Source: a virus. Taken from it: a stretch of 38,371 nucleotides of DNA. A program made the position numbers and the translations under genes. Position 1 is the stretch's first letter, and each line of letters begins with the position of its first letter. The notes beneath the pieces were generated by a model. The model was not told the DNA's origin and did not search any database. It worked only from the letters and a program-made list of their open reading frames with translations. The DNA lies in IMG/VR virus record IMGVR_UViG_3300034118_001069, positions 1 through 38,371 of that record. The stretch is one strand, 5' to 3'. Shown here one piece after another: positions 1-38,371 of this stretch.

Positions 1-50
1 AACACAGAATCTTCCAAAAGTCAATCTGCAGAGCCAAAAAACAAGGCGAA

Positions 51-512
51 ATGAGCACGATTAACGATTTGCGGGCGGCGCTGAGCGCGGCGGTGCCAGA
101 GCAATGGAAAGGCGATCCGCGCACCATCAGCCTGGCCTACATCGACAGCGCAAAGCGCGCGCAGCAGGAAGGGCGAAAAGTGCGGCAGGCGGCAAGCGCC
201 GTGCGCATCGTTCGCGAAAGCCTGCACGCCGAAATGCGACGCATTAACCGGGCGTGCATCGACGAGCAGGCCGCAATTGGCTCATCTATTCCTTGGCAGG
301 AATTCGACGACGGCATGCACGCTTACTTGAAACACGGAGATGAAAGCATTCTGCGCCGGCAGGAGGAGCAGTCTCGCCAGCGAGACAAGGCGCGCCGGCA
401 ATGCGACGCCGCGATTGAGCCATGCAACGCGCTGCTTGCCGACATCCAGCGCGAGCTGCATCGGCTGCGCGACATCGGGATCCTCATCAAAGAAATCGAG
501 ATTTCGGCCTGA
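51..512 (+). CDS. Hypothetical protein of the repressor operon
   Basis: This 153-residue protein belongs to no family I recognise. It is highly charged and mostly helical, with an Arg/Gln/Glu-rich stretch in the second half (about residues 98-150) that could form a coiled coil. There is no signal peptide or membrane segment. The start is the ATG at 51 with a weak AAGG site (44-46 region) just upstream. If the window is circular, the repressor gene entering from the right end stops at base 64, so the two genes overlap by 14 bases and would be translationally coupled. A strong terminator follows directly. It would then be the last gene of the repressor transcript and made in the lysogen. A role in immunity or superinfection exclusion is inference only. 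Confidence 0.75.
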   Translation: MSTINDLRAALSAAVPEQWKGDPRTISLAYIDSAKRAQQEGRKVRQAASAVRIVRESLHAEMRRINRACIDEQAAIGSSIPWQEFDDGMHAYLKHGDESILRRQEEQSRQRDKARRQCDAAIEPCNALLADIQRELHRLRDIGILIKEIEISA

Positions 513-514
513 TG

Positions 515-551
515 ATCCCCGGGAGGGTGTTCCTTCCGGGGATTTTATTTT
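515..551 (+). terminator. Intrinsic terminator after the repressor operon
   Basis: A 12-base-pair stem (515-526 pairs with 532-543, one G-U pair) closes a 5-base loop and is followed by TTTATTTT. It starts three bases after the stop codon of the 51-512 gene and ends just before the -35 box of PR, so it separates the lysogeny transcript from the early rightward transcript. Confidence 0.9.
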
Positions 552-554
552 GCG

Positions 555-595
555 TTGACGCGTTTCCTAAAGGACACTATAATTCCTAAAAGATG
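555..595 (+). promoter_or_regulatory. Early rightward promoter PR with two operator-like sites
   Basis: The -35 box TTGACG (555-560) and the -10 box TATAAT (578-583) are 17 bases apart, a near-consensus sigma70 promoter. The spacer holds GTTTCCTAAAGGACA (562-576), whose reverse complement matches the PL operators except in the two central bases. A second, weaker site TTCCTAAAAGA (583-593) lies 19 bases downstream and touches the start codon of the next gene. The expected start point (about 590) is only a few bases before the ATG at 593, so the transcript should be leaderless or nearly so. Confidence 0.88.
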
Positions 596-919
596 CACTA
601 TCTGGAACGTCTGCGAGAAAAACGGAAGGCCGCCAAGGCGACGCAGCATGAGCTTGCGATTGCAGTAGGCGTGCAGAAAGGCCACATTTGCAAGGTCGAA
701 AATGGCGCACGAAAAGCAAGTGCTGGGCTGATCGTTCGTCTCGCGCTGTATTTCGGCGACGATCCGATCGAGGCACTGAAACAGTCAGTCGTGCTTGAAG
801 GGGGGCGGAGAGGGCACACAGCCAAGCGGCACCTCCCCGCTGAGACCAGAACGCACGCGAATGCGTCTGACGGCGGGAAGTATACGCCGCACTCGCAAGG
901 AGAGCAAGATGGTAGATAA
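593..919 (+). CDS. Cro-like XRE-family HTH regulator
   Basis: A 108-residue DNA-binding protein with an XRE-type helix-turn-helix in residues 4-60: a helix with LREKRKAAKATQHELA, the recognition-helix region VGVQKGHICKVENG, and a following hydrophobic helix. The last 40 residues are polar and of low complexity. It is the first gene under PR, the position of Cro in lambdoid phages, so I infer that it binds the operators at PR and PL and turns early transcription down during lytic growth. The message is probably leaderless: the -10 box ends only nine bases before the ATG and no SD site fits. Its 3' end overlaps the replication initiator gene by 11 bases. Confidence 0.8.
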   Translation: MHYLERLREKRKAAKATQHELAIAVGVQKGHICKVENGARKASAGLIVRLALYFGDDPIEALKQSVVLEGGRRGHTAKRHLPAETRTHANASDGGKYTPHSQGEQDGR

Positions 920-1856
920 GCCGCAGCTGAAACGGTCGTATGCATTCACGATCCTGCCCAGCGAATTCATCCGGGACGCCCGGCTTACGCACGAAGCGTT
1001 CCGCGTTTACGCGGTGCTGTGCATGCACGCGCCCGGCGGGGCGAACGAAAACACGACGGTGTTCCCCGACTACGAGCGCATAAAGGAGCTGACTGGGATT
1101 CGCCACAACCACACGATCGCCACGCGCATGCGCGAGCTTGAGGACGCCGGATGGCTTGAGCGCCGCAAGCGCTTTGGCGCATCGACGATCTACACGCTGA
1201 CCATTCCGTCACCGCGTGAACCACAGTCCGTCACGCCGCGCACTAATGCGCACGAAGACGCAGTGGCCAGTCCGTCACGCGACGCACTAATGCACCGCGT
1301 GAACCACAGTCCGTCACCGCGTGAACCACAGTCCGTCACGCCATCGCAGACTAACAAGAACAAACTAACAAGAACCAAGAAACAAGAGTCTGGCGCGCCT
1401 GCGCGCGCCGCCCCCGCTCCTCCCGATCAGACGCTCGACGAATCCGGATCAGCCGAGCCGCAGCGACGCACGCTTTATGGAGACGCCTTCGTGGCCGTCG
1501 CTCGCGCATGCGCTATGGACGAGCGCGTGCCGATGCTGGCAAAGCGCATCTCCGTCGCCGCCAAATACCTGGCGCAGCGCGAGGTCGACCCGGAGTGCAT
1601 CGCCGAGTTTGGGACTTGGTGGCACGCGAACGACTGGCGGGGCAAACGCGGCGACATGCCGACGCCCGAGCGCGTGACCGAACTGTGGCTGCAGTTCGAG
1701 CGGCGCGGACAGGTTGCCGCTGTGGCGCAGCCGGCTGCGCCCGTGAGCAAATACTCGAGCACACAGCGCCGGCCGCAGGCGATGTTTACGCCCGAGCAGC
1801 GGCGCGCCATCGAGGAGCAGGCGCGCCGCGAGCTCGAGGAAGAGGGGGTGCTGTAA
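909..1856 (+). CDS. Phage replication initiator, lambda-O-like
   Basis: A 315-residue protein arranged like lambda O. Residues 1-97 form a winged-helix domain (FIRDARLTHEAFRVYAVL, then a wing ending GASTIYTLTIPS) typical of phage O-like and DnaD-like initiators. A disordered Ser/Pro/Thr linker (about 98-165) contains the peptide PREPQSVTP twice because the DNA beneath it carries iterons. A helical C-terminal part (about 180-315) probably contacts the replication machinery. The start at 909 has the SD site AAGGAGA at 898-904 and overlaps the previous gene; the frame is open further upstream but lacks support. The protein is expected to bind the repeats inside its own gene and open the origin. 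No helicase or loader gene was recognised, so the host helicase is presumably used. Confidence 0.8.
   Translation: MVDKPQLKRSYAFTILPSEFIRDARLTHEAFRVYAVLCMHAPGGANENTTVFPDYERIKELTGIRHNHTIATRMRELEDAGWLERRKRFGASTIYTLTIPSPREPQSVTPRTNAHEDAVASPSRDALMHRVNHSPSPREPQSVTPSQTNKNKLTRTKKQESGAPARAAPAPPDQTLDESGSAEPQRRTLYGDAFVAVARACAMDERVPMLAKRISVAAKYLAQREVDPECIAEFGTWWHANDWRGKRGDMPTPERVTELWLQFERRGQVAAVAQPAAPVSKYSSTQRRPQAMFTPEQRRAIEEQARRELEEEGVL
1211..1388 (+). repeat. Iteron array and A-rich tract: probable replication origin
   Basis: Three identical 22-base repeats lie at 1211-1232, 1294-1315 and 1316-1337, the last two in direct tandem; the core is GTGAACCACAGTCCGTC. Partial copies of CAGTCCGTCACGC sit at 1268-1280 and at the array edges. 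GCACTAATGC occurs at 1240-1249 and 1284-1293. A strand-biased A-rich tract with the direct repeat ACTAACAAGAAC (1350-1361, 1364-1375) follows at 1348-1388. Iterons next to an easily melted tract inside the linker region of the initiator gene is the layout of lambda ori. Confidence 0.78.
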
Positions 1857-2851
1857 TGCCCGCGCGAATCACGCCGGCAGACATCGAGGAGATGCGCCGG
1901 GTAGCGGACGAGTGCGACTACGCGAGGGAGGCGATTGCGCGCCGCATGTACGCGAGCGTCGGAACGGTCACCAATTGGGGCGTGCGCGGATATTTGACGC
2001 GCAACGGCGACACGCTGCGACAGGCCGCGGCCAAGCGCTACGTCGAGCGCGTAACGGCGCTTGCCGTGCAGCACCACGGCGACATCCGCGCGATCGCGGC
2101 GGAGCTGGGCGGCTCGCATGAGCAGGCGCGGCAAATGCTGAATCGGCGCGGGCTGACCAAGGCCGACCGCGATGCGCTGGCGCGTCCGCGCCGATGCATT
2201 GAATGCGGCGCAGAATTTCAGAGCGCAAACATGCGCAAACTGCTGTGCTCGGTCGACTGCAAGCACGCTCGCCACGCGCGGAAAACTGCGCACAAAACTG
2301 CCATCCGCGCGGGACGCGATCCGTATGAGCCGCGCGGGCGCGACCTGCTCGAGAGGCGCTACCGCGACGCGCTGTGGCGCACATTCGGCCACGTTGCACG
2401 CACCGCGCAGATCCTCGGATGCAGCGCCTCGAACGCGTGGGCCTCGATCAATCGCTGGGGGCTGCGTGGGTATCTGGAGCGCTGCAGGGCGTCCCAATTC
2501 AGCGAGGAGAGGCTCACTGAAATCATTCATGACGCTGGCTGGGACGTGCGCAAAGCCTGTAGGGCGCACAGCAAATCGACCGGCTGGTTCCGGAAGGCGG
2601 CGACACGCGCGGGCGCGCTGCACCTGGTCACGCACGCGCCGTGTCTGCGGTGCGGGCGAATGTGCCCGCGCGTGCAGCTCAAAGGCAAGCGCACGTTCTG
2701 CAGTGTGGCGTGCCGCAATCGCACCGCTGCGGAATACTCTCGCCAAAGATACGCGGCACGACAAGCCGCAACTGGGAAGACCGTACGGAGGCAAAAAACA
2801 TGTATCAGCTCATCACCATCGTCGGCCGCCTCGGCCGCGACCCCGAAATGA
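1856..2851 (+). CDS. Repeated HTH / zinc-ribbon protein
   Basis: A 331-residue protein of a type I cannot name. It has four helix-turn-helix-like segments (about residues 9-48, 66-101, 168-208 and 219-254). Two of them share the ending WG[VL]RGYL. Two four-cysteine clusters lie between and after them: C114/C117/C131/C135 and C263/C266/C282/C286, both of the form CxxCG ... CSxxC[KR], likely zinc ribbons. The start at 1856 overlaps the initiator stop codon (TAATG). The 3' end overlaps SSB by 52 bases. It lies among replication genes and is probably a DNA-binding protein acting on replication or early transcription. A shorter relative with one HTH and one ribbon is on the other strand at 32734-33009. 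Confidence 0.72.
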   Translation: MPARITPADIEEMRRVADECDYAREAIARRMYASVGTVTNWGVRGYLTRNGDTLRQAAAKRYVERVTALAVQHHGDIRAIAAELGGSHEQARQMLNRRGLTKADRDALARPRRCIECGAEFQSANMRKLLCSVDCKHARHARKTAHKTAIRAGRDPYEPRGRDLLERRYRDALWRTFGHVARTAQILGCSASNAWASINRWGLRGYLERCRASQFSEERLTEIIHDAGWDVRKACRAHSKSTGWFRKAATRAGALHLVTHAPCLRCGRMCPRVQLKGKRTFCSVACRNRTAAEYSRQRYAARQAATGKTVRRQKTCISSSPSSAASAATPK

Positions 2852-3222
2852 AGCTGCTGGCGTCGGGCCAGCAGGTGACGTCGTTCTCGGTCGCGACCGA
2901 CCGTTCGACCGGGCAGGCCGGCGCGCGCACCAAAGAGACGACGTGGTTTCGCGTGTCGGTGTTCGGCAAGCAAGCCGAAGTCGCCAACCAGTACTTGAGC
3001 AAAGGCCGCATGGTCGTCATCGAGGGCCGGCTCGGCGTCGATCCGGCAACCGGCGGCCCGCGCGTGTACGTCGGCAGGGACGGATCGGCCAAAGCAGCGT
3101 ACGAGATCATCGCCAACGACGTGCGATTCCTGCCGACCGGCAATGACGACGCGGCCGGCGCAGCGGAGCGACCGCTTGCCGGAGCGCCGGCCTTGAGGAG
3201 CAATGACGACCTCCCGTTTTGA
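2800..3222 (+). CDS. ssb: Single-stranded DNA-binding protein
   Basis: A 140-residue SSB. The OB-fold runs from about residue 1 to 108 with the usual landmarks: ITIVGRLGRDPEMK near the start, VTSFSVATDR, the TTWFRVSVFGKQAE block, LSKGRMVVIEGRL, and a final strand ending NDVRFLP. A flexible linker follows and the protein ends in the acidic tip DDLPF, which in SSBs recruits partner proteins. The start at 2800 has the SD site GGAGG (2787-2791) eight bases upstream; the frame is open upstream but that part is shadowed by the previous gene. It coats single-stranded DNA during phage replication and probably works with the RecT-like annealase encoded leftward. Confidence 0.96.
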   Translation: MYQLITIVGRLGRDPEMKLLASGQQVTSFSVATDRSTGQAGARTKETTWFRVSVFGKQAEVANQYLSKGRMVVIEGRLGVDPATGGPRVYVGRDGSAKAAYEIIANDVRFLPTGNDDAAGAAERPLAGAPALRSNDDLPF

Positions 3223-3553
3223 CGCCGTGCTCAGCGCATGGCACCGCTTGTCGTTGCGCTGGGATTTCGCTTGCGAAATCACGGGGACCGGCTGGTCGCT
3301 GCATCGCAACACGATCGCCGGGCTGCAATGGGATGTGCGCGCCGATGGAGACGTCCCGCTGTGGGCCCGCGCTGCGGCCGCCGAGGTGCTGCGCCGCGCT
3401 GCCGCGGCGACCGTCGACATGCAGCGCCCGTGCACGACGGCAAGTGCGCTCGAGATCGAGCGCAGGCTTGCCGCGATCATGGCCGACTATCAGCTCATGA
3501 CATGGTCGGCGATCGTCCGCGCCCCGCTGCACATCCAGCCGGAGGCCGCGTGA
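3203..3553 (+). CDS. Hypothetical early protein
   Basis: A 116-residue protein with no recognised family. It has many Trp and Ala residues (SAWHRLSLRWDF, LWARAAAAEVLRR, MTWSAIV) and looks like a small globular helical protein with a short beta part near the N-terminus. The ATG at 3203 lies inside the end of ssb and the stop overlaps the GTG of the nuclease gene (GTGA), so the three are probably translated as a coupled unit. Position between SSB and a PD-(D/E)XK nuclease suggests a replication or recombination accessory, but nothing in the sequence proves it. Confidence 0.72.
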   Translation: MTTSRFDAVLSAWHRLSLRWDFACEITGTGWSLHRNTIAGLQWDVRADGDVPLWARAAAAEVLRRAAAATVDMQRPCTTASALEIERRLAAIMADYQLMTWSAIVRAPLHIQPEAA

Positions 3554-3888
3554 CGGCATCTGAGCGCACCATCCAGCAGGCGATCGTCGCGCGCCTGCGG
3601 TGGCACGGCTGGATGGTGCGTGAGCTGTCGCAGCCGCGCGCGGTCAGCGGGGAGCTGGTCGGCGTGCCTGACGTAATCGCATTCAAGGCCGGGCACACGC
3701 TGCTCGTCGAAGTGAAAAGGCCCGGCGGGGAAGTCCGGGCCTCGCAGCGCCAGTTTGGGCTCGAGATCGAGCCGCACAGCGCGCCGACGCTGGCGCACTG
3801 GATCACAAACGACGTCGATGATTTTGCGCGCAAACTCAATTGCCTTGAGCTTCTGAGCGACATCGTCACCGTGCGGGAGGAGCAATGA
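3550..3888 (+). CDS. VRR-NUC domain nuclease
   Basis: A 112-residue single-domain nuclease of the VRR-NUC branch of the PD-(D/E)XK superfamily. The catalytic pieces are in order: an N-terminal helix (SERTIQQAIVARLRWHGW), GVPD (residues 38-41, Asp41), LLVEVK (Glu54, Lys56), and the following RASQRQF helix with Gln66. Such stand-alone phage enzymes are thought to act as structure-specific nucleases on recombination or replication intermediates and often lie near replication or packaging genes. The start is GTG 3550, overlapping the previous stop codon. The last 23 bases overlap the convergent minus-strand gene at 3866-4114. Confidence 0.88.
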   Translation: MTASERTIQQAIVARLRWHGWMVRELSQPRAVSGELVGVPDVIAFKAGHTLLVEVKRPGGEVRASQRQFGLEIEPHSAPTLAHWITNDVDDFARKLNCLELLSDIVTVREEQ

Positions 3889-4114
3889 CGCCTCGACCGC
3901 GCGGCTTGCGCTTGGGGCGCTCGGCTCGGCTCAGCACGCCGAGCGCGATCGTGCGGCCGTCCGCCAGGACAATGCGGGCAACCGGCCCGCGCTCGATCGC
4001 GACGACAGCGCCTGCCTGCTGCACGCCGCCGATGGTCACGACGATCTCGTCGCCCGCCCATGCCATCCAGCGCACGGGCGGAACGCCGAGCGGGTTTCCT
4101 CGCTCACGCGCCAA
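3866..4114 (-). CDS. Small beta-rich hypothetical protein
   Basis: An 82-residue protein starting at a TTG (4114) that overlaps the end of the upstream minus-strand gene, with GGGAG a few bases before it. The middle (GDEIVVTIGGVQQAGAVVAIERG, split here only by mention, then PVARIVLADGRTIAL) alternates hydrophobic and polar residues and reads like an SH3-like small barrel. The C-terminus is basic (RAERPKRKPRGRG). It converges on and overlaps the end of the VRR-NUC gene. The protein-like pattern and the coupling to the 160-residue gene support it, but the rare start codon and small size keep confidence moderate. Function unknown. Confidence 0.55.
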   Translation of the reverse strand: MARERGNPLGVPPVRWMAWAGDEIVVTIGGVQQAGAVVAIERGPVARIVLADGRTIALGVLSRAERPKRKPRGRGVIAPPAR

Positions 4115-4586
4115 GGATTTGCTCCCGGTAGCGCAGCAAGGCCGCCCAATCCGATTTGCTGAATTTCATCGCGGGCAGCTCGCGGTGCACGGCCGCGCGA
4201 AAGTGCGCCTCGTCTTTGCGCACGTCCGCGCACTTGCTCGCGACGCTCTGCAGCAGCTGCGTGTGCGCGTCTGCGCGCGCCAGCTCGCCAGCGCTGAGGC
4301 CGGGCTGCGGCGCGGCGGGCGGCGGCGCGAACGGCTCTCCCTCGATCTGCTCGATGGCCCAGCGCCACGTGCCGCTGTCTGCGATGTCGAAATCGCCGTA
4401 CTCGTTTTTGTCGTCGAGCGCCTCGCTCAAATACCGCCACGCCCACTGCTCGTCGATGATTTGCTGCTCGGTCGAGCTCAAGGTGAACGCTGCGTCGCCG
4501 CTCCAGTTGCGGCCGTCCCACGTGGCGACGACGACGTCTTTGGGGCTGGTGCTGCCGATGAGCGTGGCTTTGATCGTGATTTTCAT
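4104..4586 (-). CDS. Hypothetical protein, first gene of the minus-strand island
   Basis: A 160-residue protein with no family I recognise. The N-terminal 45 residues look like beta strands (MKITIKATLIGSTSPKDVVV, then ATWDGRNWSGDAAFTL). The middle is acidic and Trp-containing (EQWAWRYLSEAL, GTWRWAIEQIE). A Pro/Ala linker near residue 85-95 leads to a helical C-terminal part with His, Lys and Trp (MKFSKSDWAALLRYREQIL). The SD site AGGAGA lies just before the ATG at 4586. It is transcribed against all neighbouring genes from its own promoter at 4650-4683, over which a 26-base palindrome lies. It may be a lysogeny-expressed accessory gene, which is inference. Confidence 0.78.
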   Translation of the reverse strand: MKITIKATLIGSTSPKDVVVATWDGRNWSGDAAFTLSSTEQQIIDEQWAWRYLSEALDDKNEYGDFDIADSGTWRWAIEQIEGEPFAPPPAAPQPGLSAGELARADAHTQLLQSVASKCADVRKDEAHFRAAVHRELPAMKFSKSDWAALLRYREQILGA

Positions 4587-4649
4587 GATTCTGGTCTCCT
4601 GTCTGCTGAATGCCAGCTTGCCGCTTGGCCGGTCGTGCTGGGTCTGATA

Positions 4650-4683
4650 GGTATTATTTTAGCTAAAACAATACCCATGTCAA
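4650..4683 (-). promoter_or_regulatory. Minus-strand promoter covered by a 26-base palindrome
   Basis: On the minus strand, TTGACA (4678-4683) and TAAAAT (4656-4661) are 16 bases apart and read into the 4586-3866 gene pair. Bases 4650-4675 form an almost perfect palindrome (one mismatched pair, centre AGCT) that includes the -10 box and most of the spacer. A dimeric repressor bound there would block RNA polymerase. The sequence differs from the PL/PR operators, so a different regulator is implied. Confidence 0.78.
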
Positions 4684-4706
4684 GCCCCAAAACGCCAAAA
4701 AAGGAA

Positions 4707-4727
4707 GGTTTACGAATGTTCGTAACC
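4707..4727. promoter_or_regulatory. Inverted repeat TTACGAA-TG-TTCGTAA
   Basis: Two 7-base arms (4710-4716 and 4719-4725) with a 2-base centre, extended by GG/CC at the ends with one bulged T. It lies between the divergent minus-strand promoter (4678-4683) and the GTG start of the metallophosphoesterase at 4739. It could be a protein-binding site or a short hairpin in the plus-strand message. Confidence 0.5.
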
Positions 4728-4738
4728 TGGAGCCCCGC

Positions 4739-5686
4739 GTGACACGCTACGCGCGCTCACCAATCGTCGTGGTGCCCATTGGCGACCTGCACGTCGGCAG
4801 CAGCGTCGCGCTGTGCCCGGCGCACGGCGTGCAGCTCGAGGACGGCGGGCGCTACATGCCGAACGACGCGCAGCTGTGGCTGCACGCGCGTTGGCTCGAC
4901 CTGGTGGCGCGTGTGCGCGAGCTTCGGCGCCGGCGCTACCACGTCGTCGTCGTGAGCCTAGGGGAATTCGTGGACGGCCGGCATCATGAGAGCACGCAGC
5001 TGCTGTCGCAGGCCCCGGAGATCCAGGCGTCGGCGGCCATCGACGTCATGCAGCCGATGATGACGCTCGCCCATGAGTTGTACGTGCTGCGCGGCACCGA
5101 GGCTCATTCCGGAAAAGGTGCCGCAACGGACTACGCGATCGGCCGCGAGCTCGGCGCGCGCCGCGATCCGTCGACGGGCATGCACGCGTTCTATCGGTTG
5201 CTGCTGACCGTCGCAGGCGTCCATTTCGACGTCGCGCACCATGTCGGCGGAGGCGGCGACGACCCGCGCCTGTACGGCGGCGCGATCCGGCGCGAGACGG
5301 CCGCGATGCTCATGGAGCGGCCGGACACGCACGTCGTTCTGCGCGGGCACGTGCATCGCGTGGCCGACACCGGCGATGCCTACCCGACGTGCTGGGGTGC
5401 GGTTGTGCCCGCATGGCAACTCAAGACGGCGTTTACGCACCGCGTCACGCGGCGCGATGCATTCCAGGTCGGCACCTGGCTGATCGAGATTCACAGGGAG
5501 GGGACGTGGGAAAAACAAAAATTGATGTGGTCGGTCCCGGAACAGACGCGAGTCGTGTCGAGCGTTTCGATCTTGCGCGCCTCCTCGAAATCGCGCATCG
5601 ATATTCCGACGATCGTCCCGCCGCCGGAGAATTTGCCACGTCGTGGTTCGCGCACAAAAAAGGCTGGACCTACGAACGTGCGCTGA
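4739..5686 (+). CDS. Calcineurin-like metallophosphoesterase
   Basis: A 315-residue protein with the ordered metal-binding motifs of the calcineurin-like phosphoesterase fold: GDLHVG (15-20), LGEFVDG (74-80, where Glu replaces the usual Asp of GDxxD), RGTEAH (118-123, in the place of GNH[ED]), AHH (166-168) and GHVH (203-206). Two canonical residues are replaced, so metal use or activity may be altered. The enzyme domain ends near residue 255; the remaining 60 residues overlap the 5506-5769 gene in another frame and may be unstructured. The GTG start at 4739 has GGAG (4729-4732) upstream. Phage members are usually assigned to nucleic-acid repair or processing; the substrate here is unknown. 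Confidence 0.82.
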   Translation: MTRYARSPIVVVPIGDLHVGSSVALCPAHGVQLEDGGRYMPNDAQLWLHARWLDLVARVRELRRRRYHVVVVSLGEFVDGRHHESTQLLSQAPEIQASAAIDVMQPMMTLAHELYVLRGTEAHSGKGAATDYAIGRELGARRDPSTGMHAFYRLLLTVAGVHFDVAHHVGGGGDDPRLYGGAIRRETAAMLMERPDTHVVLRGHVHRVADTGDAYPTCWGAVVPAWQLKTAFTHRVTRRDAFQVGTWLIEIHREGTWEKQKLMWSVPEQTRVVSSVSILRASSKSRIDIPTIVPPPENLPRRGSRTKKAGPTNVR

Positions 5687-5769
5687 AAACGCTGCGGCTC
5701 ATGGAGGCCGACGGCCTCGTCGCAAGCCGCCCGGTCGGCAAGCGCACGGTCTGGCGGGTGCGCGAATGA
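5506..5769 (+). CDS. Small winged-helix protein upstream of the late promoter
   Basis: An 87-residue protein. Residues 20-87 look like a winged helix: LARLLEIAHRYSDD, FATSWFAHKKGWTYERALKT as the helix-turn-helix, then LRLMEADGLVASRPV and a wing GKRTVWRV. The GTG start at 5506 has a strong AGGGAGG site upstream. It overlaps the metallophosphoesterase gene by 181 bases in a different frame. It and the next small gene sit directly before the first copy of the late promoter-leader-terminator element and the lysis genes, the position held by the antiterminator Q in lambda. A role as late-gene regulator is inference from position and DNA-binding fold only. Confidence 0.7.
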   Translation: MGKTKIDVVGPGTDASRVERFDLARLLEIAHRYSDDRPAAGEFATSWFAHKKGWTYERALKTLRLMEADGLVASRPVGKRTVWRVRE

Positions 5770-5969
5770 CGCCACGCACCGAGCCGCTGCCGCTCGAGGC
5801 GCGCATCGTCGAGCTGCTGCGTGTGCAGTGGGCGCGTGCGCACGCCACGCAAGCGCTTGCCGGCGGGCAGGCCATGATCGAGGCACGCATCGTCGTGACG
5901 CCGCAGCACATCCGGGTGGAGGTGACGACGCGCGCGACACGGCAGGTCGACGTCGGCGAAGTTGGATAG
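5766..5969 (+). CDS. Small hypothetical protein
   Basis: A 67-residue protein that starts with ATG at 5766 overlapping the previous stop codon (ATGA). It has an N-terminal helix (LPLEARIVELLRVQWARAHA) and a beta-like C-terminal half (EARIVVTPQHIRVEVTT). No family recognised. Its stop codon is one base before the -10 box of the first late element, so it ends the middle operon. Like its neighbour, it is a positional candidate for controlling the late promoters. Confidence 0.65.
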   Translation: MTPRTEPLPLEARIVELLRVQWARAHATQALAGGQAMIEARIVVTPQHIRVEVTTRATRQVDVGEVG

Positions 5970-5970
5970 G

Positions 5971-6041
5971 TATAATTTCGCCCACAACCAAATACAAACC
6001 GCACTGGCGGCGCTCATCACGGGCGCCGCTTTTTTGTTTTC
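5971..6041 (+). promoter_or_regulatory. Late element, copy 1: promoter, leader and terminator
   Basis: The -10 box TATAAT (5971-5976) is followed by a leader containing CACAACCAAATAC and then a hairpin: GCGGCGCTC (6007-6015), loop ATCAC, GGGCGCCGC (6021-6029), T6GT4. The hairpin begins 30 bases after the -10 box, so a transcript from this promoter would meet a terminator after about 50 bases. The SD site TTGGAGG and the ATG of the holin gene come directly after. Copies occur at 10125-10193 and 16989-17057. Confidence 0.82.
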
Positions 6042-6054
6042 TTGGAGGTCTCAT

Positions 6055-6357
6055 ATGGACGTGTCCGCATTGCTGATCTGGCTGTCTGGCGCTGGCATCA
6101 GCGCGGTGTCTGCATTCGTTCTCGAGCGCATCGCCGGCTTCGCTACGTTGTCGCCGAACGGCAAACAGACAGTCGCTACCATCGTCGCCGTGCTCATTGC
6201 CGTCTGTGCGATGTGGGCGCACGACTGGCTCGCGGCCAACCCGTCGGCGCTGATGGCCGCTGCGCCGTATTTCCAGATTTTCGTCACGGCCGTATCAATC
6301 CTGATCCAGCAGACGGCGCACGCTGTGCAGCGCTCGGCGGGGAACAGCCATGGCTGA
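6055..6357 (+). CDS. Probable holin with three membrane segments
   Basis: A 100-residue membrane protein with three hydrophobic segments (about 4-22, 38-56 and 66-86) joined by short polar loops, and a short polar C-terminus. Size and topology fit a class I holin, which forms the membrane lesion that lets the endolysin reach the cell wall. It is the first gene after late element copy 1 and heads the lysis cassette. The ATG at 6055 follows TTGGAGG at a normal distance; in-frame codons upstream lie in the hairpin and are unlikely starts. Its end overlaps a 33-residue membrane peptide gene. No sequence family is recognised, so the call rests on topology and position. Confidence 0.75.
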   Translation: MDVSALLIWLSGAGISAVSAFVLERIAGFATLSPNGKQTVATIVAVLIAVCAMWAHDWLAANPSALMAAAPYFQIFVTAVSILIQQTAHAVQRSAGNSHG

Positions 6358-6451
6358 CGCGCTGATCGCCGTCGCCGTGTTCGTTGTCGCCGGCCTTGCG
6401 CTGGCGGCGCTGCTGTGGATCCCTGAATCGGGAGGGCCGAGCCGTGGCTGA
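6350..6451 (+). CDS. 33-residue single-span membrane peptide
   Basis: A very short gene (ATG 6350 to TGA 6449-6451) encoding one hydrophobic segment, ALIAVAVFVVAGLALAALLW (residues 4-23), followed by a short polar tail with Glu, Arg and Gly. It overlaps the holin gene at its start by 8 bases and the next gene (GTG 6444) at its end by 8 bases. This tight packing, together with membrane genes on both sides, argues that it is real. It may modulate the holin, as small holin-like or antiholin peptides do, but this is inference. Confidence 0.6.
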   Translation: MADALIAVAVFVVAGLALAALLWIPESGGPSRG

Positions 6452-6674
6452 AGCGTCCATCATCCAGCTTCTGACCGAAGGCGGCATCCCGGCGATGTTC
6501 GCGGCGCTGCTGATGTACACGCTTCACACGTCGGCGAAGCGCGAAGAGCGTCTCATGCAGCGCGAAGAAAAAGTGCTGGCGAAGCTGGACGACCTGTCGC
6601 AGACGATCATGCGGATTTCGGCTCAGCTGGATTCGCTCGTGAAAGAGATTGACCGTCTCAGAGGTGAGGACTGA
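6444..6674 (+). CDS. BhlA/UviB-like holin-like protein
   Basis: A 76-residue protein with the BhlA/UviB pattern: an N-terminal IIQLLTEGGIPAMFAALLMY membrane segment (residues 6-25), then the polar junction TSAKREERL and a charged helical coiled coil to the end (EEKVLAKLDDLSQTIMRISA and onward). These proteins act with phage holins or bacteriocin release. The GTG at 6444 has GGGAGGG upstream (6430-6436). It is the third membrane protein in a row in the lysis cassette and overlaps the endolysin start. Which of the three forms the hole cannot be told from sequence. Confidence 0.82.
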   Translation: MAEASIIQLLTEGGIPAMFAALLMYTLHTSAKREERLMQREEKVLAKLDDLSQTIMRISAQLDSLVKEIDRLRGED

Positions 6675-8305
6675 ATACGCCTTACATCAGCCAGATCGAC
6701 AACGCGCCGCGCCGCAACGACTGCGGGCCTGCGTGCGTCGTCATGATGACGGGCGTATTCCATCCCGACCGCGTTACGGCGTCGAACGTCACTGAGCTCT
6801 CGAAGCGCTTCGACTTGCCGCAGGACGGCACGACGCAGCGCGATCTGCTCATGATGGGGCAGTCCGTCGGCATCCATCTGCAGGCGACCGCGGCTGCCGA
6901 ATACCCATACATCGCGCTTGTCGATTACCGCCTGCTCCCCGTGCGCCTGCAGTCCGGCGGAGATTTCGCGCACTGGATTGTGCGTCTGTCAAGCACGAGC
7001 TACCACGATCCGCTCTGGCGCGGCAACGCCGGCGCGCACATCCAGACGACGCAGGCCGTGCTCGACCAGGCAGAAGCCGGCGCGCGGCGCTGGTCGAGCG
7101 TCGTCCCCAACCGAGTCACCCTCAAGGAGCTCCCCATGACACAGACATCCGGCAAGGCGCGCATCGCCGCATCGGCGTGGAACGTGCGCCGCGCACCCTC
7201 GACCGCATCCGCAACCGCGACCGGCTATCTGCTGCAGCCCGGGCAGGAGTTCGACGTGCTGGGCATGGTCACCGGCACAGACGGCATGCAGTGGGGCCGC
7301 ACGTCGGTCACGATCGGCGGCGTGCGCGTCGCCGACGGCTATCTGCGCGCCGACGGCTGGCGCTGGGTCAGCACGACGACGCCCGTAGTTCCACAGCCGC
7401 CGACCGCACGCCCGCCTCTGCGCCTCGGTGTGCATTTCCACGACAGCCGCGGCCACCAATACGCGCAGGGATTCCTGGCGCAGGGCGGGCAGGGCGCGAC
7501 GATCATGGAGGGCTACACGTTTTGTTCGCAACTAAAAATCGCCTACCCGCAGGCCGCGATCTTTGTGCGGCGCTGGTGGCCGGGCAATTATTTGCCACCG
7601 GTCGACCTCAACCTGCTGTGGGGCGCCGAGGACCCTAGGCTGATCTACGTGTCGCCGATCAACGAGGCGGACTGCATTGGGCAGGACATGCAGGACATCC
7701 GCCCTCGAGCCGAATACGACGCGGCAATGGCGCGCCTTGTAAAGCAGCGCACCGGCGGGCGTTTCAACGCGCTGACCGGGCGCTGGGAGGGCGGAGCAGT
7801 CTACGTCGCCAGCCCATATAGCATGGGCACGCCGGATTTCACCAGGCAGGACGTGTGCGACCAGCTGCGGCAGCACCTCGCGCCTCACTACAATTCCAAT
7901 CTGCTGGCCTACGGATATCACAGCTACAGCCCGGACCCGGCGCACATCGACAAGCCGGCCGAATGGGTGTGGTACGAGCGCCGCTGCGATTTCCTGTTCC
8001 AGAAGTGCGGCTTCAACCCGGACCCGTCTCTGGCAGGCGTGTACATGGACGAAACCGGCGTCGACACCATGGGGCGCGGCGGGTATCTTGCGTGGGGCAT
8101 GGACGGCGCTGCGGTCGCCGCCCACCTGCGCAAACTGTGCGACGCGCTGCGCAGCCCGCTCGTCGTCAACGGCAAGTCGTACCCATCTCCCTACCGTGCG
8201 GCAACGGTGTTCGCGGCCACCGACGACGTGCAGCGGTGGGGCGGATACCGCGTGCAGGGATTCCTGGGCGAGATCGCCCAGGTCGCGCAGGAGGCGCTGC
8301 GGTGA
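6671..8305 (+). CDS. Two-domain endolysin: C39-like peptidase, SH3, glycosidase
   Basis: A 544-residue lysis enzyme. Residues 1-125 are a C39/papain-like peptidase: NDCGPAC with Cys18, His101 in FAHW, and Asp113 in YHDP. Residues about 160-234 are an SH3-like wall-binding domain (WNVRRAPS, GYLRADGWRWV). Residues 248-544 look like a clan-A TIM-barrel glycoside hydrolase, with Glu332 in SPINEAD as likely acid/base and Glu461 in YMDETG as likely nucleophile. An in-frame stop at 6665-6667 leaves only CTG at 6671 as a start that keeps Cys18; the first ATG (6743) would remove it. An internal SD site and ATG at 7136 would give an SH3-glycosidase form. It cleaves peptide and sugar bonds of the host wall. 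Confidence 0.85.
   Translation: MNTPYISQIDNAPRRNDCGPACVVMMTGVFHPDRVTASNVTELSKRFDLPQDGTTQRDLLMMGQSVGIHLQATAAAEYPYIALVDYRLLPVRLQSGGDFAHWIVRLSSTSYHDPLWRGNAGAHIQTTQAVLDQAEAGARRWSSVVPNRVTLKELPMTQTSGKARIAASAWNVRRAPSTASATATGYLLQPGQEFDVLGMVTGTDGMQWGRTSVTIGGVRVADGYLRADGWRWVSTTTPVVPQPPTARPPLRLGVHFHDSRGHQYAQGFLAQGGQGATIMEGYTFCSQLKIAYPQAAIFVRRWWPGNYLPPVDLNLLWGAEDPRLIYVSPINEADCIGQDMQDIRPRAEYDAAMARLVKQRTGGRFNALTGRWEGGAVYVASPYSMGTPDFTRQDVCDQLRQHLAPHYNSNLLAYGYHSYSPDPAHIDKPAEWVWYERRCDFLFQKCGFNPDPSLAGVYMDETGVDTMGRGGYLAWGMDGAAVAAHLRKLCDALRSPLVVNGKSYPSPYRAATVFAATDDVQRWGGYRVQGFLGEIAQVAQEALR
7124..7138 (+). promoter_or_regulatory. Internal ribosome-binding site in the endolysin gene
   Basis: AAGGAG (7124-7129) lies six bases before an in-frame ATG (7136-7138, residue 156), exactly at the border between the peptidase and the SH3 domain. 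Translation here would give a separate SH3-glycosidase protein of about 389 residues. Confidence 0.6.
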
Positions 8306-8523
8306 TCTCGTTTGATGCCGTCGTCTACAAGGTGACAACGCTCGTGGACGGCGGCATTCGCGTGACGTTGGACCTGCCGGAGTACGCGCTCGAGGCGGCG
8401 ACCGCCATGATGCGCTACAAGCGCGACGAGACCGCGCTGCGCGTGGCGTGCACGGGAGGCGAAGAGAATGAAACAAAACAGAACGTACGAAAGCCTCAAA
8501 CGGAAGCAAAGGCTGCTGATTGA
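8302..8523 (+). CDS. Small hypothetical protein before the terminase
   Basis: A 73-residue protein starting at GTG 8302, which overlaps the endolysin stop codon; GGAGG lies a few bases before. The first 50 residues alternate strands and a helix (ISFDAVVYKVTTLVDGGIRV, then TLDLPEYALEAATAMMRYK). The tail is polar. The last 56 bases overlap the terminase small subunit gene in another frame. No family recognised. Its place between lysis and packaging genes gives no clear role. Confidence 0.62.
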   Translation: MISFDAVVYKVTTLVDGGIRVTLDLPEYALEAATAMMRYKRDETALRVACTGGEENETKQNVRKPQTEAKAAD

Positions 8524-8902
8524 GGCGGCGCTCGAATCTGGGCTAAAGCGCAACATCACCGCGCTGTGCGCGGAGGCAGGGGTTGGCCGCGTGTCGTTCT
8601 ATCGATGGATGAACGACGACTCGGTGTTCCGCGAAACATGGAATGGGCTGTGGCGCGATATTGCGAGCCGCCATTTCCCGACGGCCGTGGCCGCCGTCGC
8701 GGAAAAGGCGCAGCGCGGCGACGTGTCTGCCTCGCGCCTCATGGCCGAGCTACTGGGCGTGCTGAAGCAGCAGGTCGAACAGACCGGCACGCAGCGCGTC
8801 GAGATCGAGTACACCAACAACTGGCGCAACACCTATGAAGCTGAGCCTACCGCAACCGCATCCGGGGCAGATGCACGTGATGCAGCGAGCGAAGAGATTT
8901 AA
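8468..8902 (+). CDS. terS: Terminase small subunit
   Basis: A 144-residue protein with an N-terminal HTH (residues 8-50): KQRLLIEAALESGLKRNITA then LCAEAGVGRVSFYRWMNDD, the pattern of phage terminase small subunits that recognise the packaging site. A central helical part (ASRHFPTAVAAVAEKAQRG, SRLMAELLGVLKQQ) fits the oligomerisation domain. The C-terminal tail is polar. The ATG at 8468 has GGAGGCGAAGAG upstream, and the gene overlaps terL by 68 bases. It would form a ring on phage DNA and hand it to the large subunit. Identification rests on HTH type, size and position directly before terL. Confidence 0.85.
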   Translation: MKQNRTYESLKRKQRLLIEAALESGLKRNITALCAEAGVGRVSFYRWMNDDSVFRETWNGLWRDIASRHFPTAVAAVAEKAQRGDVSASRLMAELLGVLKQQVEQTGTQRVEIEYTNNWRNTYEAEPTATASGADARDAASEEI

Positions 8903-10076
8903 CTGGCTCAGTGCCGGTCGCCGCTGGCGCAAAACGACGATGGTCATGGCGATCGCCGTCGAACACGCCGTGCAGGGCGCACAGATCATGTGGTGCGCGC
9001 CAACGTATGAGCAGGCGCGCGTGGCGATGGAAGAAACGGCCTACGCCGCGCGTGACATTGCCGTGTTCAACGAATCGCGCATGACGGCTGCATTCCCGTC
9101 AGGCGGACGCATCGCGTACCGATCGCTGCAGAAGCCCGACAACGTGCGCAGCTTTACCGCGCACGGCATCGTCATCGACGAGGTCGCCGACGTACCCGAG
9201 GAGGCTTGGACAGCCGTGCTGCGTCCGACGCTCATCAGCACACGCGGTTGGATGTGGGGCATCGGCACGCCGAAGGGCAGAAACTGGTTCTACGCGCAGT
9301 GGCATCGCGCAGCAGAGCGCGGCGATGCGGCTGCGTTTCGCGCGCCCACCCTCGGCGCCGAGGTTGTCGGCGGCCGACTGGTGCGCAAGCCGCATCCGCT
9401 GGAGAACCCGACTGTGGACTGGGACGAGATCGAGCAGCTGCACCGCACGATGCCGGAATATGTGTTCCGCCAGGAAATCCTCGCCGAGTTTGTCGAAGTC
9501 GGCGGCGGCGTGTTCCGCGGTGTACGCGACGCCGTGCGCCCTGCAGCCATACGCAGCTATACCCACACGCACGTCGCCGGCCTCGACTGGGCCCTCAACT
9601 TCGACTACACGGTGCTCACGATCATCGACGCCACGACCGGCGCGGTCGTGCACGTCGATCGTTTCAACGGGGCAGAGTACGCCATGCAGCGCGCGCGCAT
9701 CGCTGCTGCGTGCCAGCGCTTCCGCGTGGACGTGCTTCTGGCCGAGGCCAACGCGATGGGAAAACCGAACAACGACATGCTGCGCGACGAAGGGGTCCCC
9801 GTGCGCGACTTCACGACCACGTCCTCGACGAAAAGCGAGATCATCCGCCGTCTCGCTGCTGCGTTCGAGCAGCGGCGGCTGACGCTGCCGCCTGACGACG
9901 TGATGATCGCCGAGCTCGAGGCGTACGAGGCAAAGCGCCTCGAGTCCGGGGCGATCCGCTACAGCGCCCCCGACGGCATGCACGACGACACCGTGATGTC
10001 CCTGGCGCTCGCCTGGTACGCCGCGGACACGACGACGGCGGCTGTGGCGCCGATGATCGCGCGGTCGCCCTTCTAG
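8835..10076 (+). CDS. terL: Terminase large subunit
   Basis: A 413-residue packaging motor. The ATPase domain has the Walker A AGRRWRKTT (27-35), Walker B IVIDE (112-116) and coupling motif GTPKGRN (144-150). The RNase H-like nuclease domain begins near residue 247 with Asp251 in GLDWALNFD, continues with Glu304 in LLAEANA, and ends with HDD (383-385) before a hydrophobic helix. These carboxylates bind the catalytic metal ions that cut concatemeric DNA. The length is typical of short siphovirus TerL proteins. The start at ATG 8835 overlaps terS; ATG 8871 is possible but would shorten the N-terminus. It ends the first late operon. Confidence 0.96.
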   Translation: MKLSLPQPHPGQMHVMQRAKRFNWLSAGRRWRKTTMVMAIAVEHAVQGAQIMWCAPTYEQARVAMEETAYAARDIAVFNESRMTAAFPSGGRIAYRSLQKPDNVRSFTAHGIVIDEVADVPEEAWTAVLRPTLISTRGWMWGIGTPKGRNWFYAQWHRAAERGDAAAFRAPTLGAEVVGGRLVRKPHPLENPTVDWDEIEQLHRTMPEYVFRQEILAEFVEVGGGVFRGVRDAVRPAAIRSYTHTHVAGLDWALNFDYTVLTIIDATTGAVVHVDRFNGAEYAMQRARIAAACQRFRVDVLLAEANAMGKPNNDMLRDEGVPVRDFTTTSSTKSEIIRRLAAAFEQRRLTLPPDDVMIAELEAYEAKRLESGAIRYSAPDGMHDDTVMSLALAWYAADTTTAAVAPMIARSPF

Positions 10077-10078
10077 CT

Positions 10079-10121
10079 GCTATGCACGCGCCTATACGCG
10101 CGCCATACACGCGTGCATAGC
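10079..10121. promoter_or_regulatory. 12-base inverted repeat upstream of late element copy 2
   Basis: GCTATGCACGCG (10079-10090) and CGCGTGCATAGC (10110-10121) are perfect inverted copies 19 bases apart. Between them lie related motifs (CTATACGCGCG, CATACACGCG). It starts two bases after the terL stop and ends three bases before the -10 box TACAAT, so it covers the -35 region. There is no T-run, so an operator is likelier than a terminator. Confidence 0.6.
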
Positions 10122-10124
10122 TGT

Positions 10125-10193
10125 TACAATCCCAGCACAACCAAATACCAACCGCACTGGCGGCGCTCACACCGAGTGCCGCTTTTTTGTTTT
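10125..10193 (+). promoter_or_regulatory. Late element, copy 2: promoter, leader and terminator
   Basis: A -10 box TACAAT (10125-10130) with an upstream TG at 10122-10123 (extended -10) is followed by CCCAGCACAACCAAATACC, then the hairpin GCGGCGCTC (10160-10168), loop ACACC, GAGTGCCGC (10174-10182), T6GT4. The 3' arm differs from the other copies at two places, yet all nine pairs remain (one G-U). It stands before the head genes. The ATG at 10200 follows without an SD site. Confidence 0.82.
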
Positions 10194-10199
10194 CCCACA

Positions 10200-12479
10200 A
10201 TGACCACGAGCAACACCCCCAAACCCCGCAAGGTGCGCATCCGCGAATCGGTCTCGGCCGTCGTCGGCGAGATCGGCGAATCGCAGGGCGGCGCTCGCGG
10301 CCGCACCATCACGATCCGCGAGGCGATCACGGCCGGAGCGGTCAACCGCAACGGACGCCGCTACACCGAGGCTGCCATTCGCGCGGCCGTCGATGAGCTG
10401 CGACCGCTGCTTGCGGAGAGCAACGGACAGGGGAGGATCGCCATTCTGCGCACGCGGGACGGCGACCCTCTTGTCGGCGAAGCGGATCACCCATCGGACA
10501 AGGCGCAGGCGCCGCAGCTCCTCGAAACCATCGTCGCATGGACCGACGCGTCCTACGACGACGTGACTCGCGCGGTATCCCTGACGGGCACCATCGCGGA
10601 CACGCAGCGAGGGCGGGACATCCTGGCACTGGCCGAAATCGGCGTGTTTCCCGGCGGCAGCCTGCGCGGGCACGGCATGTCGCAGGTCGTCGACATCGGC
10701 GAAAGCCAGATCGAGGAAGTCACGGAGCTGCACATCACGGGGTATGACCTCGTGCTGACGCCGTCGTTTGTCAACACCTCGGTCATCGAATCGGTGCAGC
10801 CCCCTGCGCCGCAACCAGACACCCACACGGAGGACATCGTGAACCACGAACTTATGCGCAAGGCGCTCGGCCTTGCCGAGTCTGCCACCGAGGCAGACAT
10901 CATCGCCGCAGCGCAGCGCGCCGGCGACGCCGCCAAACAGCTCGAGGAGAGCCGCAAGCAGGACTCACTCACGCGCGCGATCGACGAGGCCTGCAAGGGC
11001 CTGCCGTACGACGTCGCGCTCAACGCGCAGTTCCGCGAGGAGCTGACCGAGGACGTCGCCGACGCCTCGGCCGTCGCCAGCCGCGCCGCCAGGCTGCGCA
11101 AGCGCTTCGACCAGGTCGCAGCCGCCGGCGCGCTCAAGGCGCAGGGCTACACCGGCCCGCTCGCCAGCGTGCAGGTCGCGCCCGTGTTCGAGCGCGAGAC
11201 GGGCCAGCCGTCCTACGCCCAGCCGGCTCACGAATTCGCCGAAGCCGTCGCCGCTCGCCGCGGCGTGACGCTGTTCGAATCCTCGAAGCCGCGCACGGCC
11301 AACGAGCGGCTCGCCGCCAGCGTGCTCAAGCGCTACGACGAGATGTACGGCGCGCAGCTGCAGCGCGAGGCCCAGCTGTTCGCGGAAGCGCACACGGCCA
11401 CCGACCTGACGCTGCCGTACACGGTGTCGCGCGCGATCAACGCCGCGGTGTTTCCGTCGCTTGTCGCGACCGGCATCTTCGACGCCGCGCTGATGCAGAA
11501 CTCGCCCGAGTACCTCTACTACGAGTCGTACGCCGAAGAGACAGGTCTCACGGCTACGGTGACCGACGAGGTGGTCGCAGCGCCGGCAACGCTCGGGAAC
11601 ACGAGCGCGCTTGCCGCGCAGCGCGTGACGCCCGGCACGGTCGTCGTGACCAACAGCGCCGCGAGCACGACCTACACCGAGGGCACTGACTACACCGTCG
11701 ATTACGCCAACGGCCTGGTGTTCTTCCCGGCCACGGGCGGTGCGATCACCGCGGCGCAGTCGCTGAAAATCGACTACCAGTACAAGGCGGTCCGCAAGGG
11801 CGAGAACGCCGCGATCGAGCGCGCCAAGAACACGCTGTCGCGCATCGCGATTGAAGCAAAGGCCGACCGGCTTGCCGTCGAGATCACGAATGAGTCGATT
11901 GTGTTCGGCCGCTCGCAGCTCGGCTACGACGTGGCGGCCCGGGCCGTCGCGAACATGACGAACGAAATCAACCGGATCATCGATCAGGGTCTGATTCGTC
12001 TCGCCATTCAGGCCGTCAAGTCGATCGCTTCCAACAGCGGCGGCACGTGGACCGTCGGCGGCACGCCAGACTACAGCGTCGGCGTAGCCACGATCGGCAA
12101 GGCCAAGGTCAAGGTGCTCAACCGCAACTACCAGCCGACGTTCGCGCTGATGTCCGCGACCAACTCCGACCTGATCGCAAACTGGACGGGTTTCTCGGCG
12201 TCGGGCCTGCGCCCGGACGGCGCGCTCAACCCAACCGGCTTCGTGGGCCGCGTCAAGGGCCTCGATGTGTTCGAATCCACGCAGATGACGGACACCGACA
12301 TCATCGTCGGCAACCGCGAGCTGGTGATGTTCCGCATCTTCCAGCCGTTGCTCGTCAAGGGCCCGTTCCCGTCTTACGATTCGAACAAGCTCAAAGCCAA
12401 CGATCAGTGGTACATCGAGGGCTTCAACGCCTCCGCTGCACCCGTGCCGCAGAAGGGCGCGTTCATGATCGTGGCCTAG
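10200..12479 (+). CDS. Prohead protease - scaffold - major capsid fusion
   Basis: A 759-residue fusion. Residues 20-205 are a T4-gp21/U9-like prohead protease: LVGEADHPSDK with the catalytic His, GVFPGGSLRGHGMS with the catalytic Ser, and ITGYDLVLTPSFVN as the closing strand. Residues about 214-330 are charged helices like a scaffold or delta domain. The rest is an HK97-fold major capsid protein (AINAAVFPSLVATGIFDAAL, ending FNASAAPVPQKGAFMIV). A beta-rich insertion near residues 470-530 (VTPGTVVVTNSAA, GTDYTVDYANGLVFFP) looks like a surface domain. A strong internal site (GGAGG, GTG 10839) could give a 546-residue scaffold-capsid protein without protease. The start at 10200 directly follows late element copy 2 and has no SD site. 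Confidence 0.88.
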   Translation: MTTSNTPKPRKVRIRESVSAVVGEIGESQGGARGRTITIREAITAGAVNRNGRRYTEAAIRAAVDELRPLLAESNGQGRIAILRTRDGDPLVGEADHPSDKAQAPQLLETIVAWTDASYDDVTRAVSLTGTIADTQRGRDILALAEIGVFPGGSLRGHGMSQVVDIGESQIEEVTELHITGYDLVLTPSFVNTSVIESVQPPAPQPDTHTEDIVNHELMRKALGLAESATEADIIAAAQRAGDAAKQLEESRKQDSLTRAIDEACKGLPYDVALNAQFREELTEDVADASAVASRAARLRKRFDQVAAAGALKAQGYTGPLASVQVAPVFERETGQPSYAQPAHEFAEAVAARRGVTLFESSKPRTANERLAASVLKRYDEMYGAQLQREAQLFAEAHTATDLTLPYTVSRAINAAVFPSLVATGIFDAALMQNSPEYLYYESYAEETGLTATVTDEVVAAPATLGNTSALAAQRVTPGTVVVTNSAASTTYTEGTDYTVDYANGLVFFPATGGAITAAQSLKIDYQYKAVRKGENAAIERAKNTLSRIAIEAKADRLAVEITNESIVFGRSQLGYDVAARAVANMTNEINRIIDQGLIRLAIQAVKSIASNSGGTWTVGGTPDYSVGVATIGKAKVKVLNRNYQPTFALMSATNSDLIANWTGFSASGLRPDGALNPTGFVGRVKGLDVFESTQMTDTDIIVGNRELVMFRIFQPLLVKGPFPSYDSNKLKANDQWYIEGFNASAAPVPQKGAFMIVA
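10829..10841 (+). promoter_or_regulatory. Internal ribosome-binding site between protease and scaffold
   Basis: GGAGG (10829-10833) lies five bases before an in-frame GTG (10839-10841, residue 214), at the border of the protease and the helical scaffold region. Translation from here would make capsid protein without protease, as lambda Nu3 is made from within gene C. Confidence 0.62.
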
Positions 12480-12492
12480 GCTGCGCACTAGC

Positions 12493-12520
12493 GGGCGCGT
12501 GCGGGAGACCGTGCGCGCCC
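12493..12520 (+). other. GC-rich hairpin with a GAGA tetraloop after the capsid gene
   Basis: Bases 12493-12504 pair over 12 positions with 12509-12520 (two adjacent G-U pairs) and close a GNRA-type loop, GAGA. No T-run follows, so it is not a standard terminator. It lies 13 bases after the capsid stop and seven bases before the next ATG, which has no SD site. It may stabilise the capsid message or limit translation of the next gene. Confidence 0.6.
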
Positions 12521-12527
12521 TGTGTCT

Positions 12528-12800
12528 ATGAAACGATTTGTCAAAATCACCGCCGTCGCCGATCGCGTGCTTGTGGCCGAGTGCTGGCTCTACGCTGGCG
12601 AGTCGCGCGTGGTGCACCGGCGCTACGCCGACCGCGTGCTGTCTGCCCAGCCCGGCGCGCTGACCGTAACCGAGATCGACGACGGCGCCATGACGGAGCC
12701 GCAGCCGGTCGTCCTCGAGGAGGCGCACGATGCCCATCACCCGCCAGTCGCTGATCGACAGCCTGACCGCGGCCCTGCCCGCAAGGGCCGGCGCGCCTAG
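12528..12800 (+). CDS. Small hypothetical head-region protein
   Basis: A 90-residue protein. The first 55 residues look structured and beta-rich (MKRFVKITAVADRVLVAECW, LSAQPGALTVTEID); the last 30 are polar, His/Asp/Arg-rich, and overlap the next gene in another frame. No SD site precedes the ATG, and a stable hairpin ends seven bases upstream, so expression may be low or coupled. It resembles the small proteins often found after capsid genes, but I recognise no family. Confidence 0.55.
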   Translation: MKRFVKITAVADRVLVAECWLYAGESRVVHRRYADRVLSAQPGALTVTEIDDGAMTEPQPVVLEEAHDAHHPPVADRQPDRGPARKGRRA

Positions 12801-13398
12801 CAGCACGCAGTACGCCGACGCCATCGACGCCGCTGTGCTTGCGTATTCGCAGCGCGTGCCGCTCGTGCGCACTACGACGCTCGCCGTAACGGCGGGCGTT
12901 TCGTCGTATTCGCTGCCAGCTGATTTCCTTGCGCTGGTCAGCCTGGAGTCGGCCGAAGTGCTCGGCCTGCACGTCGCGATCACGAGCGCCGGCATTGTCC
13001 CGCTCGGTGACGCCGAGGACGAGGTCTACGAGATCCTCGGCAATACGCTCGTGTTCGACGACGCGCCGACCTACTCGAGTGAGCGCACGCTGAAATACAA
13101 CGCGGCGCACGTGGCGACCAGCGGCACGTACGCCGACATGCAGACGCGCGACCGCGAGCCGGTGCTGCTGCGCGCGCAGGCCGACCTGCTGCGCATGCTC
13201 GCGATGCGCGAAGCCGGCAACGCGTGGTCGTACAAGATCGGTGACGAAAGCGTCGACAAGAAGGGCCTTGGACAGGCGCTGTTCATGGCGGCAGACGTGA
13301 TCGACCGGCAGTACGAGCGCATCGTGGACACGCTCGGCGGCGGCGCTGGTAGCGGCGGCACGGTGAGCGTGCGGTCGGACTACACGGCGTGGAAATAA
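12730..13398 (+). CDS. Head-tail adaptor (connector) protein
   Basis: A 222-residue protein. The N-terminal helical part (ITRQSLIDSLTAAL, YADAIDAAVLAYSQRVPLVR) followed by VTAGVSSYSLPADFLALVSL is characteristic of phage head-tail connector proteins that bind under the portal. The C-terminal helices (LLRAQADLLRMLAMREAG) and a Gly/Ser-rich tail complete it. The ATG at 12730 has GAGGAGGCGC upstream. It is followed immediately by stopper- and tail-completion-like genes, which supports a role in sealing the filled head. Exact family is not certain. Confidence 0.72.
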   Translation: MPITRQSLIDSLTAALPARAGAPSSTQYADAIDAAVLAYSQRVPLVRTTTLAVTAGVSSYSLPADFLALVSLESAEVLGLHVAITSAGIVPLGDAEDEVYEILGNTLVFDDAPTYSSERTLKYNAAHVATSGTYADMQTRDREPVLLRAQADLLRMLAMREAGNAWSYKIGDESVDKKGLGQALFMAADVIDRQYERIVDTLGGGAGSGGTVSVRSDYTAWK

Positions 13399-13399
13399 T

Positions 13400-13735
13400 A
13401 TGCTGACGCCCGGCGACATGGAGAGCATCCGCGCAACGTTCGACGAGATGCGCGCCGACAACGCGGCGAGCATCGCGCTGCGTCGCGGCACATCAACGCT
13501 CTCCGCGCAGTCGTTCCGCTTTGGGCTGAAGGGCGCCGGATCGCGCAACACGGGAGCCGCGCCTACGCCGGCCGGGCTGGCGCAGACAACGGCGCAGGGC
13601 ACGCTCGTCGGAGCGACGACCGCCGACGTCCAGATCGGCGACCGCTTCACGAGCGGCGGCGTCGTGTGGCAGGTGGTCTACGTGCGGCCGGACCGGCGCG
13701 CGGCGACGCTGTGCGACGTGGAGGCCACGCAGTGA
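13400..13735 (+). CDS. Head closure (stopper)-like protein
   Basis: A 111-residue protein with an N-terminal helix (PGDMESIRATFDEMRADNAA) and a small beta barrel ending in GDRFTSGGVVWQVVYVRPD and RAATLCDVEA, the pattern of SPP1 gp16-like stopper proteins. The ATG at 13400 lies one base after the previous stop. Such proteins close the connector after packaging and bind the tail. The next gene starts at a GTG that overlaps its stop codon. Confidence is moderate because the family is short and variable. Confidence 0.7.
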   Translation: MLTPGDMESIRATFDEMRADNAASIALRRGTSTLSAQSFRFGLKGAGSRNTGAAPTPAGLAQTTAQGTLVGATTADVQIGDRFTSGGVVWQVVYVRPDRRAATLCDVEATQ

Positions 13736-14082
13736 GCGGCATTGCGTTTACCGTCGCCTTCGAAGACATGGCCAAGCAGATCGACGCGATCAAGCTGCAC
13801 GCGGCCGTGCACAAGATCATCAGCATCTGGGCGCAGCAGGTCGAGAACGACATGCGGAAAAACGCAACGTGGACTGACCGCAGCGGCGCGGCGCGCAACG
13901 GCTTGTTCCGCGCGGTCGACAACGCGCCGGCGTCCATCACCGCACGCTTCGGCCACACGATGGAATACGGGCGATACCTGGAGCTGAGCAACGCCGGCAA
14001 ATACGCAATCATCATGCCGAGCATTCAGGCGCGGCTGCCCGAGCTTGAGCAGAGCTTGTCGCGCATTATGGAGGAGGCCTAA
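13732..14082 (+). CDS. HK97 gp10-like tail completion protein
   Basis: A 116-residue protein like the HK97-gp10 group: an N-terminal strand and helices (FEDMAKQIDAIKLHAAVHKI), the RKNATWTDRSGAARNGL segment, HTMEYGRYLELSNAGKYAII, and a final helix. Proteins of this group sit at the head-tail junction and help tail attachment. Start is GTG 13732 overlapping the previous stop (GTGA). It precedes the portal gene, an unusual order because gp10-like genes normally follow portal, protease and capsid as a block. Confidence 0.82.
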   Translation: MSGIAFTVAFEDMAKQIDAIKLHAAVHKIISIWAQQVENDMRKNATWTDRSGAARNGLFRAVDNAPASITARFGHTMEYGRYLELSNAGKYAIIMPSIQARLPELEQSLSRIMEEA

Positions 14083-14084
14083 CC

Positions 14085-15374
14085 GTGGCACTGACTGACA
14101 CCATCGCCCGCCTGCTGGGGCGCACCAGCGCCACGACACGCGCGCGCACGACGCTCGACGATACGCCGCAGCCGGCGTCGATGCCGTCGCTGTCGAGTGA
14201 TCGCTTCTCGATCTCGCGCGCGCGTGCGTCCGTGATCCGCGAGTGCCGCGATCTGTATCGCACCGACGCGCGCATTCGTCGCATCCTCAAGAGCGTAAGC
14301 GCCGACGTCGTCAAGGGTGGCTATACAGTGACCGTGCGCGGGGACCAGCGAGCGGCCGACATCGCCGCGGCGCAGGAGCAGCGCCTCAAATTGACCTCGC
14401 GCCTCGACGACTGGACGCGGCTCTGTTTTGTGGACGGCGACCTGTTCCTTGAGCTCGGCGTGGACGCGCAGGGGCAGATCGCTGCCGTGACCCGCAAGCC
14501 GACGCTCGAGATCATCCGAAGCTCAAACAACCTCGACCAGTTCGACGACCCGAGCCGCGCGTTCTACTGGATCGGCGACACGCCCATGATGGCCGGCGAC
14601 GCGCTGCCGAAAGACGCCGTGCCGCTCGCGCAGTGGCAGATCATCCACGCGCGCTGGGACCACGACGACGGCGAGCGCTACGGCAACCCGATGTTCGGCT
14701 CGGCGGTGCAGACGGCCAAATACGTGCACGACGGCGAGCGCAACATGGCCGTGCGCCGTCTGTCTCGCAGCGGCCTGCGCTACTCTCACCGCGTCGAGGG
14801 ATCACAGCAGGAGGTCGAGCGCTACCGCAGGGCCAACCAGGACGCCCTGAACGACCCGTATGCCGCCGTCACAGACTTTTTCGGGAACTCCGTGATTACG
14901 CGCCTCGACGGCGACTCGAACCTCGCACAGTACGACGACGTGATGCATCACGTGCGCACGCTCGGCATGGCGTCGCCGATCGCGCTCGGCCTGCTCGGCT
15001 ACGGGCAGGACTTGAACCGCGACGTGCTCGACGAGCAACAGCAGCAGTACGAGCGCACGCTCGAAAGCATGACCGAATGGCTGCAGGCGCAGATCGTCGA
15101 GCCGATGCTGCGCCTCGAGTGGCTCCTCGCCGGCATCCTGCCTGAGTCGCTCGACTACGAGATCGTGTGGAAAGCCAAGCAGCCGTTCACGGCAGGAAAT
15201 CTCAAAGCCGCGGCCGAGGCCGGCCTTGCGCTGCAGGCGCTGGGGTACGATCCGATCGCCGTGCACGCGATGCTCACGCGCTTCATGCCTGGTCTCGACG
15301 CCATTGTCCCGGAGCCGCCGACGCCGCCCGAGACCACGCCGAGCGCCATCGCCGCGGCCATGGGAGGGCGGTAA
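14085..15374 (+). CDS. Portal protein
   Basis: A 429-residue portal protein, the dodecameric ring at one capsid vertex through which DNA passes. Recognisable pieces: the N-terminal helix ARASVIRECRDLYRTDARIR, VSADVVKGGYTV, the wing strands WTRLCFVDGDLFLELGVD, the HARWDHDDGERYGNPMFGSA clip region, and the long C-terminal helices (DVLDEQQQQYERTLESMTEW, QIVEPMLRLEWLL). It starts at GTG 14085 behind GGAGGAGG. It lies downstream of the capsid and three head-completion genes rather than next to terL. The stop overlaps the start of the MuF-like gene (TAATG). Confidence 0.93.
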   Translation: MALTDTIARLLGRTSATTRARTTLDDTPQPASMPSLSSDRFSISRARASVIRECRDLYRTDARIRRILKSVSADVVKGGYTVTVRGDQRAADIAAAQEQRLKLTSRLDDWTRLCFVDGDLFLELGVDAQGQIAAVTRKPTLEIIRSSNNLDQFDDPSRAFYWIGDTPMMAGDALPKDAVPLAQWQIIHARWDHDDGERYGNPMFGSAVQTAKYVHDGERNMAVRRLSRSGLRYSHRVEGSQQEVERYRRANQDALNDPYAAVTDFFGNSVITRLDGDSNLAQYDDVMHHVRTLGMASPIALGLLGYGQDLNRDVLDEQQQQYERTLESMTEWLQAQIVEPMLRLEWLLAGILPESLDYEIVWKAKQPFTAGNLKAAAEAGLALQALGYDPIAVHAMLTRFMPGLDAIVPEPPTPPETTPSAIAAAMGGR

Positions 15375-16567
15375 TGACCGGGGTTGAATACCCACAACAA
15401 AACATCGCGCTGCTGCGTCTGCAGCTCTACACGATCGGCGCAGTGACCGAGGCGTTCGGCGATGCCGCGCGCAAGGCTTCGGCGCTTATCGTGCAGCGCG
15501 CCGACAAGAGCGGCATGGTGAGCGACCTCGAGCTCGGCATCATCCGCCCGCGCATCAACCGGCTGATCGACGATGCGCTCGGGCGCTGGGTCTCAATCAC
15601 GCGCGCAGCGAGGCGCGAGGCGGCGTCGCTGCCGTTCGGGACCATGCGCCGCATGCACGCCCGCATGATGCGCGGGGTCCCGATCACCGAAGCGCGGGCG
15701 CGCATCACGCAGGAAGACGAAGAGGTCGACTACGTGTTCCAGCCGCAGATCGCGTCGGTGATGCAGGCGGCGTCGCGCGGCTTCGGCCGCAACTGGTCGG
15801 ACACGATCTGGCGCACATCGCAGCAGGCGCGAGGCGGGGCGGGCAACGTGCTGTATCAGGGCATCAGCCAGGGCAAGAGCGCGTGGGACATCGCCAAGTC
15901 GCTGGAATCTTTTCTTGGCGCCGGCGCCGACTGCCCGCGCTGGACGCGCACGCGCTTGTTCGGGCTGACAAAGGGCGACATCGCGGACGGGAACATGGCC
16001 GGCCTGCTCAGCAGCTCGCCCGTATCGCAGGCGATGGGTGCGTCGCCGTGCCAGCCAAAGGGCGTCAGCTACAACGCACTGCGCACGGCGCGCACCGAGA
16101 TCAGCCGCGTGCACCACGAGGCTTCGCAGGCGACCTACCGCGACCAGCCGTGGGTGCAGGAGGAGCAAATCAATCTCAACCCGCAGCACCCGGTCGAAGA
16201 CATCTGCGACGAGGTGATCCGCGACGGCCGGGACGGGAAGGGCATCTACCCGATTGGCGAGGTGTCGCTGCCGATCCATCCCAACTGCCTGTGCTTTTCG
16301 ACAGCCGTAATCATGCAAGACGATGATTTCGATTCGCGCATGCGCGGCTGGCTGCGCGGCGAGTCGTGGCCGGACATGGACGCGTACAGCGCCAAATACG
16401 GGCGCGGCATGGAGCCTGCGCTCACGTCGTCGAGCGCGTCGCCGCCGGCCGGCAACGTGCTGGCCATGCCAAGCGGCACGCGCGCCATCGACGCGCTCGA
16501 CGCCTGGCTGACCGGCGACCAACGCACGATTGACAAGCGCATGGACGTAGACGAGGAGGGTGCATGA
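15374..16567 (+). CDS. MuF-like minor head protein
   Basis: A 397-residue protein of the phage Mu gpF / SPP1 gp7 group, directly after the portal as usual. The C-terminal part has the diagnostic sequence: NALRTARTEISRVHHEASQA, then IHPNCLCFSTAV near residue 302, where His and two Cys may bind a metal. The N-terminal half is helical (VTEAFGDAARKASALIVQRA, ITRAARREAASLPFGTMRRM). The last 60 residues are Ser/Ala/Pro-rich. These proteins join the prohead through the portal and may be ejected with DNA. Start ATG 15374 overlaps the portal stop; the frame is open further upstream but shadows the portal gene. Confidence 0.88.
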   Translation: MTGVEYPQQNIALLRLQLYTIGAVTEAFGDAARKASALIVQRADKSGMVSDLELGIIRPRINRLIDDALGRWVSITRAARREAASLPFGTMRRMHARMMRGVPITEARARITQEDEEVDYVFQPQIASVMQAASRGFGRNWSDTIWRTSQQARGGAGNVLYQGISQGKSAWDIAKSLESFLGAGADCPRWTRTRLFGLTKGDIADGNMAGLLSSSPVSQAMGASPCQPKGVSYNALRTARTEISRVHHEASQATYRDQPWVQEEQINLNPQHPVEDICDEVIRDGRDGKGIYPIGEVSLPIHPNCLCFSTAVIMQDDDFDSRMRGWLRGESWPDMDAYSAKYGRGMEPALTSSSASPPAGNVLAMPSGTRAIDALDAWLTGDQRTIDKRMDVDEEGA

Positions 16568-16977
16568 CCATCCGGGACGACATCGCCGCGGCGTTGACCG
16601 CCAACGCAGGCATCGTGGCTGTGCTCACGGGCGGCGTCCACAAGGACATCGTCAGCCGCCAGACGACGCCGAGCGCGTTCGACGCGACGACGCTTGAGCT
16701 CAAGCCGTGCGCCGTCGTACGCATGGAGACCGAGGTGCCGGACGGCCCGTTCGTGCACAGCGTGCGCACGCCGGTGGTGATCTACTTTTACCAGCGCACA
16801 GGCTACGACCAGGTCGAATCCGCCATGCAGCTCGTCTACGTGCTGCTGCAGCGCAGCAAGGTCGGCGCGTCCACGTTCGAGGTGCGGCTTGCCGACCAGG
16901 TCAACGATCAGTGGGACGACGTGCTCAACGCGTCGATGGCCATGCAGCGCTACAACGTGACGCGCATGCGAGCGTAG
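16564..16977 (+). CDS. Tail terminator-like protein
   Basis: A 137-residue protein starting at ATG 16564 overlapping the MuF stop (ATGA). It has an N-terminal helix (TIRDDIAAALTANAGIVAVL), strands around LKPCAVVRMETEVPDG, the segment RTPVVIYFYQRTGYDQVESA, and a final helix and strand. This is the pattern and position (just before the major tail protein) of tail terminators that cap the tail tube and set the head joint. It is the last gene of the head module; late element copy 3 begins 11 bases after its stop codon. Confidence 0.72.
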   Translation: MTIRDDIAAALTANAGIVAVLTGGVHKDIVSRQTTPSAFDATTLELKPCAVVRMETEVPDGPFVHSVRTPVVIYFYQRTGYDQVESAMQLVYVLLQRSKVGASTFEVRLADQVNDQWDDVLNASMAMQRYNVTRMRA

Positions 16978-16988
16978 GGGACGCGTGC

Positions 16989-17057
16989 GATAATCCCAGC
17001 ACAACCAAATACCAACCGCACTGGCGGCGCTCATCACGGGCGCCGCTTTTTTGTTTT
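16989..17057 (+). promoter_or_regulatory. Late element, copy 3: promoter, leader and terminator
   Basis: A -10 box GATAAT (16989-16994) with upstream TG (extended -10), the leader CCCAGCACAACCAAATACC, and the hairpin GCGGCGCTC (17024-17032), loop ATCAC, GGGCGCCGC (17038-17046), T6GT4. From CCCAGC through the hairpin to T6GT4, copies 2 and 3 differ only in the loop and 3' arm. GGAGG (17059-17063) and the major tail gene follow. Confidence 0.82.
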
Positions 17058-17071
17058 CGGAGGACACACAC

Positions 17072-17593
17072 ATGCCGACGTTTTCCAACTACCCCTACGG
17101 GTGCCGCGAAGTGCGCGTAAAGAACGGCGCTGCCGCAAGCATCGCCAACCGCGCCGCGCAGACGCTCAAATTCAAAGAATCGATCACGAGCGCCAATCTC
17201 ATGGGCAACGACCGCGTGGTCGCGACCAAGACGTACATGACGCACATGGAGCTGGAATTCGAGGCCGGCGGCATGGATTTGGATTTCTACGCCGCGCTGA
17301 CCGGCCGCACAATCACGACGAGCGGCACGGGAGCAGCTGAGGTTGGCACGATGCCGCTGACCGGCGGCGATTCGTTCCCGTATCTGGCGGTCTACGGCAA
17401 AATCCTGGGCGAGGGGGCGGACGATTTGCATGTGAAGTTTTTCAAGTGCAAGGTCACCGAGATCGACGGCGAGTTCAAGGAAGGCGCGTTCGCTGTCACC
17501 AAGTGCAAGCTGGTCGCAATCCCGGACGCGGCGGCTTCTGACAAGGTGGCCGAGATTGTCGCGAACGAAACCGCAGCGGCGCTGCCGGCGTAG
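17072..17593 (+). CDS. Major tail tube protein
   Basis: A 173-residue, beta-rich protein and the first gene of the tail module, directly before the frameshifted chaperone genes and the tape measure. Features that fit a siphovirus tail tube protein are the N-terminal GCREVRVKNGAAASIANRAA, the strand pair YMTHMELEFEAGGMDLDFYA, and the C-terminal LHVKFFKCKVTEIDGEFKEG and VTKCKLVAIPD strands. ATG 17072 has the SD site GGAGG at 17059-17063. Its own copy of the late element would let it be made at high level. The identification rests on fold pattern and strict gene order. Confidence 0.85.
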   Translation: MPTFSNYPYGCREVRVKNGAAASIANRAAQTLKFKESITSANLMGNDRVVATKTYMTHMELEFEAGGMDLDFYAALTGRTITTSGTGAAEVGTMPLTGGDSFPYLAVYGKILGEGADDLHVKFFKCKVTEIDGEFKEGAFAVTKCKLVAIPDAAASDKVAEIVANETAAALPA

Positions 17594-17596
17594 CCT

Positions 17597-18010
17597 ATGG
17601 AAGAAAAAGAGCTGAGCGCGCAAGCGGCCGACAAGCGGCGCACGTGGCGCAGGGAGCGCCGGGCCGGCAAGCTGCTCACCACAGCGACCGGCCTGGTGCT
17701 GCGCGTCCGGCGCGCGACGCTGATCGACCTCGTGCGCGCCGGGCACATCCCGCAGCCGCTGCTGCCGACGGTCGAGGAGATTTTCAGCGCGGGAACGATG
17801 ACGATCACCGACGCCGTGCGCTACATGGACGCGGTCGAGGCGATCTGCCGCGTGGTCATCACCGAGCCGCGCGTCGTCGACGGCATCTCTGACTCCGACG
17901 ACGAGATCGGTCTCGGCGAAATGACGGCCGACGAAAAGTTGAGCGTGGTGAACTACGTGAACTCGACGCCGGTCGGTCTCTACAATTTTTTAGGAAACGC
18001 GACCACGTGA
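17597..18010 (+). CDS. Tail assembly chaperone, upstream part (G-like)
   Basis: A 137-residue basic-to-acidic protein (N-terminal KRRTWRRERRAGKLL, acidic SDSDDEIGLGEMTADEK near residues 99-115) in the position of lambda gpG between major tail protein and tape measure. It would bind the tape measure during tail assembly. Near its end the codons AAT TTT TTA carry the slippery heptamer T TTT TTA (17986-17992) in the correct phase, and a stem-loop starts six bases later. A share of ribosomes should shift back one base and continue into the 18007-18222 frame, making a fusion of about 208 residues, as for G and GT. Confidence 0.85.
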   Translation: MEEKELSAQAADKRRTWRRERRAGKLLTTATGLVLRVRRATLIDLVRAGHIPQPLLPTVEEIFSAGTMTITDAVRYMDAVEAICRVVITEPRVVDGISDSDDEIGLGEMTADEKLSVVNYVNSTPVGLYNFLGNATT

Positions 18011-18029
18011 CGACGCTGCACATGGTCGC
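17986..18029 (+). promoter_or_regulatory. Programmed -1 frameshift signal
   Basis: Slippery heptamer T TTT TTA (17986-17992) in zero-frame phase; a 6-base spacer; then a stem-loop: GCGACCA (17999-18005) pairs with TGGTCGC (18023-18029), extended inside by GTG/CAC after one mismatch. The zero-frame stop codon (18008-18010) lies in the stem-loop. Confidence 0.88.
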
Positions 18030-18222
18030 GCAAACGTACGGGCAGCGGCCGTCGCAGATCGTCGGCATCCGCTCGTCGAGACTGGCGTATCAGTTCGACG
18101 TCGCCGTGCTCGCGTCGGTCAGCGTACAGCCGAGCGGGGCCGCGCAGCCGCAGCAGCGCTACAGCGTGCCCAGTAGTCTCCCGGTACGGCGCATGGCCAT
18201 ACCGGAATCGGGAGTGTGGTAG
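17992..18222 (+). CDS. Tail assembly chaperone, frameshifted part (T-like)
   Basis: This is the -1 frame read after the shift, about 76 residues beginning RKRDHVTTLHMVAQ and ending with PESGVW. It forms the C-terminal part of the G-GT-like fusion that bridges tape measure and tail tube protein. A GTG at 18007 has no good SD site, so independent translation is unlikely. The segment TYGQRPSQIVGIRSSRLAYQ fits the typical T domain of siphoviruses. The stop codon directly abuts the ATG of the tape measure gene at 18223. Confidence 0.82.
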   Translation, partial: RKRDHVTTLHMVAQTYGQRPSQIVGIRSSRLAYQFDVAVLASVSVQPSGAAQPQQRYSVPSSLPVRRMAIPESGVW

Positions 18223-20394
18223 ATGGCAACACGCATCGGCAGCGTCGAGGGCTCGGTCAACATCAGCGTGACCGAGGCAATCAACGGCCTGCGGCAGCTG
18301 TCGGCGAGCCTGCGGCAGACGGCGGCCAGCGCCGGGCAGGCCGGCGCGCAGATCGGCACGGCATTCGACGGCCTTGGCGCGAAGGTCGCCGGCGCCGGGC
18401 GGTCTGCCGCGGGCGGCCTGCGCAATGCATTTGCCAGCGCCAAGACTGCCGTCGCCGGAGAGGCGCAGAGCATGGCGGATTCGTTCAAGGGCGCTCTCGG
18501 CCCGGGCATCGGCGCGACAATCGGCATGGGCTTCGGCATGGCACTTGCGGGCGCGGCGGCCGCGGCCATTGGCGCGCTGCAGCAGACCGTCACAAAATTT
18601 ATTGACACGGGCGTCGCCATCGGGAAACTCCAGCAGAGCACGGGCATGGCGGCGACAGAGCTCTCTGCTCTCGCGCGCATCGCCGAGGAAAACGAAGTTT
18701 CGTTTGACAGCTTCCGCACTTCGATGTCGCGGTTTTCGCGCACGGTGTTTGAGCTCCAGGGGCCGACGGCCAACGTGCAGACGGAGCTGATGAAACTCGC
18801 CGATCGTTTCAAAGCGATGCCGGACGGGCCCGAAAAAGCGGCGCTCGCGATGGAGATGTTCGGGCGGCAGGGCGAAGCGATGATCCCGATCCTGTCGCAG
18901 GGCAGCGAGGCGCTGGCGCAATATTCCGCGGAGCTCGCCAAGGCGGGCCTTGTCATGGATGATTCGATGGTTGCCACGGCCAACCGCGCCGACGACGCGC
19001 TTGACCGGCTCGGCCGCTCGCAGGAGCGCATCGGCATCCAGATCGCGGACAAGGTGGTGCCGGCCTACAGCGCGTTCATCGACGTGCTGGCGCAAGTGGT
19101 CGACAACACCGAGGAATACGGAGTGGCTGCATTTTCCAGCGGAAACATCCTGCAGGCGGGCGTGCAGGTGCAGGCGGCTTACGCAGCCGAGGCTCTCAAC
19201 GTCGCGGGCGCGACCAACGCGGCAACGGCGGCGCTCAACGCAACGGCGCTCGCAGCCGCGCGCGCGTACGTCGCATACGGCCAGCTGCGGGCGGCGGAAT
19301 CGGCCAGGCTGATCGGCATCGCCGAAACACGCAGCGCCGGCGCGGCGCTCGGCAACGATGAGCAAAAATGGATGGATCGCAGCGAGGTCCAGCTGCAGAA
19401 AATCCGGCTCGGCAACACGGCCTACGCCGACCGTCAGCGCGCGCTGACGGACACGGACATCGAACAGCGCCGCGCGCTGAATTCGACGCGTTCGATGACA
19501 GACGCAGACGCGCAGCTTAACGCGTGGCTCGAGCAGGTGAACGTCAGCTTCGAGGGGCGCACGGCCAGCGCGGGGGGCGCGGCGCGCGCAACGCGCGGGC
19601 TGGCCGACGAAACGCGCGGGCTGGCCGATGCCCAGCAGGAGCTCGAGCGCCGCACGCAGGGCATTGGCAGCGCAATGGGGCAGTCGCTGGAGCCGATGAG
19701 CGCGAGCCAGCGCTTCCAGACGGCGTGGAAAGTCGCGACGGGAGAGACGACGATCGCGCAGCTGCAGCAGGAGGCGGCGGTCAAGGGCGTCATGAAGGCG
19801 CTCGACGCCGGGAGCATTTCGCAGGAGGACGCGCTGGCAACGCTGCTGAGCCTGCGCGCCGGGCTGCTCGACAACAAGGGCGCAATGGATCAGGCCGGCC
19901 AGTACGCCGGGCAGTTTGCCGCCGACGTCGACGCGATCCAAGGCGTCACGGCAAAAGCAATTGAAAAAGTGCAGGACTTGTCAAAAGGCATCAACACGCT
20001 TCCAAGCAAGACCGTGACGCTCGGCATGCAGATCATCGGCGCAGACGATCTGCTGGACGCGCACACGCGCTGGAACGCCATGCAGAACCGCACGGTGCGG
20101 CTCAACGTCGAGGTGCTCGGCATGGATCAGCTCGCGGCCGTGTGGGCGGCGCTTTACGGCGGCAGCCCGCCCGTGGGCACGCCAAGCGGCAGCACAGGCA
20201 GCACGGGCAGCACGGGCAGCACAGGGACCACAGACACCGGCAGTGACTACGGGGGCGACGGCGGGGGCGGCAGGAAGACCGGCGGGCGGTCCTCGGTCAA
20301 CGTCGTATTCAACGGTCGCGTGCTCGCAACGGCGATGACCGACGACACGACCGTGCGCGGCGTGCGCGGCAACCAGCGCAGGAGTTACGGCTAG
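18223..20394 (+). CDS. Tail tape measure protein
   Basis: A 723-residue protein, long, Ala-rich and mostly helical, with the PhageMin_Tail-like segment around residues 140-280 (LQQSTGMAATELSALARIAE, AMEMFGRQGEAMIPIL). A glycine/alanine-rich hydrophobic stretch (about 90-115, GIGATIGMGFGMALAG) could insert in a membrane during DNA entry. Near residues 650-670 a Gly-Ser-Thr repeat (GSTGSTGSTGST) makes a flexible linker before a short basic C-terminus. Tape measure proteins span the tail lumen and set its length; at this size a tail of roughly 100 nm would be expected (inference from known phages). It starts right after the chaperone stop codon. Confidence 0.92.
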   Translation: MATRIGSVEGSVNISVTEAINGLRQLSASLRQTAASAGQAGAQIGTAFDGLGAKVAGAGRSAAGGLRNAFASAKTAVAGEAQSMADSFKGALGPGIGATIGMGFGMALAGAAAAAIGALQQTVTKFIDTGVAIGKLQQSTGMAATELSALARIAEENEVSFDSFRTSMSRFSRTVFELQGPTANVQTELMKLADRFKAMPDGPEKAALAMEMFGRQGEAMIPILSQGSEALAQYSAELAKAGLVMDDSMVATANRADDALDRLGRSQERIGIQIADKVVPAYSAFIDVLAQVVDNTEEYGVAAFSSGNILQAGVQVQAAYAAEALNVAGATNAATAALNATALAAARAYVAYGQLRAAESARLIGIAETRSAGAALGNDEQKWMDRSEVQLQKIRLGNTAYADRQRALTDTDIEQRRALNSTRSMTDADAQLNAWLEQVNVSFEGRTASAGGAARATRGLADETRGLADAQQELERRTQGIGSAMGQSLEPMSASQRFQTAWKVATGETTIAQLQQEAAVKGVMKALDAGSISQEDALATLLSLRAGLLDNKGAMDQAGQYAGQFAADVDAIQGVTAKAIEKVQDLSKGINTLPSKTVTLGMQIIGADDLLDAHTRWNAMQNRTVRLNVEVLGMDQLAAVWAALYGGSPPVGTPSGSTGSTGSTGSTGTTDTGSDYGGDGGGGRKTGGRSSVNVVFNGRVLATAMTDDTTVRGVRGNQRRSYG

Positions 20395-20805
20395 ATGGCA
20401 TACGCATACATCATCCTTTCCGGCACGGGCGCGATCGGCGGAGGCAAGCGCGTGCGCGTGTTCCAGCAATCGTATCGGCAGGCGAGCGGTGCGCAGATCG
20501 CTACCGAGATCACGCTAAACGCAAAGCGTTACGGTGCGCTCGACATCGACCTGCCGAGCTACGCGATGGACTGCTACGTGCGCGAGACAGAGTCCGACAC
20601 AAACTATTTCTCACTGTCGGCCCTGCGTGCGATCCGCTTTGCGAGCACGGCCGCCGCGCGCAAGCTCAAATACCAGGACCCGTACGGCACGACGCGCGAC
20701 GTGCTGTGGACGTCCACGTGGGACCCGGCGCCGGCGCTGCCCGCGCTCATGGACGGGTCCGAGGGATGGTACCTCGTCTCGATCGCGCTGGAGACCTACG
20801 CATGA
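20395..20805 (+). CDS. Minor tail protein after the tape measure
   Basis: A 136-residue beta-rich protein starting immediately after the tape measure stop codon. It has repeated strand-like segments (YIILSGTGAIGGGKRVRVFQ, IATEITLNAKRYGALDIDLP) and ends WYLVSIALETYA. The position directly between tape measure and the giant tail-tip protein is where distal tail or tail-tip adaptor proteins lie. I do not recognise a specific family. Its stop overlaps the next ATG (ATGA). Confidence 0.68.
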   Translation: MAYAYIILSGTGAIGGGKRVRVFQQSYRQASGAQIATEITLNAKRYGALDIDLPSYAMDCYVRETESDTNYFSLSALRAIRFASTAAARKLKYQDPYGTTRDVLWTSTWDPAPALPALMDGSEGWYLVSIALETYA

Positions 20806-23800
20806 GCAGGACCATTTCGGGAGCGCTCTCGACGGCCGAGCGGCAGCCGGTTGTCAAATGGTCGCACGACGTCACCGCGCGCCGCGAGGTCTGGTCGTTC
20901 TCGCAGCTCGCGTCTCAGGCCAACGCGGACGTCGATACGGCCATCCCGCAGTCGTACGTCATGCGGTCGTCGGGAGCGCTGGCGTATGCGTCGTGGATGA
21001 GCACGACGGGCGTGCACCGCGTGCGCATCATCGACACGACGGTTGCGGCAGATTACGCGCTGTCGTCGACCAGCGCGACGACGGTCGCCGGCCGCTGCAT
21101 GCGCCCTGGGCTGGTCACGCTCGCGAACGGGCAGACGTGGCTGTATACGGCCGACCACGACGCGCTCGGCGTGCAGGTGCGTCGCGTACAGCTGACAGAC
21201 ACGACCAACCCGCTCTCCTTCGCGCTTGCGGATTTTGGCGCGATTTTCGGCGGCTCGGCATTCGCTTCCTTTTCGGTGGTCCAGCGCGTCGAAGCTGTGT
21301 GCCCGACCGAGCTCGGCGTAATCGTCTGTATCGGGTCGCACGATTTCACGGGCGGCCTGTCCACGCTGACGTTCTGGTGGCTGGACACGGGCGGCACGTC
21401 CTACGAGCTGTCGAACATCATCCAGATGCCGCTCACCACAGCCTATGCCGCCAACTGGGGCAGCGCGTGGTACGGCGGCGCGGAATACGCGTGCCACGTC
21501 ACGGCAGCGGCGATAGACGACCGCATCGTGATCGTCGCATCTGATCAGGTGCGCGGGCGCGCGGTGTCGTGGACCGTGCAGCACGGCGTCGAGTCCAGCG
21601 TGCGCCCTGTGGCGCCGATCGACCCCGAGGCCGCGCTGCTCTCTCTCATGCCCTACAGCATCACGGCGATCAACGGCACGCTGTATCTCACGGCCCGTTT
21701 TGCGCGGCAGTCGCGCATCACCGAGACGACGACGGTCGAGGCAGCCGCGTGGGATCTCGCGCTCGTCAGTGCCGACGGCGAGAACTGGTCCTTCGGCGAG
21801 CTGTCGTCGTGGCTGACGTCGGCATCGCTGCGCGGCACGCTGCTCATGCGCGCCGACAGCCCGACCGTGCTCGTCTACGCCGGCAACATGCGCGCGTATG
21901 CGTCGGCCGTCACGCAGCTGCAGGCGCCGTCGGCCGCGCAGGACTCGTCGCTGAACGACTGGCTGCGCGCGTGGGAGCTGCACCAGGTCAGCGACGCAGC
22001 AGACAGTCTGCGCGTGACCCTGGCCGACGAATCACTGAGCGGCGGCGGATCGGCGCTTGCAGCCGTAACGCATTTGGTGGACGGCGCGACCATCGCGCTG
22101 CGCAGCGGGCTTGACGGCACGCTCGTCGACGTGGGGCGCTACGTCATCGACGACAGCGGGCAGGACATCGCCGCAAGCGGATTCGGCGCGCGCGAGATCA
22201 CGGCGATCGATCGCGGCAGTGCGCAGCTCATCGATTACGTCACGCCAATCGACGCCGACCTGCGCGGGCGCGCGACGTATGCGTCTGCGCTGACGGACAT
22301 CGATGACCTCGACGTGATGACGCCCGTGCGCGGCGACGAGGGCGACGAAGAGGTGCGCGGCACGTCGACCGGCCTGCAATACTCCGGGCTCAACAACCCG
22401 TTCGTCGGGTTTGCCGGCGAGGCCGAGGACAGCGGCGACGTCATCATGGCTGCGACGATCAAATTTACCGGCACGAACACGTGCGCGCTGTCGTCGGTTG
22501 GCTTTGTGTTCGGCGCAAACCGCGAGGGCGGCGGCAACGTGATGCTGCTGCCGAAAGCCAACGCGTGGACGGGCTACACGCAGACAAAGCCGCGCGTGCG
22601 CGCGCTGTCGCTGAAAGCCGTCGACCCTGACCAGCCGCAGAAAGACGACACGGGATGGAACATGGGCGAACGTGTCAACGCGCTGTGGGCGGCCATCGCC
22701 GCAGGCGCGATCCGCACCGAGGCGATCAGCGGCGCGTATGTCACGGAGCCGGTGTGGACGGCAGACGCCGACACCGAATACGACGTCGTGCTGCGCGTGT
22801 TCGGCATGCGCGTGCAGCTCTACGTCAAAGAGCGCGTGACGGCCGCGGCGACGATCGCGGCCAGCAGCGCCTACACACTCGTGTCCGAATTTTTGTTCGA
22901 TTACCGGGCGCAGCGCAGCCAGGTCGGCCGCGACTCGATCGGCATTGCAATCAGCACCGACGTGGCCGGCAGCGCGGAATGGTTCCAGCAGGCGAAATAC
23001 GGCGACATCCGCGCGCAGCTGAGCTACGCGAGCAACGACGATTCATTCTCGCGGCTCTATCAGACCGGTCAGCGCAGCACGACTACTGGCACGCTTATCA
23101 ACAACATCGCGTCGACGGCGGCGCTGGCCATCGGCATGCGCGTGCGACTGGTCGCGCCTGTGGCCGACACGATCGCGACCATCGTCAACGTGCAGCCCAG
23201 CAGCATCACGACCGATGTAAACCTGATTGTGTGGGACAACGGCGGAACGCTCGTCAACAACTATTACATCGACATTTATCTGCTGTCGGTCGGCGATACG
23301 TCCGGCATGGCAGACAGCGGCGGATCGCGTGAGACGACCAGCGGCGGCACCGTCGTGACGACCGATCAGGGGACTGTCAAGCTTTCGACGATCTCGTACG
23401 GACGCGCGATTTTCATCAGCGAGGACAACACGGCGGCAAGCATCCGCGCGATCGGCACGGATGGGCAGGTGCATCAGATTTACAGCCGCTCGCCGTCGAC
23501 GTACGGCGCATGGGACGACACCAACCCGCTGCCGAGCGGCGCGAGCGGATACAGCGGCAGCGCACCGTCGGCGTGGCGCATGGTCTATCACCACGGGCGC
23601 TTTTTCGACGGCGCGGCGTCGGCCGTCGGCATCCCGGACGGCACGTCGACGCCGCAATACATGCTCGTCGGCAAAGAGCGCATGCGCTACCTGCAGGTCT
23701 CGTTCGCCAAACGCGGCGTGTATCCGGGCGACGCGGCCAACAATCACACGTGGGTCATCATGCCTGCGTACTACGCACCTCTGCCGAGCATCAGCGCGGG

Positions 23801-25451
23801 CAGCACGCAGCTGCGCAACTGGCGCGACGTGTCCGGCAACCAGCCCGGCGACGACCTCGGCCTGATCTCCAATGCGGCGGGCCTGCTGGCCGAAATCGTG
23901 AGTCGCTCCAACTCCTCGAACGCCGACCCGGTGGACGCGGTGTATCGCGTTGCGAGCGCCACGTACATCTCGTCGCCGACGACGAGCAGCACGTCATACG
24001 TGACGCTCGACGCGCCGTATCCGTCTCCGATCGTCGGCGTGGCGACCAGCGGCAGCGCCGTTACGCGGCAGGGCGACATGCTCGTGCTAAGCGGACGCGC
24101 GCAGGACGGCACGGCCAAAGAGCGGCACGACGCCGACGCGCCCGTGCTGTATCTGCCGCGCAACACGGACGAGTCAATCAACGGCGTCACGGTATCGCAC
24201 CTGGCGGCGTGGTCCGGCCGCGTGGTGACGGTCGAAGACGCTGTGCGCAGGCTGGCGGCGCAGGCCGGCATGCGCGATGCGGCATTCCGCAACGATCACA
24301 CGACGCCGACGAGCGACGCGTCGCTGACGCTGACCACCACGGCCCAGTCGATGCCGGCGCGGGCGAGCGCCAGCAATTTCGTGCTGCGCGGGCGCGTGCA
24401 CATCGGCGGCAATTCGACCAGCGGCACGGGCGACGCCGGCGTCACCGGCCGCAAACGCCTGCAGATTGATTTCCGGAGCTACTACCGGCTGACGATCGAG
24501 CAATACGCGACCGCGGCAGACTACGCAGCAGGGCGAGCCGGCAACATTCGCATCGGGCTGGCCACGACGAGCACGGCGGTGACAGCCGCGGCCGACGGCA
24601 TCCGCTGGCTGGCGCAGACACCGGGCATCCCGGTCACGGCGCGCAACCTCGCCGGGTCGGTGTCCGGGTCGTCGCCGAATTACACGCTCGCCGAGGATAC
24701 GACGCGGCTTGTGGACCTCATGGTCGCCGTGCAGGACGATCGCGTGAGCGTCGAAATAAACGGGCAGCCGCTGTGGGTGTTTGATCTGTCGCGCATCCCA
24801 TTCCGCTCGTATGCAGCCGGGCCGGTGCAGATCAGCTACAGCACGATCCCGGGGTCGTACACGTCGACGTGGCGGCTCGCCGAGCTGTGCGACGAGATCA
24901 CGACGCGCCACACGATGCGCGAGGGCGGCACGGCCGCGTCTGCCATCGCCGCGCTCACGCAGTCGCGCCACATCCGCAGTCGCGCGACGCCGACGGGCGG
25001 CATTGAATGGTCGCGGTTCTGGGCGCGCGACAACGCCGGGACGATGGGCGACAACGTGCTGCGCGTGCGCAGCGGGTTTGACGGGCGCAGCAAGCGCGGG
25101 CATTTGAAAGTGAACGGCGCGACCAGCGGCGAATACCTCGACGAGGCATTCATCCGCAACTACGGCTACCGGTTCGGCGCTTCGGACAATGACACGGCGT
25201 CGAGTTACTCGCTGGCGGCGGCGGACGCGCAGCTGCTCGCGCGCGAAGCAGAAGAATTCCGGCAGCCGCGCACACTCGATGGCGGCGGCTTCCTGGAAAT
25301 TCAGCCCGAGGACCAGATCACAGTGTCAACCGATGCCGGCGGCGACCGGCCAACGATCAACGAAACGCTGGCGGTGACGTCGGCGCGGCTTTACACGACG
25401 GACGACCTGCGCGCGGTGCGCGGGTCGTACGAAGCGAGGGTGACGGCATGA
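20802..25451 (+). CDS. Giant tail-tip / tail-hub protein
   Basis: A 1549-residue protein, the largest in the genome, almost entirely beta-structured and rich in Ala, Thr, Ser and Asp. Two regions look like laminin-G/concanavalin-type beta sandwiches (about 590-740 and 1180-1340, the second containing VEINGQPLWVFDLSRI). Such folds in phage tails often bind sugars. The last 200 residues (LLAREAEEFRQPRTLDGGGF, LEIQPEDQITVSTD) resemble the end of tail-hub proteins, which is a weak resemblance. ATG 20802 overlaps the previous stop. It probably forms the tail tip and takes part in host recognition. Internal domain borders are estimates by eye. Confidence 0.75.
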   Translation: MSRTISGALSTAERQPVVKWSHDVTARREVWSFSQLASQANADVDTAIPQSYVMRSSGALAYASWMSTTGVHRVRIIDTTVAADYALSSTSATTVAGRCMRPGLVTLANGQTWLYTADHDALGVQVRRVQLTDTTNPLSFALADFGAIFGGSAFASFSVVQRVEAVCPTELGVIVCIGSHDFTGGLSTLTFWWLDTGGTSYELSNIIQMPLTTAYAANWGSAWYGGAEYACHVTAAAIDDRIVIVASDQVRGRAVSWTVQHGVESSVRPVAPIDPEAALLSLMPYSITAINGTLYLTARFARQSRITETTTVEAAAWDLALVSADGENWSFGELSSWLTSASLRGTLLMRADSPTVLVYAGNMRAYASAVTQLQAPSAAQDSSLNDWLRAWELHQVSDAADSLRVTLADESLSGGGSALAAVTHLVDGATIALRSGLDGTLVDVGRYVIDDSGQDIAASGFGAREITAIDRGSAQLIDYVTPIDADLRGRATYASALTDIDDLDVMTPVRGDEGDEEVRGTSTGLQYSGLNNPFVGFAGEAEDSGDVIMAATIKFTGTNTCALSSVGFVFGANREGGGNVMLLPKANAWTGYTQTKPRVRALSLKAVDPDQPQKDDTGWNMGERVNALWAAIAAGAIRTEAISGAYVTEPVWTADADTEYDVVLRVFGMRVQLYVKERVTAAATIAASSAYTLVSEFLFDYRAQRSQVGRDSIGIAISTDVAGSAEWFQQAKYGDIRAQLSYASNDDSFSRLYQTGQRSTTTGTLINNIASTAALAIGMRVRLVAPVADTIATIVNVQPSSITTDVNLIVWDNGGTLVNNYYIDIYLLSVGDTSGMADSGGSRETTSGGTVVTTDQGTVKLSTISYGRAIFISEDNTAASIRAIGTDGQVHQIYSRSPSTYGAWDDTNPLPSGASGYSGSAPSAWRMVYHHGRFFDGAASAVGIPDGTSTPQYMLVGKERMRYLQVSFAKRGVYPGDAANNHTWVIMPAYYAPLPSISAGSTQLRNWRDVSGNQPGDDLGLISNAAGLLAEIVSRSNSSNADPVDAVYRVASATYISSPTTSSTSYVTLDAPYPSPIVGVATSGSAVTRQGDMLVLSGRAQDGTAKERHDADAPVLYLPRNTDESINGVTVSHLAAWSGRVVTVEDAVRRLAAQAGMRDAAFRNDHTTPTSDASLTLTTTAQSMPARASASNFVLRGRVHIGGNSTSGTGDAGVTGRKRLQIDFRSYYRLTIEQYATAADYAAGRAGNIRIGLATTSTAVTAAADGIRWLAQTPGIPVTARNLAGSVSGSSPNYTLAEDTTRLVDLMVAVQDDRVSVEINGQPLWVFDLSRIPFRSYAAGPVQISYSTIPGSYTSTWRLAELCDEITTRHTMREGGTAASAIAALTQSRHIRSRATPTGGIEWSRFWARDNAGTMGDNVLRVRSGFDGRSKRGHLKVNGATSGEYLDEAFIRNYGYRFGASDNDTASSYSLAAADAQLLAREAEEFRQPRTLDGGGFLEIQPEDQITVSTDAGGDRPTINETLAVTSARLYTTDDLRAVRGSYEARVTA

Positions 25452-28345
25452 GCGATTTTCTCGGCGAGGTGGGCAGGCGCGAAGCGCCAATGCGGAGCGC
25501 GACCGTGCTCAGCGTCACAAACAGTCGAGCAAAAATCGAGCTGTCCACCGGCGCGGTGATCCCGTCGGCGCTGCTCGTCGGTGCGACATACGCCGGCGCG
25601 CATGTGCGCGTCGCCTACCAGGACGGGCAGTATGTCGTGTACGGCAGCGGCGGCAGCGGGATGCCGAGCGTGTCCGTCGGCGCGTCGTCGGTCGGCGGCA
25701 CATCCGTCGTCGGCGGCACGCCCAGCCCGCACGACTGGCTCGGCAGTCACCACACGCTTCCGAGCGGCGCGGCGGGTCTGTTCGCGGCAACGCCGGCCTC
25801 CTCGAGCGGCGCGGTGTCGATGCGCGCGATGGCGCTGTCGGATTTTCAGGGCGCCGCGGACGCGCGCTACGCGCTGCAGAGCACGGCGATCACGGCCGGC
25901 GCGGGCCTGACCGGCAACGGCACGCTCGGCGCGTCGTTCACCATGAACGTCGGCGCAGGAGACGGGATCACGGCAGACGCCGACGCCGTGCGCGTGCGAC
26001 GCGCGACGACAAGCGGCCTCGCGTTCAGCGGCGGCGGGCTGGCCGTCGGCGCAGGAGACGGCGTCAGTGTGCTCACGGACACCGTCGCCGTCAACCAGGC
26101 ATACGCGTTCGGCTGGAGCGGCGTGCACACGCACAGCGCACGGCCCGTGTTCAGCGCAGGCGCGACCGTCGCCGCCGGCCAGACGCTGCGCTTTGGCGCA
26201 GACGTCGATCTTCAGCGCAAAGCCGCCAACATTTTGTCTTTGGCGTCCGGCGACAACATGGAGTCGACGACGTTCCAGTCCGGCGTAAGCGGCTGGAATA
26301 TCACCAGCGCAGGGGACGCTGAGTTCAACAACGTGCGCGTGCGCGGCGAGCTGAGCGCATCCGTGTTTACGATTAACGAAATTGCCGCGTCTGCCGGCAC
26401 GCTCGGCGTATTCAAGAGCGCAGGCGTGGTGTGGGCAAGCTTTACGACGCCGAGCGCCCTCAATGGCGCCGGCACACTGCTTGCCAAGAACAGCGACGCC
26501 GACGCGCCGCTGTTTGCGGTCGGCGACATGCTCGAAATCAAGGCGTGGACGGGCACAGCGATCGTGGACATATGGCTCCAGGTGACCGCGCGCACAAACA
26601 ACACCGCGCACACTTCGTACAGCGTCACGCTGCGCAGCGGATCGACTGCCGTGCTGATCCCGGCCGGCGTGGCAATCGCCGATTGGGGCCCGAGTGGATC
26701 AGGCGCGGTGACGCTGAGCGCCGACGGGACGATCGGCGCATCGGCAAACCTGTCGGTCCAATCGCACGCCGGCAGCCCGTGGAGCGCTCGCACGCTGCAC
26801 CTGCGCCTCGGCAACCTCAACGGCAGCTACGGCTACAGCACAAATACGTATGGGTTTGCGACCGGCAACAGCGCGACAACGTTTCTGGCCGTCGATTCGA
26901 CCAACGGGCTTCGCATCGTCGACGACACGACAACGCGTTTCCAGGTAGACGCGGCTGGGGCGATGACCATCCGCAACGCGGCCGGCAGCGCAGTGATTAC
27001 GATGGACAGCACGAGCGCGCGCATCGACAACGTGCTAAACATCGGCACAAACGGCGGCATTTATCAAGGGACTGGAACATTTGCGTCTCCGACTACCGGC
27101 TTAAAAATATGGAACGCTTCCGGCGTCGGCCTCATCGGAGGCTACGGCAGCGGAGCGTTGCAATGGTACGCAGGCACAGACGGGAAGTTGTACGCTGGCG
27201 GAGGAGACGTGACTCTGTCGAGCACAGGCGTGTCTGTGGCGCCAAATGTCGGCTTAAGAGGCATTACTTGGACGCTCGAAAATGGGTATCGTTTTACGGC
27301 CGCCGCAACCACAACATTCCTGGGTTTGTACGACTCGACCAACGATACGGTGCAGCACACGATGCACCTGCTCAATGTAGGGTCTTACGGGTCTCGCATC
27401 ATTTCAATTTCCGGCGAATCGACCAACGCAACGTGGACCACTGCTGGAGTGGACATCAAAGCCGTGAATACCGCGGGGACAACAACGTTGTCTGTTCGGC
27501 AGGGCGCTGTGTCTGTTGACAACGCTTCGCTCAGCGTCGATTACGGCTTGAACGTCGGCACTGCAACGGGAGCAACGACCGGGCAGGTCAAAGCCTCGGC
27601 TGGCCTGAGTGCTACAACGGGAACATTTAGCGGCGACGTAAGCGCAAACGACGCGGCGTTTAGCGGAGGCCTCAACGTCGGCAGCGCGACGGGAGCGGCG
27701 GCTGGGGCAATCAAGGCGTCGGCCGGCATCAGCGGCACGACGGGGACGTTTAGCAGCACGGTGAGCGGAACGTCCGGCACGTTTACGACCGGCCTCAACG
27801 TCGGCATTGCGACGGGAGCGGGGGCTGGGCAGATCAAAGCCGCAAACGTCGTTTTGAGCGCATACCTAATCGTTGGCACGGAAGCAACTTTTTCTGGGCC
27901 GATTTTTGCGAATGATTATCTTTCTTGTTCGGGTCACATGGTTGTTGACGGAGATATGGTTGTTGACGGACAGCTGGAGTCCAGTTTTTCTAATACGTGG
28001 ATTAACACAAGCCTCACTTTTAACACAAGCTGGTCAAATTTTGCCGCGGACGAAACCACGTGGTCGTTTGCTCGCTACAAACGCGTAGGCGATTTTGTGT
28101 TTTTGCGGGGCATGATCAAAAGGGCGTCCGGAACCGGATTGTCACTTTCGCCATTTACGCTTCCCGCAAATTTTCGGCCCGCAAAACGGCTAATTTGCGC
28201 CGTCATGGCGCTGCGCAACGGGCAGACTGACGAATCAATCAGAGCAGACGTGCTTGCTACCGGGGTGGTCCAATTTTCAAATATTGGCACGACGTCTGCA
28301 TATGATTACATTTCCCTGAATGGTATTGTTTTCAGCGTCGTTTAG
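25448..28345 (+). CDS. Tail fibre / receptor-binding protein
   Basis: A 965-residue protein. Residues 15-70 form a small OB-like barrel (ATVLSVTNSRAKIELSTGAV, AHVRVAYQDGQYVVYGS) that could attach to the tail tip. The middle is a long Gly/Ala/Thr/Ser-rich beta-fibre (TTSGLAFSGGGLAVGAGDG). A regular 41-residue repeat beginning GLNVG lies at about 700-800. The C-terminal 120 residues (FARYKRVGDFVFLRGMIKRA, LPANFRPAKRLICAVMALRN) are a tip domain of a type widespread in phage fibres and probably bind the host receptor. The DNA of the last roughly 500 bases is clearly richer in A and T than upstream, suggesting exchange of the tip. Confidence 0.85.
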   Translation: MSDFLGEVGRREAPMRSATVLSVTNSRAKIELSTGAVIPSALLVGATYAGAHVRVAYQDGQYVVYGSGGSGMPSVSVGASSVGGTSVVGGTPSPHDWLGSHHTLPSGAAGLFAATPASSSGAVSMRAMALSDFQGAADARYALQSTAITAGAGLTGNGTLGASFTMNVGAGDGITADADAVRVRRATTSGLAFSGGGLAVGAGDGVSVLTDTVAVNQAYAFGWSGVHTHSARPVFSAGATVAAGQTLRFGADVDLQRKAANILSLASGDNMESTTFQSGVSGWNITSAGDAEFNNVRVRGELSASVFTINEIAASAGTLGVFKSAGVVWASFTTPSALNGAGTLLAKNSDADAPLFAVGDMLEIKAWTGTAIVDIWLQVTARTNNTAHTSYSVTLRSGSTAVLIPAGVAIADWGPSGSGAVTLSADGTIGASANLSVQSHAGSPWSARTLHLRLGNLNGSYGYSTNTYGFATGNSATTFLAVDSTNGLRIVDDTTTRFQVDAAGAMTIRNAAGSAVITMDSTSARIDNVLNIGTNGGIYQGTGTFASPTTGLKIWNASGVGLIGGYGSGALQWYAGTDGKLYAGGGDVTLSSTGVSVAPNVGLRGITWTLENGYRFTAAATTTFLGLYDSTNDTVQHTMHLLNVGSYGSRIISISGESTNATWTTAGVDIKAVNTAGTTTLSVRQGAVSVDNASLSVDYGLNVGTATGATTGQVKASAGLSATTGTFSGDVSANDAAFSGGLNVGSATGAAAGAIKASAGISGTTGTFSSTVSGTSGTFTTGLNVGIATGAGAGQIKAANVVLSAYLIVGTEATFSGPIFANDYLSCSGHMVVDGDMVVDGQLESSFSNTWINTSLTFNTSWSNFAADETTWSFARYKRVGDFVFLRGMIKRASGTGLSLSPFTLPANFRPAKRLICAVMALRNGQTDESIRADVLATGVVQFSNIGTTSAYDYISLNGIVFSVV
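27545..27850 (+). repeat. 123-base (41-residue) repeats in the fibre gene
   Basis: Copies start at 27545, 27668 and 27791 (the last partial), exactly 123 bases apart. Each unit begins GLNVG and contains ATGA..G..KA and, in full units, TTGTFS. Such repeats form regular turns of a trimeric fibre shaft and can vary in number by recombination. Confidence 0.85.
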
Positions 28346-28349
28346 TTCA

Positions 28350-28373
28350 TTAGGCCGACGACGCGCGGCCTGA
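28350..28373. terminator. Weak hairpin between convergent genes
   Basis: TTAGGCCG (28350-28357) can pair with CGGCCTGA (28366-28373), one G-U pair, loop of eight. It is in the 47-base gap between the fibre stop and the nuclease stop. Neither strand has a T-run behind it, so termination would be weak or factor-dependent. Confidence 0.35.
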
Positions 28374-28392
28374 TCAAGACGTAGTCAGGTCG

Positions 28393-29490
28393 TCAGCGTT
28401 GCGCAGCTCGGTATCCGGCGGCCTCCGCGTCGGCCGGCGCGGCAAAACACGCTTCTGGGTTCGTGCGGCTGTATGCGCTCTGCCCGGGCTGGTGATAGAT
28501 CCACGCCTCGCCCTGGTTGCCTTTGATCGGGTGCGACTCCGGGCAGGTGTTGGCGTCAATCGGCGCTGCGCTGCCGCCGGGTGACGCCGCGCCTGCCGCC
28601 GGCTGCGGTGGCGCGATGGGCTGTGATGCAGCGACGGGATTTGTTTTGCCGTCCGCTACGGTGCATGCGCCCCATAGCCCGATGCCCGCGTCCTGCGCAG
28701 CCCGCTCTGCAGCCTCGAAGCGTGCGGCGTGCTTCGTGTCGGGCTTGTATTGCTTGGCAAACGCTACGCCGGCCCGCACGAGCTCTTCGTTGACCATACG
28801 CCCATCCGGCAGATACACGTAGCGCAGCAGGCGGTCGTATTGATCGGCGTCGGTGCGGTCGCGCTCAAGGATCAGCGTCTGGCCGCTGATTAGCTGCGTG
28901 TTGTAAGTCGTTGCCTCTGCGGCAAAGCATTGCACCGGTTCTCCCGGGTCTTTTGATTCCGGCGTGTCGATGCCGATATAGCGCAGCGCCACTTCTGCTC
29001 CGTTGTAGATCGCGCGGATCGTGTCGCCGTCAACGACGCGCACGAGCGTAGCGCTTTCTCCCGCCGGCGGCGCAGCAGCTGGCGCGGCTGGCACGACGGA
29101 AACAGGAGCCGCAGAAACCGCCTCGGCAGTCGGCGCCGGCGCGAGCTCGACCGGTGCCGGCTCTGTCGACGCGACGGCTGGCGCTTCGGTCGGCGCAATT
29201 GTCGGCAGCGGTGCTTCCGTTGGGGGCGCAGTTGTGGGAAGTGGTGCTTCCGTCGGCGGCGGAATCGGCGTCGGCATGATCGTCGCGGTGGCTGGAGACG
29301 GGAATGTCGGTGCGACAAAGACGCTGCCACCCGGCGTCGGTGCAAGCCGTGGCCGTGCCGCTCGATTGGGCGACAGCGCTGCGGCCAGAAACGCCAACAT
29401 GCAGCAGGCCACGATGCCGACGCCACCGATCATCAGTTTGCCCAGTAAACCCGACTCCCATCGTCGACGCAAGTTATTTATCATCCTCAT
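28393..29490 (-). CDS. Secreted thermonuclease with sunset domain
   Basis: A 365-residue secreted or membrane-anchored nuclease. A hydrophobic signal-anchor lies at about residues 17-38 (LMIGGVGIVACCMLAFLAAA). A Pro/Thr/Glu/Ala linker of about 100 residues follows (repeats like PTEAPLPT). The micrococcal-nuclease (SNase) domain has VVDGDTIRA, LRYIGIDTPE, ERDRTDADQYDRLLRYVY and NEELVRAGVAFA, including the usual Asp, Arg and Glu catalytic residues. The C-terminal CPESHPIKGNQGEAWIYHQ to GYRAAQR part is a 'sunset' domain. The gene is set apart at the end of the late region, reads against it, and would act outside the cell, so it looks like a moron. ATG 29490 is preferred; in-frame TTG 29529 is possible. 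Confidence 0.88.
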   Translation of the reverse strand: MRMINNLRRRWESGLLGKLMIGGVGIVACCMLAFLAAALSPNRAARPRLAPTPGGSVFVAPTFPSPATATIMPTPIPPPTEAPLPTTAPPTEAPLPTIAPTEAPAVASTEPAPVELAPAPTAEAVSAAPVSVVPAAPAAAPPAGESATLVRVVDGDTIRAIYNGAEVALRYIGIDTPESKDPGEPVQCFAAEATTYNTQLISGQTLILERDRTDADQYDRLLRYVYLPDGRMVNEELVRAGVAFAKQYKPDTKHAARFEAAERAAQDAGIGLWGACTVADGKTNPVAASQPIAPPQPAAGAASPGGSAAPIDANTCPESHPIKGNQGEAWIYHQPGQSAYSRTNPEACFAAPADAEAAGYRAAQR

Positions 29491-29566
29491 AATTACGTCT
29501 ACTCTATGGCTAATTCCGGTTTGGCGCAACGAACAAACCTGTGAGTTTGCAGGCTAGAAACTGACA

Positions 29567-29621
29567 TCAAAGCCGCCGAAAAAGCAAAAGCCCGAACTGC
29601 GGCGGGGGACGCAGTTCGGGC
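29567..29621 (-). terminator. Intrinsic terminator of the leftward early operon
   Basis: A perfect 12-base stem, GCCCGAACTGCG (29590-29601) with CGCAGTTCGGGC (29610-29621), loop of eight. Read on the minus strand it is followed by TTTTGCTTTTT (29589 downward). It ends the long PL operon after the 29731-30117 gene and insulates the nuclease gene. Confidence 0.9.
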
Positions 29622-29637
29622 GGAGGAAGGCGGACAG

Positions 29638-29721
29638 CGCAGCGCGCGGATAGAGCCGGATGTCCGACGAAGCCACGTCCCCGGCCATCACCGTTGAATG
29701 GGACGTAGAGCGCGCGCTGCG
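29638..29721. repeat. Spaced inverted repeat downstream of the integrase operon
   Basis: CGCAGCGCGCG (29638-29648) and CGCGCGCTGCG (29711-29721) are perfect inverted copies 62 bases apart in the non-coding gap between the operon terminator and the 29731-30117 gene. It may be a long-range hairpin or part of a recombination site; the sequence does not decide. Confidence 0.4.
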
Positions 29722-29730
29722 TATGAGACT

Positions 29731-30117
29731 TTACGACGGCGCCGCCAAATTGCCAGACGGCATTGACCATGGCCATACAGGGATGATCAGCTCGAGATCC
29801 GCGGCCTCGGTGCGCGCGTGCGTCGCTTCATACACGCCCTTGATGGATTCATCAATTCGGGCGAGCATGCGGAAGCTCTCACGCATGTTGTGCACCTTAC
29901 GCGTCAGGCCCTCGCATCGCAGCCTGCGGTAGATCGTCGAGCGCGACACGCCCTGCGCCTGCGCCATGTCGTCGACATTCCCGCCGTGCTGTTTCGCCAG
30001 TGCAAGCAGCGCCTCGGCTTCTGGCGTGCGCGGCTTTCGCTCGGCTTCCTGCGCGGCGCGAAACTCAGCCCGCAGCGCGGACAGATTTGCGGAATCGACG
30101 GAGATGCGTGTCGTCAT
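29731..30117 (-). CDS. HTH protein at the end of the integrase operon
   Basis: A 128-residue DNA-binding protein. A central HTH, GNVDDMAQAQGVSRSTIYRR (residues 45-64), resembles the Fis/resolvase-type or MerR-like HTH used for site recognition. An N-terminal helical part is rich in Ala, Arg and Glu. The last 20 residues end in Pro and Trp (IIPVWPWSMP). Its ATG overlaps the previous stop, and it is the last gene before the terminator. Being two genes downstream of a serine integrase, it could be a recombination directionality factor or a regulator; both are inference from position. Confidence 0.75.
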   Translation of the reverse strand: MTTRISVDSANLSALRAEFRAAQEAERKPRTPEAEALLALAKQHGGNVDDMAQAQGVSRSTIYRRLRCEGLTRKVHNMRESFRMLARIDESIKGVYEATHARTEAADLELIIPVWPWSMPSGNLAAPS

Positions 30118-30515
30118 GGCAGTGACGATACCACCGGATCGATAACCGCGCGCTCGGCCGCGCTGAGCGGCAGCACCAGGTCCGCTTCGGTCAGCATCGG
30201 CGCGTCGATGGCCACGTCCTGCTCGAGCACAGCGCGCCGCGCATTCACATACGCCGCGTACTTCTCGCGATCGGCAAACACGTAGCGCTGGCTCTTGTCA
30301 TCCAGCTCGCCGAACTCGCGTGCCGCCTTCGTCGTCACCGGCTCCAGCCCGCTGTCGTCACGCGCTCGTTCAATCGCGCGCTGCAACCGGATCAGCCTGG
30401 ACGCCGCGACGACCGACTCGCGCCCGGCGTAGGGCGCGGACAGGAGACGGTCGATGACGCCGGCCATCACGAGCCAGCTTTCAAGGGAGAGGGTTGCGAT
30501 GCGGGTAGTAGTCAT
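30114..30515 (-). CDS. Hypothetical protein after the integrase
   Basis: A 133-residue, largely helical protein of no recognised family, with segments LESWLVMAGVIDRLLSAPYA, SRLIRLQRAIERARDD and YVFADREKYAAYVNARRAVL. The ATG at 30515 overlaps the integrase stop codon (ATGA), and the stop overlaps the next ATG, so all three are translated together. It could assist or control integration or excision, but nothing in the sequence proves it. Confidence 0.7.
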   Translation of the reverse strand: MTTTRIATLSLESWLVMAGVIDRLLSAPYAGRESVVAASRLIRLQRAIERARDDSGLEPVTTKAAREFGELDDKSQRYVFADREKYAAYVNARRAVLEQDVAIDAPMLTEADLVLPLSAAERAVIDPVVSSLP

Positions 30516-32230
30516 TTTTGTTTTTCTTGCAGCTTAACGCGCGAAAACAGCCAGTGAGCGGCTGCTGTCGCGTCAATCGGTGTTACCAGATTCGGAGATA
30601 ACAGCTGTTCTCCGGGCGCTTGGTATCCATACGCCCCGTGCCAGCCGACCAACAGCGCGCCGAACGCCTCGTGCGCCCATTTTCTCGGGTACACGGCACA
30701 GATCTCGCCGAGCGCGTCGATCTCGACGCGCTCGAACATCGACGTCAGCAGCATGTTCTTCTGGCGTGACGTTGCGCGCTGGAATGCCGCGCCGAGCTCG
30801 TTGAGCGCTTCGATTGCGCGGTCTACGCGATCCTTCGGCACGGATTCCGTGATGTGCAGCGCGCCGAGGCCGCCAGCAAATTCCGCAGCGAGCGTGCGGT
30901 ACGTGTCCTCGCCGATCTCGCCGAGCGCATAGCGGCGCTCGACATTGAGCAGACCCCGCTCAAGGCGCTTGCGCTGTTTGTCAAGGCTCGCGCGTTTCTG
31001 GTGGCTGGGCTGCATCGCGTCGAGCTCGGCGTGAATCCCTGCGATAACGCCGGCCGGAAACTGCAGCGCGCCGAGCCACTGATCGATGCGCGCGTCCACG
31101 TCCGCGCACAGCCATGACACGCTCGGAGCCGCGCGCGTGCGATAGCGCCGGACGCCGTCGTGATTCTGGCTGCGCACCTTCGCGCCCTGGTAGTAGGCGA
31201 GGCCGCTGAGCGTCGAGCAGAACGCTTTGTTCGGGCTCTTGTCCCAGCGGCTGGACCAGGCGGCGCGCATCGCCATCACGCGCTCGGCAAGCTCGTCGTC
31301 AATGATCGGCTCGACGCTGGGCGAGCGCTCGTATCCGTATTCGGCAGCGTGATACGACATCACGCTGCCAGTCGGTGCCTGATGCATTGGGCGTATGCGC
31401 ACATGCCCCGAGCCGGTCGCCAGGAAGCCGGCGTACTGCATGACGCGCCGCACGATCTGCTCGCAGCGCTCCTGCGTCCACGGCTCCGGGATCCGCGTGG
31501 TCTGCTCGTTTGTGAACTTTGGGCGGTGGTACCACTCGCCGGCTGCGTTGAGGCGAGCCGCGACGCGATGCAGCGCTTCGCCTGCGACGTAGGCGCGCAG
31601 CACGATGCGCGCCTGTTCGGCGAACGTCGTCGGCACAAGGCGCGCTTTCATGCCACGGCCGACGCGCATGTACCCGTATGCGGGACGCCCCCACGGCACC
31701 AGGTGCCGGCGCAGCGTCTGCGCAGTTGCCGCCATGCGCTCGCTCGCTTTGTCCGACTCGAACTGCGCCATGACGGCGTCGTCGAGCAAGGCGCGGATTT
31801 CGCGTGCGCCCCATCCGTCGCGCGCGCTGTCGTAGCGATTCATGACCAGCACGAGCCGGTAGCGATCCGGCTTTGTGCGGATTGTCTCGATGAGCTGCGC
31901 CATTGCCATCACGTTGCGGTTGCTGCGGTCTAACTCGTATGCCACGAGCACCGCCTTGTCTGCGGTCAGATAGCGGCGCTTGACGGTGCGCCAGCCCGGG
32001 CGCGTGTGCTCGTAACGCCCGCTGCGGTGCCCCTGCGTATCCGCGTGCCATTCCGGCTCGGGCAGGTGCAGGCGCGCGCACTCGGCCGAAATGGCATCGC
32101 GCTGCTTTACCTCGGAGATGCGGTCCTCCTCGCCGAGCACGAGCGATTTGCGCACGTATCCGTAGACGCTTGCGTCACTCCACGCCTGCGCAAGCTGCTG
32201 CTGCTGTTTGTCCATCATCATTGTGCTCAC
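30512..32230 (-). CDS. int: Large serine recombinase (phage integrase)
   Basis: A 572-residue site-specific recombinase that integrates the phage into the host chromosome. The N-terminal catalytic domain has YGYVRKSL with nucleophile Ser29, ADTQGHRSGR, RPGW and the LDRSNRN block (Arg102, Arg105), then ASERMAATAQTLRRHLVPWG with the GRPAYGYMR hinge. The recombinase domain follows. Where large serine integrases usually have a CxxC zinc ribbon after LSGL, this protein reads LSGLAYYQGAK, so the first cysteine pair is missing. A helical part (EELD..., DKQRKRLERGLLNVERRYAL) fits the coiled coil. The GTG at 32230 follows GGAG; an ATG nine bases inside is an alternative. Confidence 0.93.
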   Translation of the reverse strand: MSTMMMDKQQQQLAQAWSDASVYGYVRKSLVLGEEDRISEVKQRDAISAECARLHLPEPEWHADTQGHRSGRYEHTRPGWRTVKRRYLTADKAVLVAYELDRSNRNVMAMAQLIETIRTKPDRYRLVLVMNRYDSARDGWGAREIRALLDDAVMAQFESDKASERMAATAQTLRRHLVPWGRPAYGYMRVGRGMKARLVPTTFAEQARIVLRAYVAGEALHRVAARLNAAGEWYHRPKFTNEQTTRIPEPWTQERCEQIVRRVMQYAGFLATGSGHVRIRPMHQAPTGSVMSYHAAEYGYERSPSVEPIIDDELAERVMAMRAAWSSRWDKSPNKAFCSTLSGLAYYQGAKVRSQNHDGVRRYRTRAAPSVSWLCADVDARIDQWLGALQFPAGVIAGIHAELDAMQPSHQKRASLDKQRKRLERGLLNVERRYALGEIGEDTYRTLAAEFAGGLGALHITESVPKDRVDRAIEALNELGAAFQRATSRQKNMLLTSMFERVEIDALGEICAVYPRKWAHEAFGALLVGWHGAYGYQAPGEQLLSPNLVTPIDATAAAHWLFSRVKLQEKQK

Positions 32231-32363
32231 ATGTATGCTCCATCATGATCTGCGCCGCAACCGCGCAGAAGCGCGCGAACCACGGGTCGTCTGCATAGGG
32301 CGGCTTTGGCACGCCCACAATCCACGGCAGCGGCTCGGCCGCGGCGCTGGTTTCGTAATCCAT
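32175..32363 (-). CDS. Small hypothetical protein before the integrase
   Basis: A 62-residue acidic protein with a strong SD site (CAGGAGG) before its ATG at 32363, which overlaps the previous stop codon (TAATG). The N-terminal half is Pro/Ala-rich (AAAEPLPWIVGVPKPPYADD); a helix with Cys and His follows (FARFCAVAAQIMMEHTCEHN). The last 56 bases overlap the integrase gene in another frame. The SD site makes it likely to be real. Function unknown. Confidence 0.65.
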   Translation of the reverse strand: MDYETSAAAEPLPWIVGVPKPPYADDPWFARFCAVAAQIMMEHTCEHNDDGQTAAAACAGVE

Positions 32364-32737
32364 TATTGACCTCCTGCGGTCGATGTGTCAATCGCGACTT
32401 CGCCGCGCACGCGTCCCCACGCGCGTGCCCATCGCAGCCGCGCCGCATCGCTGTGCCCGGCGTATCCGTCCGGGATGCACACGTCGAGGTGACCGCTTGC
32501 GTATTGACGCGCGAAGCGATCCGCGCAGACGCCCATCGTCGGCAGTCGCAGCTCGCGCGCCCGCTCAGCTGCGCGGCCGATGAGCGTGACGCGCGAACCG
32601 AACGGGATGTTGTGCGGGCAGGCGAACGCGCCGAAGAAAGGCGCGCGTCCGTCTGCCATGACGGACCCTCCGCTGATCGTGTTGGCGCCGGGCGTGTAGG
32701 CGCTGATCGAGAGCGTGAGGGTAAGCACGGCGATCAC
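32363..32737 (-). CDS. Secreted 3D / double-psi-barrel-like protein
   Basis: A 124-residue protein with a short hydrophobic N-terminus (IAVLTLTLSISAY) that may be a signal peptide. The remainder resembles the 3D/RlpA-type double-psi beta-barrel: SAYTPGANTISGG, CPHNIPFGSRVTLIG, then MGVCADRF and SGHLDVCIPDG with two Asp, ending in a WGRVRGEV strand. Such barrels act on or bind peptidoglycan. The four Cys could form disulfides outside the cell. It starts at GTG 32737 overlapping the previous gene. A wall-acting protein in the early leftward operon is unexpected and may change the host surface. The family match is by eye. Confidence 0.55.
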   Translation of the reverse strand: MIAVLTLTLSISAYTPGANTISGGSVMADGRAPFFGAFACPHNIPFGSRVTLIGRAAERARELRLPTMGVCADRFARQYASGHLDVCIPDGYAGHSDAARLRWARAWGRVRGEVAIDTSTAGGQ

Positions 32738-33009
32738 CAGCGCGCTCCCTGCGCGGCGACTGCGCGGCGGCGCTTCCAGATGCGCACGCGCTTCTGGTTG
32801 GCATGAGCGCGGCAGGCGTCGCTGCAGACGCTTCGGTTACCCGCGCGATCCCATACGCGACCGCACACCGAGCACGGTCGCAGCGCCTGCACGCCGTGCC
32901 AGCGGATGTTCCAATACACGGTGTGTGTTGACACGTGCAGCGACAGTGCGGCCGTGCGGGTGTCCCAGCCTGCTGCGTCCAGCGCGCCGAGAAGATCGTC
33001 ACGTGTCAC
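32734..33009 (-). CDS. Short HTH / zinc-ribbon protein
   Basis: A 91-residue protein: HTH in residues 2-38 (DDLLGALDAAGWDTRTAALS, LHVSTHTVYWNIRWHG) and a zinc ribbon C46/C49/C62/C66 of the form CSVCG ... CSDACR, then a basic tail (KRVRIWKRRR). It is the short relative of the 1856-2851 protein, with the same CxxCG/CSxxC signature. The start GTG 33009 overlaps the previous stop codon. Likely a DNA-binding regulator of unknown target. Confidence 0.74.
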   Translation of the reverse strand: MTRDDLLGALDAAGWDTRTAALSLHVSTHTVYWNIRWHGVQALRPCSVCGRVWDRAGNRSVCSDACRAHANQKRVRIWKRRRAVAAQGARW

Positions 33010-33281
33010 AGCCGCACCTCTTCCCCGTCGTCGTTGTAGCGCGGGCTGGAGAGCGCGCCGATGCTGGGCGCGGGCTGGGCATCCATCGCAGCGCGGATCT
33101 GGCGCACGCGCTCCTGCTCGTCGCGATCGAGCTGTTGGATGCCGTCGCCGACGCAGGCGAACACTTCGTAACTGCGCGCTTCGCTGAGCCGCTGCATCCA
33201 CGCGCATGCGTCTTCGAGCGTCAGGAAGCGCCGCACGATTGTGGGCCTGCCGCGCAGGTCCACCACGGCCACAGAATTCAT
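33006..33281 (-). CDS. Hypothetical early protein
   Basis: A 91-residue protein with GGAG before the ATG at 33281. The N-terminus is strand-helix (VAVVDLRGRPTIVRRFLTLE, DACAWMQRLSEARSYEVFAC), followed by a charged helix (QLDRDEQERVRQIRAAM) and a polar tail. No family recognised. Coupled to both neighbours by overlapping start and stop codons. Confidence 0.68.
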   Translation of the reverse strand: MNSVAVVDLRGRPTIVRRFLTLEDACAWMQRLSEARSYEVFACVGDGIQQLDRDEQERVRQIRAAMDAQPAPSIGALSSPRYNDDGEEVRL

Positions 33282-33658
33282 TTGCCACTCCTTGCCGTCC
33301 AGCGCTGCATGCGCCGCACGCCATACATTTCTCCGCTCGCGTCGTAAATCGCAGAATGTTTGGTGTCGGGCGAGAGACAGTCGGCGCGCATTGCGGTGCG
33401 GCCGACCATCGACGACACGACGTAGACGACGCCGGGCTCGGGATCGGGCAAGCCAGTGACTGCGCCGATGCTGTGGTGCAGCACGCGCACTCGCTCGACG
33501 TCGTGGCGGTAATCGTCGACCTGGTCGACGTGCGCGATGCGCCCCGTCACGGGGAGCACCAGCCAGCGGCTCGGCAGGTCCTGCTCGAGAAGCGGATCGT
33601 CAGCGCGCCCGAGATACACGCGCACGACATGCGGGGTCAGGTTGAAAAATCTCGTCAC
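33278..33658 (-). CDS. Conserved-type phage hypothetical protein
   Basis: A 126-residue protein starting at GTG 33658. The opening FFNLTPHVVRVYLG, the middle RWLVLPVTGRIAHVDQ and later EPGVVYVVSSMVGRTAMRAD with CLSPDT match the general look of a phage and actinobacterial hypothetical family that begins NLTPH and contains a VVYVVSS..V motif with a conserved R-x-D-x-x-x-P. No activity is known to me for that family. It sits in the coupled leftward operon directly after the clamp-like gene. Confidence 0.72.
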   Translation of the reverse strand: MTRFFNLTPHVVRVYLGRADDPLLEQDLPSRWLVLPVTGRIAHVDQVDDYRHDVERVRVLHHSIGAVTGLPDPEPGVVYVVSSMVGRTAMRADCLSPDTKHSAIYDASGEMYGVRRMQRWTARSGK

Positions 33659-34440
33659 TTGAGCTCCTTAGGCGTGTAGGGGCATATCACGTGCGTGCTG
33701 CCGTTGTCGGCGTCGATGCGGATGCCGCCCTGACGCGTCGGCCATTGGTCGTACATGCGCAGGACCGCGTGCGCGCCGGAGCGTTTGAGCGCTGCTCTTA
33801 GCATCGACGTCTGCACGCCGATGCGCAGCGTCTTGCCGTTGCCGTGCCCGGGCGCTGCCGGGCGCGACATGACCATCAAGGAAGCGCCGTCTACGACGCG
33901 CTCGATAGCGATCGTCGGCTCCGGACTCTCGTCGGCGCAGTAGCACAGCGCAAGCCAGTCGCACAGCGGAATTGCCGTGCGCGGCGGCCGCACATCCATG
34001 CTGGCCGTGTCTGGTCGCAGATGCGTCAGCCAGCCCCACGCCTTGACGACGTTAGGCGTGACTGGGACGCGCCACGTGGTCGCGTGCGTGACCCCGCCGT
34101 CAGCGCGCACGCCGCCCTCGAGCTCGAGGACAAGCCACTTATCTACGCGCGACAGCGTCACGGACCCGCCTGCGCCCGCCTGATGCATTGCGTCCAGTTC
34201 GTCGCCAAGCGCTTTCGCGTTAACGCTAAACGACTCGCAATCGCCGGCCTCGACCAGCTCGATCGCCCACGCTGCGGCGACGCCGTCGGTCGTGAGCAGC
34301 GTGAGCGCCTGCGCCGCGACGCTGACGTGCACCAGGTCGATGCCCAACGGCGCGGGGTGCCCTCCGCGTGCGAGGTATTCGACGGAGCGCCACATCGCGC
34401 GCAGGCGGGTGAGCGACACGACGGCGATGGTGTGATTCAT
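33655..34440 (-). CDS. Possible sliding-clamp-like protein
   Basis: A 261-residue protein. Several segments recall DNA polymerase beta-clamp subunits: ALTLLTTDGVAAAWAIEL (strand then Thr-Asp-Gly), CESFSVNAKALGDELDAM followed by GSVTLSRVDKWLVLELEGG, and near the end GIRIDADNGSTHVICPYTP. A clamp encircles DNA and tethers polymerase or repair enzymes. Length is about two thirds of a bacterial clamp, which would mean two domains rather than three. The match is by eye and uncertain; an unrelated beta-rich protein is the alternative. ATG 34440 overlaps the previous stop codon. Confidence 0.62.
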   Translation of the reverse strand: MNHTIAVVSLTRLRAMWRSVEYLARGGHPAPLGIDLVHVSVAAQALTLLTTDGVAAAWAIELVEAGDCESFSVNAKALGDELDAMHQAGAGGSVTLSRVDKWLVLELEGGVRADGGVTHATTWRVPVTPNVVKAWGWLTHLRPDTASMDVRPPRTAIPLCDWLALCYCADESPEPTIAIERVVDGASLMVMSRPAAPGHGNGKTLRIGVQTSMLRAALKRSGAHAVLRMYDQWPTRQGGIRIDADNGSTHVICPYTPKELK

Positions 34441-34685
34441 CGCCGCAGCTCCCGGCCGATCGCAGCGCGAATCATTCGGCGCAGGTCATCAACGCATTCG
34501 TCTGCGTGATCGCGCGCGCGCCGCTCGCTTTCGTCGCCGAGCGGGCGTGCGTCATACACGCACAGCCGCACGCGCGCCGCGCGAGCGCCCATCGCGTTGA
34601 CGGGCTCGGCCGGCGCTGGCGTCGCGAGGGTGTCCATTTGCACGAGGATCGCGCGCAGGCGTTTCTGCTTTTCGCGCTTGTTCAT
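34437..34685 (-). CDS. Small hypothetical protein
   Basis: An 82-residue, Arg- and Ala-rich protein with helices at both ends (KREKQKRLRAILVQMDTLA; ERRARDHADECVDDLRRMIR). The ATG at 34685 overlaps the upstream gene's stop. No family recognised; likely a small helical dimer or adaptor, which is a guess from composition only. Confidence 0.62.
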   Translation of the reverse strand: MNKREKQKRLRAILVQMDTLATPAPAEPVNAMGARAARVRLCVYDARPLGDESERRARDHADECVDDLRRMIRAAIGRELRR

Positions 34686-34909
34686 CTTTTCAAACCCTTC
34701 ACCACGCTTGCGGCGTCTGTGATCGCGGTGTCTGCGTCGGCCATGGCGGCCCGCTGCGTCGGCGTCAGCGAGCGGTAGCGCTCGTCGGTGATGACCTCGC
34801 GGGCCATCGCGCGCGCCGTCGACACGTAGGACGCTTCGGCGTGGCCGAGCGCAACGCGCAGCGCGAGCGTTGCGGCCTTGAGCATTTCCAAAAGCAGCGT
34901 TTCGTTCAC
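34682..34909 (-). CDS. Small helical hypothetical protein
   Basis: A 75-residue protein starting at GTG 34909, which overlaps the previous gene's stop (GTGA). It is helical throughout, with Ala/Leu-rich LLLEMLKAATLALRVALGHA and a second half VITDERYRSLTPTQRAAMAD. No recognised family. Upstream in-frame codons lie inside the preceding gene and are not used here. Confidence 0.6.
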   Translation of the reverse strand: MNETLLLEMLKAATLALRVALGHAEASYVSTARAMAREVITDERYRSLTPTQRAAMADADTAITDAASVVKGLKR

Positions 34910-35217
34910 GGCTGCGCCTCCGCGCGCAGTTCCGTGCCGCGCCAATAGTGCCGCGTGCACGGCTCGAAACACAAGTGCTTCCAGAGCCAGTTCCACTGCC
35001 GCATGTCCTGCTCGGTCGGCTGCATGATCCAGTGCACCTCGAGATCGCCCTTGTGATCGTGCAGGCCCTCGACGCGCTCGCACAGCGGCAGCGGCGACGT
35101 CCATTCGGTCAGGTGCGCGTATGCCGTCGCGACAAGCTTCAAACGCTGCTGCCGGCCGAAACTACGCGGCGGCTTAAATTCGATTCGCGTGCTGGTTTCG
35201 TAGTCGCTGATTTTCAT
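34906..35217 (-). CDS. Hypothetical early protein
   Basis: A 103-residue protein beginning MKISDYETSTRIEFKPPR. It has many Trp, His and Cys residues in its second half (VHWIMQPTEQDMRQWNWLWK, HLCFEPCTRHYWRG), suggesting a compact fold or metal binding. ATG 35217 overlaps the upstream stop codon (ATGA), which fixes the start against the longer open frame. Function unknown. Confidence 0.68.
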   Translation of the reverse strand: MKISDYETSTRIEFKPPRSFGRQQRLKLVATAYAHLTEWTSPLPLCERVEGLHDHKGDLEVHWIMQPTEQDMRQWNWLWKHLCFEPCTRHYWRGTELRAEAQP

Positions 35218-35447
35218 CGCGCCAGCTCCGTGAGCATGTTGCTCGTCTGCGTCCAAGGAGCCATGTCACGTGCAATGTTCTGCAGGTCGACGCGTTGCGC
35301 GGCGCTCAGCGGAATGCCGAGACGCTCCTGCATCGCGACGCCGACGATGACATGCAGCATGGCACGGAGCGCAGATTCGTTGTCGGCGTGATCCTCGGGA
35401 TGGTAGCTGCGCATGACCGGCGCGTCTTCGTTGGTTGTGATTTCCAT
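35214..35447 (-). CDS. Small hypothetical protein
   Basis: A 77-residue protein with SD site AGGAGA before ATG 35447. After an acidic start (MEITTNEDAP) comes a helical part (ALRAMLHVIVGVAMQERLGI, PLSAAQRVDLQNIARDM). One of two neighbouring genes preceded by the same 23-base hairpin (35462-35484). Function unknown. Confidence 0.66.
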   Translation of the reverse strand: MEITTNEDAPVMRSYHPEDHADNESALRAMLHVIVGVAMQERLGIPLSAAQRVDLQNIARDMAPWTQTSNMLTELAR

Positions 35448-35461
35448 TTGTGTCTCCTGGC

Positions 35462-35484
35462 GCCCGGCGTCGCACTCGCCGGGC
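35462..35484 (-). other. Intercistronic hairpin, copy 1
   Basis: GCCCGGCG (35462-35469) pairs with CGCCGGGC (35477-35484), loop of seven. It lies between the stop codon of the 35493-35804 gene and the SD site of the 35214-35447 gene. An identical 23-base hairpin is at 35818-35840. Confidence 0.8.
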
Positions 35485-35492
35485 TCCGCTAG

Positions 35493-35804
35493 TTATTCAG
35501 TGACGACGAAAGCCACGCAGTCCTTGTATTTCTCCGGCACGATCGCGGAGCGCCCGTCGATGTCGACTGCCAGGTTGGCGATGCTGCTCCACTCGCCGGC
35601 CTTCGGCGCCGCGTCCGGCGCGATCCACATCGCCGCTTTCACGTTGTCGTGCAGCAGGCGCGACATGAGAAATCCAGCGAACTCAAACTCGCACTTGCCG
35701 TAAACCCACACGCCGCGATTTCTGCCGATGGCCAGCACGGCGAGAACGTGGTTCTGCAGGCGCTGGTGTTCGTTCGGAATGTGGATCGTGATTGCTTTGT
35801 TCAT
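35493..35804 (-). CDS. Hypothetical early protein
   Basis: A 103-residue alpha/beta protein (ITIHIPNEHQRLQNHVLAVL, NRGVWVYGKCEFEFAGFLMS, DIDGRSAIVPEKYKDCVAFV). ATG 35804 has GGAG upstream; the longer frame runs into the hairpin at 35818-35840 and is not used. It follows the RecT-like gene and may be part of the recombination unit, but I recognise no family. Confidence 0.7.
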   Translation of the reverse strand: MNKAITIHIPNEHQRLQNHVLAVLAIGRNRGVWVYGKCEFEFAGFLMSRLLHDNVKAAMWIAPDAAPKAGEWSSIANLAVDIDGRSAIVPEKYKDCVAFVVTE

Positions 35805-35817
35805 CGTGTTCTCCAGT

Positions 35818-35840
35818 GCCCGGCGTCGCACTCGCCGGGC
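35818..35840 (-). other. Intercistronic hairpin, copy 2
   Basis: The same 23 bases as at 35462-35484, placed between the stop of the RecT-like gene and the SD site of the 35493-35804 gene. No T-run follows, so a role in RNA processing, stability or protein binding is likelier than termination. Confidence 0.8.
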
Positions 35841-35852
35841 GTTGTCGGTGCG

Positions 35853-36668
35853 CTACGCCTGCGGCACTGGGTTCAGCGCTTTCTTCAACGCGTTGATGGC
35901 TGCAGTGCGCTCGGCCGGCGTGCTGCGGCCATTGGCAATGAGCACGGTGCGCGCGCACTGCATCGCTTCTTTCAGCTCGTCCATCCACTCAGCCATGCCT
36001 GGCTGCAGCTCGTAGCTGTCGTGCTCGTCAACGATTGCCGCGGCCTGCTTGCCAAGCGCGATGAGCTCGGCCTTCCACGTGTTGTCCGCAGGCGCAAGCT
36101 TTGGCGCAACGGCGGGCTGCGGCGGTTCCTGCTCGACGAGCTGGCCGCCGATCTTCACTTCCGGAATCACCTCGCCGTCGGCGTCGACGTCCGCGCCCAT
36201 CTCTTCCGGCGTGCAATACGCGCCGATGATGTCGGGGCAGGCGACACGCGCGCCGGCGCTGATCGCGCGCGAGAACAGCATGGCGTCGGGAAACTTGTCC
36301 ATGTTCTGGACGCCGGCGCGCTTGGCTCGGTTTTCGTCCCACGTCTCAACATGGGTCACCACGCCGTTTTCGGTGAACTCAATCGAGCAGCGCGTCGAGG
36401 ATTTCTCGATCACGCGGTAGTTGTATCGATTGCTGCCCTTGATGCGCGCGGCGATCGTTCCGGCTGCGAGCGTGACCTTGCCTTTGATAATGTGGAAGGC
36501 GTTCATGGAGGTGAACGGCGGCAGGCCCATCTCTGCGCCGGCCATGATCTTGACGAAGCATTTGGCGGCGCTGGCCGAGTCCGCGAACAGGCCGGATTCG
36601 GCGAAGGTCTTCGCCACGCCGAGGAATGTCTCGGTCTGCTGCACGACGCTCAAGCTGTTGTGTCCCAT
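35853..36668 (-). CDS. RecT-like single-strand annealing protein
   Basis: A 271-residue phage recombinase. The RecT-family core is visible at residues 34-78: AAKCFVKIMAGAEMGLPPFT, SMNAFHIIKGKVTLAAGTIA. Strands with conserved aromatic and acidic residues follow (YNYRVIEKSS, VETWDENRAKRAG, DKFPDAMLFSRAISAGARVA). The C-terminal 70 residues after a Pro-rich linker form a helical tail. RecT proteins anneal complementary single strands during phage recombination and work with SSB, encoded here on the other strand. No RecE-type exonuclease was recognised; the VRR-NUC protein is a possible partner. ATG 36668 has CAGGAGC upstream. Confidence 0.84.
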   Translation of the reverse strand: MGHNSLSVVQQTETFLGVAKTFAESGLFADSASAAKCFVKIMAGAEMGLPPFTSMNAFHIIKGKVTLAAGTIAARIKGSNRYNYRVIEKSSTRCSIEFTENGVVTHVETWDENRAKRAGVQNMDKFPDAMLFSRAISAGARVACPDIIGAYCTPEEMGADVDADGEVIPEVKIGGQLVEQEPPQPAVAPKLAPADNTWKAELIALGKQAAAIVDEHDSYELQPGMAEWMDELKEAMQCARTVLIANGRSTPAERTAAINALKKALNPVPQA

Positions 36669-36690
36669 ATGCGTTGCTCCTGATTTGCTC

Positions 36691-36987
36691 TCAATACATG
36701 GTGACGCCGAACGTGTCGGCGTCTGCTGCGCACGCGCTTGCCTCGCGTGCGTATCCGTTGACCTCGTGATTCCAGCCGGCGACGATTTCGTACGCGTCGG
36801 CCTCGACGTCGTAGTGCGCGACCTCGCAATACCAGATCGCGCTGGCGTCGGTGTAGTCGGCGACCAGCGCGCGCATGGCGGCTGCGCCGTAGAGCGGCTG
36901 CGACGAGTCGAGGCTCGCAATCATTTCGCGCATCTCGCGCACCGCGGCGGCCATGTCGATGACGGCCTGCATGATGTGCGCATTCAC
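36691..36987 (-). CDS. Hypothetical early protein
   Basis: A 98-residue acidic protein starting at GTG 36987 overlapping the previous stop codon. The first half is helical (MQAVIDMAAAVREMREMIAS), the second mixed (IWYCEVAHYDVEADAYEIVA, GWNHEVNGYAREA). No recognised family. It precedes the RecT-like gene. Confidence 0.66.
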   Translation of the reverse strand: MNAHIMQAVIDMAAAVREMREMIASLDSSQPLYGAAAMRALVADYTDASAIWYCEVAHYDVEADAYEIVAGWNHEVNGYAREASACAADADTFGVTMY

Positions 36988-37094
36988 GGGCGCACCTCGA
37001 TGCGGCGCGCGCGCATGACGCCGGACCCGGCAAGGACAGTGAATCCGATGCACAGCCCGATGGCGATGGCGATGACGACGGCGTGCCGGATCAT
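36984..37094 (-). CDS. 36-residue membrane peptide
   Basis: A very short gene from ATG 37094, which overlaps the previous stop (CCATGA). It encodes one hydrophobic segment (AVVIAIAIGLCIGFTVLAGS, residues 5-24) and a basic end (MRARRIEVRP). With the 53-residue gene upstream it makes a pair of small membrane or secreted proteins in the early operon. Function unknown. Confidence 0.55.
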   Translation of the reverse strand: MIRHAVVIAIAIGLCIGFTVLAGSGVMRARRIEVRP

Positions 37095-37252
37095 GGCAGC
37101 ACCCCGGCGCACGTCTGCTGGGCCGCGCAGCTGCGGCTGCGAGCGTAGGCGGCGTCGGCCTCGGCGTCCCACGCGGACGCACCGGCGAACACAGCGGCGA
37201 TGACGAGCAGCACCGCGACCTGGGCGAAAAGCTCGGGAAGGGACCGCGGCAT
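37091..37252 (-). CDS. 53-residue membrane or secreted peptide
   Basis: A short gene from ATG 37252, overlapping the upstream stop codon (TGATG), with GGAGG before it. It has a hydrophobic segment (LFAQVAVLLVIAAVFAGASA, residues 8-27) ending in an Ala-x-Ala-like signal cleavage pattern, then a short polar part with two cysteines (CAAQQTC). It may be exported and disulfide-bonded. Small early membrane peptides in phages sometimes act in superinfection exclusion; here that is speculation. Confidence 0.6.
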   Translation of the reverse strand: MPRSLPELFAQVAVLLVIAAVFAGASAWDAEADAAYARSRSCAAQQTCAGVLP

Positions 37253-37542
37253 CACCGCGCCTCCCCGGCGATCATCGCCAGTTCATCGCGCAGCCGGGCT
37301 TCGGCCGCTTCGGCCGCCGTGCGGAGCGCGTCACGCATCACGCGGCGCTGCTCGTCGTCGATGTCCCAGTTCTCTCGGGCAGCGTTGATGCGCCGCTCGC
37401 ACAGCGCGACGCGCTCCCGCAGGCTCTTGCACGTGTTGGGCGACGCAGCGATGATCGACGTGAGCTTCTCGATCTCCGCTCGCACGCGGGCGGACGCTTC
37501 CAGAATCGGCTTGGTGGAAGTCATCTTAAGGGGCTGCGGCAT
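37252..37542 (-). CDS. Hypothetical coiled-coil protein
   Basis: A 96-residue, strongly helical, charged protein (ILEASARVRAEIEKLTSIIA, CERRINAARENWDIDDEQRR, LRTAAEAAEARLRDELAMIA), probably a coiled coil. ATG 37542 overlaps the upstream stop codon (TGATG). The last ten residues, ELAMIAGEAR, match the end of the next upstream protein (ELAVIAGEAQ); the DNA at both gene borders is a near copy. Function unknown. Confidence 0.68.
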   Translation of the reverse strand: MPQPLKMTSTKPILEASARVRAEIEKLTSIIAASPNTCKSLRERVALCERRINAARENWDIDDEQRRVMRDALRTAAEAAEARLRDELAMIAGEAR

Positions 37543-37847
37543 CACTGCGCCTCCCCGGCAATCACCGCCAGTTCTTCGCGCGTCGGGTAGGCAGGCACGA
37601 GCGGGTGGCCTGCGTCGAGCTGCTGCTGCACGCGGCGGCTGAGCGCGTCGCGCTGGCCGTCGGCGCTAAGCAGCGCGTTGGTGCCCGTCTGCAGCCAGCG
37701 CTGGAAGCCGAGCTCGGCTTGCAGCACGAGGAGCTGCCGACGCAGCTCGGTGTACGTGATTTTGCCGGCGCGATACGCGTCCCGGTGCGGCTGCGCCTGC
37801 GCGACGAACGCGCGGCACAGCGGGGTGGTTTCGTTTTCTGTGGTCAT
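37542..37847 (-). CDS. First gene of the leftward PL operon
   Basis: A 101-residue protein starting at ATG 37847 with SD site GAGGAG, about 34 bases after the expected PL start point. It is helical and polar (CRAFVAQAQPHRDAYRAGKI, TYTELRRQLLVLQAELGFQR) and ends ELAVIAGEAQ. The N gene of lambda has this place, but there is no arginine-rich RNA-binding motif here, so I do not call it an antiterminator. No recognised family. Confidence 0.68.
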   Translation of the reverse strand: MTTENETTPLCRAFVAQAQPHRDAYRAGKITYTELRRQLLVLQAELGFQRWLQTGTNALLSADGQRDALSRRVQQQLDAGHPLVPAYPTREELAVIAGEAQ

Positions 37848-37887
37848 TACTGGTCTCCTCACCGCTTGGCTCTCGGTGATGACGGAA

Positions 37888-37916
37888 ATTATATGTCCTA
37901 CAGGAAACATTGTCAA
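37888..37916 (-). promoter_or_regulatory. Leftward early promoter PL with spacer operator
   Basis: On the minus strand the -35 box is TTGACA (37911-37916) and the -10 box TATAAT (37888-37893), exactly 17 bases apart, a full-consensus sigma70 promoter. The spacer contains the operator TGTCCTACAGGAAAC (37894-37908, plus-strand reading). It drives the leftward operon. A promoter this strong would need firm repression in the lysogen. Confidence 0.92.
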
Positions 37917-37928
37917 CAGTCAACAGTA

Positions 37929-37958
37929 TGGCCTACAGGAAACTTTTCCGTGTATCCT
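37929..37958 (+). promoter_or_regulatory. Second left operator and repressor promoter
   Basis: TGGCCTACAGGAAAC (37929-37943) differs from the PL spacer operator at one base and lies 35 bases from it. A -10-like TATCCT (37953-37958) follows; no good -35 box is present, and the operator occupies that place. The start point would fall at about the ATG (37965). This resembles a weak, repressor-controlled maintenance promoter with a leaderless message. Confidence 0.6.
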
Positions 37959-37964
37959 TTTTGC

Positions 37965-38371
37965 ATGAACCCAACAACGCGACAACACACCGCATTTGGA
38001 GCATGGCTCGATCACGCAGTCCGCACCCGACGCGGCCCAGGAGGCGAATGGCTCAGCCAGCGCAAGCTCGCCATGGCCGTGGGCGTGCAGGCTCCGGCAA
38101 TCAACAAAATAATCACAGGCCGCACGCGCCCGTCCGCGGAGGTCGTGATCCGCGTCGCGAATTATTTCAACGATGACGTATCAGAGCTGCTGCGTCTGGC
38201 CGGCTACGAACCGCCCCGCCCTGAAATGACCCTGCCGACGCCGGACAGCCCGGCAAAAATCGAAATGATTGAGCTAATCCGCGAGGTGCTGAGCGACAAA
38301 GACGCCGAGCGCGAGGCAATGGCGATTAGCGCGATGATTAAGGCGCTGCGCTACGGAGCTAATTTTTCGGG
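37965..38371 (+). CDS. Immunity repressor (XRE family), cut by the window end
   Basis: The frame opens at ATG 37965 and is still open at the window end (135 residues). An XRE-type HTH lies at about residues 28-75: WLSQRKLAMAVGVQAPAINK, then IITGRTRPSAEVVIRVANYF. The rest is helical (IEMIELIREVLSDKDAEREA) with no sign of a LexA/CI-type autoprotease domain so far. It is divergent from PL and lies over operators shared with PR, so it is most likely the lysogeny repressor. If the ends are joined, the frame continues for about 22 residues and stops at base 64, for a total near 157. Too short for a RecA-cleavable CI; induction must work otherwise. Confidence 0.8.
   Translation, partial: MNPTTRQHTAFGAWLDHAVRTRRGPGGEWLSQRKLAMAVGVQAPAINKIITGRTRPSAEVVIRVANYFNDDVSELLRLAGYEPPRPEMTLPTPDSPAKIEMIELIREVLSDKDAEREAMAISAMIKALRYGANFS

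Follow-up and report, generated by a model that had tools for sequence, protein, structure and literature searches.

The locus analysed here raises the question of how the late genes of a phage are switched on when a strong intrinsic terminator stands directly before each late module. To our knowledge, late-gene switching has been worked out for few phages. The window, by which we mean the whole stretch of DNA analysed, is the viral record IMGVR_UViG_3300034118_001069 at its full length of 38,371 bp. Profile searches identified plus-strand genes for TerS, TerL, a head protease/capsid fusion, portal, major tail protein and tape measure, and a BhlA-type holin was also identified by search (plus strand, 6444-6674). 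On the minus strand, profile-type searches found a large serine integrase together with a staphylococcal-nuclease-like protein, and the phage is thus probably temperate. Since the bacterial assemblies carrying TerL relatives are mainly those of Chloroflexota, the host is probably a member of this group. At the ends of two adjacent minus-strand reading frames there is a direct repeat of 54 nt (37238-37291 and 37528-37581), with 89% identity between its copies.

Leader-terminator cassettes at the starts of the late modules

Three cassettes, at 5971-6041, 10125-10194 and 16989-17058, lie immediately 5' of the lysis/terminase, head (protease-capsid) and major tail protein genes, respectively, and each is composed of a -10 box, an unstructured leader of about 24 nt and a strong intrinsic terminator. 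The initial annotation had placed three promoter-leader-terminator copies here, which was borne out by a repeat family of three copies, 84-100% identical over 67 nt, by a fuzzy leader search (20 nt, at most three mismatches) giving three matches only and none in 100 shuffles, and by the hairpin calls. No further copy was found in the 38,371-bp record. The three -10 boxes, the 9-bp hairpin with its T6GT4 tail and the start of the hairpin 29-30 nt past each -10 box were likewise all found as annotated. In copy 1, the box TATAAT (5971-5976) is located at the stop codon of a gene for a 67-aa protein, with a weak -35 sequence, TCGACG, 18 nt upstream; the RNA is predicted from the -10 spacing to start at about 5983-5984, the leader CACAACCAAATACAAACCGCACT, found by both the repeat and the leader searches, occupies 5983-6005, and the terminator (6006-6041) consists of a hairpin at 6006-6030 followed by T6GT4C. 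Copy 2 has the box TACAAT, extended by TGT (10125-10130), the leader CACAACCAAATACCAACCGCACT (10136-10158) and a terminator at 10159-10194, while copy 3, which is nearly identical to copy 1, has the box GATAAT, extended by TGC (16989-16994), the leader CACAACCAAATACCAACCGCACT (17000-17022) and a terminator at 17023-17058; both leaders were delimited by the repeat family and alignment, and all these features are on the plus strand. The hairpin contains 9 strong pairs, or 10 with a closing G-T, reaches about -20 kcal/mol before its U6GU4 tail, and is stronger than dinucleotide shuffles in RNA folding energy (z -2.5 to -3.7). Directly upstream of the copy 2 -10 box there is a 12-bp inverted repeat, GCTATGCACGCG ... 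CGCGTGCATAGC (10079-10122, plus strand), a possible operator; related sequence is present in the relatives L005 and G001 and absent in G002.

That a copy stands at the start of each module, as had also been claimed, was confirmed by the flanking genes identified with profiles. Behind copy 1 lies the lysis/terminase module (6055-10076, plus strand), with the holin, TerS (8468-8902) and TerL (8835-10076); behind copy 2 the head module (10200-16977, plus strand), with the protease/capsid fusion (10200-12479) and portal (14085-15374); and behind copy 3 the tail module (17072-28345, plus strand), with the major tail protein (17072-17593) and the tape measure (18223-20394). The head protease and capsid are apparently fused into one 759-aa protein with an Ig-like stretch in its middle (phrog_207 and phrog_807). 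At 10184-10200 the capsid-fusion gene has no evident ribosome-binding site behind the U-rich terminator tail, as is the case in L010, L035 and L046, and the U-rich tract might aid its translation.

The first gene of each module starts only 16-24 nt past the hairpin, at 6055, 10200 and 17072, which leaves no space for a promoter, so that these genes can be transcribed only by polymerase passing the terminator, in agreement with the earlier claim that termination has to be overcome. Read-through is required whether polymerase began at the local -10 box or farther upstream, and independently of -10 activity. Besides these three, the 22-kb late region (5971-28345) contains no strong forward terminator, and the generic layout of an attenuator, a putative promoter, a short leader, an intrinsic terminator and a gene directly downstream, was found in all three copies. 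Translational coupling or a leader peptide was considered and rejected; a reading frame through the element is not common to the copies.

None of the three copies has a -35 box that matches at more than 3-4 of 6 positions, which is near the background level and not convincing, whereas four other promoter-like sites in the window have near-consensus -35 boxes. The late promoters are predicted from the -10 boxes only, extended by TGn in copies 2 and 3. The conserved block begins 6-7 nt past the -10 box, approximately at the expected transcription start, and extends through the terminator to T6GT4C, whereas the 30 nt upstream of the -10 box show 17-40% identity between copies. Judged from this, the repeated unit is not the promoter itself but the predicted transcribed leader plus the terminator, joined to three different promoters.

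Conservation in close and distant relatives

A TerL search yielded 80 loci. The same cassette at the same junctions was present in L005, L006/G001, L007, L008 and L009/G002, of which L005 and L007 are fragments with two copies, and the terminases of relatives with the cassette at the same junctions are 85-99% identical. In L025/G010, where TerL is 47% identical, a close copy precedes the lysis genes (76.8 bits) and a weak one the head protease gene; homologues of the window head genes were not detected in this phage. Looking for covariance in related phages, as initially suggested, recovered the leader-hairpin: in an alignment of 12 copies, ATA and CAACCGC hardly vary, CAACCGC is followed by ACTG in the window and mostly by TTGT in the others, and the stem covaries at one pair (AU in 7, GC in 3, GU in 2) with no broken pair. 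The original claim that RNA structure is selected had drawn on the altered 3' arm of copy 2, in which every pair is retained (G-C to G-U and U-G to U-A); two changes in the window say little by themselves, and the compensated stems of the relatives are better evidence. The layout and the leader motif are found again in relatives, whose hairpins are compensated, which indicates that leader and hairpin alike are maintained.

The -10 boxes are conserved site by site in relatives, and in L005, G001, G002 and G010 copy 1 retains its box, TATA(A/C)T, close to where the 67-aa gene ends. The distance from this box to the leader varies from about 7 nt in the window to well over 80 nt in G001 and G010, with the box of L006/G001 far upstream and, in the relatives, extra, partly structured sequence between box and leader, whereas the spacing from leader to terminator is constant. 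The fixed spacing on one side and the variable distance on the other would place the recognised part next to the terminator rather than the promoter. In L006, L009, L005 and L025 the long copy 1 leader has an additional hairpin just before the conserved leader, which the window copy does not have. Copies within a phage differ on average by 0.16 versus 0.22 for same-site copies between phages, a slight trend only towards concerted evolution.

Among the distant loci, terminators directly before genes are often preceded by a -10 box (19 of 39 strong ones on the plus strand and 1 of 9 on the minus strand). A motif matrix trained on the close family only was tested out-of-sample on 34 non-redundant distant terminators before genes: 14 had a -10 box (mean of 4.8 and maximum of 10 in 300 shuffles) and 10 had the close-family leader motif (mean 2.7 and maximum 8 in shuffles; 3.4% of random 80-mers), statistics that are modest and depend on filters of our own choosing. 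In the pair L069/L372 and the trio L010/L035/L046 the leader is kept and the upper stem is rewritten with compensation, and more distant relatives have weaker analogues upstream of holin, scaffold, protease/capsid and portal genes. In one of the distant loci, L046 (G013), the TerL (located at 4128) has an intein-like insertion, starting CFVAGTMILT... Two short pattern scans of IMG/VR returned mostly chance matches and known relatives, and the cassette had no relative in known phage genomes or in 301 Chloroflexota genomes.

A 4-bp CCGC-4nt-GCGG hairpin overlapping the 5' arm of the terminator can be drawn in 12 of 12 close copies, but it is invariant and so gives no covariation signal, and a competing CCGC/GCGG antiterminator hairpin is put forward here as an idea. 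Pairing of the leader with the terminator arm outside the close family is weakly above chance (P about 0.02-0.04); leader-to-arm complementarity as a general antiterminator was set aside, its signal being weak beyond the family. There is a hint of a mini-hairpin near the motif, in 9 of 11 regions against 3.0 expected from single-base shuffles, where the regions were picked by hand and the dinucleotide-shuffle background is higher.

Passage of the terminators and candidate factors

We lean, with some reserve, towards the view that the cassettes are conditional terminators, each of which gates one late module until leader-directed antitermination opens it in the late phase. Polymerase would start at a -10-only promoter and transcribe the common leader (about 23 nt, CACAACCAAATACCAACCGC...); its default would be to stop at the hairpin and U-tract, some 50 nt into the transcript. 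In late infection, recognition of the transcribed leader, as RNA or as template, would let polymerase pass by antitermination, and all three sites would be opened because the same leader-terminator unit is present at each. What the sequence shows is the unit, where it lies, its conservation with leader and terminator at a fixed spacing, and the closeness of the genes to the terminators. From this we infer active -10 boxes, efficient termination in the absence of a factor, and the existence of such a factor acting via the leader.

The main rival, to which we assign a minor though appreciable chance, is that the cassettes are leaky attenuators without a regulator, where a fixed fraction of polymerase passes and sets the dose of each module, aided by the local weak promoter. 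No unknown factor would be required, read-through is obligatory anyway with genes 16-24 nt further on, and among the proteins scanned no known antiterminator family was found; it does not explain, however, the conservation of an unstructured leader, always at the same spacing from the terminator, in different copies and phages, or the retention of such strong hairpins ahead of a capsid gene. A classical processive antitermination of the Q/AlpA type, in which a protein loads on promoter DNA during a sigma-dependent pause and then ignores all terminators, shares the order of promoter, terminator and late gene, would suit the small DNA-binding gene directly upstream of copy 1, and has a precedent in AlpA, with two target operons and a terminator just before the first gene in each (PMC7969949). 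We nevertheless consider it unlikely: nothing is shared upstream of the -10 boxes, the first 35 nt of the transcripts contain no -10-like hexamer with A2 and T6, the promoter-to-terminator distance is strongly variable in relatives, and once a processive factor had loaded at copy 1, copies 2 and 3 would no longer be needed.

The cassettes lie exactly at module borders, copies 1 and 3 are nearly identical and copies within a phage are somewhat more alike, as would be expected with exchange, all of which would suit terminators that simply close each module, or recombination sequences of module boundaries that were copied to several places in the genome, the -10 boxes being there by chance. This is improbable given that each site keeps its -10 box in relatives, that such boxes are enriched among distant analogues, that the next gene directly downstream still depends on read-through, and that distant phages have different hairpins yet a similar leader motif. 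Nearly identical predicted RNAs from three sites, with a conserved single-stranded CA-rich 5' part, could also mean that the cassettes are genes for regulatory RNAs of about 50 nt and read-through is incidental; but their target is not known, their position is always directly before late module starts and not elsewhere, and an RNA acting in trans would need no several copies exactly there, so that we give this very little credence. Local, leader-directed antitermination at each module start is, in our assessment, the most likely reading.

The best candidates for the factor, on synteny only, are an 87-aa winged-helix protein (5506-5769, plus strand) and/or its possible partner, the 67-aa protein (5766-5969, plus strand), predicted to have a helix plus two strands. 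Both genes are conserved and syntenic (identities for the 87-aa and 67-aa proteins of 62/53% in G001, 92/68% in G002 and 44/41% in G010), and in IMG/VR relatives of either occur only in phages with the close-family cassette, a co-occurrence confounded by common descent of the entire early-lysis region. The structure model of the winged-helix protein is partly confident, with low confidence at the N-terminus; it looks like DNA-binding winged helices in general and has no clear relative; the 67-aa protein had no match in a PDB fold search, and no relative of the winged-helix protein was found in known phage genomes or in the 400 Chloroflexota genomes searched for its family. The two genes do hold the position of Q, as initially proposed, and they co-occur with the cassette, but neither the winged-helix model nor the Q-family profiles revealed a clear likeness to Q. 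Since distant phages with analogous cassettes have no recognisable relatives of the two genes, another factor may be at work, possibly one supplied by the host as a protein.

About 180 bp of the winged-helix gene (5506-5686) are shared, in a different reading frame, with the 3' end of a metallophosphatase-like gene (4739-5686), and similarity to both genes spans the overlap in G001, G002 and, over a shorter length, G010. In G001 (L282, about 3845-4180) a plus-strand relative (68% identity) of the window's minus-strand gene 32363-32737 sits between the winged-helix and 67-aa genes, so that this gene has moved.

Significance and comparison with known systems

Control of late genes by promoter, leader and terminator is known; its multi-site, leader-linked form is on the unusual side. 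We found no paper on late-gene switching in Chloroflexota phages, and no described equivalent, in a library of partial coverage. It is possible, and we advance it tentatively, that these phages have a previously undescribed late-gene control system, in which each late module is preceded by a different promoter and, behind it, by a common leader motif (approximately AAYYNAATA, then a small C/G hairpin) joined to an intrinsic terminator; a single factor acting in trans would read the leader as it is transcribed and open all the copies locally and simultaneously. If true, a compact conditional terminator repeated at several module starts would be a solution unlike that of lambda, with its single Q site, and would provide a genetic switch that is portable and open to direct testing. 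The cassette also offers a sequence mark by which the starts of late modules can be recognised in uncultivated phages.

In lambda, a constitutive-looking promoter and an intrinsic terminator (PR'-tR') precede the late genes, and Q acts through qut at this one site. The window is similar in that a promoter and then an intrinsic terminator stand before late genes, with a candidate regulator gene just upstream; it differs from lambda in having three sites and a very short leader, in lacking an element shared upstream of the -10 boxes and a sigma-pause hexamer in the early transcript, and in that no Q-family protein was found. P2 and Mu have several co-regulated promoters, one per late operon, at which an activator switches initiation with no terminator in the leader; the several sites, one before each late operon, are alike, and the leader terminator is the difference. 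For RNA antiterminators of the LicT/BglG type, the recognition site lies beside and overlaps the 5' arm of the terminator, as CCGC-4nt-GCGG does in the window family, but the overlapping hairpin here has 4 bp and never varies, and no such regulator domain was present among the proteins scanned.

In HK022, antitermination is specified by a transcribed sequence, the put RNA. Tn916 canT is a cis-acting antitermination element, most likely RNA (PMC11658703). A signal in the transcribed sequence is what we propose here too; put and canT, however, act in cis and processively on later terminators, whereas the cassettes have a short single-stranded leader touching the terminator, and no curated RNA family (Rfam) matched the window or four relatives. 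The initial comparison of antitermination at three sites with lambda Q/qut and HK022 put is consequently upheld in layout and not in its specific analogies. AlpA of Pseudomonas aeruginosa is a small DNA-binding regulator of more than one operon (alpBCDE and PA0807-PA0829), in each of which the first gene directly follows a terminator; its binding site lies between -35 and -10, and a sigma-dependent pause is required for its action (PMC7969949; PMC9371919). The several target sites, each with a terminator right before the first gene, resemble the cassettes, in all three of which an intrinsic terminator lies between the promoter and the first late gene. A shared spacer element between -35 and -10 and the early pause hexamer are absent from all three copies, and for this reason a Q/AlpA mechanism seems less likely than leader-directed antitermination; unlike in AlpA, recognition, if it exists, would have to reside in the transcribed leader.
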